Shown in pieces: positions 1 to 64,000 of a DNA stretch of 64,000 bases (position 1 is the first letter of the stretch; each line of letters starts with the position of its first letter). A program made the translations under genes and the position numbers. The stretch is from Loxodes magnus (Eukaryota > Ciliophora > Karyorelictea > Loxodida > Loxodidae), in the NCBI GenBank assembly GCA_946699065.1, contig CAMPDV010000150.1, positions 310,001 through 374,000 on the forward strand, in the 5' to 3' direction. The notes beneath the pieces are model-generated. The model ran no database searches and was not told the origin of the DNA. It saw only the letters and a program-made list of their open reading frames with translations.

Positions 1-2089
1 GTTATATAAAAGCCTTAGAAAAAGATTTCTTTATGATATATTTATTTTGATGGGAATTTAAGTTATAAAAGTTTCAATGGAAGAATAGTCTAAAGTAGTT
101 ATATAAAGATAGCATTTGTAGGGTTTGAATTAATGTTTAGATTTATATTAATTTGTATTTCTATATTCCTAATAAGATAGAAAATACTTATTTAATATTT
201 ATTAAAAGTATTAAAACCTATAATACAGCTTTTGCTAAACTTTAGCAAGAAATTGCTTTATTTAATTTATAATTCATCAGACTGATTAGAATAACACTTA
301 ATTTTAAATAACTTCAATTTATGCAACAACAGCTAATTTTATTAACTTAGACATTTTTAATTAAAGGGTATGAAACTAATTTAGGATTATTTTTAGAAGC
401 TGGCTTTTATTTAGATTCATTAAATATAATGAACTATCTTCTCATGAAGAAAATGGTTAAAAGCATAAAATAATTAAAGAATTGTTTAAACACTGTTCAG
501 ATTGAAGGCTAAATTGTACAAGCTTATATTTAGTAAGATAGTTACTCTTCAAATATTCTTACTTTTAAAATTTCCTATAAGCTTTAGCAAAAGTAGCAAA
601 AACTTTATTTAGATAATTTCTCATTAATAGACTTTTACAATAAAAATAAAAGCTTTTCTAAACAATTTACATTAAATACTTCTAAGAATATTTAAATGCC
701 CAGCTTATTTAATTACAATAGGCTTCTGAAAATTATTTTAACCAAATTAAAAATCTACATAGGATAAGCTTTCAGAATAGTGCTAGTTCAAGAAAATGTT
801 AATAAAGAATTTTAACATTTTAAACTAAAAATATAGCTAAAATTAAAAAAGTATACAAAACTATACAATTGAAAAATATTTAATTTAGGATATAAATTAA
901 AATAAATTGCATAAACTAAAAAGCAGCTCTTAATCTAAAGTACCATTGCTTATTTATCTCATATAATTTAATAAATACCTAATTAATATACTTAGAACAA
1001 AAAACATAAAGGAAGCATGTTACTAATAGATTATAATAGATGCTAGTCACATTAATTTAAATAAATAGTTGTTCAAACTCAATAATTTAAGAATTATTCC
1101 TTTATCATATTCATTCTAACAAAATGATTATTAGTCAAATATAAACTAATTATTTAAATTTTAAGCAGCTTTCCTTTCTAAAATAATTTAGGTATACTTA
1201 ATTATTTATTAGTTTTACTTTAGTCATCTTTTTATAGCTTTCTTATTTTTAATCTTATGTAGTTAGCACTTTGAAGATAAAAGAATAGTTTTTATTACCT
1301 TTAATTTTTGAATAAATCTAATTAAATAAAAGTATTTCAGTACCAATAATAGAAATACTCACATACAAAATGCTCCTAATTTTAGTTAAATTTGAGTAAT
1401 GATTTATAATTAATTTAAAATATGATATTTTTTAGAAAACTAGCAAGGATATAATTAATAAGATAAGCTTAGCTATGAAATTAACATTGCATTGAGTTGC
1501 TAATACTAGTAAGTTGCTTTAAATATAATCTTCAATTAATAATTTATCGTAATGCTTATTTTAAATTATATTCGCTGCTTTTAATGCTACTCAGATATCA
1601 CTAATAAGCAAAGAATCTTTGTATTATCTCTTTACTTATCTCCAAACTACTTTAAGGGTTAAGAAACATTTATAGAAGCAAAGCGAATATAATTTAAAAT
1701 AGTTTCCACTATTTAAAGTGTTGGGAAGCATTTTGTTTTTTAATGAATCATACTCTTTGAAAGAATTAGAAGAAAACAGTTCAAAAGCATTATATCGAAT
1801 AAAAATTAGCTTAATAGTGTTAAGCAAAAAGATATAAAGCCTCTAAATCAGGACATAATCCTATAAATGCCTATATATTAAAAAAATGTAATTAAATTCT
1901 TATTTTAGGATATAAGCCTCGTTAGTTCAATACATCCAAATTGAAAATTAACTTAATAGATAAATTAATTAAAATAAGGGTAACTATAATCAATTATGTA
2001 TTCATTATTATACTTAATTCTAAAAATACATATGTCCTCTCATTAAAGCTAAGTTTCAGACTTTATAAGTAAATGGTTTATTAAAAACT
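1..2089. other. AT-rich stretch without a supported gene
   Basis: I see no motif-bearing frame, RNA gene or clear repeat in this stretch. With all three stop codons readable as sense, open frames on their own mean nothing. The base composition resembles 37.4-39.0 kb and 55-64 kb, with frequent short TTAG and AAGCTT words. The homology to the right arm of the inverted repeat starts only near 2090. Confidence 0.5.
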
Positions 2090-4026
2090 AATGCTAAGAT
2101 AAAAAGAACTGTAAGAAAGTTAGTTGAATAAACAAATAAAGAATAGCAGCTTGAACAAATAAATTATATAAAATTAGATCAAACATTTATAAATCAAATT
2201 TTTCAATAAAAAGGGATAATTTGTTCAAAGTAAAAAATATACAAATATTTTATCTTCATTTTAGAACTAACACACTCCTTTAAATTTGTCATAAATCCTT
2301 GAAGCTTAGCAAGATAAATGATTATTCTAATTTATGTAAACTTTATTAGTCTAACAATAAAAAATAGAAGCAAATTTTAAGAAGTATATTATAAATATGA
2401 ACATTTCTTAAAGAGCTTGCTTATAAACGTTATAATTAATTTTTATCCTTAGCAAGTTTTCAAATTAATTATGCAAAGCTGGAAAATACATTAAGTTTAT
2501 GAAAATCTAACGAAAATTTATGAGATTATTTGGATAAAATATTAAATTAAATTTAAACGTTAATTAATTAATTTATTTATTTATTCTCTTACGCCATTTT
2601 TTTTTCTGACTATTTAAGAAGGAAATTATTGTTAAATAATAATCTAAATATGTATACATGCTAAGTAGTACTTACCACTGTGTTTTTATTCCTTCTAATT
2701 TATACCTTATAAGTTGAGGCTGCCACGTTTTACGTCACTAGTCCTGAAGTTTTTTATTTGCTAAATCTTACTGAGTAAAAAGGAACACGGGAAGCACCTT
2801 TTACTTCAATATCTGAAACTATCTTTAATGCAATAGAAGGTGAGAACCATACCATTTTTATTTCTTAGCATAATCATTGATTTAGATGCTTGATCTGCCC
2901 AACATGCTAAGATAATTGCGAAATATTCAGAGGAAGTAACTAAAGATATGGTAAAAAATAGATTATTCTTTAGTCATATGAATGCAAAGAAGAATATGCT
3001 TCTCCTATGTGTTATGATAGCCACAGATAGGGAACAATATATCTAGAACTGTAGCCCTTTATAGTTTTAAACAAAGATTATCTAGAAATAAAAAATTTAA
3101 TAATATAATAAAACCTTAAGGATTGCTAGTATCATGACTGACCATATTAAGAAAAGCTCTGCAATTAAACACTAAACTATACATTTATATAGGCTAAGAA
3201 TGATTCAGTGGTTAATTTTAATAATTTAGAAATATCTCATTTTTATTTAGAATCAGTTAGCTATTTCTTATTTCACAAAAGCACTTTAATCATTGAGAAT
3301 ACTATCTTTGGATACATACATTAAAGAGAAAAAGGATAAATTTTTAATTTATAAAATTCGAAGCTTATAATTAAAAGCAGCCGTTTTGAGAATTTATATG
3401 GTACAACATTTCTGAGTTTAGAGAGTGACATAGATGTTAAAAAATCAAAATTTAATTATATTAGAGTTATAAATGGAACCATAAATTATTCTAAATCGAA
3501 CTTAACTTTACTAAATTCGGAGTTTAACAATATTAGTGGTGAATAAGGAAGTGCTTTATTTTCATAATCATCAATCACTTCTATAAAATAATGCAATTTT
3601 TCTGATAATTATGGAAATATTTCAGGGAGCGTAATTTATTCAAGTAGTTCTAATTTTTAATTGATTGGCTGTCGTTTTAGTTATAATGATGGAAAAAAAG
3701 GAGGAGTGCTATTCGCTGAAAAATTTTCAAGCATTAAAGTTTAAGATTCCAAATTCTCCTATAATTCAGCTAAAGAAAAAGGAGGTTGCCTATTTATTGA
3801 AGATTCTATTTTCTGAATGGAAGATAGCTAAGGAGAATATAATTAAGCTTATTTAGGAGAAGGAGGATTTTTATATTTATAAAAATCAGATATTTAATCT
3901 ATTAAAAACAATTCATTTTAACACAATAGATCAGGTAAATCAGGCGGAGCTTTATTAATTTTCAATAATTCAGACATCCTTAGCTTCTCATTTAATTATT
4001 TTAAGAATAATACTGCCTATTTAAAT

Positions 4027-5330
4027 GGTGGAGCTATATTCTTAAACTGGACGAATATTTATTCCATTGATGAAAATTTTTATGAATATAATATTGCTTA
4101 TCAATAAGGTGGAGCTATATTCTTAAACTGGACGGATATTTATTCCATTGACCGAAATTTTTTCAATTAGAATGATGCCTGGCAATAAGGTGGAGCTGTA
4201 TTCTTAAATTGAACGATTATTTATTCCATTGATGAAAATTTTTTCGATTATAATGATGTCTATCAATAAGGTGGAGCTATATACTTAAACTGGTCGAATA
4301 TTTATTCCATTGATGAAAATTTTTTCGATTATAATGATGCCTATCAATAAGGTGGAGCTATATTCTTAAACTGGACGGATATTTATTCCATTGACCGAAA
4401 TTTTTTCAATTAGAATGATGCCTGGCAATAAGGTGGAGCTATATTCTTAAACTGGACGGATATTTATTCCATTGATGAAAACTTTTTCAATTATAATATT
4501 GCTTATCAATAAGGTGGAGCTATATTCTTAAACTGGACGAATATTTATTCCATTGACCGAAATTTTTTCAATTATAATGATGCCTATCAATAAGGTGGAG
4601 CTGTATTCTTAAATTGAACGATTATTTATTCCATTGATGAAAATTTTTTCGATTATAATGATGTCTATCAATAAGGTGGAGCTATATACTTAAACTGGAC
4701 GAATATTTATTCCATTGATGAAAATTTTTTCGATTATAATGATGCATATCAATAAGGTGGAGCTATATTCTTAAACTGGACGGATATTTATTCCATTGAC
4801 CGAAATTTTTTCGATTATAATGATGCCTATCAATAAGGTGGAGCTGTATTCTTAAATTGAACGATTATTTATTCCATTGATGAAAACTTTTTCGATTATA
4901 ATGATGCATATTAATAAGGTGGAGCTGTATTCTTATACTCGACGAAATCGTATTCCATTAATAAAAACTTTTTCGATTATAATAATGCATATTAATAAGG
5001 TGGAGCTATGTACTTAAACTGGACGAATATTTATTCCATCGAAGCAAACTTTTATGAATATAATATTTCCTATCAATAAGGTGGAGCTATGTACTTAAAC
5101 TGGACGGATATTTATTCCATTGATCAAAATTTTTTCGATTATAATGATGCCTATCAATAAGGTGGAGCTATATTCTTAAACTGGACGGATATTTATTCCA
5201 TTGATCAAAACTTCTCAGATTATAACGATGCATATCATTAATGTGAAGCTATATACTTGCATTGGATAAATATTTATTCCATTTTGAAAGCCTTTTTGAT
5301 TTTAATGATAACTATCATTAAAGTGGAGCT
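4027..5330 (+). repeat. 81-bp tandem repeat array, about 16 units (left arm)
   Basis: Unit starts (GGTGGAGCT) recur every 81 bp, for example at 4027 and 4108, down to about 5322. Each unit encodes 27 residues: GGAIFLNW, then a stretch around IYSID, then NFF, closing with a Gln-Gln or similar before the next GG. The Gln is spelled TAA in essentially every unit. Three units have TGA where the others have TGG (near 4210, 4616 and 4858). The repeats belong to the beta-helix domain. The last two units are degenerate next to the insertion at about 5345. Confidence 0.9.
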
Positions 5331-5344
5331 ATATTCTTAACTGG

Positions 5345-6293
5345 ATATATATTTACTTTTAATTAATTTAATTTTAACTAAAAGGTTTTAGTCATCTTTA
5401 ATAAGATGATTTCTCCCTCAAGATAAAGACGATAAAATTTTTATTATTCATTGCTCAACTTTACATGTCTTCGTCTGAGTCATTTTAAAACTAAGATAAT
5501 TTTCTTTCATTTCAAATGTCCTGCTTATTGTTCTTCCCTCTTGTAGTTTGTCTCTAGCTTCTCTAAATAAATTCTAAGGTTATCATTGTCTTTTTAAAAT
5601 TATTTATTTTGCTTTTTTTAATTACTAAGATTCTTTTTGATCTTTTCATTCTTCGAATTATCCAACCTAAGCTTCTTCCTGTAAATAACTCCAAATCAGT
5701 TACAATATGGTCTCTTCGATGTTAAAATTTTTCAGAGCTGCTTCGGTACGCTTTTTTGCTTCTGACATTACTCTATAGATTTCTAGTTTTTTGACAACAA
5801 TAGCAACTTTTTATAAAATACTTGAAAAAAATTCTTCATTGCATGATAATTTTTTTTTCAGTTTCCATCTTTTCTGTTTGAGGTTAGTTTTTTTAAGTGG
5901 TAATTGAACTTTTCTTTAAATTTCTATTGATTTGCTGCTTGGTTTTTTATTATTAGTACAAATTTGGAAGTTTAGGCTTCCTGATTAAAACTAAGATTGA
6001 CTTAGTAAAGTCTTTATCTTACTTTTTTATATTACAAAATAATCATACTATCTTATTTCCCATATTCAGTATTCGTTTGCACGATTAAGGAATAAAGCTA
6101 AATAACTTCTTGCTCAAAGGTTTTCTCAAAATATTTCATTTTATTAATAAGTTCCGTATCTCCCAACCCTTAAAAGAAATAGATTTACCTATTTTAAATT
6201 CTTGACTCTTGTTTGTTTACTAAAAAATAAGATTGATCTATTAGGTTAGAATTTAATGCTTCCTTTCCTAGATTTTTTATTCCTTGAAGAACA
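5345..6293 (-). mobile_element. Retroelement-like insertion in the beta-helix pseudogene
   Basis: The right-arm gene lacks this stretch, which interrupts a beta-helix repeat unit. Read on the minus strand, the middle (about 5500-5800) gives a coiled-coil-like Lys/Glu/Gln-rich frame. Its 3' end (left side) has a perfect hairpin CATCTT-TAAT-AAGATG at 5393-5408, followed by a tail of the form TTTTAGTTAAAATTAA. That tail closely resembles the 3' tail of the LINE at 29757-35804. I read it as a non-autonomous or truncated relative that borrowed the LINE tail. No clear target-site duplication was found, so both edges are approximate. Confidence 0.5.
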
Positions 6294-9200
6294 CTTTTAT
6301 GAATATAATGATGCCTTTCATTAAGGTAGAACTATATGTTTAAATAGTTCAAATATATTTATTGTTTAGTCATCCTCATGCAGTAATAGATAAGTTAGAA
6401 TAAATGGAGGAGCTATTTATTCTTAGTTCTCAATCATTTAAAAATAAATATTTTTATATCATTACTAGTGATGGAATCTAATATGGAGTATATTTATCTT
6501 CATGAGAATCAATTATCAACAATCTATAAAATTCTAATTTTTTAATACTTATGCCTTCTGTTTTGGAGGTACCTTTTAGATAGGAAAAACTTAAATTAAA
6601 GAAAATTAAAAAAATAGCATATTTTATAATAATATAGCGTTATAAGTAAATGAGGCTATCTTTTTATAGATTTAGAGTATGCTTCACTAGAATAAATTAA
6701 TTTATCTTAAATAATGCAACTAACTTATGAGGTTATATGATTGCTTAAAACTTAGAAATTATATCAATAAATAACAATTTATTCTACCAAAATAAAGTAT
6801 TATTTTGAGGTGGTAGCATCTTGATTCATCACCATTTTAATATTATCAAAATCAATGCTTCGGAAAACAAAGCTGAATATGGAAACGGAGGATTTCCTTG
6901 TTGAATAGAGGCTAAGATAAAATAAATTTACAATTCATATTTCTAATAGAATAAAGCAACTTCAGGAGGTGCTATTTATTTTAGCTCTTTTTTAAGTAAT
7001 GCCATTAAAAATTGTATTTTTTAAGAAAATGCAGCTCGTTAAGATGGATGGTCGATAAATTTTGAATAAGCTAGTAATATAGTAATTTAAAAAAGTAGCT
7101 TCTTCTTAAATAAAGCATAAATATGATAGATTTTTTTAGATTAGACTAACATTTTATCTATAGACATTGTGTATTTTACGAAAATATACCTAATTAGATG
7201 TAGGTATTTCATATTTTTTTTCGAAATAAATAATTTAGAATATGAAGAAATAAAAAAAATAAGGAAATGGAGTTTTATTCAACTTAGATCTTTCAAGCAT
7301 TACTTATTGAAAGATTCTAACTTCTTTTTCAATTAGGCTGGCATCTAATAAGGAGTTTTATGATTATAAAGTAGTATCATTAAAAATCTCAAAAATATTA
7401 ATTTTATTTAAAATTAAGTTTATCAAGGAGGAGCTATTTATATGTAAAATTATTTCTTAAAAGCAGTATATAAAAATAATTATATTAGTTGAAGCTTAAG
7501 TTGGAGCAATCCTTTTACTTTAGCCATTTATTGATGAAACTATGAACTGCAATTCTTTAAATTCTGCATTAGTTTCAAAGGAGTTTTGTATTTAAGCTAT
7601 CAAAATATCTCTTACATAACTAGCAGTTAAGTAGAAAGAAATAAAGTATTAAATGGGAAATGGGATTTTCATTCTTATAATTGTCTAATTTTTATAGTTT
7701 GCTGAATAATACATTTGAATAAATATCGCTGAAATAAACTGAGGAGCTTTTATATAAATCCTATCAAACTTGAAGCAGAACTAATATAAAATATAGCATC
7801 TTTACCCTCAAGGAAGCAGATTAAGGTAGCATAGCTTATTTCTTAAATTAGAGGAATATTTTACTTTTGAATAATATTTCTATCAATCACAACAATGCTT
7901 AAGAATCTTAAAACTTATCCTAATGGTTGGAGATTGGGAAGCTTACTTTAAAAAAATAATACAAGCAAAGGGGTCTTTTTTACAGTTTTAATTCAAATGT
8001 TTAAGTTAAAGATGTTTAAACATTCAACAATGCTGCAAAAGAAGAAGGAGGTTTAATCTATTTTGAAAGAGGAAACTTGAATATAATAAAACTATGAACT
8101 GAAAATAATAGAACTAAATATGAAGGCTTTTTTTATTCGATAGATACATTTATATAAGTTTAAAGTAGCTATTTTAGAGCAAATTAAGCTTTAAACTTTG
8201 GAGGAAACGTTGGCCTCATAAATTTACTTTATAATAGAATAATGCAGCTTTAAGGAAGCAAAACAAAAGTTGGAGCCGCAATGTAGGTATTTTAGAATTC
8301 TTAAATTATTTAAATGGTAATTAAATAAGACTAAATGTAAAATAATAAGGATCTAATCTATTTCCATAAGATACTGATGCTTTATTCTCTAAAGCATTTT
8401 TTACTTATAGCATCTCTATTATAGGAAATTTATTGAGACATCATCTATTAATTATTTTTCTTTAATTTTTTTAAGTTCAGCAAAGCTAATTAAGACTTGT
8501 AGGTTGTTCTAATAGAGGAAATGAAAGCAAGCAATAACTTTTTCATAAATAACGAAGCTAATTCGTATTTTATAGGAGTTAGATTACAAGTTTTATAATA
8601 AGCTTTCTTAAGTATAAAAGAATATCATAAAGGAAGGAAACTTAATAGGAGTTATTAATAAACAATTTACCACTTAAAATTGTATCTTCACTGAAAATTA
8701 GGCCAACAAAAGCTTTATAATCGAACTTAAAAATGTGAAGGCTTCATTCTAGAACTCTTACTTCTATAAAAATGCCCTGAAAGGAGAATTTAGTCTTACT
8801 TTTCGATTTCCTAAATAGAAAATTGCTAATTTTCTTTCAGTAAAGCTATAAACACAGGAAGAGTAATAGAAGCAGTCTTAGATTACAATATAACCATTAA
8901 GAATTTTATTTTTTCAATAACTCTGCTACTAATGGAGCTTTTTTTCAATTTAGTAAAACATGATGCTAGATTAAATTCAGTGCTATAATAATAACGAGGA
9001 GTTATCAATTCATATTTCTCAAAAATAACTGCTAACTTTTCTAATTTTAATAATAATCAAGCCGAAGAAGGAGCAGTCTTCTACATTTTGAAATCATCAT
9101 TGAAATTTATTTCTGTTACATGCAAATAGAATTTAGCAAATGATAAGAGTGGGCTGGCTATTTGCAACTGAATAGTTTATTTTATGTATTAAAATTAACG

Positions 9201-11876
9201 TTTAGTAATGTATATCCGATGACGGAGCATTCTTATAATTGTAAAATGCATAGTTTTAAATTTAAAATTCTAGAATTTTTAGTAATATAGTATAAAACTT
9301 AGGTATCATAAATCTTCGAACTTCGTGCATTCAAGACATAAGTGTAATACAAAGCCCCTAAATTTTTGAAAACTAAGGAAAAATAAAATGATATTTGTTT
9401 ATTAAAGTTATCTTATCCTTTCTGATATACATATGTAAGAGAATAATGTAACGAGAATAAATGCTTTGCAAGGAGTATTTGATAATTAAGAATTAATAGT
9501 AAAGGGAACTCAGGATTAAATATAACGTTGAATTTAGAAACGTAATGCTATCGATAAAAGTTTTGATTACCTAAATCTATCCAATAAAATTAAAATTGAT
9601 ATTTAAATCTAGCATTGTTTGGGTGGTTAATTATTATAATTTGGTAATGAATGCTTTAATTGTCGTTGGAGTATATTTGCTTTAGAAAAAAATTCCTCAG
9701 TTTGTAAAGATTGCATGGATGAGTTAAATGATACGGGTTGATTTGATTATACCAAAGACAGGATATTTAAGAGTAAATTTGAACACTACCAAAGTACACA
9801 AGTATCGAAATAATTATGCTTGTAAAGGAATTTATTTAAACGAGAGAAAAATAGCTGGATATCTTATGGCTCCTAAAAAAACTGAAAGAGAAACAAATTT
9901 TAGCATTTCAATATTTTAAGGAGGAGATTGTGAAGAAGGGCATAAAGGAATTTTATATGATGTTTGCTTAAAAAAATGGGAAAAATAATTCAGAACATAA
10001 ATTCTAAAGATGTCCATCTAAAGAACTTTAATCATTTAGGTATTTTTAGTTGTGATAATTTTCACATGCTACATAATATTTTAAGTTAAAAAAACTTTGC
10101 AAAATACAAATCGTAAAGAATATTTCGGTGTTTACTGACAGATTTTTACAACTCCTTGTAATTTACTTCTTTAATCTACAATTTTTACATAAACTAACCT
10201 GATACATTCAAAAATCTATTTTAAGTTAATGGAAAACTTAACTCAGCAATTATCACTGACAATTACTTTAAGTTTGATTGCATGAGTTGGGAAGAAGAAA
10301 ATAGATATTAATATAAAGTGCTATCTCTTTTACCTTTAATGATTTGATTATATAACAGTGATGAGCATTCCTTTTTTCTAGATAAATACTAATATTATAA
10401 AAACTCTTTTGGATCATCGAGCTATATTAGGATTTCCGGAAATAAACGTTTTAAACGCTTATACTGAAATTACTTGGAGGTAAGATAAGCATATAAAGTT
10501 TATTCTTGCTGTTTCAATTCTTGGGTTGCTTATATACGCAATTTTAGTTCCTTTGCTAGTTATATGATATCTTAGAAAGCATTAGAATGAATTTAATAGC
10601 CAATTTCTAATACAACAATTTGGATTAATTACACTTGGATAGCAGGAAAATTTTATTTCTGGGAGATAATAAAGATATATGAAAAGTATCTAATATCACT
10701 GTATTCATATTTTTACAAAATAATACTATCATATTCTAGTAATTATGCCTAATCCTTATACTAATTGGATGCATTATACTTTAGAATATTTACAAACTCT
10801 TCTAAATCGAAGAGTTTAATACCTTAGAAATAAACTATTTATATATTTCAGCCTTTATTTTATACTTAGGTATTTACTTTGACTCTGGTGAGCGTTTTTT
10901 CACTATAGATATAATTGTTTTTGTTCTATTAATTTTAACTAATTTCTATTTTATTATTAAGTGTCTTCGCCACTTTATGGTTGAAGTTATCATTGTCATA
11001 TAGATAAAATTTTTTCAGTTGTATCGATAGATAAGTTTCTTCAAAAAAGAATAAAGCTTTTGTATATAGAAAAGAAGTGGGAAAATAAAAAGAAAAATAT
11101 ACAAGAATAAGAACAGTCTAACAAATTACCTTTACACAGACAATCTTCAAAGCTATAAAGAAAATATTGGAAAAATGAAATCTTAATAAATAATAATAAT
11201 AAAGCATATTAGATTAAGAAAACTACCTATATTAGTTTATGAAAATAACCCTATTGATTCTAAAACAATTAAGCATCTAAAAAAAGTAGAATTTTATCTC
11301 CTTTGTGATACTGATATTTAAGAATTTTTGGAGTAAAATTATAATAATCAAAACAAGTAGGAAGAGGAATATTGAAAATAAAGATAACTTTAATTTATAG
11401 ATAAATGGCCTAATATCTCAAAGAATCCATTATTTATAGAAAATTTAAAAAGTTAAGCAGGAAATAAAAAAGCCTATAAGAAGAATCCTATAATTTTTGA
11501 AGATACTGACAAAGAAAGAAGTTAGCATAACTAAGATGAATTAATGAATGATGAAAATTTTGCTTTGTAACTAAGACCATCATCAAGTTAAACTTAAGAG
11601 ACTTAGGTAGAAGATTAATATCAAAAATAATAATAATAAATAAGATAAGTGGATCTGTGCTTAGAGATCACAGAAACAACCAAAAGTTAAAAAAATGAAT
11701 GAGAATTACAAGAGGAATCTGTAGAAGAAAAATAACTTTGCTTATATTATCCAAGTTAGATATATCAAGACTTGGAAATTGATTTAACACAATAGTAATT
11801 TGAGGAGACAAAAAATACAATGAGTTTAAATAAACTGCCTGAGGAGGAAGAAAAGGAGAGCAAAAATGATCTCTGA

Positions 11877-13433
11877 TCAAGCTCATAGACTCTATTTATA
11901 TCAATTCATATCTTGATTAAAAGTCTATTAAACATTTTTTTTATTAAATGAATAAAATCGCACTTTAGACTCATTGGAATTAAGGCTAGGCTTAATAGCT
12001 CTAAACTTCAAAGAGTTTATACTTCTTTAATATTATAATTAAGATACTTAAAGTGTGATTTCCTTATAAAATAATTTTAAAATGCTTTTTACTCACTAAT
12101 CATAAGCTTGATTTCTAAAGTTAACATGGTATTAATATTAAATAAAATAGTTTAAATTTAAAAGTATTAAATCTGAAAATAGAACCAATAAGTTGATATT
12201 TTTAAAGAGATATAGTATAATCAATATAATATAAGGAAAAATAAACAGATTTTGCCTTTACAGTTACATTTATAATTAAATAATAATAATAGCTGTTTTA
12301 TTATTTAATAAATTAGCCTTAGATTAGAGAAATACTCATATATTAGGATTTACTTATATTTTCTCAATAAAGAATAGTTATTATAGTTATTAAGTTTATT
12401 TGCCTTTATACCTAAAGTTATATTAAAAGTAAAAGGAAAAAATTATAAAGCTTAGCGAATTAAAAATAATTAAGACTCTCATTTTAAATATTTTTTACTA
12501 AGTTTAGTTAATATTCTACGCATTTAATGCTTTAGCAATATCTTAAAGTATTAAATTTGGAAAGCTAAATTAAGTAATTTAGTTGCCTTATAATAATGAT
12601 AAATGCTTAATTTATTTAAGGATCTTTCAAAAGAGAAAAGTAATGCATAATTGGAATGATTTGTAAGTATTTAGCTATTGAATATTTATATTTGATGGTG
12701 ATATAATTTTCTTCTTAATAAACAATAGAAACTAGTTAACTAACACTTTATCACTTATTAGTACTTATGCTTTTAAGTTAAAATACTAAATCATATTTAA
12801 ATTTTAGAACATTGCTGTCTTTTTTAATTAAAGCGCTTAACTTAGCTTTAAGACATAACTTGTGACTTATCTTAAAATATAGCAACTTAATTTGGTATTG
12901 ATAGTTTCTATTATATTAGGAATGTTTAGCTTTATAGACAATAGAAATATAGCTAATTTAGATTTATAATAAATGTAATAACTAGTAAATAGATTTAGTA
13001 AGCATTAGTTCTCTAAAGCTAAATAAAATGTTCTAGTTTAGAATTCTATCTAGCAAAGTAGATTTGCTAATATACATCTGCTAATTAGAATGAATAGATT
13101 GATTTAGCAGCTTAGCTTATTAACTATTTGGTAAGTTGCTATCAAACTAAACGTTTCTTATACTTATTAATTATTCCAACTTACTCCTACTTTGCCTTCA
13201 TATTAAGCTTTGTATAAGCTTTAGTTACTTTATCTCTTCAAATCTTTATTACCAAACAATTAAATCTTAATATCTATGCAAGTGACTATATATAACAACA
13301 GACATAAAAGCAAGAAATTAGGTATATAAATAGAGAGTTTAATAATAATAAAGGCTATAGGCTAGTAAGAGTAATACAGAGTTTCTATTTAACCAAATTC
13401 TCTTTATTTTCATTACTCTTTCCAAGAAATTAA
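11877..13433. other. Spacer between the beta-helix gene and gene B
   Basis: No supported gene. Its inner part, from about 12303, is preserved almost unchanged in the third copy (from about 52380) and reverse-complemented in the right arm (to about 42600). Whatever promotes gene B should lie here. I see no recognisable promoter motif beyond high A+T. Confidence 0.5.
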
Positions 13434-14741
13434 ATGGGAAACAAATAAGAAAACCAGAAAATAATTATCCTAAAGAGGTAAATTAATTTTTCTACTTTCT
13501 CTAATTAATAAAAACATCCAAATGCTTATGAAAGAGATTCAATGGCTTAATAAATTAGAGTTAATCCAAGAACTAATAATCCCTTTTCCTAGAATCTTAG
13601 AATTTAGCATCTATAACATACTTAATGCTAGGACTTTTAGACCAAATAATCTATGCTGTAAATGTCAGGATCTCAAAGTGCGAGAAATTAAATTTAAGTG
13701 AATAATAATTTTCCTAAGATAAGCAATGAGTATTTATAAAATGATCAGCAAATTAAAATGCATGAACCTCAACTTCCAACAGCGTATGAGATTCAAAAAG
13801 TATAAGAAGCTTGCTTGCTAGTATAATAAATATTAACTGATATTTCCTGCGTAGAAATAAATAAAAATATATATCCTTCTATTTTAGCTAAAGGGGTTAA
13901 TTATAATTTAGATAAGCATATAAGGAACATTCTACAAGGAAATGGAAGCGAAAATCTTTTGGAAGATTTGAAATTTTCCTTTGCATCTAGCACCTTCACA
14001 GGAAAAAGTTCATTGACTGGCAATTCTTAGTCTTAATCTTCTTTGCACGGATCTTCATCAATTTTGAGTCCAAAAAATATCCCTGGCTTAGCAATTGATA
14101 TGCCTATTGACCAACTTTTGCTTGTTTAAGGAGATATGGATCAATTTAAAAAAGAATAAGAAAAAATATAAAAAGATAAAAAAATGATAGCAGAATGAGA
14201 AAAAAGACTATAACAGAAACAATAGGATATTATTTCAATGAAAGGAAATTAAAACTTAAGAACTAATTCCTAAACTGAATAAAAATAGAAAAAACTAATA
14301 AGTAAAACATAAAACCTTAATGAAAAAGATAATAAACCGAAGATTAAAGCTTAGAAATCATAAAAAATGAAGTAATACTAAAATTTCAAGTTTTAAAACA
14401 AAATTGCTAGTCTTTAAAAATAGAAGCAAGAATAATAAATTACTTAAATCAAGGAATAATTAATTAAAAATCCAATTTATGAAATCCATGTAAACTAACA
14501 AAATAATTTTTAATCAAATACAAGCTCTGACTTCTAATAAATTCTTAAATAGCCGAGTTATCAAAGCCAAAAAAGCTAATAAAGCTAGCGAAGCCAAAAT
14601 AGTAAAAAGTTTCCTACAGAAAGCAGTATTGAGTAAACAGCTTCAGTATAAAACTAAATAAGTATTACAGAGCTGGAAAAATTGATGGATTCTTAGTAAT
14701 CTGAGGGAATTTAGTCAAGTAATAAGAGTTAAAATGACTGA
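13434..14741 (+). CDS. Gene B, Gln/Ser-rich coiled-coil protein (copy 1)
   Basis: Not recognised as a known family. The frame is 436 codons from ATG (MGNKQENQK) to UGA at 14739-14741, with UAA/UAG as Gln and one internal UGA read as Trp in AEWEKRL. Order of features: a basic, Gln/Asn-rich N-terminus; a more conserved-looking helical stretch (LPTAYEIQKVQEACLLVQQ) at about 115-135; a Ser-rich patch; a charged coiled coil (DQFKKEQEKIQKDKK) at about 235-270; and a Gln/Ser/Lys-rich C-terminus. The direct copy at 53511-54818 has exactly the same length. Differences between the two cluster around and after the UGA, which supports that stop. No membrane segment or signal peptide is visible. Confidence 0.7.
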
Positions 14742-15019
14742 TATAGTTATCTTTATAGTAATTTTGATTTTAAGCTTTATATTTTACCTTCTTTAGTTTA
14801 AAATTTAATAAGGTTTTAGATATAACAAAGCATTAAAAGAGACTTTTCTCAAATGATTTATTAATAAATGATTTAATTAGCATTAATACTATTAATTATA
14901 ATGCTACTAGTAGATTGAAAACTATTTTAGGGTTACTAAATTCAGTTGATTTTAACATTTTAGTTTCTAAAATTGTTTATTAATTTATATTAAATATCTC
15001 TTTAATTTTTAAAAGCCAA

Positions 15020-15930
15020 TAAATTAAATTATGCAAATACAAAATTAAATGTTTGGTGTTCTTGGAGGTATTTCAACCTCTATCCTGCAAACCACTAAAT
15101 TACTCTAGAGGCTAAATATAAAAGTTTAAATGCTTCTAAAACTCTTCTCTTTGCTATGAATAATGTCCTTAAGGAATCCTTTCGATTAGATAATGATTGG
15201 TATTTTTTATCTTGTATATTTTCCAAATTTATTATAATATAATCTTTCGTTTTCTGTTTTTAGTTTTAGTTGATGTTGCATCTTCTTTCTATTATCTAAC
15301 TTCTTCTAGTAGTTTCAGTGTTCTTATTTACAGTTTTGAAATTTCTGGCATCTTTTTCATAGATGCGTTCAAAAGTTACAATAATAGCATCTTTTTGTTT
15401 CTCGTTTAGGTCTAAATCTTAAGTTATTTTCTCCTTCAATTATATTTGGTTATTTCCTTATTCTTGTGGGTCCATTTAACGCTGTAGTTTTCGCTGGTTT
15501 TCTTTTATTTTTTCTATTTTGTTGACCAGTTCTTTTTTTTCTATTATTAGTGTTATGATTAACTTTTCTAGTATTGTGAAATGTTTCAAAATGCGTTAAG
15601 GTCTCTTTCTTAGGTCATGAGTCTTGTTTGATTTCCTCTGCAAGTTCAAGTTTTTCCATCAATCTTAATATCTTTATTCGGCTTTTTGAGCTCTTTCTGG
15701 AAATTCAGAAACACTTTAGTAGCTAATCATAGCTATTTTACTACTCTTTGGTGAGATTTAAGACTTCTGAAAGCATAATAATTTTATTCTAACTCATTGG
15801 TTATTCTTCAGAAGTGGGAGATTAGATTTGATGGGTAACATCTTTTCTTTTTATTAGCCTTTTAATGGTCCAAAACTCTCAGGAACGTTATAAAAAACTA
15901 AATTTTGGAGTCGAAAAAAATAATTAATTC
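15020..15930 (-). mobile_element. Decayed short retroelement, family 2
   Basis: Its left end has the minus-strand 3' signature shared with the insert at 40313-41210: AT-rich tail, TTAAATGTTT, then a hairpin GAGGT-ATTTCA-ACCTC (15065-15080). On the minus strand, about 15120-15700 gives a Lys/Glu/Gln-rich coiled-coil frame containing KKELVNKIEKIKENQRKLQ. The upstream part reads better in a second frame, so the coding part is probably frameshifted. No target-site duplication was found and the edges are approximate. A cellular coiled-coil gene fragment is the alternative. Confidence 0.45.
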
Positions 15931-17440
15931 AATATTCATTATAGTTTCATAAATTTAAAGTATTTATGAATTTAAAAGAAAATTCATATCCGAATCTAGA
16001 TATAAAAAATATCATAAAAATATTATGAACTTAAATCTCATACGATTTAAAAAATACTTAAACAATTCACTTTAAAAGAGTAAAAAAATTAAAAAAATGA
16101 TATTTAAAAGAAGAATTAGAAATAAACTAAAAAACATAAATGAAATTTCGAAAAAATAAAAAGAGTATATCATAAAATTGAAAATTCTTACAAAAAATAT
16201 CAATAGTTTAAGCTTTGCGTTAAAAAATTGAATTTTTAAGTTGAAAATTTAAAAAAATATAATAAAAAAAACTAAAAAATTAATTATAAAAATTTAATAG
16301 AAAGATAAAGAAGAATTTTTTCATATAATATCTTAAAAAGAAAATCTAAAAAGAAAAATTATTTTTATCAACAATGAAGACAAAAAAATTCATGCATAAT
16401 AAATAAATCATAAAGTAATTGTCTATCCAGAAGATATTAGGAAACTGTACCTCCAGGAAAAGAATTTGGATATAGAAATGGAAATGAAAAGGAAAGGAAA
16501 GCAAGCGAAAATGATTGCTTTTTAAACGAGTGTTTTTTTTAATTATTTTTTTTAATTTATTCATTTTTTTGCTTTTATCTTTTAAAATTTGGTTTTTTAT
16601 GTAAAATGTATTTATTATCAAACTTTTTTAGTTATTTAATTTCAAGATACTTCCTAATCGTTTAAATACTAGGAATAATAAAAAATTATAAATTTTAAGT
16701 TTTCAAGATAGTTTTGCAAATATTTATATAGTTTAATCAAGTAATTTTTTCGATTTTCTTTTATCTTTTTTTTGTGATATTTTTTTATTTAAGATTTATA
16801 TTATTTTTAACTTTTCAAAGTTTTAATATATTATTTGAATTTTATTATTTTATAACAGTAGGTTTTTGATTTATGTTTTAATTATTTTTTTAATTTTGAA
16901 TGCGTTTTTTTTGATTACTTTAATGATAGACGTTTTTAATCAGTCTTTAATTATAGATTTTTCATTTATTTTTTCATTTTAATTAATTTTCTTTTCTATG
17001 TTTCTTCATTTAACTTAATTAAAAAAATCTAAAACTTTGATCCATCTATCTTAAAATTTTTTGTTTAGATATAATAGATCATAGATATCTAAACATCATT
17101 AAGTGCTTTTTTAAATAATTTTTTATTTTAAATATGTTCAAAATTATTCGACTTATTATTAATTTTTATTTTATTTTGCTTATTTGAAATAATATACAAG
17201 TTTTTATATTAATTTTATATTTGATTCTTGATTAATTTTATATCTGCTTCGATTCATATGTCTTTTTTAAATAATCCATACACTTTCTGATTATTTTAAA
17301 GAAAAATTTAGATCAATAAATCAATAAATTTTTGTATATAGTTGGAATTGAATTAAAATAGAAAATCGCGTGAATTTTATTATATTTTTATATCCAAAAA
17401 ATCAATTTTTAAATCTCTATAAATCCCAATATTCTCATAG
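15931..17440. other. AT-rich stretch without a supported gene
   Basis: Runs of T and A dominate on the plus strand. No motif-bearing frame or RNA gene was recognised. A short minus-strand open frame at 16346-16621 has no recognisable features and I do not regard it as a gene. Confidence 0.45.
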
Positions 17441-17630
17441 CATTTTCTCTTCTAATTCTGGGCCAGGTTGCAGTTCCAATTCTCCAAAGTACAGGATGCC
17501 AACAGGCGATTATAGGTAGATTTCCAACCCATGATGAGGAGATTAGTCTGGTCCAACATTTAGAAAGCTTGCTCAGTCAGCTCATCTTTGGGAAATTCTT
17601 CTTGTAATCTTTAGAGACAAGGTCCACCTT
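17441..17630 (-). other. GC-richer island, possible gene or retroposon fragment
   Basis: About 190 bp is distinctly richer in G+C than its surroundings. The minus strand reads as ordinary-looking protein in one frame, including LQEEFPKDELTEQAFQML and a following MGWKSTYNRLL, with mixed codon use and both TGG and TAA/TAG. I recognise no family. It is followed on the plus strand by a TTTAAATTAAATT tail-like sequence, which could be a retroposon end or chance. Strand is chosen only from how protein-like the translation looks. Confidence 0.3.
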
Positions 17631-18365
17631 ATTTAAATTAAATTATTAATAAAAATAGATGCTTATAATATCAGGAAGTTAGAAAATTAAAAAAATATAA
17701 ACTGGAATATTAATAAACTAATTAAATTTTAAAAAGTAACTTATTCTCTACTTATAGATAAAAGAATCATTATTTTTTCAAACTTAAAGGCTTTCTTAGC
17801 ATAAGCAAAACTTTTCTACTCACTGTTTAATTTATTAAATAAGAAACAATAAAACAATAACATTATAAAAGAAATAAATAATATAAAGAAGAATCTAGTT
17901 TGTTTTGTATACTTAATGAATTCTAACTTAGTTTATAAACAAATAACTTTTTCAATCGGAATTTATTTTTTTAATTTATATAATGTCTTAGTTTTATGAA
18001 AAATTGTAATTTTCTGAAAATAATAATCTCTAAAACTTCAAAAATTATAACTAAATAAGTAAATTTTTTTATTTATTTCTGAAGTGAAATTAATTTTTTT
18101 TCAGTAAAAACCTCTTACATTATTTTAGAGAGTTATCCAATAGAATTAAAAAAGATTAAGTTTTCTAAAACTTGCTGCCAGTTTTAAGAGATTTATATCT
18201 ATTTTATATAGCAAACTTAAATATAGAAATAAATAAATAATTTGAAATGAAAGTTTTAAAACTTTTATATCTCGATATTACTATTTCGATAATAAAAATA
18301 AGTAATTTATCTTTTTAAGGAGATCCTGATTTTTTTATCTTTTTAATAAAAGTATTATATAATTA

Positions 18366-18520
18366 AGTAATACCGAATAGTACCTAGTTATCTAGTTATA
18401 ACGAGAAGTAGTACCTTATAGTACCTAGTTATAACGAGAATGAATATCTAGTTGTACCGAATAGTACCTAGTCGTACCTAGCCATACCTTTAGTTACTTA
18501 TATTTATATTATCTATCTAG
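18366..18520. repeat. rDNA spacer repeats, left copy
   Basis: Degenerate tandem copies of GTACCTAGTTATAACGAG and shorter AGTACCTA/GTACCGA words. The same family lies at 23985-24150, behind the 26S. Repeats of this kind on both sides of the genes are typical of an intergenic spacer in a tandem rDNA array. Confidence 0.8.
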
Positions 18521-18521
18521 G

Positions 18522-18556
18522 TTTTTACATCGAGATCCTCATTACTATATCTGCTG
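18522..18556 (+). promoter_or_regulatory. Duplicated spacer block upstream of 18S
   Basis: A TACATCGAGAT...CTCATTACTAT...CTGCTGG block follows the spacer repeats and recurs almost exactly at about 24177-24212 after the downstream repeats. It sits 0.5 kb before the 18S, where an RNA polymerase I promoter could lie. That role is inferred from position and duplication only. Confidence 0.35.
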
Positions 18557-19065
18557 GGGTTTTACTTATTTTAACTTATTTTGAGTATTAAAGTACTAAA
18601 TTTCAAATTTTTTCAAATTTGAAATAAAAGATGATAAAGACCTAACCTGAAAAGGTATTGATGCTTGACTATCTAGAAATGATGAAGAAGGAGAACATTT
18701 TAAGTGCTAATAAGTAGTAAGAGGATAGAGATAAAAGAATGAAAAGAGAAGTAAAAAGTATGAATAAGAAGATTTCTTGGACTCTATAAAGAAGTGAAAA
18801 TTTCAAATTTTTTGGAAATTCGAAAAAAGATAAAATAAAAGTAAAAGTTTGGATAGATGAAGAATGGAACGAAGGAGATGATATTTAAGTATGAAACACT
18901 TTAAGTGTTACCATTTGAGACAAGAAGATATAATATAAGTAGACAAAAAATAGAAAAGAGACTTGAAAGAAAAAATGATGGGTTTGATAAATGAGTATGC
19001 GTGACAAAGGCGTGAATCTAAAATAGTTGTAAGGGTAAAATGCGAAATAGAAAAGTATGGATATA
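18557..19065 (+). other. External transcribed spacer region
   Basis: The leader before the 18S contains no gene. Two related blocks beginning TTTCAAATTTTTT occur near 18600 and 18805. The first forms an inverted repeat with the following CAAATTTGAAA. Confidence 0.45.
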
Positions 19066-19878
19066 AATTTTGTTGATCCTACCAGTAGTCATATGCTTGT
19101 CTCAAAGAATAAGCCATGCATTTGTAAGTGTAAGCGTTTACTCGTGGGATTGCGAATGGCTCATTAAAACAGCGATAGTTTATTTGATGATGTGTTAGAT
19201 GGATAGTCGTAGTAATTCTAGAGCTAATACAAGCAAGATGTTTATTAGATATCGTTCGTTCGGGAATTATAATACACGAGGACCATGCTGTTAAGCATGA
19301 CAGGTCATTCAAGTTTCTGCCCTATCAGCTTTCGATGTTAGTGTATTGGACTACCATGGCAGTGATGGGTAATGGAGAATTAGGAGTTCGATTCCGGAGA
19401 GGGAACCTGAGAGACGGCTACCACATCTAAGGAAGGCAGCAGGTGCGCAAATTACCCAATCCTGAGGGAGTGACAAGAAATAAAGACACCGGGCTTCGTC
19501 TCGGTGATTAGAATGAGAACAACGTAAAAGCGATAGCAGTCGCGGTAGTCCCAGCTCTAGTAGCGTATATTAAATTTGTTGCAGTTAAAAAGCTTGTAGT
19601 TGGATGTCTCTCTTTTATGATGTAAAAGTCATATGAGGGACCTGCCTGGCAGCATCATACGTACTTAAGTGGACGATGATGAAATACGGACCCTTTACCT
19701 TGAGGAAACTAGAATGTTTAAGGCAGGCTCCTACCAGAATACCACAGCTGGCAATAATGCTCGTGGTTAGTCTTGGCGAGACTATCTACTATCTTTAATA
19801 GGGACAGTTGTGGACTTTGTTATTCCGTATTCAGAGGTGAAATTCTTGGATTTACTGAAGACCAACTACTGCGATAGT

Positions 19879-19914
<36 letters not shown>

Positions 19915-20131
19915 TTTAAGGGATCCAAGACGATCAGATACCGTCCTAGTCTTAACCATAAACTATACCAACTAGAGATCGAGGAGACCGTATAAATCTT
20001 CTCGGCACCTTCCGAGAAATCAAAGTCTTTGGGTTCTGAGGGGAGTATGCTCGCAAGACTGAAACTTAAAGGAATTGACGGAAGGGTACCACAAGGAGTT
20101 GAGCCTGCGGCTTAATTTGACTCAACACGGA

Positions 20132-20169
<38 letters not shown>

Positions 20170-20692
20170 TTGAAAGCTCCTTCTTGATTCTATGGGTGGT
20201 GGTGCATGGCCTGTCTTAGTTGTGGAGTGATCTATCTGGTTAATTCCAATAACAAACGAGACCTCAACTTGCTAAGCAGACTCTTTCTATCCGAGGAAGT
20301 TATCTTCTTAGAGGGACTTCCAGCTTTTAGTTGGAGGAAGTGTGAGTCAATAACAGGTTTATGATGTCCTTAGATGTCCTGGGCCGCAAGCACGCTACAC
20401 TGACGCAGCCAATGAGTTCCTAAGTATAGCTACTCCTGCAACCTCATAAGCGTCGTTGTTGGGATTGACCCTTGCAATTCTTGGTCATCAACTAGGAATT
20501 CCTAGTAAGCGTAAGTCATCAGCTTGCTCTGATTAAGTCCCTGTCCTTTGTACACACCACCCGTCGCTCCTACCGATTTCGAGTGATTAGGTGAACCTCT
20601 CGGACTAATGAGAAGTTAAGTGAACCTTATCACTTAGAGGAAGGAGAAGTCGTAACAAGATATCCGTAGGTGAACCTGCGGATGGAACATTA
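19066..20692 (+). rRNA. 18S small-subunit rRNA, degenerate copy
   Basis: Nearly the whole length is recognisable, from GTTGATCCTACCAG at the 5' end to GAAGTCGTAACAAG and GTAGGTGAACCTGCGG at the 3' end. The stretch CTACCGATTTCGAGTGAT near the 3' end is ciliate-like. It is probably not functional. The 530-loop region, universally GUGCCAGCMGCCGCGG, is reduced to GATAGCAGTCGCGG near 19540-19555. The usual GGGCAAGUCUGGUGCC part is missing and many otherwise invariant G/C positions have become A/T. The 3' end GGATGGAACATTA replaces the usual GGAAGGATCATTA. Ends are placed by analogy with other eukaryotes. Confidence 0.85.
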
Positions 20693-20778
20693 ACATTAAT
20701 ATCAAACATTACAAAACTCAAATCTATTTACAGCTTTATACTGCTTTTCATTTTATCAAATATATAAACCTAAACAAA
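20693..20778 (+). other. Internal transcribed spacer 1
   Basis: Short AT-rich spacer between the 18S 3' end and the 5.8S. A length under 100 bp is in the range of ciliate ITS1. Confidence 0.6.
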
Positions 20779-20935
20779 GCATAAGCCCCAGCGATGGATG
20801 TCTAGGCTCTGGCGTCGATGAAGCACTCAGCGAAGCGCGAAATTCAATGCGAATTGCAGGACTCCGCGAGTCTTTAAGTTTCCCAACGCAACAGGCACCT
20901 AGGGGAAACTCAAGGTATATTCCTTTCAGTATCTC
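20779..20935 (+). rRNA. 5.8S rRNA, probably degenerate
   Basis: Recognised from GATGGATGTCTAGGCTC, CGTCGATGAAG and AATGCGAATTGCAG in the usual order and spacing. The normally conserved GAACGCA is CCAACGCA here, consistent with the decay seen in the 18S and 26S. Ends are approximate. Confidence 0.8.
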
Positions 20936-20997
20936 AAAAAATACAAATGTAAGTAAATAAGAATTCTCTTACCAAGTGAAAAAACTGAGTATATGTA
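20936..20997 (+). other. Internal transcribed spacer 2
   Basis: Short AT-rich interval between the 5.8S and the start of the 26S. Confidence 0.55.
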
Positions 20998-23930
20998 TTT
21001 ATGATCTGAGGGGAGCAAGATAACCCGCTGAACTTAAGCATATCAGTAAGTGGAGGAAAAGAAACTAACAAGGATGGCCTTAGTAACAGCAAGTGAAGCG
21101 ACCAAAACCCACTTGTAAATCTTCAGAATTGTAAGCTAGGGAGGAATGGTGTAGGTTTGATTGCACCTAAGTGGTCAGGAATGACACGTCATGGAGGGTG
21201 ATAATCCCGTGAGGTTTAATTAGATTGAAAATCAAACTATATAAGAGCCAGACAGCTTGGGATTGCTGTCCAAAGTGCGAGGTAAACTCCTCGTAAAGTT
21301 AGATACGTCTAGAACCTGATAGTGCACAAGTACTGTGAGGGAAAGGTGAAAAGCACTTTGGAAAGAGAGTTAAAAGACCTGAAATAGTTGGAAAGGAAGC
21401 TGCGCGTCTACAATAAATCTGAGCAAAGATTTGAAAAGAAGTATTGCAAGGATATAATGGACGGAACGTCCTGTCTTGAAACACGGACCAAGGAGTCTAG
21501 CTATATCGCGAGTCTGTGCATGTAAATGTGTAGGCGAAATGAAAATGATCTCTACCATCCTTAGAGGCCCGAAAGCGGAGTAAGAGAAATGGCTGGGATC
21601 CGAAAGGTAGTGAGCTATGCTAGGGCAGGACGAAGCCAGGGGAAACTCTGGTGGAGGTTCGTGTAGGTGCTGACGTGCAAATCGCTCTGTGGACCTGAGT
21701 ATAGGGGCTAAAGACTCATCGAACTATCTAGTAGCTGGTTCCCTCCGAAGTTTCTCAAAGGATAGCTGGGACTTTTAGTGGCATCTGGTAAAGCCAATGA
21801 ATAGAGGTTCGGGAGGAGTTACTCCTTTCTCCTATTATCAAACTTTAAATGGGTGCAGTAACGTTTCATAAATGAACGTGACATGACATAAATGTCCCTA
21901 GTTGTCCAATCCTTGTAAGCAGGACTGGCTATGAGGGCCCAACCTAAAGCGGAGTAAAGGCGACAAAACCCGTCTGCAAGTAAAGGCATTAGTCAATTTA
22001 GATAGTAGGACGGTGGCCTTGGAAGTCGGAACTCGCTAAGGAGCGTGTAACAACTCACCTAACGAATGGACTAGCCCTAAAAATTGAAGTCGAGAAAGGT
22101 GGATGTCCATACTCTGCCTTCTGGTGTAGGAGGGCATAGTATCTGTATGGAAGTAATTCTGTGAAGAGTTATGGAGCAGGTATTAGTGCAGATCTTGGTA
22201 GTAGCAATTATTCCAATATCATCTTGGAAGACTGAAGTGGAGAAGGTTTTCATGAGAACCGCATTAAATCATGAGTCACCCGATCCTAACCTTACGAGGG
22301 AAAGGGAATATGGTTAATTCTCCATAGGTACTTCTACATAGTGGTGACACAATATGCTGTAATATGTCGGTGTTAGTCCTGGGGAGAGTTGTCTTTTCTG
22401 TCTTACATACATGCGCGCCTGGATCCATTACCGTGAGTGAGGCGTGATATATGGAAGAGCAGCATATTATATGTGTTGTCTGGAGCACCAACTACGATCC
22501 ATGAAACTTTCGGCATGTAATATGTAGAAGTATTCGTACCTATACCGCAGCAGGTCTTCAAGGTTAGAAGCCTCTAGTCAATAGGACAATGTAGGTAAGG
22601 GAAGTCGACAAATTAGATCTGTAACTTCCGGAGAAAAATTGACTCTGTGGGCCAGGCAGAAGTCTCCACTAGAGGGATTATATAACTTAATTTTCATGGA
22701 AGTGAGAGTTTTGTCGCCATGACCGAAGGTGGTAGGCCTTGCGGCGAATGGCCACCTCAGAACTGGAGCAGCAGGAGGAATACAACTGCTTAGTTAAAAC
22801 AAAGCATTGTGAAGGTGATATGTTAACACAATGTGATTTCTACCCAGTGCTCTAAATGTCAAGATGATGAGATTCAACGAAGTGCGGGTAAATGGCGTGA
22901 GTAACTATGACTCTCCTTAGATAACCAAATGCCTCGTCATCTAATTAGTGACGTGCATGAATGGATTAACGAGATTCCTACTATCTCTTTCTACTACCTA
23001 GTGAAGCCACAGCCAAGGGAATGGACTTGGCATGATCAGAGGGGAAAGAAGACCCTGTTGAGTTTGACTCTAGTCTGGCGCATAGAGCGGCGTAGAATAA
23101 GAGGGAGGCCGCGATCTTGAAATACAACTACTTTTAATGTCGCTTTACTTATCCTGTCATGTAGTAACTTTCTAGCAATGTAACTGGGTATGAGAAACCG
23201 CCAGGTGGGGAGTTTGAATGGAGCGGCACATCTTTTAAAAGATAACACAGGTGTCCTACGGCCAGCTTAGAGTGGATAGAAACCGCTCACAGACCAAAAG
23301 GGGAAAAGATGACTTCATTCAACCTCTCAGTGTTAGGATGAACTGGCAAACCATGACCTATCGATTTTTTGCCTTTATGAGTTTTAAGCCAGAGGTGTCA
23401 GAAAAATTACCAAAGGGTTAACTGACTTGTGGCAGCCAAGCGTTCATAGCGACGTTGCTTTTTGATTCTTCGATATCGGCTCTTCCTATCATTGTGAAGC
23501 AGAATTCATCAAGTGTCGGATTGTTCACCTGTCAAAAGGACGTGAGCTTGGCTTAGACTGTCGTGAGACAGGTTAGTTTTATCCTAATGATCACTGCGTC
23601 ACCACAGTCGTCCAACTCAGTACGAACCGTTGGTCCAGATCTCTGGTATCGCCATTGGTTGAGCAGCCCGTGTGGCTACGCTACCATCTGCATAGATTAT
23701 GACTGAACGCCTCTAAGTCAGAATCTAATCAGGGAGCGACACCTTCTATCTACTTATGAAAACAATATTTTTTTATATCCCCAAGCCCTCCCCATGTCTG
23801 TTAGCAGAATAAGGACGGTTTATCACATATAAGTAGATAGGATAGATCCTTTCTAGACCACTAATTATTGACCTGGAGTTGTACGCTTAAAGTAAGCTTG
23901 CCTTACGATCTGCTAAGACTCTTCCACGGT
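20998..23930 (+). rRNA. 26S large-subunit rRNA, degenerate copy
   Basis: The start is set at ATCTGAGGGGAGCAAG before ACCCGCTGAACTTAAGC. Many core blocks are recognisable, including TTGAAACACGGACCAAGG and AGCCAAGCGTTCATAGCG. Several sites that ribosomes need are altered. The sarcin-ricin sequence, universally AGUACGAGAGGAACC, reads AGTACGAACC at 23619-23628, losing the GAGA tetraloop. The peptidyl-transferase strand ACAGGGAUAACUGGCUUGUGG reads AAAGGGTTAACTGACTTG near 23411-23430. CUCUUAAGGUAGC reads CTCCTTAGATAAC near 22912-22925. These indicate a pseudogene. The 3' end is approximate. Confidence 0.85.
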
Positions 23931-23984
23931 TACTCGATCTATCTCTTCTTTATCTCTCTGCTGGAACATTACTCACTTAAATAC

Positions 23985-24150
23985 CTAGTAGTACCGAGTG
24001 ATAGTACCGAAAGTACCTAATGTACCTAGTTATAACGAGTAGTAGTACCGAGTAGTACCTAATCGTACGCAGTAGTACCTAGTTATTCGAGAAGTAGTAC
24101 TTAATAATATCCCTTAGTACCGAGTAATACCTAATCGTTCCTTTATTTAC
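23985..24150. repeat. rDNA spacer repeats, right copy
   Basis: The same GTACCTAGTTATAACGAG-type words as at 18366-18520. The duplicated TACATCGAGAT...CTGCTGG block follows at about 24177-24212. Together they mark the start of a second spacer copy, with no second rRNA gene after it. Confidence 0.8.
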
Positions 24151-25080
24151 TTATATTTGTATCATCTTCTAGGGTATTACATCGAGATTCTCATTACTAT
24201 CTCTGCTGGCTCTTAGTAAACTGTTAGCAGATTGAAATTTATAATTTTAGGTGTTTCTTCTTTATATTCTTTCATTTTTTAACTATCTCACCAGTTTGCT
24301 TATTTACTTTATCTAAATTTATAAAATTACTCGTTATTCTCGCTTGATTAGTAAATTTCAGGAGTTTCTCATATTTTTATTTTATCCTCGTCAATGCTGT
24401 CTTATTCCTTTATACCGGTCATTTACTCAAACTTATTAAAGTTTTCGTCTATCTTTTTTATATTCACAGTATAATTAGAATTCTTTATGAAGTCATAGTC
24501 CATAAAATTTTCTTTCTATTTTAATTCTTTTTGACTAGAATTTTTTACATTCTTTCTTACTCTAAAGCTCTTTTCAAAAGCTATTTATTATAGAAATTTT
24601 ATAAATAAATAGCTAGATATTTAAGGACTACATCTCCAAAGTTTCCATCTTTTTAGCTTAGGATATATTTTGTTTCACTTCATTTGCATTTTCTTAAAGA
24701 CAGGATTTTGATTTTGATTTGTTTAAATTCTTTTTAGCTTACCTTTTTACTTTCTTTCATGTTCTTCCTTCTATCATTTTTTATCTTTTTTCATTTATGT
24801 TCTTCAGAAAAATCTAAATCTAATTTCTCCTTCTAATCCAAACTAGATTCTGCTTCTATCTATTCTTCTTACTTAAAAAATACAGCCTTTCTGGAAGGAG
24901 CAACACAGAAATCTCTATAATATATCTTATATCCATAATCAGTTAGATTTAAAGGTCTGAGAGTTTTGAAAATATCAGAATCGGCTAAAATAACTTTTTT
25001 GTTTTTTGGATTTTATGAAGTTTCTTTTTCTTGCACAGTATGTTCTTTTTGCATAATCTAATTTACGCCTATAATCATCT

Positions 25081-25096
25081 GAATTAATATCAGTTT
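25081..25096. repeat. Target-site duplication, left copy
   Basis: AATTAATATCAGTTTC, repeated exactly at 25408-25423 on the other side of the SINE-like insert. Confidence 0.85.
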
Positions 25097-25407
25097 CATT
25101 ATAATTGAAAAGAAGTGGGAGCTGAGAATGACCTTCGTAATTAAACTTTCTGGTTTTATGGCTAGGAACAAGTTCTTTTCCTGTCGATGAGAAATTCCTT
25201 GGTCAGAGTCATTTTCTGAAGGGAACTCTGTTTTTGAGATTATCCGCTCTTGGCAGGGGCTTGAAGCCTGGCTGCTCATAGCGATGGAGCTCTCTAGCAG
25301 CTGTGCCTGGAGCACAACAGGATATCCCCGTTATTCCATAAAAAGAGAGCGTCGGGTCGTGCAATCGGAAAGGAGTTTCCGGTCCAAAAACTTTTTTATT
25401 TAAAATT
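25097..25407. mobile_element. SINE-like element, 311 bp, in the channel pseudogene
   Basis: This GC-richer block is bracketed by a perfect 16-bp direct repeat. Removing the block and one repeat rejoins the channel's C-terminal reading frame (KKETDINSDDYRRK). Size, target-site duplication and lack of a coding motif fit a short retroposon. On the minus strand GCTTCAAGCCC (about 25258-25268) matches most of a polymerase III B box, which would fit a tRNA-derived SINE. The A box is not convincing. Orientation is unresolved. Confidence 0.75.
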
Positions 25408-25423
25408 AATTAATATCAGTTTC
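25408..25423. repeat. Target-site duplication, right copy
   Basis: Second exact copy of AATTAATATCAGTTTC; see 25081-25096. Confidence 0.85.
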
Positions 25424-28400
25424 CTTTTTTAACATACCTAGTGGTTTTTATACCTCGTTTAACAAGAAGATGAAATTATAGGTTTTCATAAATCCTTTTT
25501 CTTTTGTATCGTAGTCAGATCATCTTTCTCTAAATTCCTAAAATTACTATGAAATTATTTCCTACTCATTCTCACTTTTGATTATATAAAATCCATCTAG
25601 CATTACAACTACAAAAAGATTCATCATTATAACTGATTAAATTACTATGAAACTAATAAAATAAGGATAAGTTATCCAATTCTACATCCTCGAACTCTAT
25701 CTCTTTAAATATCATCATAGCTCTTTCCTTTTATGTACTCTTCGTCATTATAGTCTGAACTATCTGCACAATTATACATTATCTTATTCCAGTCTTCTCC
25801 TGTAGCACATCTTAACAACAGCAATATTGAGCATATCTGTTAAGATTATCGCTAAGCATTACATAACCAAATAGATTTATTTCTAGAAAGGCATAAATAA
25901 AGAGTAGTAGGATTACTAAACCTCCTATATTGCAAATTACAGGTAGCAAATACACCAATGTATCTAGTAGTACTAGAATATCTTTACTTGACTTTATTAT
26001 TTTAAAAACTCTTGTAATTCTAAAAGCTCTAAAGATTGTCACTATGCCACTAATATTATGGACAAAATTTAATTCTATCAATATTCCTGTGTCAGTAGCA
26101 ATAACTATAAAGAAATCAAAAAGGTTTCAATTATCATTAAAATAAGACCAACCAAAAGCTGATATTTTAATGAATGCTTCTATATTAAAAATTATAGTAA
26201 ACATTAAGTTAAGTTTCTCCAGTACTTATTCATATAAAATAGGTTGTTGATAATAATTCATTCTCATTATTACTATATTACACAATATGCAAAACACTAT
26301 AAAAAAATTTAAATATCTTGCTTTAGCAAGCTTAAACATCCATAATCTCCAAGTTTTTTTTGGTGGATTATATATTTTTAAAGGGGGATATTTTTACATA
26401 AACTTTTATATGCAAACTCATTGTTTATGCTAATCTGTTAGCATAAAATTTCCTTCAATTGTGTCCTTCATTTGTTTAAAGTTAGCGAAAAAGACTCCTA
26501 TGATCAAGTTAAGTATAAAGTTGTTACCAATTATCATAAAGAATATGAAGTAGAAAACTCATCCTTCTTAGTTATTTCTTTATGGTTGCTTATCAATACC
26601 TACAGCATCTACTCCATTGTACATTATTTCCAATCACCCTTTTTAAATAGTCATTTCAAAAAAAGCCTTTAAGCTCAGAATATATTATCAAAATTAAGGT
26701 ATTATTTTTCTCAATCTCCTCCAATGATTTCGAATTCTTCCTCATCTTTGACATTTAAACTACATTTATAAAAAGTTCCTTTAAAAAGTTAATTCCAAGT
26801 AATGCGAAAATATGAAAGAGCGATTCCAGTAATTATCACTAAATTACCTAACTGAGGAATAGCTTTCATTAGAGCATTTAATACTATCTTAAGATTTTCA
26901 TTTCTCGAAATCATTCTCAAAGGCCTTAGAGCTCTTAAGGCTTTTATTGATTTTAAAGTTTGTGAAGATTCTTATTGAATGAATAAGCTAAACAAGTTCG
27001 TAAAAACTATTATGAAATCTAGTACATTCCATCCTACAAGCATAAAGGAGGACAAGTTCTCTTATCCTTCAAAAGTGCATTTTATGAAGACTATGGTTTT
27101 AGATTAAAGTAGTCCCTGTCTCTGAAATTAGTTTATTGTTTATTCTTACTTTTATTATTTTCCTTCTCTTTTTTCTTTTTCACTCTTATTATTTCTTACT
27201 CTTTCTCGGAATTTTACTTTTTTGATTAAACTGCTTATTATTACTTCTGAAGATCTTTTTCCTTTGCCTTATCAAGTGAATATTATTAGTTGATTTTTGA
27301 AGTTTGTCTTGGCTAAGAATCTAATAATATTGCTTCTTTTTATTTTATATTATCTTTCTTTTTTTCCAATTTTTTATTTTATAAGTTTTTCGTAAAATTT
27401 CAATTCAGTTTTGTCTCTAGTTTATCCGATTAAAACATCTACTTATATTTTAACTGCTATTAGTCTAAGAATTAGTTACTTATATCAATATTTAAATTAA
27501 GGAATTACTAATTAAACCAATTAAAATTCTCTTTTGAGAGATAGTTTGAGCTCTAAATAATCTTTAAATAGTCTTTTTCTTTAATTACTTAGTTTATTAT
27601 ATTTAGCAGATCCCTTTTAAGAATCTTTTTTGTCTCTTCTTCGAACTTTCCTAGTAAAACTGCCAGAAATAGATTTATCATGATAAAGAATCCAAACAGT
27701 ATGATGGCTATGAAGAATAGACATGATAGATACCCAACTGCTCTCATACAGTTATACATCACTTGGTTTCATTTCTTTCCTGTTAGTATTTAGAAAACTG
27801 TTACTATAGCTCATAAAATTGTGTCGAAATTAGCACGAGGAACTTCTCCATTCTCATCTAAATTTCCTTCTTTATCGAAATGTAGCCTTCCTGCGAAAAG
27901 TTGCATTCCCAATAAAGAAAATACGTAAATGAAGAGACCTAATAAGATAGAGAAGTTTCAAACAGAAGTGATAGTAGCTGCTATAGCTTTATGGAGTCTT
28001 TATAAGGTATTTCAGCTTTTTATGAGTTTGATAATTCTTAAAAGTCTAAAAGCTCTCAATGCACTCACTGCACTTCTCCCTCCTAATGCCATTTCAAGTA
28101 AAGACGAGGCATTAATGATAAAATCAAAAATATTCATTTTTTCTCTGAAATATCCCTTTAATCCTAACCCAATTATCTTGCAGCTATTTTCACTAACGAA
28201 CACACATATGAAAACCAAATTAAGTATATCTGAAATTTCTTGGAACTAATCATCTATAACAGGGTAAGAATCCATAGAGAGAATAACAGTGTTAACCAAA
28301 ATAAAAATCATGATAGTATAGTTAAATCACTTTTAGTTAATAAGCTTATAGAAAAAAATAGTTAGTCTACTACTATAGTAAGGATCTTAAGGAAGTTAAA

Positions 28401-29738
28401 CTTATTGTTTTATTTAAGAATCTTCTTTTTATTATTTGGATAGAAGTCATATTTTTTTACTCATATTAGTTTAGCATTTTATGATTTATATCAATTATTC
28501 TACAGCATCTTCATTTAAATTTTTATAATATAACTCTTCTTCCATTTACTTAATGCTTATATACTTTCCTCACATGACTGCTACTGTTAAGTTAAGTATA
28601 AAGTATGATCATACTAAAATCATTATTATGAAATATATTGAAGATATGTAATAGTTGTGAGCATCCTGTATTAGATACATCATAGTTGATCATCCTTCTA
28701 TTGTACTACACTAAAATATAGTTAAGTATGCACTCCATATATTATCAAAGCTTGTTATTCCTCAATTTGTCTCTTCTATTTCATGAGCTTTACTTTTATC
28801 CCCTTATATGAAATATCCTTTTGGTACTTCATAGTTACTTCCACATGTTTCTCCACTATCACATTCATTCTTTCCCCCACATACTGAAGTTTCTTCTGTT
28901 GTTTATCAAATTCCTCATTCATTTGGATGTTCTTCGTACCTACATCTGTATTTTAGCAATCCCATTCATAAATTAGTGCCTAAAATACTAAAAATAGAAC
29001 GAGAAGGAATACATTAGGTAGCTATGAAATGCTAGTTAATAGAGTTTTAACTACAGTTTTCATGGAAAGAAAGAAGGATAGAGATCTTAAGGGTCTTATT
29101 AATCTAAAGGTTCTAATAGAAGAAGTATTTCCTAATCAGGAATATAAGAAAAAGCAGCTGTTAAAGCCATTATAAAGTCAAGCCAGTTTCAAGCATCTCT
29201 TAGATAGGAATTAGGTTTTCAAATAAGTCCCATAGAGATGATTTTAAGAATAGCTTCAAGAACAAAGAAAAAAATGAAAATAGATTCGGCAATTTCGACA
29301 ATTTATTTTTTAAGAGAAATATTGAAGTGAATACTTAAGAAAGTGGAATTGAGAACAATAATAAAAGTTATGAATCTGTCAAATCATTAATGGGCAATCA
29401 AACAAACAACTTTTTTTCTAAACTTATTATAATCGTAGAGGTACCAAAGAGAATCTTCTGAAAACTTGTAAACTTTTAATGAGCGAAAAAGTTACTCTTT
29501 GATACTTTTTTCTTGATAAAGAAGGTTTTAATTGCTCTTTAACCTCAGGAAAGACCTAATTATTATTAGCTTTTAGTGGTTTTTCTTAAATCTTTTTTCC
29601 TCCTAAATCTTGCTCTCTTCTTTTTCCATAATTTAATTTTATCTCTACTATTTAATTAAAATAAAATGAAAGAAAATAAACATTTAACTTTTTTTCACAC
29701 TTTAAATTTACTCTGTCACAATACTAATATACTACAAT

Positions 29739-29756
29739 TTAACAACTAGGATATAT
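29739..29756. repeat. LINE target-site duplication, 3' side
   Basis: TTAACAACTAGGATATAT, identical to 35805-35822. The bases flanking the two copies differ, so the repeat is exactly 18 bp. Confidence 0.9.
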
Positions 29757-29787
29757 TAAATTAAATTTAAACTAAAAGAGTTTTTTG

Positions 29788-29829
29788 ACGTCTTTAATTG
29801 CAAGAATTGCTTCTTTCAATTATAGACGT
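29788..29829 (-). other. LINE 3' UTR hairpin
   Basis: Arms 29788-29800 and 29817-29829 (ACGTCTTTAATTG and CAATTATAGACGT) pair over 13 positions with one mismatch. Inside them AAGAA-TTGC-TTCTT (29802-29815) extends the stem. It lies between the stop at 29874 and the element's 3' end. This is where LINE reverse transcriptases of several families recognise their own RNA, so a recognition role is likely but inferred. Confidence 0.7.
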
Positions 29830-29873
29830 TAGTAAATGTTTTTAAATAGTTTTTTAATCTTGTTTACATCTCA

Positions 29874-32800
29874 TCATTTTTCTTTAATTAGTTCTTCTTT
29901 CTATTCATCTTTAGCTTCTTCCTTTTTTGCTTTCTCCATTTCTAGAATCTCAAGTCTCCTTGTCATTAGCTTCTTATGAAATATTTTGATCTATAAGTCT
30001 AAATACTCCAATTTAGACCTTGAAAATGAGTTTAGATATTCTTGATCGTATAGTATAAGGCGCCTTAAGTCATAATTTCCGATATTTTCCGATAATCAAT
30101 TCATTATATTAGAATAGTACACACATTTAAAGATATGCTCGAAAGTTTCATACTCTCCACACATACAATAGGGATTATCAATGGGGTAATGACGATCTTA
30201 AAGATCCTTACGGAAATTATAAGTTTAGGTTCTAAGTTTATATATACTGATAATTTCTCGTCTATACTATTTGTTTAATTTAGTATAAGTAATTTGTGGA
30301 AATTGTTAAAGATTACCAAATTATTCAGTATATACTCTAGCTGTTTTCATCCTCATAAATTTTTTAGTAGCTACTTTGTAGAAATATTGTTGTATTTTTT
30401 CTCTTACATGTTTAGTAAAAGTTTTAAGATTGGTATTATTCTATTAATTCTGCAGATCGATATTATAAAGGTCTGATAATTGCTACACTTAATCGTAGTA
30501 TTGAAATCCTTTTTTCCATATATTAATGAAAAGAGAGCCTATTGTTGATCTTGGAAAATCAGTACTTTCTTATTTAATTTTATGGTAGAATCTGAAGAAT
30601 TTTATAGCCATAATGTGCTTAAAGGGTAATCAATTCAGGTCTATATAACATGATTCATTAAATGTTGAAGTTGCTACTTAAAAAGCTTTTCTTGAAATTA
30701 ATCTCATGCTTGATTCTATTCTGTTCAGAACTCCAGTTACTCCTTTTTGAATACTTCATGGTACTAAGTCTCCTCCATATTCTGCTTTAGGTAATGTAAA
30801 AAGTCTACATAAAGTTTTAAAATGTCAAGGAGTTACATTCTTATATCTCATCAGTTAAAAAACAGCTTTCTTCATTGCAGCTATATACTTGAATGCAGTT
30901 TCTTTGCAATGGGGATTTAAGTTCTTCTTCTAATGTAGAATAACTCCTAAATATGTTACTTGTTCTTTTTAAGCAATTGGCTAATTTCCTAATCATAAAT
31001 TTAAAATTTATTATTTCTGATTCTTCTTTAGAAATTAGATGCATTCGGATTTGGTAACATTAATCTTTAAATGTGTTCATGCAAAAACTTTATTTGCTTC
31101 ATTTATTAAATTCTACATCTACTTTGCAGATTTGGAAAGAAGAATAAGATCATCTGCCCATCCTCTACAAGCGAAGCTAATACTTGAATCCTGGCATTTA
31201 AATCCCAATTAGTTACTTTTACTTTCCAGATATCTAATTACTATGTCATAATACAATAATGCTAAAACTGGTCCATGAGAACTTCCTTACATAACTCCAT
31301 TGTTGAATTATAAAGTTCTGGTGCTCTTACCATCTATGATAAATGAAGAATTTAGGTTTTTATAAAACGATTCTAAGGCTATTATTATTCCAAGTGGTAG
31401 TTTAACTCTCTTAAGTTAATCAAACAATAGTCTTCTTTCTATTGAGTCAAACATTTTTTCAACGTCTATCAGTGTTGCTATCAATTTAGTCTTACCTTTA
31501 GCACATTTCCGATAGTTATCAATTATTTGTTATATTATTCAAATTTATTAAGTTGTTTATCTGTTTTTCATAAATCCCATTTATGAAGGGTGAATCAAAT
31601 TTCTCTAATAAATCAGATTGTATAGTCTTTTTGTTAAAGCTTTATCATATAGTTTTAGAATAGTATTAATAAGAGAAATAGGTCGTCAGTTTTTCCAATC
31701 ATCTTTATTTCCTTTTTTAAATATTGGAATTATCACCGATATATTTAATTCCTAAGGGATTCTTCCAAGTCTTAGCATATTATTCAGAAAAGAATGAAGA
31801 ATTATTAATAAATATTATCCACCATATTTCAGAAGTTCGCCTTTTATTCCATCTGGACCAGCTGCTTTTCCATTCGGAATTTCTTTTATAATTTCTTATA
31901 TTTCTTTTATGGTAAAAAGATCAAATCCTTACAAATACGAGAGTGGATAATCTTTAATTTCTTAAATATTATCGTATATTTTATCTATTTTTTAATTACT
32001 AAGATTTATCTATTCTTGAGTTAGATTATAATGCTTGTTAAAAACACAATTTTCCCATGATTCAATGAATTTATTTTTGATTTCTTAATTAAAGTTCATA
32101 GTATTTCTCTTCAAAGGATTTAGAATTTTCTTAGCCTGTGAAAAAATTTCCCTAGAATCTCCATTAAGAAGTAGAAATTTCTTTTTTGCTTTGTTTTTTT
32201 TTAATTTTCATAGATTATACTTGAAGTCTTTCCAAAGTCGTTTTGCTTCCTCATGAAGATTAGTTACTTGCTAGTTTATTCTTCCAAATCTTACGTGAGC
32301 TTCCTTATATTCTGAGTTAGTTCTTTTTGCCTCTATATATTTCTTTGTGAGAGCTCGAGGAAGTTTGTTATAATTTGAATCTGGAATAAACGAACCTAAT
32401 GTTTGATCAGCATTGTCTTAAATATTACTTTTGATGCATTCATATTAATCTTCAAGATTATCTTAATCTATTTAAAAGAATTCTAGATAAGTTTGTAGGA
32501 AAGATTCTTAATATTTTTATCTATCTATTGCATCTTATAACCTATTTATTTTATATTTTATCTAAGTTATCTTTTCCCAATATACTATAGAATTATTGAT
32601 AAAGTCGACAGTGATTGGAATATGATCAGAAAATAAACTATTATTATGAGCAGTGAAATTTGCAAACTAATTAACGTTCAAATGGTTGTTTATAATGATA
32701 TAATCATTACAATACGTTTTTCCTGTTCCTTTGTGAATACATGTATTAATGTTGCTATCATTCACTATCTCAAGATCGTTTTATAGTAAGAATTCTTATA

Positions 32801-35789
32801 GTCTAATGTTATTATCATAAGCATTTTCAGGATTATCACCGAAGCCTTATAAAAGAGCATTGAAATCTCCCATTAGTATATGTGGATTATCATTATATAA
32901 ATTCAGCAATGTATTTAGTTGTTCATAAGCTAAATCTTTAACATCTTAACTTTTTCCATTATCAGGCATGTAACAAGACGTGATTAAAATATTATCCAGT
33001 TTAATTGTTATGAATCTATTTATTTCTTTTTCAACTTATATATGTATTTCTGTACTATTAAATTCTTCTCCTACAATTAAGCATACACCTCCTCCTTTTC
33101 CTGAGTTCTTAAAATATGTTTTAAATCCATTTATCAATATTGGAGGAAAGTCATCTTTTTATCAGGTTTCGTTTATTGATAAAATATCTATACTGTTATC
33201 TCTGATAAATTCTTCAATATTCAAGCACTTGCTCGCTATTCCATTAATATTTATATGTCCCATCTTTATTTTTTAAATTTATTAGTCCTTTCTAATTTTT
33301 TCCGAGCCTGCAGATAGACCACTTTCGTAAATGCAAATGCTTTTCTATCCTTATTGGTTAATCTAAATATGTACTAATCTTTTTCCATACTCAGGATGTT
33401 AATGAAAATATTGTATCAAAATATATATTACTTACGTCGTATATTTTTTAAGTAGCTTTCTATCTATTTCAATTTTACTTTTCACACTATCACATGTACC
33501 TTATTCTAAATCTTAAGTAACTGTGACATATCTACCTTATATATTGTGCATTTCGTACTATGGACGTCTTCAAGTTTCGGATTTAATAAACTTTTAAAGT
33601 TATAGACTAGTCAGATTGAAATAACATATTATTTAATCGCACTCTTTTTTATTATTATGTTTACTCATACGTTTTGCTGGCGGGATTGTTTTATCTTCTT
33701 CTTCATGTTTCCTTTTAAGAATATTAAGATTAATATTGGAAGATAAGGCTTAATTCTGATAAATAGCATCGATCGAATCTTTTTAGTTTTATTAATCTTT
33801 TTTTCATCTTTTAGTAGAATAATTAAATATATCTTTTTTCAAATTTTAATTAAGTTTTTAAAACTCTTCTATTTTTATCTCAAGTGTCTACATATTTTGG
33901 GTACTTTAAATGAATTTTAAGTTGAGTTAGTGATATTAATGCTATAGTAAAACAAAATCTTCATCTGGCAATTTTATTTGACAGTATTAGTTATTATGTT
34001 ATGTTATAATAGTATTAGTTTATGCTTCCTATTAATTATTTTAAGTTTACATTAACTTGTCTTGCTTGATTATATTTGTTTGAGTAAATTTTTGACACAA
34101 AAAAGCTGTTTATTATTTATTTATATTATCTGTTTAGATAATACTATCCTTTGTTTAAATATTTCCATATAATGTCTAAGTTTATGCATCTACAAATTAC
34201 TTCTTCTAAAATTACTATTAATTACTGAATTCTTTTGTATGTTAGATTTAATTCTAAAATAATTCTTTATACATTTGAATTTCCTTATTTTTTAATAGAA
34301 TTTAATTTTGAAAAGCTATATTTATTTCATATTTTTATTATCTTTACTTATCTAATTCGATTTTAAAAGTTAAAATTTCCATTTAAACTTTCTATTCTTA
34401 ATCTATAAATTACTTATTTTAGTTTTATAATTTTTAATATTAAGAATATAACTCTTGGAGTTAAATTTCGTTTATTATTTTTTATTAGGTAATTTGTTGA
34501 AGTAAATATTAGTTCTATTCTAATATAGTCTATTGATATCCTTGCTAAGTTTTATTTAGAAAGTTATCTATTTCAATTTAAGTAAAATTTTTAATTTTAT
34601 TAAAGTTTTGGCATAGTGAATTATTTGCTCCTATCATTTAAGCTTAAGTAAAGCTTTAATTAGCATTGGCTTCAATTTGAATCTCTTAATTAGATTATAT
34701 TTCATATTTTGAATTGACTTAATTCTCATAGTTTTTCTATTATATCTAAATTTCTTGAAATATACTAATTATTTCATCTGTTTAAACTATTTAGTTACTG
34801 TAATAAGTGGAGAAGTTTGTTTAAGTAATTTTATGAACTAGTTATTTTGATAGCATTTTTTTGTGATATTGCTATATATCAGATTTGATTGACTAAAAAT
34901 TGTTCTATAATTGTTTATATTTCTAATAAATTTTATTTATATAAGTTTTATAATATATTTTGGATATTTCTTAGTTACTTATCAATGTTTCAATATCTCG
35001 TTCATATTTTGCTTTTATATTAATTAACATTTCATTTAATTATTGGTTCTTATCTATAAGTCTTTATATATTATGTTTAAGTTCTTTTATTTCTAAGGTA
35101 AATAAATTCTCATTAGACTAATTAATTATTTGATTTTATATTACATTTCTTAAATCAGCAGTTTAATTTTAAGCTTGTTTGCTCTGAAGATCAGGTAAAT
35201 AATGATTATTTGAATTATCAGGATTAGTAGTATTATTTTATTTCTGATTAATTTCGTTATTTGAAATTTAATAGAATTGTTAATTAGTATTATTCAAAAA
35301 TGAATCTTAAGTTTATGTTATTTTTGACTACCATAAAAGGATATCTTTATTTGAATTTTAATTAGGATTTGAAGGTATATCTTTTGAATTCTAACTATCT
35401 AAGATAATATCTTATTTTTGGAAAGATTTCTTAGGTAATCGTTTCGTATCTTTCGCGGTATTATTTTAGGCGGTTAATCTGTTCATCTATTTATAGGTTG
35501 ATTTCACTTTCATAATACGCTACAATTAATATCCACGTTGAAGAGAGTTCCTAAGTAGTTTTAATGGGACGCGTATGAATTTGTTTTCCGGTTTTTGACT
35601 ACAATTTTTAAGTAGTTGTCTTAATAAATTCATTATTAGGTTTACTTATTTAATTTGTAGTTACTCCAAATCTTTCGTTTGGAGATTTTAATGCACCTGC
35701 CTATGCTTTTCCTATGAATTTGCAGCTTCTTTGAAATTAATTAAAGAAGAGTCACTATTAAAAACTAGTGAATTCTATATTTCGTCCAT
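29874..35789 (-). CDS. LINE polyprotein: coiled-coil, AP endonuclease, reverse transcriptase
   Basis: The frame is 1972 codons from ATG (MDEIQNSLVF) to the first UGA of a tandem UGA UGA, read through line by line without a frame change. Residues 1 to about 840 are Gln/Asn-rich with coiled-coil stretches and a basic PPAKRMS. From about 843 follows an AP-type endonuclease: GHININGIASK, NETW with Trp 876, GDFN at 974-977. Reverse transcriptase follows: NWRPISL with Trp 1368, DVEKMFDS at about 1442, a QG in VMQGSSHGP, GWADD with WADD at 1544-1547 (usually YADD or FADD), then YLGVIL. The C-terminus has a CxC...H...C finger at about 1875-1890 (CMCGEYETFEHIFKC). Catalytic Asp pairs are kept. UGA is Trp at 876 and 1368, UAA/UAG are Gln. 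The first part replaces a separate ORF1. Confidence 0.93.
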
Positions 35790-35804
35790 TTTTTTAACTA
35801 AATA

Positions 35805-35822
35805 TTAACAACTAGGATATAT
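35805..35822. repeat. LINE target-site duplication, 5' side
   Basis: TTAACAACTAGGATATAT, 15 nt upstream of the polyprotein ATG; identical to 29739-29756. Confidence 0.9.
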
Positions 35823-36577
35823 ATAACACTATAAAAGTCTAGTTTAATACTGGTATTTCTAACCTTTTTAAATTACCTCTATTCTGTTGTGATATTCCAC
35901 CCTTTTAGCTCTAGAAAAATTTCATTTATTTCGTCATTTTTTACTCTTTCATACCTAGCTAATGTTTGTAGCCTTTCTGTTTAATTACTCGCGTAAGGCT
36001 TGATATAACTACAATTTTAATAAAATAATCCTTTTGCAAATTTACAATAGACTGATTGATTATTCCTCAGTTAGGACATTTAAATTAGTCACTTTGAAGC
36101 TTAAAATAAAATAGTTTTCTTTCATATTTTATATTAAGTAAAAGTTTAAAGGAAAATAACGAAGATACTATAGTTTAGTATTTGCAGAATTTATATATAA
36201 AGAATGCTATTCCTTAGAGTGCTATCGGTCATTAAATTTCTCTATAAAATATACGCTATGTAGAACATATTAAAGCTAATAAACTTCTTAAGTAAGATAA
36301 ATTATTTCATTATATGAGGTTCATCTAACTTTGCTAGTAATTAGTTAGAAAAAAGGATTTTTAGCTTCAATAAGAGGAATTAAAGTGACTTTAATGTAGT
36401 ATTACGATAAAAGAAAATAAATAGGCTACTTTCTTGGATTTATGACTAAAATTATCTAAATGCAAAGCTGAAGGATTATAGTGCTTAAGCAAGAGAATTA
36501 ATTAGATTACAAGGAATTTTAATTGAGAAGGCAATAATTAATCATTTAAATTATAGATTAAGAAGCTTATTGACTTA
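35823..36577. other. AT-rich spacer
   Basis: No supported gene between the LINE target site and the end of the zinc-knuckle frame. Confidence 0.4.
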
Positions 36578-37393
36578 TCACTATCTTTATGAAAATATAT
36601 AATTTTAGTCAATGTGATAAAGTTAAAGTTAAAAAGCTTTGTTAAAGCCTTAGTAGTCAGCCATCTGACCTATTCTATCAGCTTGTCTCCATTAGTTTTT
36701 CTTGAATTTCTACTAGGCTTAGTTAGGCGGTGTAGCACTTCATTAGTGCACCATCCTTTAATATTCTGAATAGTTTTGATCTTGTATGTAGCGTTCCTAA
36801 TTATTTATCCAAGGATTAAGATTTGAATTAAAGAATTTTTTCTATAAATTTTTTCCATTTTATGTTGGATATATCTTAAATAATTTTCTAAAAATTTCTT
36901 ATTTATTCTTTCTTTAAATTTCGCTAAGTTAGTAGCAGTATTTTCATTGGTGTTATTTATTGCACACGTAGCATTTTATTCTTCTTTTAAATTATTATTC
37001 CTATAGCACTTACTTAATTTAAATTTACTAGTCATTTTAAATAAACGTTTACTGTTTATTTTAATTTGAGGCTTCATTTTCTATTTCCATAGGATCTGAT
37101 TAATTCTGTTAAAACGAAAATGGCGTTACCTGAATTTATTATTAAATTTAAAGAATTCTTTGTTCTAGTTTGCTTTCTATTTCTTATGATTATTAATATT
37201 GTTTCTCAAGTAAAGACGTTATTAGCTTTTCTAATTTTTCTACTTTATCAGTGAGGTATCTATTTTTGAACATAAACTCTTTTAATGACTTAGATAATAT
37301 TTCTATTTTAGTTTGTGTCGGAAGTTTTTTTAATTCTGGATTTGCAAGTGGTTAATGTTCGTCATATCAATCATACTTCTCACTTTCACTCAT
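36578..37393 (-). CDS. Zinc-knuckle coiled-coil protein, Gag-like
   Basis: A 272-codon frame from ATG (MSESEKYDWYDEH) to UGA at 36578-36580, with earlier UGAs read as Trp and UAA/UAG as Gln. Residues about 20-75 form a charged coiled coil (KVEKLEKLITSLLEKQ), followed by a Gln-rich stretch. Near the middle lies CYVCNKQHQWKYC, a C-x2-C-x3-H-x4-C knuckle preceded by basic KRRIK. Such knuckles bind nucleic acid and the x3 spacing is seen in some retroelement Gag proteins. No protease, polymerase or second frame was found next to it, so it may be a domesticated or orphan Gag, or a cellular RNA-binding protein. The stop is uncertain because UGA is also sense here. Confidence 0.5.
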
Positions 37394-39059
37394 TGTAATT
37401 ATTTCGCTTTTTTATTTTTTAGAGAATTTTCCTGTTTAAATATTTAGTTCAAAGTTCTGTTATTTCTTAGAATCAATTTTATATTTAATTTATAAATAAA
37501 GTTATATTTTCTAACTTAAATAAGCCTCAAAATTGCTATAGATTTAAATTGTATTAGATGATGACTTATCTAAATCTAAGCTATATAACTTAGATTAAGA
37601 GTGCTTTCTTATATTTCAAAATATTAGTATCTTATTGGTTTGATATTATTAATAATCCAATAAATTCAATCAAATATTTTAGCAAAGCTAATATAGCTAA
37701 TCTATTAAATCGGCCTTAATTTTCATAGTTTTTGTTTTTTTTATGAATTTCAAAAAGGAAATTATTTGGTCTCCCTCTTTTAGTATCGCTACTTAAATAT
37801 TTTAATACATTTTATTTTTATATTTTGATGAAGAATTTTAAAGTTTAGATTTACTCTCAATTGAAATAAGAGAGTTATTTGAAAATGCGAAAGATATAGT
37901 TGATATTCTAATACTTTGAAAAGAAAAACAATTCTAAATTTCTTATTTAAATCTTGCTTTATTTTCTCTTTAATCTATATTTAGCATTCCTTTTATGATA
38001 TAGTACCGAACCCTAGAATTTTAAATGTAAGGTCTCTTATCTTAACTCATATAATTTTATTATACAAGCTAACTACTATTGTAAATGTATTTAACTTAGT
38101 TATTTGTAATTTCTTAATTTTTCTAAGCTGTATGGTTTTTTAGTAGTTAAATGTAAATATAGAAAGCAATAAGCATGATGTAATAACGGATAAAGTAGAA
38201 AGTACATAAAGCTTATCAATAAACTTAAGAATGATGATTTAAAGCTAAATATTTTAGATTGTATACTTAAATTAATGGAAACTTATCTTTATATACTTAC
38301 AAGTTTAAACTGCCAATCTGATTTAATTAAGCACTTAGTCTCCAAATCTAATGTTAGTCTATTTCCAATTTAACTAAGTATAGAGACTTAATTAATATTT
38401 CAATGTAAAGCTAGATTTACTTTTATAGTTCATTAAGCAATTCAAGTTATTCAGCACTCCAACAAATATTAAAGGAAAAGCTTTAAGTAAATAAACAAAG
38501 TATTAGGCTTTTAAAAGCTAGAGCTATATTTAAAAGCATTTGATGCATTAAAGAAAATAGAAAGATAAAGTGCATTTAAAGTATTTATTAATAAGGAAGC
38601 AGTTAAATTAAATTCTTGCTAAATCTATTTTATTTGAATAACTCAAAAATGTTCAATTGGAAAAATTATTAAATAATAACAAATTAAATTCTGCAAATTC
38701 TCAAATCTACTTCTTATAATCTACTGTTTAATCTTACATCATTATACCCAAACTATTTATTGCTAGTTAACTATATATCATTCTCCTTCTTTCATAAAAG
38801 AGAATATTCATTAAAATATTCTTATTAATTAAATCAAATACCATCTAATAGTATACTTTGCTATATAGCTGATTTAGATGTAATATAGTATAAAGTTAAT
38901 ATGTTGCCAATAAAATATGAAGTAATGTTTTAGTTAGGTATATTGTACTAGTAGTTTAATTAGGTAATATCTTAAAGCTAATAGATAACTAACTTTTAAT
39001 ATAGGCAAAATAGCTTAAGTTAAAGATTATTGACTAGTTTTCAAAAGACTAAAATAATT
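37394..39059. other. AT-rich stretch without a supported gene
   Basis: No motif-bearing frame, RNA gene or repeat was recognised. Confidence 0.4.
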
Positions 39060-40213
39060 ATGGTCTTAGTAGACAATTAGTAACCAAAAGATAATAAAGA
39101 AATATAAATAGAATTAGCTATTTTATTTCCTTGCTTTCAACTTAAGAATATTATTTACTTTAATTTCATTTGCTAAGTTGTAATTATACTGATGAGGAAA
39201 AATTAAAAAAGTTTAAAAATAAGCTACAAAACGAAATAGTAAATCTCACCAGAATCACTCTACTAGAGTAAAAGAAATCAGATTTTAGGAAAAAGAAGCC
39301 AGTTATTTACAAATTGAACCCAATTGTATACTCTGAATTATAAGCATAATTAGTGAGATAGAAATTCTGGAAAAAGAGTAAACAAGTTTTATTCTTTCTC
39401 TAAAAAATAAGAGAGATAAAGACAATTATTGAAACTATTGATAAAGATGCCTTTTATCTAATAATATCACTAATTTAAAATCAAATTGCTACAAAGAGCA
39501 GCCTCATAAGTTAGAGATAATCTAACTTAGCTGAAAATTTAAATTAAAGATTAAATAGAGATAGAATCTTAGCACACTATGCAAATAGGTATGTAAAATA
39601 ATAATTTTCAATTAAGCCTCAATAAAATAGAAAAATGATTAAAGTCTTAATCTCAATAATTTCAGAAATGAAAGAAAAAAAGAAAGGAAAGTTATGTAAT
39701 CAATCATACAATTAATCAATTAATGCAATGAATATGCTTAACAATAAAATATAAAGTGCTAAAAATTGAAAAATTTAGATTCTTGAAAATCAACAAATTT
39801 AGATATAACTTGCAATGACAAGATTTTGTACGAATCCACAAAGAATCTATAGAAGGAAAAAAGATAATATAGCAATTTTACTTATGTATTGGGATTTGTT
39901 TATCAACAGTGTGTCTATAACCTACCAAAAAACAACAAAGTGAACAAATATTAATAAAATTCCATTTTTTAAGGCAAATTGATTTTTGAAACAAAATATC
40001 ATTTCTACTATAAAAATAAAAAGAGAGAAATATTAATAGCCTTATATAGGTCTTGCAGAACTTGATTCTTAGCATATTATTTATCTAATTAAAGAAGAAA
40101 GACTAAGGCTTAAATACTGTAACTTTAAAACTTATTATATAAAAAGCTATTCAATCTACAAAATATTTTAATTTATACTTACCTATAAAATATTAATAAC
40201 CCATATTTGCTGA
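39060..40213 (+). CDS. Hypothetical protein with a possible 17-nt intron
   Basis: Not recognised. ATG at 39060 (MVLVDNQQPKDNKEIQ) leads to a frame that switches at 39180. Removing GTAATTATACTGATGAG (39180-39196) as a tiny GT-AG intron joins it to a long Lys/Gln/Ile-rich frame (VEKLKKFKNKLQNEIV...). That frame has no UGA for about 500 bp, then continues with a few UGA (Trp?) codons to an in-frame UGA at 40211-40213. A 17-nt intron would fit the very small introns known in heterotrich ciliates. No domain or membrane segment was identified. The end coincides with the inner edge of the right inverted-repeat arm, so the 3' part could be truncated. A chance frame cannot be excluded. Confidence 0.3.
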
Positions 40214-40297
40214 TCATTTTATAAATACTCATTGCTTATCTTAGGAAAATTATTATTTACTTAAATTTAATTTCTCGCACTTTGAGATCCTGACATT

Positions 40298-40312
40298 TAC
40301 AGCATAGATTAT
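40298..40312. repeat. Target-site duplication, 3' side of family 2 insert
   Basis: TACAGCATAGATTAT, repeated exactly at 41211-41225. The uninterrupted sequence in the left arm has it once (reverse-complemented near 13655). Confidence 0.88.
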
Positions 40313-41210
40313 AATAATAATACTAATTTAAATGTTAAATGTTTAGAGATCTTTAAGGAATTTCAACCTCGTTATCTCAGGACCGGTTTTTTTAATTGGC
40401 CGAAACCAATCCCCTCTGCTACTCTTCTACCATCCCCTTGCACGTTATATCATTTTGGCTTGTAAATCTATCCTTTGGTCGTTGGATAGAACTAACTGCA
40501 AAAATAGTCTCGTTGCTATAATTACTATTTGTAAAGTTATTTTTCTTGGTTCTATTTTTTCCAATATTATTGTTTAATTTTTTATAGTTTTCAGCATTAT
40601 CAATATTTGTGATTCCTGTTTCCACAAACTTGGCATTTTGATTTAGGAATCTTGGATTTTTTATTCTAGATATGATGCTGTAATGGTTAATTCCTCGGTT
40701 AAATATCTATTGCCGAGGTTTGCTTCTAAATCAGCTCTGCTTCATCTGGAATTCCTAGAGCTATTCCTATTGACCGAACAGTTTTTCTTACTGAGCCTAT
40801 TTCGTTGAATACACCATTTTGTTCCCGACCGTAAATCTCCATGAAACTCTCTTTCCATTCTTAGATATCTACAATCTAAGTCCTGAGGTTTCTATTTTCG
40901 ATTCTGAGCTTCTTGATTTCCTCTTTGAGCTCTGAAAAAGCTATCAAAATTTATGCCTGTTCCTCTTGATACAGCGGCATAGTGAATTCTCTTACAGCAG
41001 CTGCTTCTTAAGTCTCCAGTACTTTTTTTGGTTCTTCTTCTTCGTTTGGTGTGACTTACTTTCCTTTTTGCCTTTTTATGCCCATCTTTTTTGTTATTAG
41101 GGGAGTTTCTTAGGTCTGTTACTGTTACAATTGTCGACCTGCTCCTTGTTTCTTAGTCTCTTAAAGTAGAATAAGAGCTTTTTTGAAATCTTTCTACCAT
41201 ATTTTTTTTC
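40313..41210 (-). mobile_element. Short retroelement, family 2, inserted in gene B
   Basis: An 898-bp insert with a perfect 15-bp target-site duplication. The minus-strand 3' end is an ATT/AAT microsatellite tail preceded by TTAAATGTTT and AATTTCAACCTC, the same signature as the element at about 15.0-15.9 kb. The minus strand encodes, from an ATG at 41094 (MGIKRQKGKQVTPN), an ORF1-like protein of about 135 residues with a coiled coil (ELKEEIKKLRIENRNLR) that loses frame near 40690. No endonuclease or reverse transcriptase is present, so it must depend on another element for movement. Confidence 0.82.
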
Positions 41211-41225
41211 TACAGCATAGATTAT
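41211..41225. repeat. Target-site duplication, 5' side of family 2 insert
   Basis: Second exact copy of TACAGCATAGATTAT; see 40298-40312. Confidence 0.88.
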
Positions 41226-41437
41226 TTGGTCTAAAAGTCCTAGCATTAAGTATGTTATAGATGCTAAATTCTAAGATTCTAGGAAAAGGGATTATTAGTT
41301 CTTGGATTAACTCTAATTTATTAAGCCATTGAATCTCTTTCATAAGCATTTGGATGTTTTTATTAATTAGAGAAAGTAGAAAAATTAATTTACCTCTTTA
41401 GGATAATTATTTTCTGGTTTTCTTATTTGTTTCCCAT

Positions 41438-42994
41438 TTAATTTCTTGGAAAGAGTAATGAAAATAAAGAGAATTTGGTTAAATAGAAACTCTGTATTAC
41501 TCTTACTAGCCTATAGCCTTTATTATTATTAAACTCTCTATTTATATACCTAATTTCTTGCTTTTATGTCTGTTGTTATATATAGTCACTTGCATAGATA
41601 TTAAGATTTAATTGTTTGGTAATAAAGATTTGAAGAGATAAAGTAACTAAAGCTTATACAAAGCTTAATATGAAGGCAAAGTAGGAGTAAGTTGGAATAA
41701 TTAATAAGTATAAGAAACGTTTAGTTTGATAGCAACTTACCAAATAGTTAATAAGCTAAGCTGCTAAATCAATCTATTCATTCTAATTAGCAGATGTATA
41801 TTAGCAAATCTACTTTGCTAGATAGAATTCTAAACTAGAACATTTTATTTAGCTTTAGAGAACTAATGCTTACTAAATCTATTTACTAGTTATTACATTT
41901 ATTATAAATCTAAATTAGCTATATTTCTATTGTCTATAAAGCTAAACATTCCTAATATAATAGAAACTATCAATACCAAATTAAGTTGCTATATTTTAAG
42001 ATAAGTCACAAGTTATGTCTTAAAGCTAAGTTAAGCGCTTTAATTAAAAAAGACAGCAATGTTCTAAAATTTAAATATGATTTAGTATTTTAACTTAAAA
42101 GCATAAGTACTAATAAGTGATAAAGTGTTAGTTAACTAGTTTCTATTGTTTATTAAGAAGAAAATTATATCACCATCAAATATAAATATTCAATAGCTAA
42201 ATACTTACAAATCATTCCAATTATGCATTACTTTTCTCTTTTGAAAGATCCTTAAATAAATTAAGCATTTATCATTATTATAAGGCAACTAAATTACTTA
42301 ATTTAGCTTTCCAAATTTAATACTTTAAGATATTGCTAAAGCATTAAATGCGTAGAATATTAACTAAACTTAGTAAAAAATATTTAAAATGAGAGTCTTA
42401 ATTATTTTTAATTCGCTAAGCTTTATAATTTTTTCCTTTTACTTTTAATATAACTTTAGGTATAAAGGCAAATAAACTTAATAACTATAATAACTATTCT
42501 TTATTGAGAAAATATAAGTAAATCCTAATATATGAGTATTTCTCTAATCTAAGGCTAATTTATTAAATAATAAAACAGCTATTATTATTATTTAATTATA
42601 AATGTAACTGTAAAGGCAAAATCTGTTTATTTTTCCTTATATTATATTGATTATACTATATCTCTTTAAAAATATCAACTTATTGGTTCTATTTTCAGAT
42701 TTAATACTTTTAAATTTAAACTATTTTATTTAATATTAATACCATGTTAACTTTAGAAATCAAGCTTATGATTAGTGAGTAAAAAGCATTTTAAAATTAT
42801 TTTATAAGGAAATCACACTTTAAGTATCTTAATTATAATATTAAAGAAGTATAAACTCTTTGAAGTTTAGAGTTATTAAGCCTAGCCTTAATTCCAATGA
42901 GTCTAAAGTGCGATTTTATTCATTTAATTAAAAAAATGTTTAATAGACTTTTAATTAAGATATGAATTGATATAAATAGAGTCTATGAGCTTGA
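41438..42994. other. Spacer, right-arm copy
   Basis: The inverted, almost unchanged counterpart of 11877-13433. It separates gene B copy 2 from the end of the beta-helix gene, with both genes read on the minus strand. No gene is supported. Confidence 0.5.
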
Positions 42995-45900
42995 TCAGAG
43001 ATCATTTTTGCTCTCCTTTTCTTCCTCCTCAGGCAGTTTATTTAAACTCATTGTATTTTTTGTCTCCTCAAATTATAATTGTGTTAAATCAATTTCCAAG
43101 TCTTGATATATCTAACTTGGATAATATAAACAAAGTTATTTTTCTTCTACAGATTCCTCTTGTAATTCTCATTCATTTTTTTAACTTTTGGTTGTTTCTG
43201 TGATCTCTAAGCACAGATCCACTTATCTTATTTATTATTATTATTTTTGATATTAATCTTCTACCTAAGTCTCTTAAGTTTAACTTGATGATGGTCTTAG
43301 TTACAAAGCAAAATTTTCATCATTCATTAATTTATCTTAGTTATGCTAACTTCTTTCTTTGTCAGTATCTTCAAAAATTATAGGATTCTTCTTATTGGCT
43401 TTTTTATTTCCTACTTAACTTTTTAAATTTTCTATAAATAATGGATTCTTTGAGATATTAGGCCATTTATCTATAAATTAAAGTTATCTTTATTTTCAAT
43501 ATTCCTCTTCCTACTTGTTTTGATTATTATAATTTTACTCCAAAAATTCTTAAATATCAGTATCACAAAGGAGATAAAATTCTACTTTTTTTAGATGCTT
43601 AATTGTTTTAGAATCAATAAAGTTATTTTTCATCAATTAATTGAAATAGTTTTCTTAATCTAGTATGCTTTATTATTTTTATTTATTTAGATTTTATTTT
43701 TAGAATATTTTCTTTATACCATTGAAGATTGTCTTATGTAAAGGTAATTTGTTAGACTGTTCTTATTCTTGTGCTTTCTTCTTTTTCTATTCCCACATCT
43801 TTACTATATCCAAAAGCATTATTTTATTTTTGAAGCAACATGTCTTTCGATACAACTGAAAAGATTTTTTCTATATGGCAATGCTAACTTCAACCATAAA
43901 GTGGTGAAGACACTTAATAATAAAGTAGAAATTAGTTAAAATTAATAGAACAAAAACAATTATATCTATAGTGAAAAAACGCTCGCCAGAGTCAAAGTAA
44001 ATACCTAAGTATAAAATAAAGGCTGATATATATAAATAGTTTATTTCTAAGTTATTAAGTTCTTCGGTTTCGTAAGGTTTGTAAGTATTCTAAAGTATAA
44101 TGCATCCAATTAGTATAAGGATTAGGCATCAGTACTAGAATATGATAGTATTATTTTGTAAAAATATGAATACTAGTGATATTAGATACTTTTCATATAT
44201 CTTTATTATCTCCCAGAAATAAAATTTCTCCTAGTATCCAAGTGTAATGAATCCAAATTGTTGTATTAGAAATTGGTTGTTAAACTCATGCTAATGTTTT
44301 CTAAGATATCATACGACTAGCAAAGGAACTAAAATTGCGTATATGAACAATCCTGGAACTGAAACAGCTAGGACAAACTATAGGTGTTATTCTTACCAAC
44401 AAGTAATTTCAGTATAAGCGTTTAAAACCGTTTTATTTTCGGAAATTTTATAGCAGCTAAACGTTCCAAAGAGAGTTTTTATAATATTTGTATTTACCTA
44501 GAAAAAAGAAATGCTCATCACTGTTATAAAGGCATTTTTATCAAATTCGTTTTTACACTATATAATGGATTTTATAATCAATATTATTAAAGTAATTACT
44601 AAAATTACTAAAGGCAAAAGAGCAGTAGATAGTACTTTATAGTAATACCTATTTTCTTCTTCCCAATTCATGCAATCAAACTTAAAGTTATTGTCAGTGC
44701 TAATTGCTGAGCTAAACTTTTCATTAACTTAAAATAGATTTTTGAATGTATCAGGTCAGTTGAAGTTAAAATTTTAGATTAAAGAAGTGAATTGCAAGTA
44801 ATTGGTAAAAATTCTTCAATAAACACCGAAATATTCTTTACGATTTGTAGCTTGTAAAGTTTTTTTAACTTAAAATATTATGTAGCATGTGAATATTATC
44901 ACAACTAAAAATGCCTAAATGATTGTAGTTCTTTGATCTGGACATATTTAGCATTTATTTTCTGAATTTTTCCCCCATTTTTTTAAGCAAACATCACATA
45001 AAACTCCTTTATGTCCTTCTGCACAATCTCCTCCTTAAAATATTGAAATGCTAAAATTTGTATCTCTTTCAGCTTATTTAGAAGCTTTAAGATATCCAGC
45101 TATGTTTCTCTCATTTAAATAAATTCCTTTACAAGCATAATTGTTTCGACATTTGTGTATTTTGGTTGTGTTAAAATTTTCTCTTCAATACCCTTTCTTT
45201 GGCATAATCAAATCAGCCCCATAGCATGTAGCTCCTTCCATGCAATCTATGCAAGCTGAGGAATTTTTACCTGAAGTAAATGTACCCGAACGACAATTCA
45301 AGCATTCATTACCATTAATTAATATTTAACCACCCAAGCAATATAAGATTTAAATATCAATTTTAATTTCATTGGATATATTTAGGTAATCAAAACTTTT
45401 ATCGATAGCATTTGTTTCTAAATCCAAAGTTATATTTAATCATGGAGCTCCCTTTACTATTATATCTTAATTATCAAATATACCTTGCAAAGCATTTATT
45501 CTCGTTCTCCCTGCTAGTTCTGCATTGCTTTTCGTAAAAATTTAAGCAATTGAAGAATTATCAGTTCTGATAATTTGACCATAAACGTCTGTAATATAAA
45601 TTTATCGTTCAGGCACTTAATATCCAGGTAGCAATGTCAGCTAAAGTTATCTTTAAGGAGTCCTTTTAGTACAGTTTTCCAAAATATCAGTTATATAAGA
45701 AGTCTGTAGTTAATATGGAAAACCAGCTAAATTATTTCCATAAAAAGCTTTATTATCTTCGAATAGTTAGCATATTCCCTTACTTTTTGCATTAGGTTCT
45801 AAAATTGGAATTGTGCCATAAAACGAAATAGCTCCTCCTTCTCCAAATTTATTTACTATTTTGTTATTTATAAAGACACTTTTTGTTACATTATATATGC

Positions 45901-48900
45901 ATTTATACTATTTTTCACATATTAGTCTTAGAGCTCCACCTTAGGCTATTTATTTATCATTTTTATTATCCACTTTATTATTAAGAAAATTATTTTTTAA
46001 GAATGTTATGTTAGCGTTTTAACAAAATCCTACTCCTCCATGTTTTGAAGCTGTACAATTCGCGAAAGTGTTGTTGAAAAATTAATATGTGCTCTTCTTA
46101 ACTCTATCATTTATAATTAAGAAGCAGGACCCCATTTTAGCTGCTTGCTCTGAACAAAGGCAGTTATACATATCTATATGAGAATTTTTAGAAAAAATGG
46201 CTGAACCAAATTCACTGTCGCTGATTCCAAAAGAAAAATTAGTTTGATTCAGTTTTAAAGTACTTTCTTCAACAGCAACTAAGGCAGTGCTATTGTAATA
46301 ACTCAGGCTACTTTTCTACAAAACCAAATTAGAATTTTCCATATAGATAACAGATCCTTCATACTCTGAGATACTATTTAGAAATGTTGAATTTGATATT
46401 GTTAAGTTTGATTAAGAAGCATAAATTACTCCTCCATAGTCACTTCCCATATCATCAAAGATAACCTTAGCTAGATCAAGAGTAGAGTTTTAGGAATACA
46501 AAGCTCCTCCCCAGTTACTCCAGCCTTTTGAAAATGTTGAGTTTATTACTTATATTTAAGATTAAAAATTACTTGAAATAAAAGCACCTATATAAGCTTT
46601 TTGATTTTTAAACGTAGAGTTTTTTATAAATATTAAAGAACTCCAAGCCATTACTCCAGCTGTTGATTCAGTTACATAATTTCCTTACATATATACATCA
46701 GAAAGGCTAAGATTACTTTAGTAAACAAATATCATTGAAATTCTACCCTAATTATTAAAAATTTTGGTACTTTGTATAACACTTTCATCTTGAATTCTTG
46801 AAGTTCATAAACTTATGATGCCTAAGTTTTATACTATATTACTAAATATTCTAGAGTTTTGAATTTAAAATTTTGCATTCTAAACATATAAGAATGCTCC
46901 GTCATCCGATTTACATTAGGTAAAAGTGGAATCTATTGCTAAAAAATAACTATTTAGCTAAAGATAGCCTACTCCCCCCTTATCATTTGCAAAATTTTAT
47001 TCGCATGTAACTGAAATGAATTTCAAAGCTGAATTTAAAATATAGAAGACTGCTCCTACTTCTGCTTTATTACCATATAATTTCGAAAATATAGCTGTAA
47101 TATTTGAAAATTAAGAATTGATAACTCCACCTATAGGTGCGCTATTATTATAGCATACAATGTTGTCTAGCATCGCATATTTAATTTACTAAAATGAAAA
47201 GACAGCTCCATTAGTAGCAGAGTTATTGAAAAAAATAGAATTTTTAATGGTTATATTTTAATCTATGACTGCTTCTATTACTCCTCCTGTGCTATTAGCT
47301 TTATTGAAAGAAAAATTACAACTTTCTATTAAATAAGTTGAAAAGTAAGACTATATTGATGCTCCTTTTAGAGCTATGTTTTTATAAAATTAAGAGTTAT
47401 AGAAGTAAGCTTTCACATTTTTAAGTTCGATTATAAAGCTTTTATTGGCTTAATTTTCAGTAAAGCTACAATTTTAAGCGAGGAATTGCTTATTAGTAAC
47501 TCCTATTAAATTTCCTTCCTTTATTATAGTCTTTTATATTTAAGTAGCGCTTAATACCAAACTTGTATTTCTAACTCCTATAAAATACGAATTAGCTTCA
47601 TTTTTTATGAACTAGTTATTGCTAATTTTCATTTCCTCTATTTTAACAGCCTATAAGATTTAATTAGCTTTGTTGAATTTAAAATTACAAAAATCAAAAG
47701 AAAGATAATTAATAGATATTGCCTCAAATAAATTTCCTAAATTAGAGGTGTTATTAATAAATTTTGTTTTAAAGAATATAGCTTCAGTATCTTATAGAAA
47801 TAGAATAGATCCTTATTAAATTTCATTTAGTTTTATTTAACTATCATTTACTATAATTTTAGAATTCTAAAATATGTACATTACAACTCCATCTTCTGCT
47901 TAGCTTCTTTAAAAACTGCATTACTCTATTATAAAGATAGTCTATGATGCCAAAATGTTTCCTCCAAAGTTTGAAGCTTAATTTGCTCTAAAATTGCTAT
48001 TTTAAATTTGTATAAATGTATGTATCGAATACAAAAAACCTCCATATTTTGCTTTGTTGTTTTCAGCTTATAGATTTATTATATTTAAATATCCTCCTTC
48101 AAAATAAATTAAACCTCCTTCTTCATTTGCAATATTGTTGAATGCTTAAATATCTTTAATTTAAATCTAAGAATCGAAACTATAAAAAAATGCTCCTTTG
48201 CCTGCATTGTTTTTTTATACTTGAATGTTCTAAATAATGACTATTGAATTTTAAAGAAATAAGGTTCCTGATTCTTTAGCTTTGTTTAGATTGAAAGAAA
48301 TATGGCTCAAAAGCAATTAGTTATCTTAATTTAAAAAATATGCAACGCTACCTTAATATGCTTCATTGAGGGTAAAATTACTATTTTTTATATTAGTTTT
48401 GCTTCAAGTTTGATAGGATTCAAAATAAAACACTCCTCCTTTTATTTCAGCTTTATTTTATTCGAATGTATTATTCAGCAAATTATAAAAATTAGATAGC
48501 TATAGGAATGAAAATCCCCCATGTCCATGTAATACTATATTTCTTTCTACTTAACTATTAACTATATATGAGATATTTGAATAGCTTAAATATAAAGCTC
48601 CACCTTAAACTAATGCAGAATTTTCGGAGAAATTGCAGTTCGTAATTTCATCAATATATGACTAAAGTAAGAAAATAGCTCCACCTTAAGCTTAAGCTGT
48701 ATTGTTAGAGTAATTATTTTTATGTGAAGCTTTTAAGAAAGAATTTTGCAAATAAATAGCTCCACCTTGATAAGCTTAATTTGAATTAAAATTAGTATTA
48801 TTGAGGTTATTGATGCTACTATTTTATAATCATAAAACTCCTCCCTAGATGCCAGCTTAATTGAATGAGAAGTTAGAATTTTTCAAATAAGTAATGCTTG

Positions 48901-51769
48901 AAAGATATAAGTTAAATAAAGCTCCATTTCCTTACCTTACTTTATTTCTTTCTGCTTTCATATTCTAAATATTTCATATAGAAGACAAATACATATATGA
49001 AATGCCTCCATCTAATTAGGCATAATTGTCGTCAAATTAACAATTTTCTATAGATAAAATGTCAGATTAATCTAAATAAAAAACTCCACCCTATATTTGA
49101 GCTATATTTGAGATGAAGCTACTATTTAAAATTAATATATTATTAGCTTATTCAAAATTGATTGATCCTCCATCTTAATAAGCTGTATTTTCTTAAAAAG
49201 TACAATTTTTAATGACAAATACGTTAAAAATATTTTTAAAATAAATAGCACCACCTGAAGATGCTTTATTCTATTAGAAATATGAATCGGAAATTTATAA
49301 AATGTTAGATTCTATTTAAGAAAGAAATCCTCCGTTTCCATATTCAGCTTCGTTTTAAGAAGCATTGATATTGATAATATAAGTAACGTTAGATAAATAA
49401 AGAAAAATACCACCACCTCATAAGAATACTTTATTTTGCAAGAATAAATTGTTATTTATTGATTTAATTTTTGAATTTAGAGCAAGCATAGCACCTCCAA
49501 CATTTGTTGCATTATTTGAGATAAATTAATTTTATTCGATTGAAGTAATACTTGAATCCTATAAAAAGATAGCCCCACCTTCATATAACGCTTTATTATT
49601 TTAAAATGTGTTATTTTTAAAATTTTCTTAAATTTAAGTTTTTTCTATCGAAAAGGCACCTCCTAAAAAGAGTACATTATTATTTTAAAAATTACAATCT
49701 TATATATTACCGATAATTGATTCTCTTGAAGATAAAAATCCTCCATATAAGTTTGCATTATTAGAAATGGCAGTCACATTACTTATTTTTTAAATGATTG
49801 ATAATTGAGAATAAATAGCTCCTCCATCTAATCAAGCAAAATTATTACTGAATGAGGATGATTCAACCATAAATATATTAGAACTATTTAAATATATAGC
49901 TCCACCTTAATCATAGGCCTTATTATAATCAAAAGTGTTTTCTTAAATGGAATAAATAGATGCCTAGTTTAAATATATAGCTCCACCTTAAGTATTGGCC
50001 TCATTATTTTCAAAAGTATTTTCTTAAATGGAATAAATAGATGCCTAGTTTAAATATATAGCTCCACCTTAAGTATTGGCCTCATTATATTCAAAAGTAT
50101 TTTCTTAAATGGATTAAATAGATGCCTAGTTTAAATGTATAGCTCCACCTTAAGTATTGGCCTCATTATATTCAAAAATATTTTCTTAAATGGAATAAAT
50201 ATACGTCTAATTTAAATATATAGCTCCACCTTAAGTATTGGCCTCATTATAATCAAAAGTATTTTCTTAAATGGAATAAATAGATGCCTAGTTTAAATAT
50301 ATAGCTCCACCTTAATCATAGGCCTTATTATAATCAAAAGTATTTTCTTAAATGGAATAAATATACGTCTAATTTAAATATATAGCTCCACCTTAAGTAT
50401 TGGCCTTATTACATTAAAATTAATTAAGCGAGATACTAAAGTTGCTTGAATTACTGAAAATAAATAAAGCACCACCTGATTTACCTGATCAATTTTGTTA
50501 AAATTAATTGTTTTTAATAGATTAAATATCTGATTTTTATAAATATAAAAATCCTCCTTCTCCTAAATCAGCATAATTATATTCTCCTTGGCTATCTTCT
50601 ATTTAAAAAATTGAATCTTTGATAAATAAACAGCCTCCTTTTTCTTCTGCTAAATTATAGGAGAATTTTGAATCTCAAACATTAATGCTAGACAATTTTT
50701 CAGCAAAGAGTACTCCACCATTTTTTCCATCATTATAACTAAAACGACAGGTAATCAATTAAAAATTAGAACTACTTGAATAAATTACACCGCCTGAAAA
50801 ATTCCCATAATTACTTAGAAAATGGCATTATTTTATAGAAGTGATTGATGATTATGAAAATAAAGCACTTCCTTATTCACCAATAATATTGTTAAATTCC
50901 GAATTCTGTAAAGTTAAGTTTGAGAAAGTATAATTTATGGTTCCATTTATAACTTTAAAATTATAAAAATCAGAACCATTAATATCTATGCTACTCTCTA
51001 AACTCATAAATATTGTACCATATAAATTATTAAAATGGCTACTTTGAACTTCAAGCTTTGAATTCTATAAATTAAAAATTTGTCCTTTTTCTCTTTATTG
51101 CATGTATTCAAAGATAGTATTATAAATTACTAAAGTGCTTTTGTGAAATAAGAAATAGTTAACTGATTATAAATAAAAATAAGATATTTATGAATTATTA
51201 AAAATAACCACCGAAGCATTCTAAGCCTTTATAAATGTATAGTTTAATGTTTAATTGCAGAGTTTTTCTTAATATGGTCATCCATACTACTAGCAATCCT
51301 AAAGATTTTATTATATTATTAAATTTTTTATTTCTAGATAATCGTTGTTTAAAACTATAAAGGGCTACAGTTCTAGATATAATGTTCTCCAACTGTAACT
51401 ATCATAGCACATAGGAGAATCATATTTTTCTTTGCATTCATATGATTAAAGAATAATCTATTTTTTACCATGTCTTTAGTTACCTCCTCTGAATATTTCG
51501 CAATTATCTTAGCATGTTGGGCAGATCAAGCAGCTAAATAAATGATTATGCTAAGAAATGAAAATGGTATGTTTCTCACCTTCTGCCGCATTAAAAATAG
51601 TTTCAGAGATTGAAGTGAAAGGTGCTTCCCGTGTTCCATTTGACTCAGTAAGATTTAGCCAATACAAAACTTCAGGATTAGTGACGTAAAACGTGGCAGC
51701 CTCAACTTATCAGTTATAAATTAGAAGGAATAAAAACACAGTGGTAAGTACTACTTAGCATGTATACAT
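42995..51769 (-). CDS. Giant beta-helix (Pmp-like) multi-pass membrane protein, intact copy
   Basis: A 2925-codon frame from ATG (MYTCQVVLTTVFLFLL, signal peptide) to UGA. The frame stayed in register at every place checked (51.4, 49.9, 49.8, 48.8, 47.2, 46.9, 45.3 and 43.0 kb). UAA/UAG are Gln and UGA is Trp at several points. Residues 25-150 hold a Cys-containing domain. From about 200 to 2100 there are many short GGA(I/V)-type repeats with Asn/Ser turns, as in parallel beta-helix surface proteins. Seven of these are 27-residue tandem units at about 460-650. A Cys-rich, EGF-like segment (CLGG...CLNC...CIDC) starts near 2144. Hydrophobic helices begin near 2286 (AFLVVIIFTCYIIF) and continue to about 2700. 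An acidic, Gln-rich cytoplasmic tail ends in EEEEKESKNDL. Likely a large surface protein; ligand unknown. The left-arm paralogue is broken. Confidence 0.85.
49825..50392 (-). repeat. 81-bp tandem repeat array, 7 units (right arm)
   Basis: GGAGCT codon pairs recur on the minus strand with first bases at 49903, 49984, 50065, 50146, 50227, 50308 and 50389. The 27-residue unit reads about GGAIYLNQASIYSIQENTF plus EYNEANTQ. The period equals that of the left-arm array but the unit sequence differs, with ASIYSIQENTFEYNEA here against TDIYSIDRNFFNQNDA there. Confidence 0.88.
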
Positions 51770-52379
51770 ATTTAGATTATTATTTAGCAATAATTTCCTT
51801 CTTAAATAGTCAGAAAAAAAAATGGCGTAAGAGAATAAATAAAGAAATTAATTAATTAACGTTTAAATTGAATTTAATATTTTATCCAAATAATCTCATA
51901 AATTTTCGTTAGATTTTCATAAACTTAATGTATTTTCCAGCTTTGCATAATTAATTTGAAAACTTGCTAAGGATAAAAATTTATTATAATGTTTATGAGC
52001 AAAATCTTTAAGAAATGTTCATATTTAAAATATATCTCTTAAGTCTACTTCTATTTGATTTATTTTTAGACTACTAAAGTTTATATAAATTAGAATAATT
52101 ATTTATCTTGATAAGCTTCAAATATTTATGACAAATTTAAATTAGCGAGTGGATTCTTAAAGTTAAGATAATTATCCTTTTATGTTTTTTACCTATCACT
52201 CTTTATTAAAAAATTTGATTTATAAATGTTTGATCTAATTTTATAATTTATTTGTTCAAGTTGTTATTCTTTATTTGTTTATTCAATTATCTTTCTTACA
52301 GTTCTTTTTATCTTAGCTTTTATTTTTAGTGCATTGTTTACTGATAAAGCATTAAGCTTAGCTTACATCAGAGGATTTA

Positions 52380-54998
52380 TTTTAATAAATTAGCCTTAGA
52401 TTAGAGAAATACTCATATATTAGGATTTACTTATATTTTCTCAATAAAGAATAGTTATTATAGTTATTAAGTTTATTTGCCTTTATACCTAAAGTTATAT
52501 TAAAAGTAAAAGGAAAAAATTATAAAGCTTAGCGAATTAAAAATAATTAAGACTCTCATTTTAAATATTTTTTACTAAGTTTAGTTAATATTCTACGCAT
52601 TTAATGCTTTAGCAATATCTTAAAGTATTAAATTTGGAAAGCTAAATTAAGTAATTTAGTTGCCTTATAATAATGATAAATGCTTAATTTATTTAAGGAT
52701 CTTTCAAAAGAGAAAAGTAATGCATAATTGGAATGATTTGTAAGTATTTAGCTATTGAATATTTATATTTGATGGTGATATAATTTTCTTCTTAATAAAC
52801 AATAGAAACTAGTTAACTAACACTTTATCACTTATTAGTACTTATGCTTTTAAGTTAAAATACTAAATCATATTTAAATTTTAGAACATTGCTGTCTTTT
52901 TTAATTAAAGCGCTTAACTTAGCTTTAAGACATAACTTGTGACTTATCTTAAAATATAGCAACTTAATTTGGTATTGATAGTTTCTATTATATTAGGAAT
53001 GTTTAGCTTTATAGACAATAGAAATATAGCTAATTTAGATTTATAATAAATGTAATAACTAGTAAATAGATTTAGTAAGCATTAGTTCTCTAAAGCTAAA
53101 TAAAATGTTCTAGTTTAGAATTCTATCTAGCAAAGTAGATTTGCTAATATACATCTGCTAATTAGAATGAATAGATTGATTTAGCAGCTTAGCTTATTAA
53201 CTATTTGGTAAGTTGCTATCAAACTAAACGTTTCTTATACTTATTAATTATTCCAACTTACTCCTACTTTGCCTTCATATTAAGCTTTGTATAAGCTTTA
53301 GTTACTTTATCTCTTCAAATCTTTATTACCAAACAATTAAATCTTAATATCTATGCAAGTGACTATATATAACAACAGACATAAAAGCAAGAAATTAGGT
53401 ATATAAATAGAGAGTTTAATAATAATAAAGGCTATAGGCTAGTAAGAGTAATACAGAGTTTCTATTTAACCAAATTCTCTTTATTTTCATTACTCTTTCC
53501 AAGAAATTAAATGGGAAACAAATAAGAAAACCAGAAAATAATTATCCTAAAGAGGTAAATTAATTTTTCTACTTTCTCTAATTAATAAAAACATCCAAAT
53601 GCTTATGAAAGAGATTCAATGGCTTAATAAATTAGAGTTAATCCAAGAACTAATAATCCCTTTTCCTAGAATCTTAGAATTTAGCATCTATAACATACTT
53701 AATGCTAGGACTTTTAGACCAAATAATCTATGCTGTAAATGTCAGGATCTCAAAGTGCGAGAAATTAAATTTAAGTGAATAATAATTTTCCTAAGATAAG
53801 CAATGAGTATTTATAAAATGATCAGCAAATTAAAATACATGAACCTCAACTTCCAACAGCGTATGAGATTCAAAAAGTATAAGAAGCTTGCTTGCTAGTA
53901 TAATAAATATTAACTGATATTTCCTGCGTAGAAATAAATAAAAATATATATCCTTCTATTTTAGCTAAAGGGGTTAATTATAATTTAGATAAGCATATAA
54001 GGAACATTCTACAAGGAAATGGAAGCGAAAATCTTTTGGAAGATTTGAAATTTTCCTTTGCATCTAGCACCTTCACAGGAAAAAGTTCATTGACTGGCAA
54101 TTCTTAGTCTTAATCTTCTTTGCACGGATCTTCATCAATTTTGAGTCCAAAAAACATCCCTGGCTTAGCAATTGATATGCCTATTGACCAACTTTTGCTT
54201 GTTTAAGGAGATATGGATCAATTTAAAAAAGAATAAGAAAAAATATAAAAAGATAAAAAAATGATAGCAGAATGAGAAAAAAGACTATAACAGAAACAAT
54301 AGGATATTATTTCAATGAAAGGAAATTAAAACTTAAGAACTAATTCCTAAACTGAATAAAAATAGAAAAAACTAATAAGTAAAACATAAAACCTTAATGA
54401 AAGAGATAATAAACCGAAGATTAAAGCTTAGAAATCATAAAAAATGAAGTAATACTAAAATTTCAAGTTTTAAAACAAAATTGCTAGTCTTTAAAAATAG
54501 AAGCAAGAATAATAAATTACTTAAATCAAGGAATAATTAATTAAAAATCCAATTTATGAAATCCATGTAAACTAACAAAATAATTTTTAATCAAATACAA
54601 GCTCTGACTTCTAATAAATTCTTAAATAGCCGAGTTATCAAAGCCAAAAAAGCTAATAAAGCTAGCGAAGCCAAAATAGTAAAAAGTTTCCTACAGAAAG
54701 CAGTATTGAGTAAACAGCTTCAGTATAAAACTAAATAAGTATTACAGAGCTGGAAAAATTGATGGATTCTTAGTAATCTGAGGGAATTTAGTCAAGTAAT
54801 AAGAGTTAAAAAGACTGATATAGTTATCTTTATAATAATTATGATTTTAAGCTTTATATTTTACCTTCTTTAGTTTAAAATTTAATAAGGTTTTAGATAT
54901 AACAAAGCATTAAAAGAGACTTTTCTCAAATGATTTATTAATAAATGATTTAATTAGCATTAATACTATTAATTATAATGCTACTAGTAGATTGAAAA
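52380..54998 (+). repeat. Third copy of the gene B block, direct orientation
   Basis: Nearly identical to about 12303-14925, with only scattered single-base differences seen in 2.6 kb. Homology ends after CTAGTAGATTGAAAACT in both copies. It begins within about 50 bp of the outer edge of the right inverted-repeat arm, so the duplication is adjacent to that arm. Confidence 0.9.
53511..54818 (+). CDS. Gene B, Gln/Ser-rich coiled-coil protein (copy 3)
   Basis: The same 436-codon frame as the gene at 13434-14741, from MGNKQENQK to UGA at 54816-54818, with the same internal UGA (Trp) in AEWEKRL. Only a few base differences were noticed inside the frame, against several in the few dozen bases straddling and following the stop. 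That is what purifying selection on a real protein, or simply recent duplication, would give. Function is unknown. Copies 1 and 3 are full length; copy 2 is truncated. Confidence 0.7.
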
Positions 54999-57839
54999 CT
55001 TTTAAAAAGTTAGTAATAATATTGACTTAAAAATAAGCATAATTTTAAGATAAATAATTCAAAAAGAATTTAATTTCCTCTATAAAATAAAGAAATTGAT
55101 CGGTTAAAGTGAAAAGTTATAAAAGTCTAAGGAAAATATCTTAAAAATTTAAAAGCTTTAATTAGTTTTACATATAATGCTATAATGAAATAGCTAATAA
55201 TGTATAAAATGATTAAAAGGAAATTTAAGAAAAATAGTAAAGATAATTAAATTTTAAAATAGATATAATAAAAGCGCTATAAATACTAGAAATAAATTAA
55301 AAACAGGTGCTTATATAAGTTGAAAAGCAATAACCTAATAATTTTCTCTTAATTATTTAAGCTAAATACATTCAATTGACTTTAAACATCTTAATTATTA
55401 TACTTTTTATTAGTTTAAATCTATTAAATTTCTTACTTTTCTAAGTTAATAAATACTCTTGTAATATGATTTTAACAATTATTAATTTTAGAGTTTTCTT
55501 ATAAAATTAGGATTTATTAGAATGAGTGTGAGCAATTATTCATTTTAAAAGGGACTTTAAAATAGGTAGTTAGTATTTTTCAAATTTTAAGTTTCAAGGT
55601 ACTCTTTAAAGCAATTGAGATCTTTGTAAAACCAGAAAGTTAGTGTTGGATAATAATAAGATTAAATATAACTTCAACAATCTAGTCTACTTAGGCAAAA
55701 TTTTAAAAGCTAAAATAAATAAAAACTTAATAATAATTATAGTATAAAGAATACTCTTATAGTTATTATATTAAACGCAAATTAAAAATAAATCTAAAAA
55801 TAAAAAGAACAATATCAGTAGACTTTGGTAATTAAAAGGTAGATTTAAGAAAAAGCTTTAAGCAAAATATTAAAATCAGAAAATGATAAAATTAAAAGAA
55901 TAAACTTAAATATAATTTTTAAATATTTAGTTTATTATATCATTTAGAATATAATCTATAATTAAAAAAAAATTTAGAAACTTTAACCTGTAATAGGAAT
56001 ATATCATTAAGCAAAATAGATATAAAGCTGGCCTAGATAAATTAATAATTTAAATTTATTTTACATTAAATTTAATCTAATAATGTATAAATACTTATTA
56101 AGATTGATAGAGCAAATTAAATAATGAATTAATATAATGAGAAAGAGAAATTACACTTTTAATAAATTTAAAATATTGCTTTTCATTATTCTAGTAAGAT
56201 AAAAATAACTATAAAATTAACTATAAATTAAATCTCTAAAATAAATTCTATTCAACTAATTTAGGATTACAAAATCCAATCTATTATCCCATAGATAATG
56301 ATGATGAAGAGCAAATAATAAATTGCTTTGACAAGAAGGTGAAATGAACCATAATAATTTTTAATTTAAATTAGTTGCTATAAATATTTTAAACTAAAGA
56401 TTTATACCTTTTAATAAATATATAGTAGTTAGATAGAAAATATTTTAAATATTATACAAAAGGCAAAGACCAGATATTTAAAGACATATTGATAGGAATA
56501 AATAAGCTTTATTAGATACTTGTTGAATTTTATTTGAGTTAATTAAAGAAATAAAAAGATTTTATTTCTTTAAAATTTATAAAGGTATAATTATTTAAGA
56601 GTTATCCTTTTGTTTAGATCACAAGAAAGTTAATCTACAGCATTAAACTATGTGTCTTCATACTAAATTTAATCATAAATGAATTTTAGCTTTTAATATC
56701 AGCATAAGTATTATTAGTTATTTAAGAATCTTCTCTATATTTTGACTATTATATTTGTGTTGCTATGAATTTATAGTTATATTAAGTACTAAAGAAGATT
56801 TAATCTAATTTATTATATTTGAGAGATATTTCATCAATCAAATCTTTAATTAAAGCTTATTAATTAACTATCTAGAATATTTTAAATTTAAATTAAATTT
56901 TTTTAACTTAGCAAGAATCGCCCTTAGATACTAACAAGCTTTCCTATGAAAAATGAAAAGCTAGTTGTTTATTTATTATAAAATAAATGTTTATAGTTTT
57001 ATAATTTATTAGTATTATTTAATACAAACAAAGTATAGAAGTTGTCCCTTTTATAATTTTTATCTAACTTGCTTACACATTATATTAAATGAATTTGTTT
57101 ATAATAAAATAATAATTTATATTTCTGACTTTTACATTGTAAAATAAACATTTTTATTATTAATGGAAATAATAATCTTTCTCTGCTTTCTAAATAATAG
57201 TTATATAAAGTTTTATTTTTAGCTATCTCTATAATTTTAGTCATAATATTTTCCTAAAAGTTATTATTTTCCTTATTTAATAGAAATTAAGAATTAAATA
57301 CAAACAACTATTAAATTTTTTATTACATTAAGTTTGTTTTTTAATCTTCCAATTTTTATAAGCTAGATCTATAATAAAAGTATGTATATATTTAAAAATT
57401 GCTCTTTAATCTTAAGTCTTACGTTGTTTTCTATTAAGCTTTCTATAATAAACTTAGGTGTTTAGACTTTAACTTGATTTGTTTATCTATTTTATACACC
57501 TTTTAAAAAGATATCTTAAGTGAAGAGATATTTAAGTATTAAACTAAAGAGTCTATCCTGAAATAATAAATTGATTACCAGGAAAAGTAGCAGAGATCCA
57601 TAATCAAATCTCACCAAAATATAAAAATAAAAGAAAATATAAGCATTTTAGTATTTAGATTAAAAACTAAATGTTCTTAAAAAGCTTTAATTAATAAAAT
57701 AGGATATAAGGATAAGCAAATTTAGATTTTTATTTCTAGTGCTATAAATTATAAAATAAATTAGAATAACTTCTAAGGTTTATTTATAGGTTATTTTATA
57801 ATTTTCGATTTCCGTATTACGTTGAATATTAAAAAGATT
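54999..57839. other. AT-rich stretch without a supported gene
   Basis: No motif-bearing frame, RNA gene or obvious repeat was recognised. Confidence 0.4.
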
Positions 57840-58640
57840 ATGAATTTTGACAAGCTTGGGAGAGACTGGATGACAGGCTAAATAAAGGATTGTGTAATAT
57901 TTAAAGTGACTTCAGACGATAATGATTAAAGAATGAAGTTCAAAAGTAAAATGAAAACGAAGACTATATTAGTTGAAAGTATAATAAATACTTTTAAAAT
58001 TATAAAAAGATAATTAGTTAAAGGTAAATTAGCGAAATCTAATAAATTAAAGAGATTCAAAATTACAGATACAGAATGAAGAATATAAAAGATGCTAAAT
58101 TAAGATTAACAAAGCACTCTCTAATTGTTTCAATCTTATAATAATTTAGTTGATTTGACTTTAATACGAAAGAATCTCTACGATTAGCTAAAAAAATAAT
58201 TTTCCTTATCTTCAGAATATAGATTTTTCATGTCTATCTGTCTTTCTGATTTAAATATTAAGACTAAGGTTTTCTTTAAGTTCTATAATGGAAATTTTAG
58301 AAATAAAAAATATATTTGCAATAGAAATTAAGAAAATTAAGCTCTTGTCAACTGAAGCTGAGTTAAACAAATAAATTGAATAATAGAAAGAAGATAAAAA
58401 AGAAACTGAAGGAAAAAAATTAATAAAGCAAAAAGAGAAACTATGAAAATTACTAAGTCTTTAAAATTAGAGTTAATAGCAGAAGAATTAATAATTAAAG
58501 AATAAAAAAAGAAAATAATCTCAATTTAAAAAAGATCAAATATTGAAGTAGCTCTGTAAAAAAGTCTAATACCTCGAATTAAAAATATAACTTATGAAAT
58601 CCCCTGAAAAAAGATATGAGTTAGTTTAATATTTTATGGT
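57840..58640 (+). other. Possible coiled-coil gene remnant
   Basis: One plus-strand frame from about 57845 reads FWQAWERLDDRLNKGL and continues with Lys/Gln/Ile-rich helix-like sequence to about 58230. A second frame begins at an ATG at 58288 (MEILEIKNIFAIEIKK) with a strongly charged coiled-coil pattern to about 58600. The two are not in the same phase. This may be one decayed gene or chance; no family is recognised. Confidence 0.25.
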
Positions 58641-61600
58641 TGATTTTTTCTATAGAGTTTGCTTACCTTTAATATCTAGATAGACTTGTATGCAGAAAAA
58701 AAGAAATGAGAATCTTGCAATAAAAGTTCAGAATACTACAATAAATAATTTTTTTCAATAAATACATCTCTAATTATAGTTAACTGCTTATAGATTCATC
58801 AGATATTTTATTAAAGGAAAATAGATAAAACAAAACTGAATAATTTAGTGATTTGAAAATTAATCCAAAACTTAATCACATAAGATGTAGTTATTTCAAC
58901 AAAACAATTGCTATAAATTTAGGAGAAAGATTGGGACTAAAGCTATAGATGTTTAAGTTTTAGAAGTTACGATATTGATAAAATTTAAACATTTATAAAC
59001 TAATTTATTGGCTTTAACCTATCTAACTTTATTTTTATTTAATTAATACATTTTTAATATCTCATTCAATGTGCTTTTGATACTTTTATCTCCATATCTA
59101 TTAAGAATCTTAAAGAATATTTATTAAAATTATTTAATTATAATTCTAAAAAAAGGAAAATCTTATTAAATAAATGTTTGATTTTTGGAATATCTTGATT
59201 TCATTAAAAGAAATAAGAGAAATTAAATAGTTATCAATTCATATTAAGTGCATAAAGAATAAAAATTAAAATCTTTATTTCTATAGATAATTATTATTTG
59301 GATCAATAGTTAGTTAAAACTAAGAACTCTATCTTTATAGTTTATAATATTTGGATAAACTTAATAAAATAAAAAATAATTAAAATACCATAAGCTATTT
59401 ATAGTTATATATCCTTTAGATATAAATAATTAAAATAATTTCATTATAATTAAGTCTAATTAATTTAAAAGTTATTTATTTTAGATGCTTGCTAGTTGAG
59501 TTCTCTTATATTTTCATATTATAAAAATTAGATAATTTAAAGATTTTCTATGATAATCAATTAAATCCATTATTAGCTATGAAAGGAGTTATTAATATAG
59601 ATCTAGAAAGGTTGTGAACCATAGATATATCTGAAAATTTTAAAAATAGATATTGCTTTATCTAATTTTATCTATTTTCTCAACTTGATAAATTGTATAA
59701 TTAAGTTGAATTAAGAATTTTAGTTTAATTATTAGCAAAGTAGAGTAATTAAGGATATATTTTCAAATTAGTAAAATTTTTCGATTAAATAGAGAAAATT
59801 TTAGGTTAATTTTTTGATTGAAAAAGGGACCTATTTATGATAGCAACGTTACGCCAAAATCGTTAGTTGATTCTATTCATATATCTTTGCTTCACAGATA
59901 TAATTAATTATTAAAGATATACCACTTACACTTTTAAGCATTGATAAATTGATAAAATTTAAATTTCTAAGTATTAATATCTAACTTATACTGGTCACTA
60001 GTAATAAATATAAGCTATATTTCATAATATTTTTCCATAAATTAAATTAAAAACTATATATCCACTTTTATTATTTGAATTTAAAATTACTAGAATCCTG
60101 CACTCTAACTCCTTAGTTTCTATTTTAAAATAGATTAATAGCTTATTATTTAAAGATTTAATTTTTAATATCACTATATCTCTTTGATCGATTTAAAATG
60201 TTCACTTTTAGTATTTTGATAAATTTTTAGAATGATACTAAACTAGATAAATAGTGGCATGTTGATTGGCTAAATAAAACTAATTTACTAAAATGAATAA
60301 TGAATAATTAAGTTTTCTCTTTAATATGGTGACTAAAATCTCTTTTCTTAATCTATCTTTATTTTGTATTATTTAGTAGTTATTACTAGATAACTTTATT
60401 ATTATCATATTTGGAGTTTATAAAAGCTCTTCTAAGAATTATTAGTATACATTTTTCTGAAAAGCTTAAAGTGATAAAGTAATTCATATAGGTTATATTA
60501 ATTTGAAAATACTAAAGAGCTTAATTGTATAATACCTTTATTAAGCAATAATTTATAAGGAAATCCTAGTTTCAATATACCTAACTATTTATTACTTAAT
60601 ACATATAAAATAGGGTTAAAAGGTTAGTGGTATATTTATTCCTATATTTATAATTAGATAGTTCTGCTTTATATTAGTATGATAACTAAAATGATAATTA
60701 TATTTCAATTATAAAAATTATATACCTCCAAATATAATCATTTCATATATAACTCAACATTTATATATCTACTTTTACATTTGAATACTGAAATATATAA
60801 TTCAAATAAATATTATTATATTTAAGTAAGTCAAAGTAGTAGAATAAGTAGCTTCAAATAGATAGTGACTATTACATTAATATAAAATTAAAGTTAAGAT
60901 TTTCTTAAAGTAGAAAATTATTTTAAATATATTAAAATCAATCATTTGGTTTAAAGAAGTGATTCGCTAATGTAATATACTAAAATTGAGACGACTGATG
61001 CTTGTTAGTGCTATTAACAAAAATAGACTATTTTATTATTCATAGAAAATGCGACTCAAATCTCTTTGTAGTTGAATTAACTAAGTTTGCATAAAGTTCA
61101 ACCTACCAATTTTTTTAATTTCCTTTTATATTAATATAAATTTCTCTCATTGTATAAGTATAAAAAATAATTTATATGAATAATGAAAAAAATATTGTTA
61201 GAAGCGAACGAATATATAATTAGATCTATAATTAATTTTTTGAAGAATTTAAAAGTTTATATATCATATTTAAAGAAAATTTTCCATTCCGTTTGTCTTA
61301 ATTTATAATTTTAATTGCATTATTTAAAAAAATAAGGTATAAAGATTAAATTAAATAGCAAGACTTTCTTTTATTTATTTAATTTTAAAATATAAAAATA
61401 TTCCATTTAAGATTTTGAAATTTATCTTAGAATCTCAGCATTTTTCATCCAAATTATTTAGATTTAATTTAAAATTATTTCTATTTTCAAAATATTAGAT
61501 TCTTTGCTTATCCTAATTATTCTCAAATAAGAAAACTTTATTTTGTTAAAAATTACCAAGAAAAATAATTTAATAAGTAACCATTGATATTTTATTAATT

Positions 61601-64000
61601 TGCTCTAACAATTATTTATTTTAAGACAGTATGAGTTTATTATGAATTAAGATATTAGTATTTAAATACAATTCTAAAGGTATATGACTTTATTCTTATT
61701 TATAGTTAATTTATTTTAAATAAAAGCTTAAAGAGTTTGATATACTTCTCTAAATCTAATTTATTCTTTATTCTATCTTAATTTAAGTGATTATGTATTA
61801 GTGGAATACTAATTTATTTAATATATTTATTAGTAATACCATTATAGGGTCTGCTAAATCTAATTTTAAGTTAGCTTGTAGTTTTCTATATGGTATTATA
61901 TCAGTTTTTTATTTAAAGTGATTCTGTTATTTATTACTATGATATTTCGTTTGACGCATTAAAGTTAATATTCTTATTAAAGCTCTTACAGTTTAATGTC
62001 ACTTACTTACTCTGTTATATCTATTGAAGTGATTTAATACTAATTTCAGATTTAATAGAAAATCATTAATTTTTAATTTAAAATAGTCCAGCAAGAGTAT
62101 TAAGGCTTAATCCAAGCAGGATTAAATATGGATAAATTTATTAATATATATGAAAATGAAATAAATAGAAGATATAAGCTTAAAAGTATTCATATATGAA
62201 AATATACAAATCAAATATTGCTTAGCTGATAAAATAGCTATCATAAATACAGTAATCTACTTTAAAGGTATACAGCACAGAGATTAATAGTTAAATATAA
62301 ATAATTCCAATGTATTATATAATTTATGCATTCTATGGGATTATATACTAGTATTTTTCTATAAATCAACTTCTATTTAACTTACTCTTTAGGAAATTTC
62401 TAATGATTATTTGCAATAATCAGTTCATTTGTATATTATAACAACTTTGAAAATAAAAAATCCTTCATTTAAAATGATGTGTCTTTGTAATATTTCTCTA
62501 AAAAAGGTATCTCTTTGGTTTAATTCTTAAAGGTATATAATAACGATAATTTAAAATTCTGACTTGGTATTTATAACTACTTATTTTAAATCTGGCTTAG
62601 GTATACCATACAAACTTAAAATATTTAAATTTGGCTATAATCTCCAATAACTTAATGTTTTTCTAATCAATTAGTAAATATTAGTTTGCTTACTCTATTC
62701 AATTATGACTTTATTTGTTTGATTAAATCATACACTGTTTAATATCTAAGCTTTCTACCAGGATAATAAAGATTCTTATCTGAATGAATAAATACCTTAA
62801 TATCTATTATTTTAATATATTAGATATCAATTTTATTCTCATTTTCTAAAAAATTGCTATCTAATTTAGCCTCTTCTAAGTTTAACTTAGAAATTACATT
62901 AGATTCTTAAGCCAATACTTTTGAAATAAGTTTAAAGTGTCTTGTTGCTGTTATAATCAATTTAAACAGGTATAAGTTATTAATAAATCAGATTGATTTA
63001 CATTCACTACCCTTTCAGTTATTTCTATTATTGAATAGAATTTTTAGGTATGATTGTATAATTTATTTTAAAGGAAACTTTAATTTTAACACCTAAGATA
63101 TAAAAAAGTTTAGTCAATTTAAATCATCTATTTAATAATCATCATTTTGACATCTACTAAAACCTTCTTTAGTTATAAAACCTCTAATTTACCGAATTTA
63201 ATTAGCTGTATTATTAAGAGAGTTAAGCATTTATGGAATTTGAAATAATACTATTTAACACTTGCCTTATCTACATTTTTTGTAAATAGATATAGAATTA
63301 TTTTAGCTATTAAATCTAAATCATATATCTAAGCTACTAATGAAGCTCTTTACCAGCCTTTATAAATTGATAGCCTTAAATTTAGTTGAATTTAATAAGT
63401 CAACATTATTTAGAACAAATTAGCCTTTTTGTGTTTTTAAGATAAATTCTTAGCTCACTTGACCTTTAAATTTCTCTATAGATTTACAATAATTAGCTAG
63501 CATTAAGTTTAAATAACTTAATCTTAATGAGAAATGAAATATAAATTTTAATTAATAGTCTTATAATCTTGATACTCATATGCTTTACTTTAATTACACT
63601 AACTTATATTAATGAATTTAGTATGAAATTCAAAGCCACATTTAAATAATTTTTTCAGTGGAAGTCAATTATTGATGAGATACAGTTTCAAATATCTATG
63701 AGAACTTATAAGAAAAATTATAAAAGATAAATTAATGAGAAGTAGGATTAAAGATATTAAAGCAAGATTAGATTAGAACGAAGCTTATATTTTCAAATTA
63801 TTAATCAGTTTTTATCAAAGATTTTTACCTCTCAGTTCAACTTTCTATACAACCTCAATATCACTTATAGTGAAATTCTCAAGCTAGGCTAATTTTATTT
63901 GCTCAAATACCTTAACTCCAAAATTTTCTAGTTGCTGCTAGAATTTTTTAATTCTGCTTTTTAGTAAGAGAAACCTGAGTTCAGTTGGAGGGATTAAATG
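58641..64000. other. AT-rich stretch without a supported gene
   Basis: No motif-bearing frame, RNA gene, retroelement tail with hairpin, or copy of the repeats seen elsewhere was recognised. Stretches rich in TTTAATTA and AAATATT words dominate. Confidence 0.4.

Follow-up and report, generated by a model that had tools for sequence, protein, structure and literature searches.

An rDNA unit with lesions at universal ribosomal sites is very probably a pseudogene derived from a former array repeat

The 64-kb stretch of DNA analysed here (the window) carries one full-length SSU–5.8S–LSU unit on the plus strand (19066–23942, Rfam), which is very probably a solitary rDNA pseudogene (rDNA 'orphon'): a former array repeat with spacer at both ends, standing outside the homogenised array. 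The term rDNA orphon denotes dispersed single rDNA repeats. As the decay has proceeded without selection, an ordinary fossil gene copy is the most likely reading, rather than a component of a strange ribosome. Contraction of the array could have isolated it, or it could have arrived as an excised rDNA circle that integrated through spacer recombination; it would then no longer have been corrected by functional copies (concerted evolution) and would have decayed, with functional rDNA copies presumably residing elsewhere in the genome.

All three genes match the full Rfam models in the normal order, i.e. the rRNA homology spans the full length, as expected of an rDNA pseudogene. The degenerate SSU (18S) gene (19066..20692; RF01960, 1215.7 bits, E 0) is followed by a 90-nt ITS1 (20693..20782, the interval from the SSU match to the 5.8S match), the degenerate 5.8S gene (20783..20934; RF00002, 89.2 bits, E 7.6e-21), a 67-nt ITS2 (20935..21001, the interval from the 5.8S match to the LSU match), and the degenerate LSU (28S) gene (21002..23942; RF02543, 2091.9 bits, E 0), all on the plus strand. 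The 508 nt at 18558..19065 (plus strand, 26.6% GC) are probably the 5' external transcribed spacer, judging from their place between a spacer copy and the SSU gene. At the Rfam gathering threshold, no further rRNA match was found in the 64 kb. The initial annotation had described a complete-looking rDNA unit at 19066..23930 with the order and length of the rRNAs kept. The unit itself, its start and the gene order are confirmed; the proposed end is 12 nt short of the LSU match, which ends at 23942, and length is kept only roughly, all three genes being shorter than their models (SSU 1627 vs 1831, 5.8S 152 vs 154, LSU 2941 vs 3401 nt). In the parts of the Infernal alignment that were examined, much of this shortfall lies in lower-case (variable) segments, so the shortness may be a lineage trait. 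Upper case in the Rfam consensus lines marks the conserved positions.

The sarcin-ricin loop (23618..23629, plus strand) has lost 5 nt in the Infernal alignment, reading AGUACG-----AAC where the consensus has AGUACGAGAGGAAC, and the intact 16-mer has no match with up to 3 mismatches in the whole window. In the helix 18 / 530 region (19530..19555, plus strand) the 5' strand is deleted and the other strand substituted: Infernal shows 10 deleted upper-case positions on the 5' side, the gaps are more numerous in the MAFFT alignment, and the universal 530-region 19-mer finds no match at up to 3 mismatches. Both lesions had been pointed out in the initial annotation and are borne out by the alignments. 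The peptidyl-transferase strand (23407..23432, plus strand), previously called altered or missing, is altered but present, differing from the Rfam consensus in the Infernal alignment by three substitutions, of which two fall on upper-case positions and the third on a lower-case one. The decoding-site strand (20553..20567, plus strand) reads CACACCACCC, compared with the motif CACACCGCCC, the difference being A in place of G within CACACCGCCCGTC; we take CACACCGCCC / CACACCGCCCGTC to be the reference for this place. Functional sites are thus destroyed at the sarcin-ricin loop, helix 18, and the peptidyl-transferase and decoding strands, as in an rDNA pseudogene. Among 11 control loci (found in prokaryote or viral records and presumed to be eukaryotic contamination), the intact 530 motif is present in 6, the decoding motif in 9, and the sarcin-ricin motif in 1; the loci without a given motif have no BLAST-aligned sequence at that place, and the aligned piece of L011 stops 33 nt short of its sarcin-ricin motif.

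The upper-case positions were counted in 29 alignment blocks (SSU model positions 1–635 and 854–1574; LSU 1–91, 182–363, 832–922, 2122–2485 and 2619–3163). Aligned but outside the count are SSU 636–726 and LSU 92–181, 364–831, 1949–2121, 2486–2618 and 3164 onward, which contain skipped or poorly conserved stretches and in part (LSU 364–420 and others) also conserved letters; SSU 727–853, SSU from 1575, and LSU 923–1948 are outside it as well. Deletions affect 32 of the 1428 positions, and 135 of the remaining 1396 are substituted, at indistinguishable rates in paired and unpaired conserved sites (59/566 vs 76/830, P = 0.46). There are 91 transitions and 44 transversions. Changes from G/C to A/T (85 of 673 positions) outweigh the reverse (36 of 755; P = 1e-7, deleted positions being included in both totals), in agreement with the A/T-directed change at invariant positions claimed earlier. 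The rates of single blocks reach 19% (dispersion P = 0.056), and divergence along the gene is not perfectly even, which could reflect a conversion patch or mild early constraint.

A targeted mutator, of which repeat-induced point mutation (RIP) is an example, would fit the two commonest changes, C to U (36) and G to A (29), but these account for only 65 of the 135 substitutions, the other 70, including the 44 transversions, being of other kinds. RIP prefers CpA, whereas CA has the lowest share of C to U among the four contexts (6/65). The pattern is therefore not of the RIP type, and decay by such a mutator was rejected as having practically no probability. Sequencing or assembly errors, as a source of the lesions, were given an equally negligible chance and rejected: 10% substitution that is transition-rich and directed to A/T is not an expected error pattern, a nearby retroelement keeps one frame over ~3.4 kb (1139 codons), and segmental duplicates are 99.5–100% alike over 1.4–2.6 kb. 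Frame changes in a neighbouring channel gene, which indel errors could also give, speak for such errors.

The pairing of the rRNA was followed in 229 base pairs with both sides upper-case, after 5 gapped and 5 non-canonical pairs had been set aside. Unchanged pairs number 186; single changes kept the pair in 17 cases and broke it in 23, and double changes kept it in 2 and broke it in 1. The neutral simulation gives 179.4, 21.9, 24.5, 1.7 and 1.5 for the same classes in the same order (its fit used the same substitution spectrum, and only the split into kept and broken pairs constitutes the test). In the MAFFT alignment of the SSU, 21 conserved pairs are changed in the window, with 12 broken, 0 compensatory and 6 gapped; in eight controls pooled, 19 are changed, with 3 broken, 12 compensatory and 4 kept by a single change (P = 0.010 for broken and P = 9e-6 for compensatory pairs). 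Equal change in paired and unpaired sites, neutral-like breakage of pairs, and the lack of compensation together indicate a neutrally drifting pseudogene, with no purifying selection on sequence or pairing. They support the earlier proposal of an unselected, drifting copy and, with the lesions, the statement that a ribosome with such changes should not work. A functional rRNA that has diverged strongly, in a fast-evolving lineage or a specialised ribosome, would fit the kept gene order and near-full length, a substitution rate that in parts of the gene does not exceed that of the most divergent controls, and the variable positions, where 77 of 335 pairs have both sides changed and are still paired (as expected also of a once-functional lineage). 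Such an rRNA is nevertheless extremely improbable, and was rejected, given the deletions in the sarcin-ricin loop and helix 18, the kept/broken split of neutral drift, and 0 of 21 compensatory pairs against 12 of 19 in the controls.

For the comparison with the controls, five loci were used in the 5' half of the SSU and seven in the 3' half. Loci L001–L003, with long insertions, were excluded from the leave-one-out and pair tests, L004 was excluded in the 3' half, and L010, which is partial, in the 5' half; LSU controls are few, LSU 2619–3163 being well aligned in L011 only and 2122–2485 in none. At SSU positions that are upper-case and identical in at least 3 other controls, the window has 48 of 512 substituted and 17 deleted, while the eight controls have 0.4–5.4% substituted and at most 1 deletion. 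On plain upper-case positions the window exceeds the controls in the 5' half of the SSU (31/263 substituted and 20 deleted) and exceeds L011 in LSU 2619–3163 (34/334 and 7 deleted vs 13/275 and none deleted). In the 3' half of the SSU it lies between L007 (25/339) and L008 (30/338), with 28/336 substituted (8.3%), and in LSU 182–363 it equals L011 (12/90 in both), with L008 higher (23/89). As the controls in places reach the window's values, the substitution rate alone is not decisive, and it is the deletions and the pair test that carry the weight of the case for drift. In the plasmid collection 451 records match, and among 20 of these, coverage of the query is 26% in one record of 1.7 kb and at most 6% in the others; the phage collection has 11 matching records with coverage of at most 4%, and the LSU pattern has 0 matches in viral contigs.

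Two diverged copies of a spacer element of ~220 nt flank the unit, one on each side. The upstream, IGS-like copy (18341..18557, plus strand, left edge approximate, 18331–18368) consists of short TAGTACC/CGAG repeats and ends with the letters ACATCGAGATCCTCATTACTATATCTGCTGG; the downstream copy, found by BLAST like the upstream one, is at 23980..24209 (plus strand, left edge approximate). Positions 18368–18557 and 24002–24209 are 73% identical in BLAST with gaps counted and 76–78% identical at ungapped sites. The match scores 126 bits, compared with at most 64 bits for control flanks, of which 200 pairs were drawn and the 142 lying clear of the unit and of the window's 81-bp arrays were used. 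The terminal 31-mer of the spacer occurs at two places only in the window, the ends of both copies, and has 0 matches in viral contigs. On the right, the similarity breaks off abruptly past TCTGCTGG, and no other rRNA match accompanies the unit within the 64 kb, as would be expected if it is solitary. A large inverted duplication is also seen around the unit. The spacer copies differ by 22–24% at ungapped sites (K2P 0.26–0.29), or by 0.13–0.14 per copy on the assumption of an identical start, which is of the order of the 9.7% found for the rRNA and what similar drift in gene and spacer would give. Diverged spacer on both flanks suggests that the unit was once a repeat in a tandem array and was left stranded beyond the reach of concerted evolution.

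The reason initially given for the drift was that ciliate rDNA is excised and amplified, leaving a germline copy free. A germline-limited (micronuclear) copy, drifting since somatic rDNA was excised and amplified from another copy, would suit the ciliate-like genome, in which neighbouring frames are open once TAA/TAG is read as Q, and the unselected state of the unit in the pair tests. Neither of the marks of excised and amplified rDNA of the Tetrahymena type is seen at the unit: the Tetrahymena-type breakage sequence (a 15-mer) has no match at up to 2 mismatches, and telomere-type repeats are absent, both in the 64 kb. In a report on Loxodes magnus (PMC11441545), hundreds of rRNA genes are described, in comparable numbers in both nuclei and in head-to-tail chromosomal arrays, with no evidence of rRNA amplification. 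With the genetic code also leaning to the karyorelicts, the germline-limited copy is improbable, and the reason once given for it is unsupported. An escaped array unit explains the data, so no difference between germline and soma is needed.

The neighbouring genes favour, by small margins, table 27 (TAA/TAG=Q, TGA=W or stop), the karyorelict code, and we infer from these frames a karyorelict-like ciliate as the host. Among ten readings of TGA, W is best for RVT_1 (105.7 bits, next 103.2), Exo_endo_phos (37.5, next 36.0) and Ion_trans (205.6, next 197.7); Exo_endo_phos_2 has equal bits under all ten, and for a weaker PKD_channel match W (31.5 bits) is below seven of the nine other readings (up to 41.4). 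The retroelement frame has 59 TAA/TAG and 10 TGA among its 1139 codons, and part of the signal could come from TGG drifting to TGA. This frame gave no match to solved structures.

In kind the unit is ordinary, another rDNA pseudogene. Like the rDNA orphons, it would be a single drifting unit outside an array; unlike them, it keeps spacer copies on both sides, and the absence of an array applies to the 64-kb window. In filamentous ascomycetes, according to one study (PMC5555474), RIP is held probably responsible for 45S rDNA pseudogenes, in which all changes besides G to A and C to T, among them indels, are put below 0.1%. These copies escaped concerted evolution, as the present unit probably did, and like it are changed in conserved structural regions; the unit, however, has many indels, transversions and A/T to G/C changes and lacks the RIP context. 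With L. magnus, as described in PMC11441545, the window shares the retroelement pair RVT_1 and Exo_endo_phos_2, chromosomal rDNA and, likely, the code; the array copies of that species are presumed functional.

It is very unlikely that the dead unit is still transcribed and its aberrant rRNA put to use (as a decoy or a source of small RNA, or with the spacer seeding rearrangement of the array) in a karyorelict whose somatic nucleus retains such DNA. Relics persisting beside array rDNA would, given a karyorelict host, fit a lineage reported to eliminate little somatic DNA. A full-length 18S–28S unit in a ciliate assembly can be a fossil, and it would mislead barcoding or structural work if taken for expressed rRNA. 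Used as a neutral clock, the unit would record unconstrained mutation of ~10–14% per site since its isolation, with G/C to A/T change favoured ~2.6 to 1 per site.

The rDNA unit comprises SSU (19066–20692), 5.8S (20783–20934) and LSU (21002–23942) genes, all on the plus strand and each recovered by Rfam as a full-model match. In the 64 kb no other Rfam family reaches the gathering threshold, and ARAGORN, run with the bacterial code, finds no tRNA in the window. The GC content of the rRNA genes is 43–51% (n = 3), whereas it is 16–33% in 1-kb windows around the unit.

The lesions at universal sites described in the initial annotation are borne out by the Infernal alignments. The sarcin-ricin loop carries a 5-nt deletion, the 5' strand of helix 18 is lost and the 530 loop substituted, and the peptidyl-transferase strand shows three changes, two of them at upper-case positions of the Rfam consensus line (which we take to mark conservation). 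A further G to A change is found in what we take to be the decoding-site strand. No match to the intact 530 or sarcin-ricin motif exists in the window at up to 3 mismatches. As controls, 11 eukaryotic rDNA fragments were taken from public viral and prokaryote records, of which they are presumably contaminants. The intact 530, decoding and sarcin-ricin motifs are present in 6/11, 9/11 and 1/11 of these loci, respectively, the remaining loci having no aligned sequence at the place concerned. Judged by the gaps between BLAST pieces, four of the controls (L001–L004) have apparent long insertions in their rRNA genes.

Substitutions were counted at 1428 upper-case positions in 29 alignment blocks. 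Deletion removes 32 of these positions, and of the 1396 that are left 135 carry a substitution (91 transitions vs 44 transversions). Paired and unpaired sites are hit with equal frequency (59/566 vs 76/830, P = 0.46), and block-to-block rates are slightly uneven (dispersion P = 0.056). The claimed shift from G/C to A/T is evident (85/673 sites vs 36/755 in reverse, P = 1e-7), with C to U somewhat commoner at CG (14/64) than in other contexts (22/203, P = 0.03). In a leave-one-out SSU set, restricted to upper-case positions at which three or more other controls agree, the window differs at 48/512 positions and has 17 deletions, while each of eight controls shows 0.4–5.4% difference and no more than one deletion. 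The substitution-rate difference from the most divergent control, L008, is modest (P = 0.013). At plain upper-case positions the window is intermediate between controls L007 and L008 over the 3' part of the SSU; in LSU 182–363 it equals L011 and lies below L008. Because of this overlap, substitution rates alone are not decisive between drift and divergence under selection.

The base-pair test is stronger evidence than the rates. Among conserved SSU pairs, 21 are changed in the window, 12 of them broken and none compensatory, vs 19 changed, 3 broken and 12 compensatory in the eight controls pooled (P = 0.010 for broken, 9e-6 for compensatory). Over 229 conserved pairs of the SSU and LSU blocks, single changes left 17 kept and 23 broken, and double changes 2 kept and 1 broken; simulation of independent substitutions gave 21.9 and 24.5, and 1.7 and 1.5, respectively. 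The kept/broken split is therefore that of the simulation, which was built on the observed spectrum, so that only this split is under test. At variable positions both sides changed with pairing kept in 77/335 pairs, a pattern to be expected on descent from a functional gene in a diverged lineage. These data support change of the unit by drift, without selection, and not by divergence under selection. Its most likely identity is that of an rDNA pseudogene, a type of sequence already known.

Spacer-like elements of ~220 nt, matching one another, lie upstream of the SSU (near 18341–18557) and downstream of the LSU gene (near 23980–24209). The two flanks score 126 bits against each other, whereas none of 142 similarly spaced control pairs exceeds 64. 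Between the copies 22–24% of ungapped sites differ, equivalent to 0.13–0.14 per copy and close to the drift within the rRNA genes, and in both the similarity breaks off abruptly past TCTGCTGG. This suggests that the unit is a single repeat of a tandem rDNA array with spacer retained at either end, which could have been isolated by array contraction or circle integration. According to PMC11441545, Loxodes magnus has hundreds of rRNA genes in comparable numbers in both nuclei, arranged in head-to-tail chromosomal arrays, with no evidence for rRNA amplification. The initial annotation had suggested that, ciliate rDNA being normally excised and amplified, an unselected germline copy could drift in this way; that the copy is unselected is supported, while the germline-amplification reason is unneeded and disfavoured. 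A literature search in a partial collection returned no report of a karyorelict 18S rRNA pseudogene, and a broader search there for ciliate rDNA pseudogenes gave none in titles or abstract openings among the matches listed.

Translated by the bacterial code, the window lacks any ORF of 120 aa; reading TAA/TAG as Q yields 39 ORFs of ≥250 aa. Some of these are chance frames, with three overlapping the rRNA genes. Karyorelicts, Loxodes among them, use table 27 (TAA/TAG=Q, TGA=W or stop; PMC11441545). A non-LTR retroelement (about 29870–33370, minus strand) forms a single frame over about 3.4 kb, ends in tandem TGA TGA, and has the Exo_endo_phos_2 endonuclease and RVT_1 reverse transcriptase pair that PMC11441545 also gives for Loxodes magnus retroelements. 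Its 1139 codons include 59 TAA/TAG and 10 in-frame TGA, several of the latter, by eye, at expected tryptophan sites. Of ten readings compared, TGA=W scores highest, with a margin of 1.5–8 bits, for RVT_1, Exo_endo_phos and Ion_trans; all ten score equally for Exo_endo_phos_2, and for PKD_channel, a weaker match, TGA=W scores below 7/9 other readings. Drift from TGG to TGA could mimic part of this signal. Taken with the Loxodes magnus data above, the code makes a karyorelict the probable host of the window.

The minus strand at about 25500–29205 encodes a voltage-gated cation channel, with Ion_trans matches at E-values as low as 5.7e-73. It is four-domain by eye, and for one domain Cav2 calcium channels are the best match among solved chains. 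The gene looks decayed, with changes of frame near 29140, 28965 and 26810 where no short GT-AG candidate is present, but introns may occur in places, and a 25-nt GT-AG candidate lies near 27091. Alignment of one domain to a solved chain places lysine at the expected pore-filter glutamate, and the same is seen by eye in a second domain, at what we presume to be the filter motif.

The dead rDNA unit is enclosed by a large inverted duplication (2030–13753 and 40205–52380; also 12297–14939 and 52376–55016), whose pieces are 80–97% identical, with a 2.4-kb core at 100%; part of it is present again as a 99.5% direct repeat. The Pfam scan, which covered the minus strand of the right arm and two single frames of the left, shows Chlam_PMP-type repeats on the right arm, minus strand. 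Tandem repeats of 81 bp (27 codons) are found in one arm at 4027–5345 (16.3 copies) and in the other at 49887–50411 (6.5 copies).
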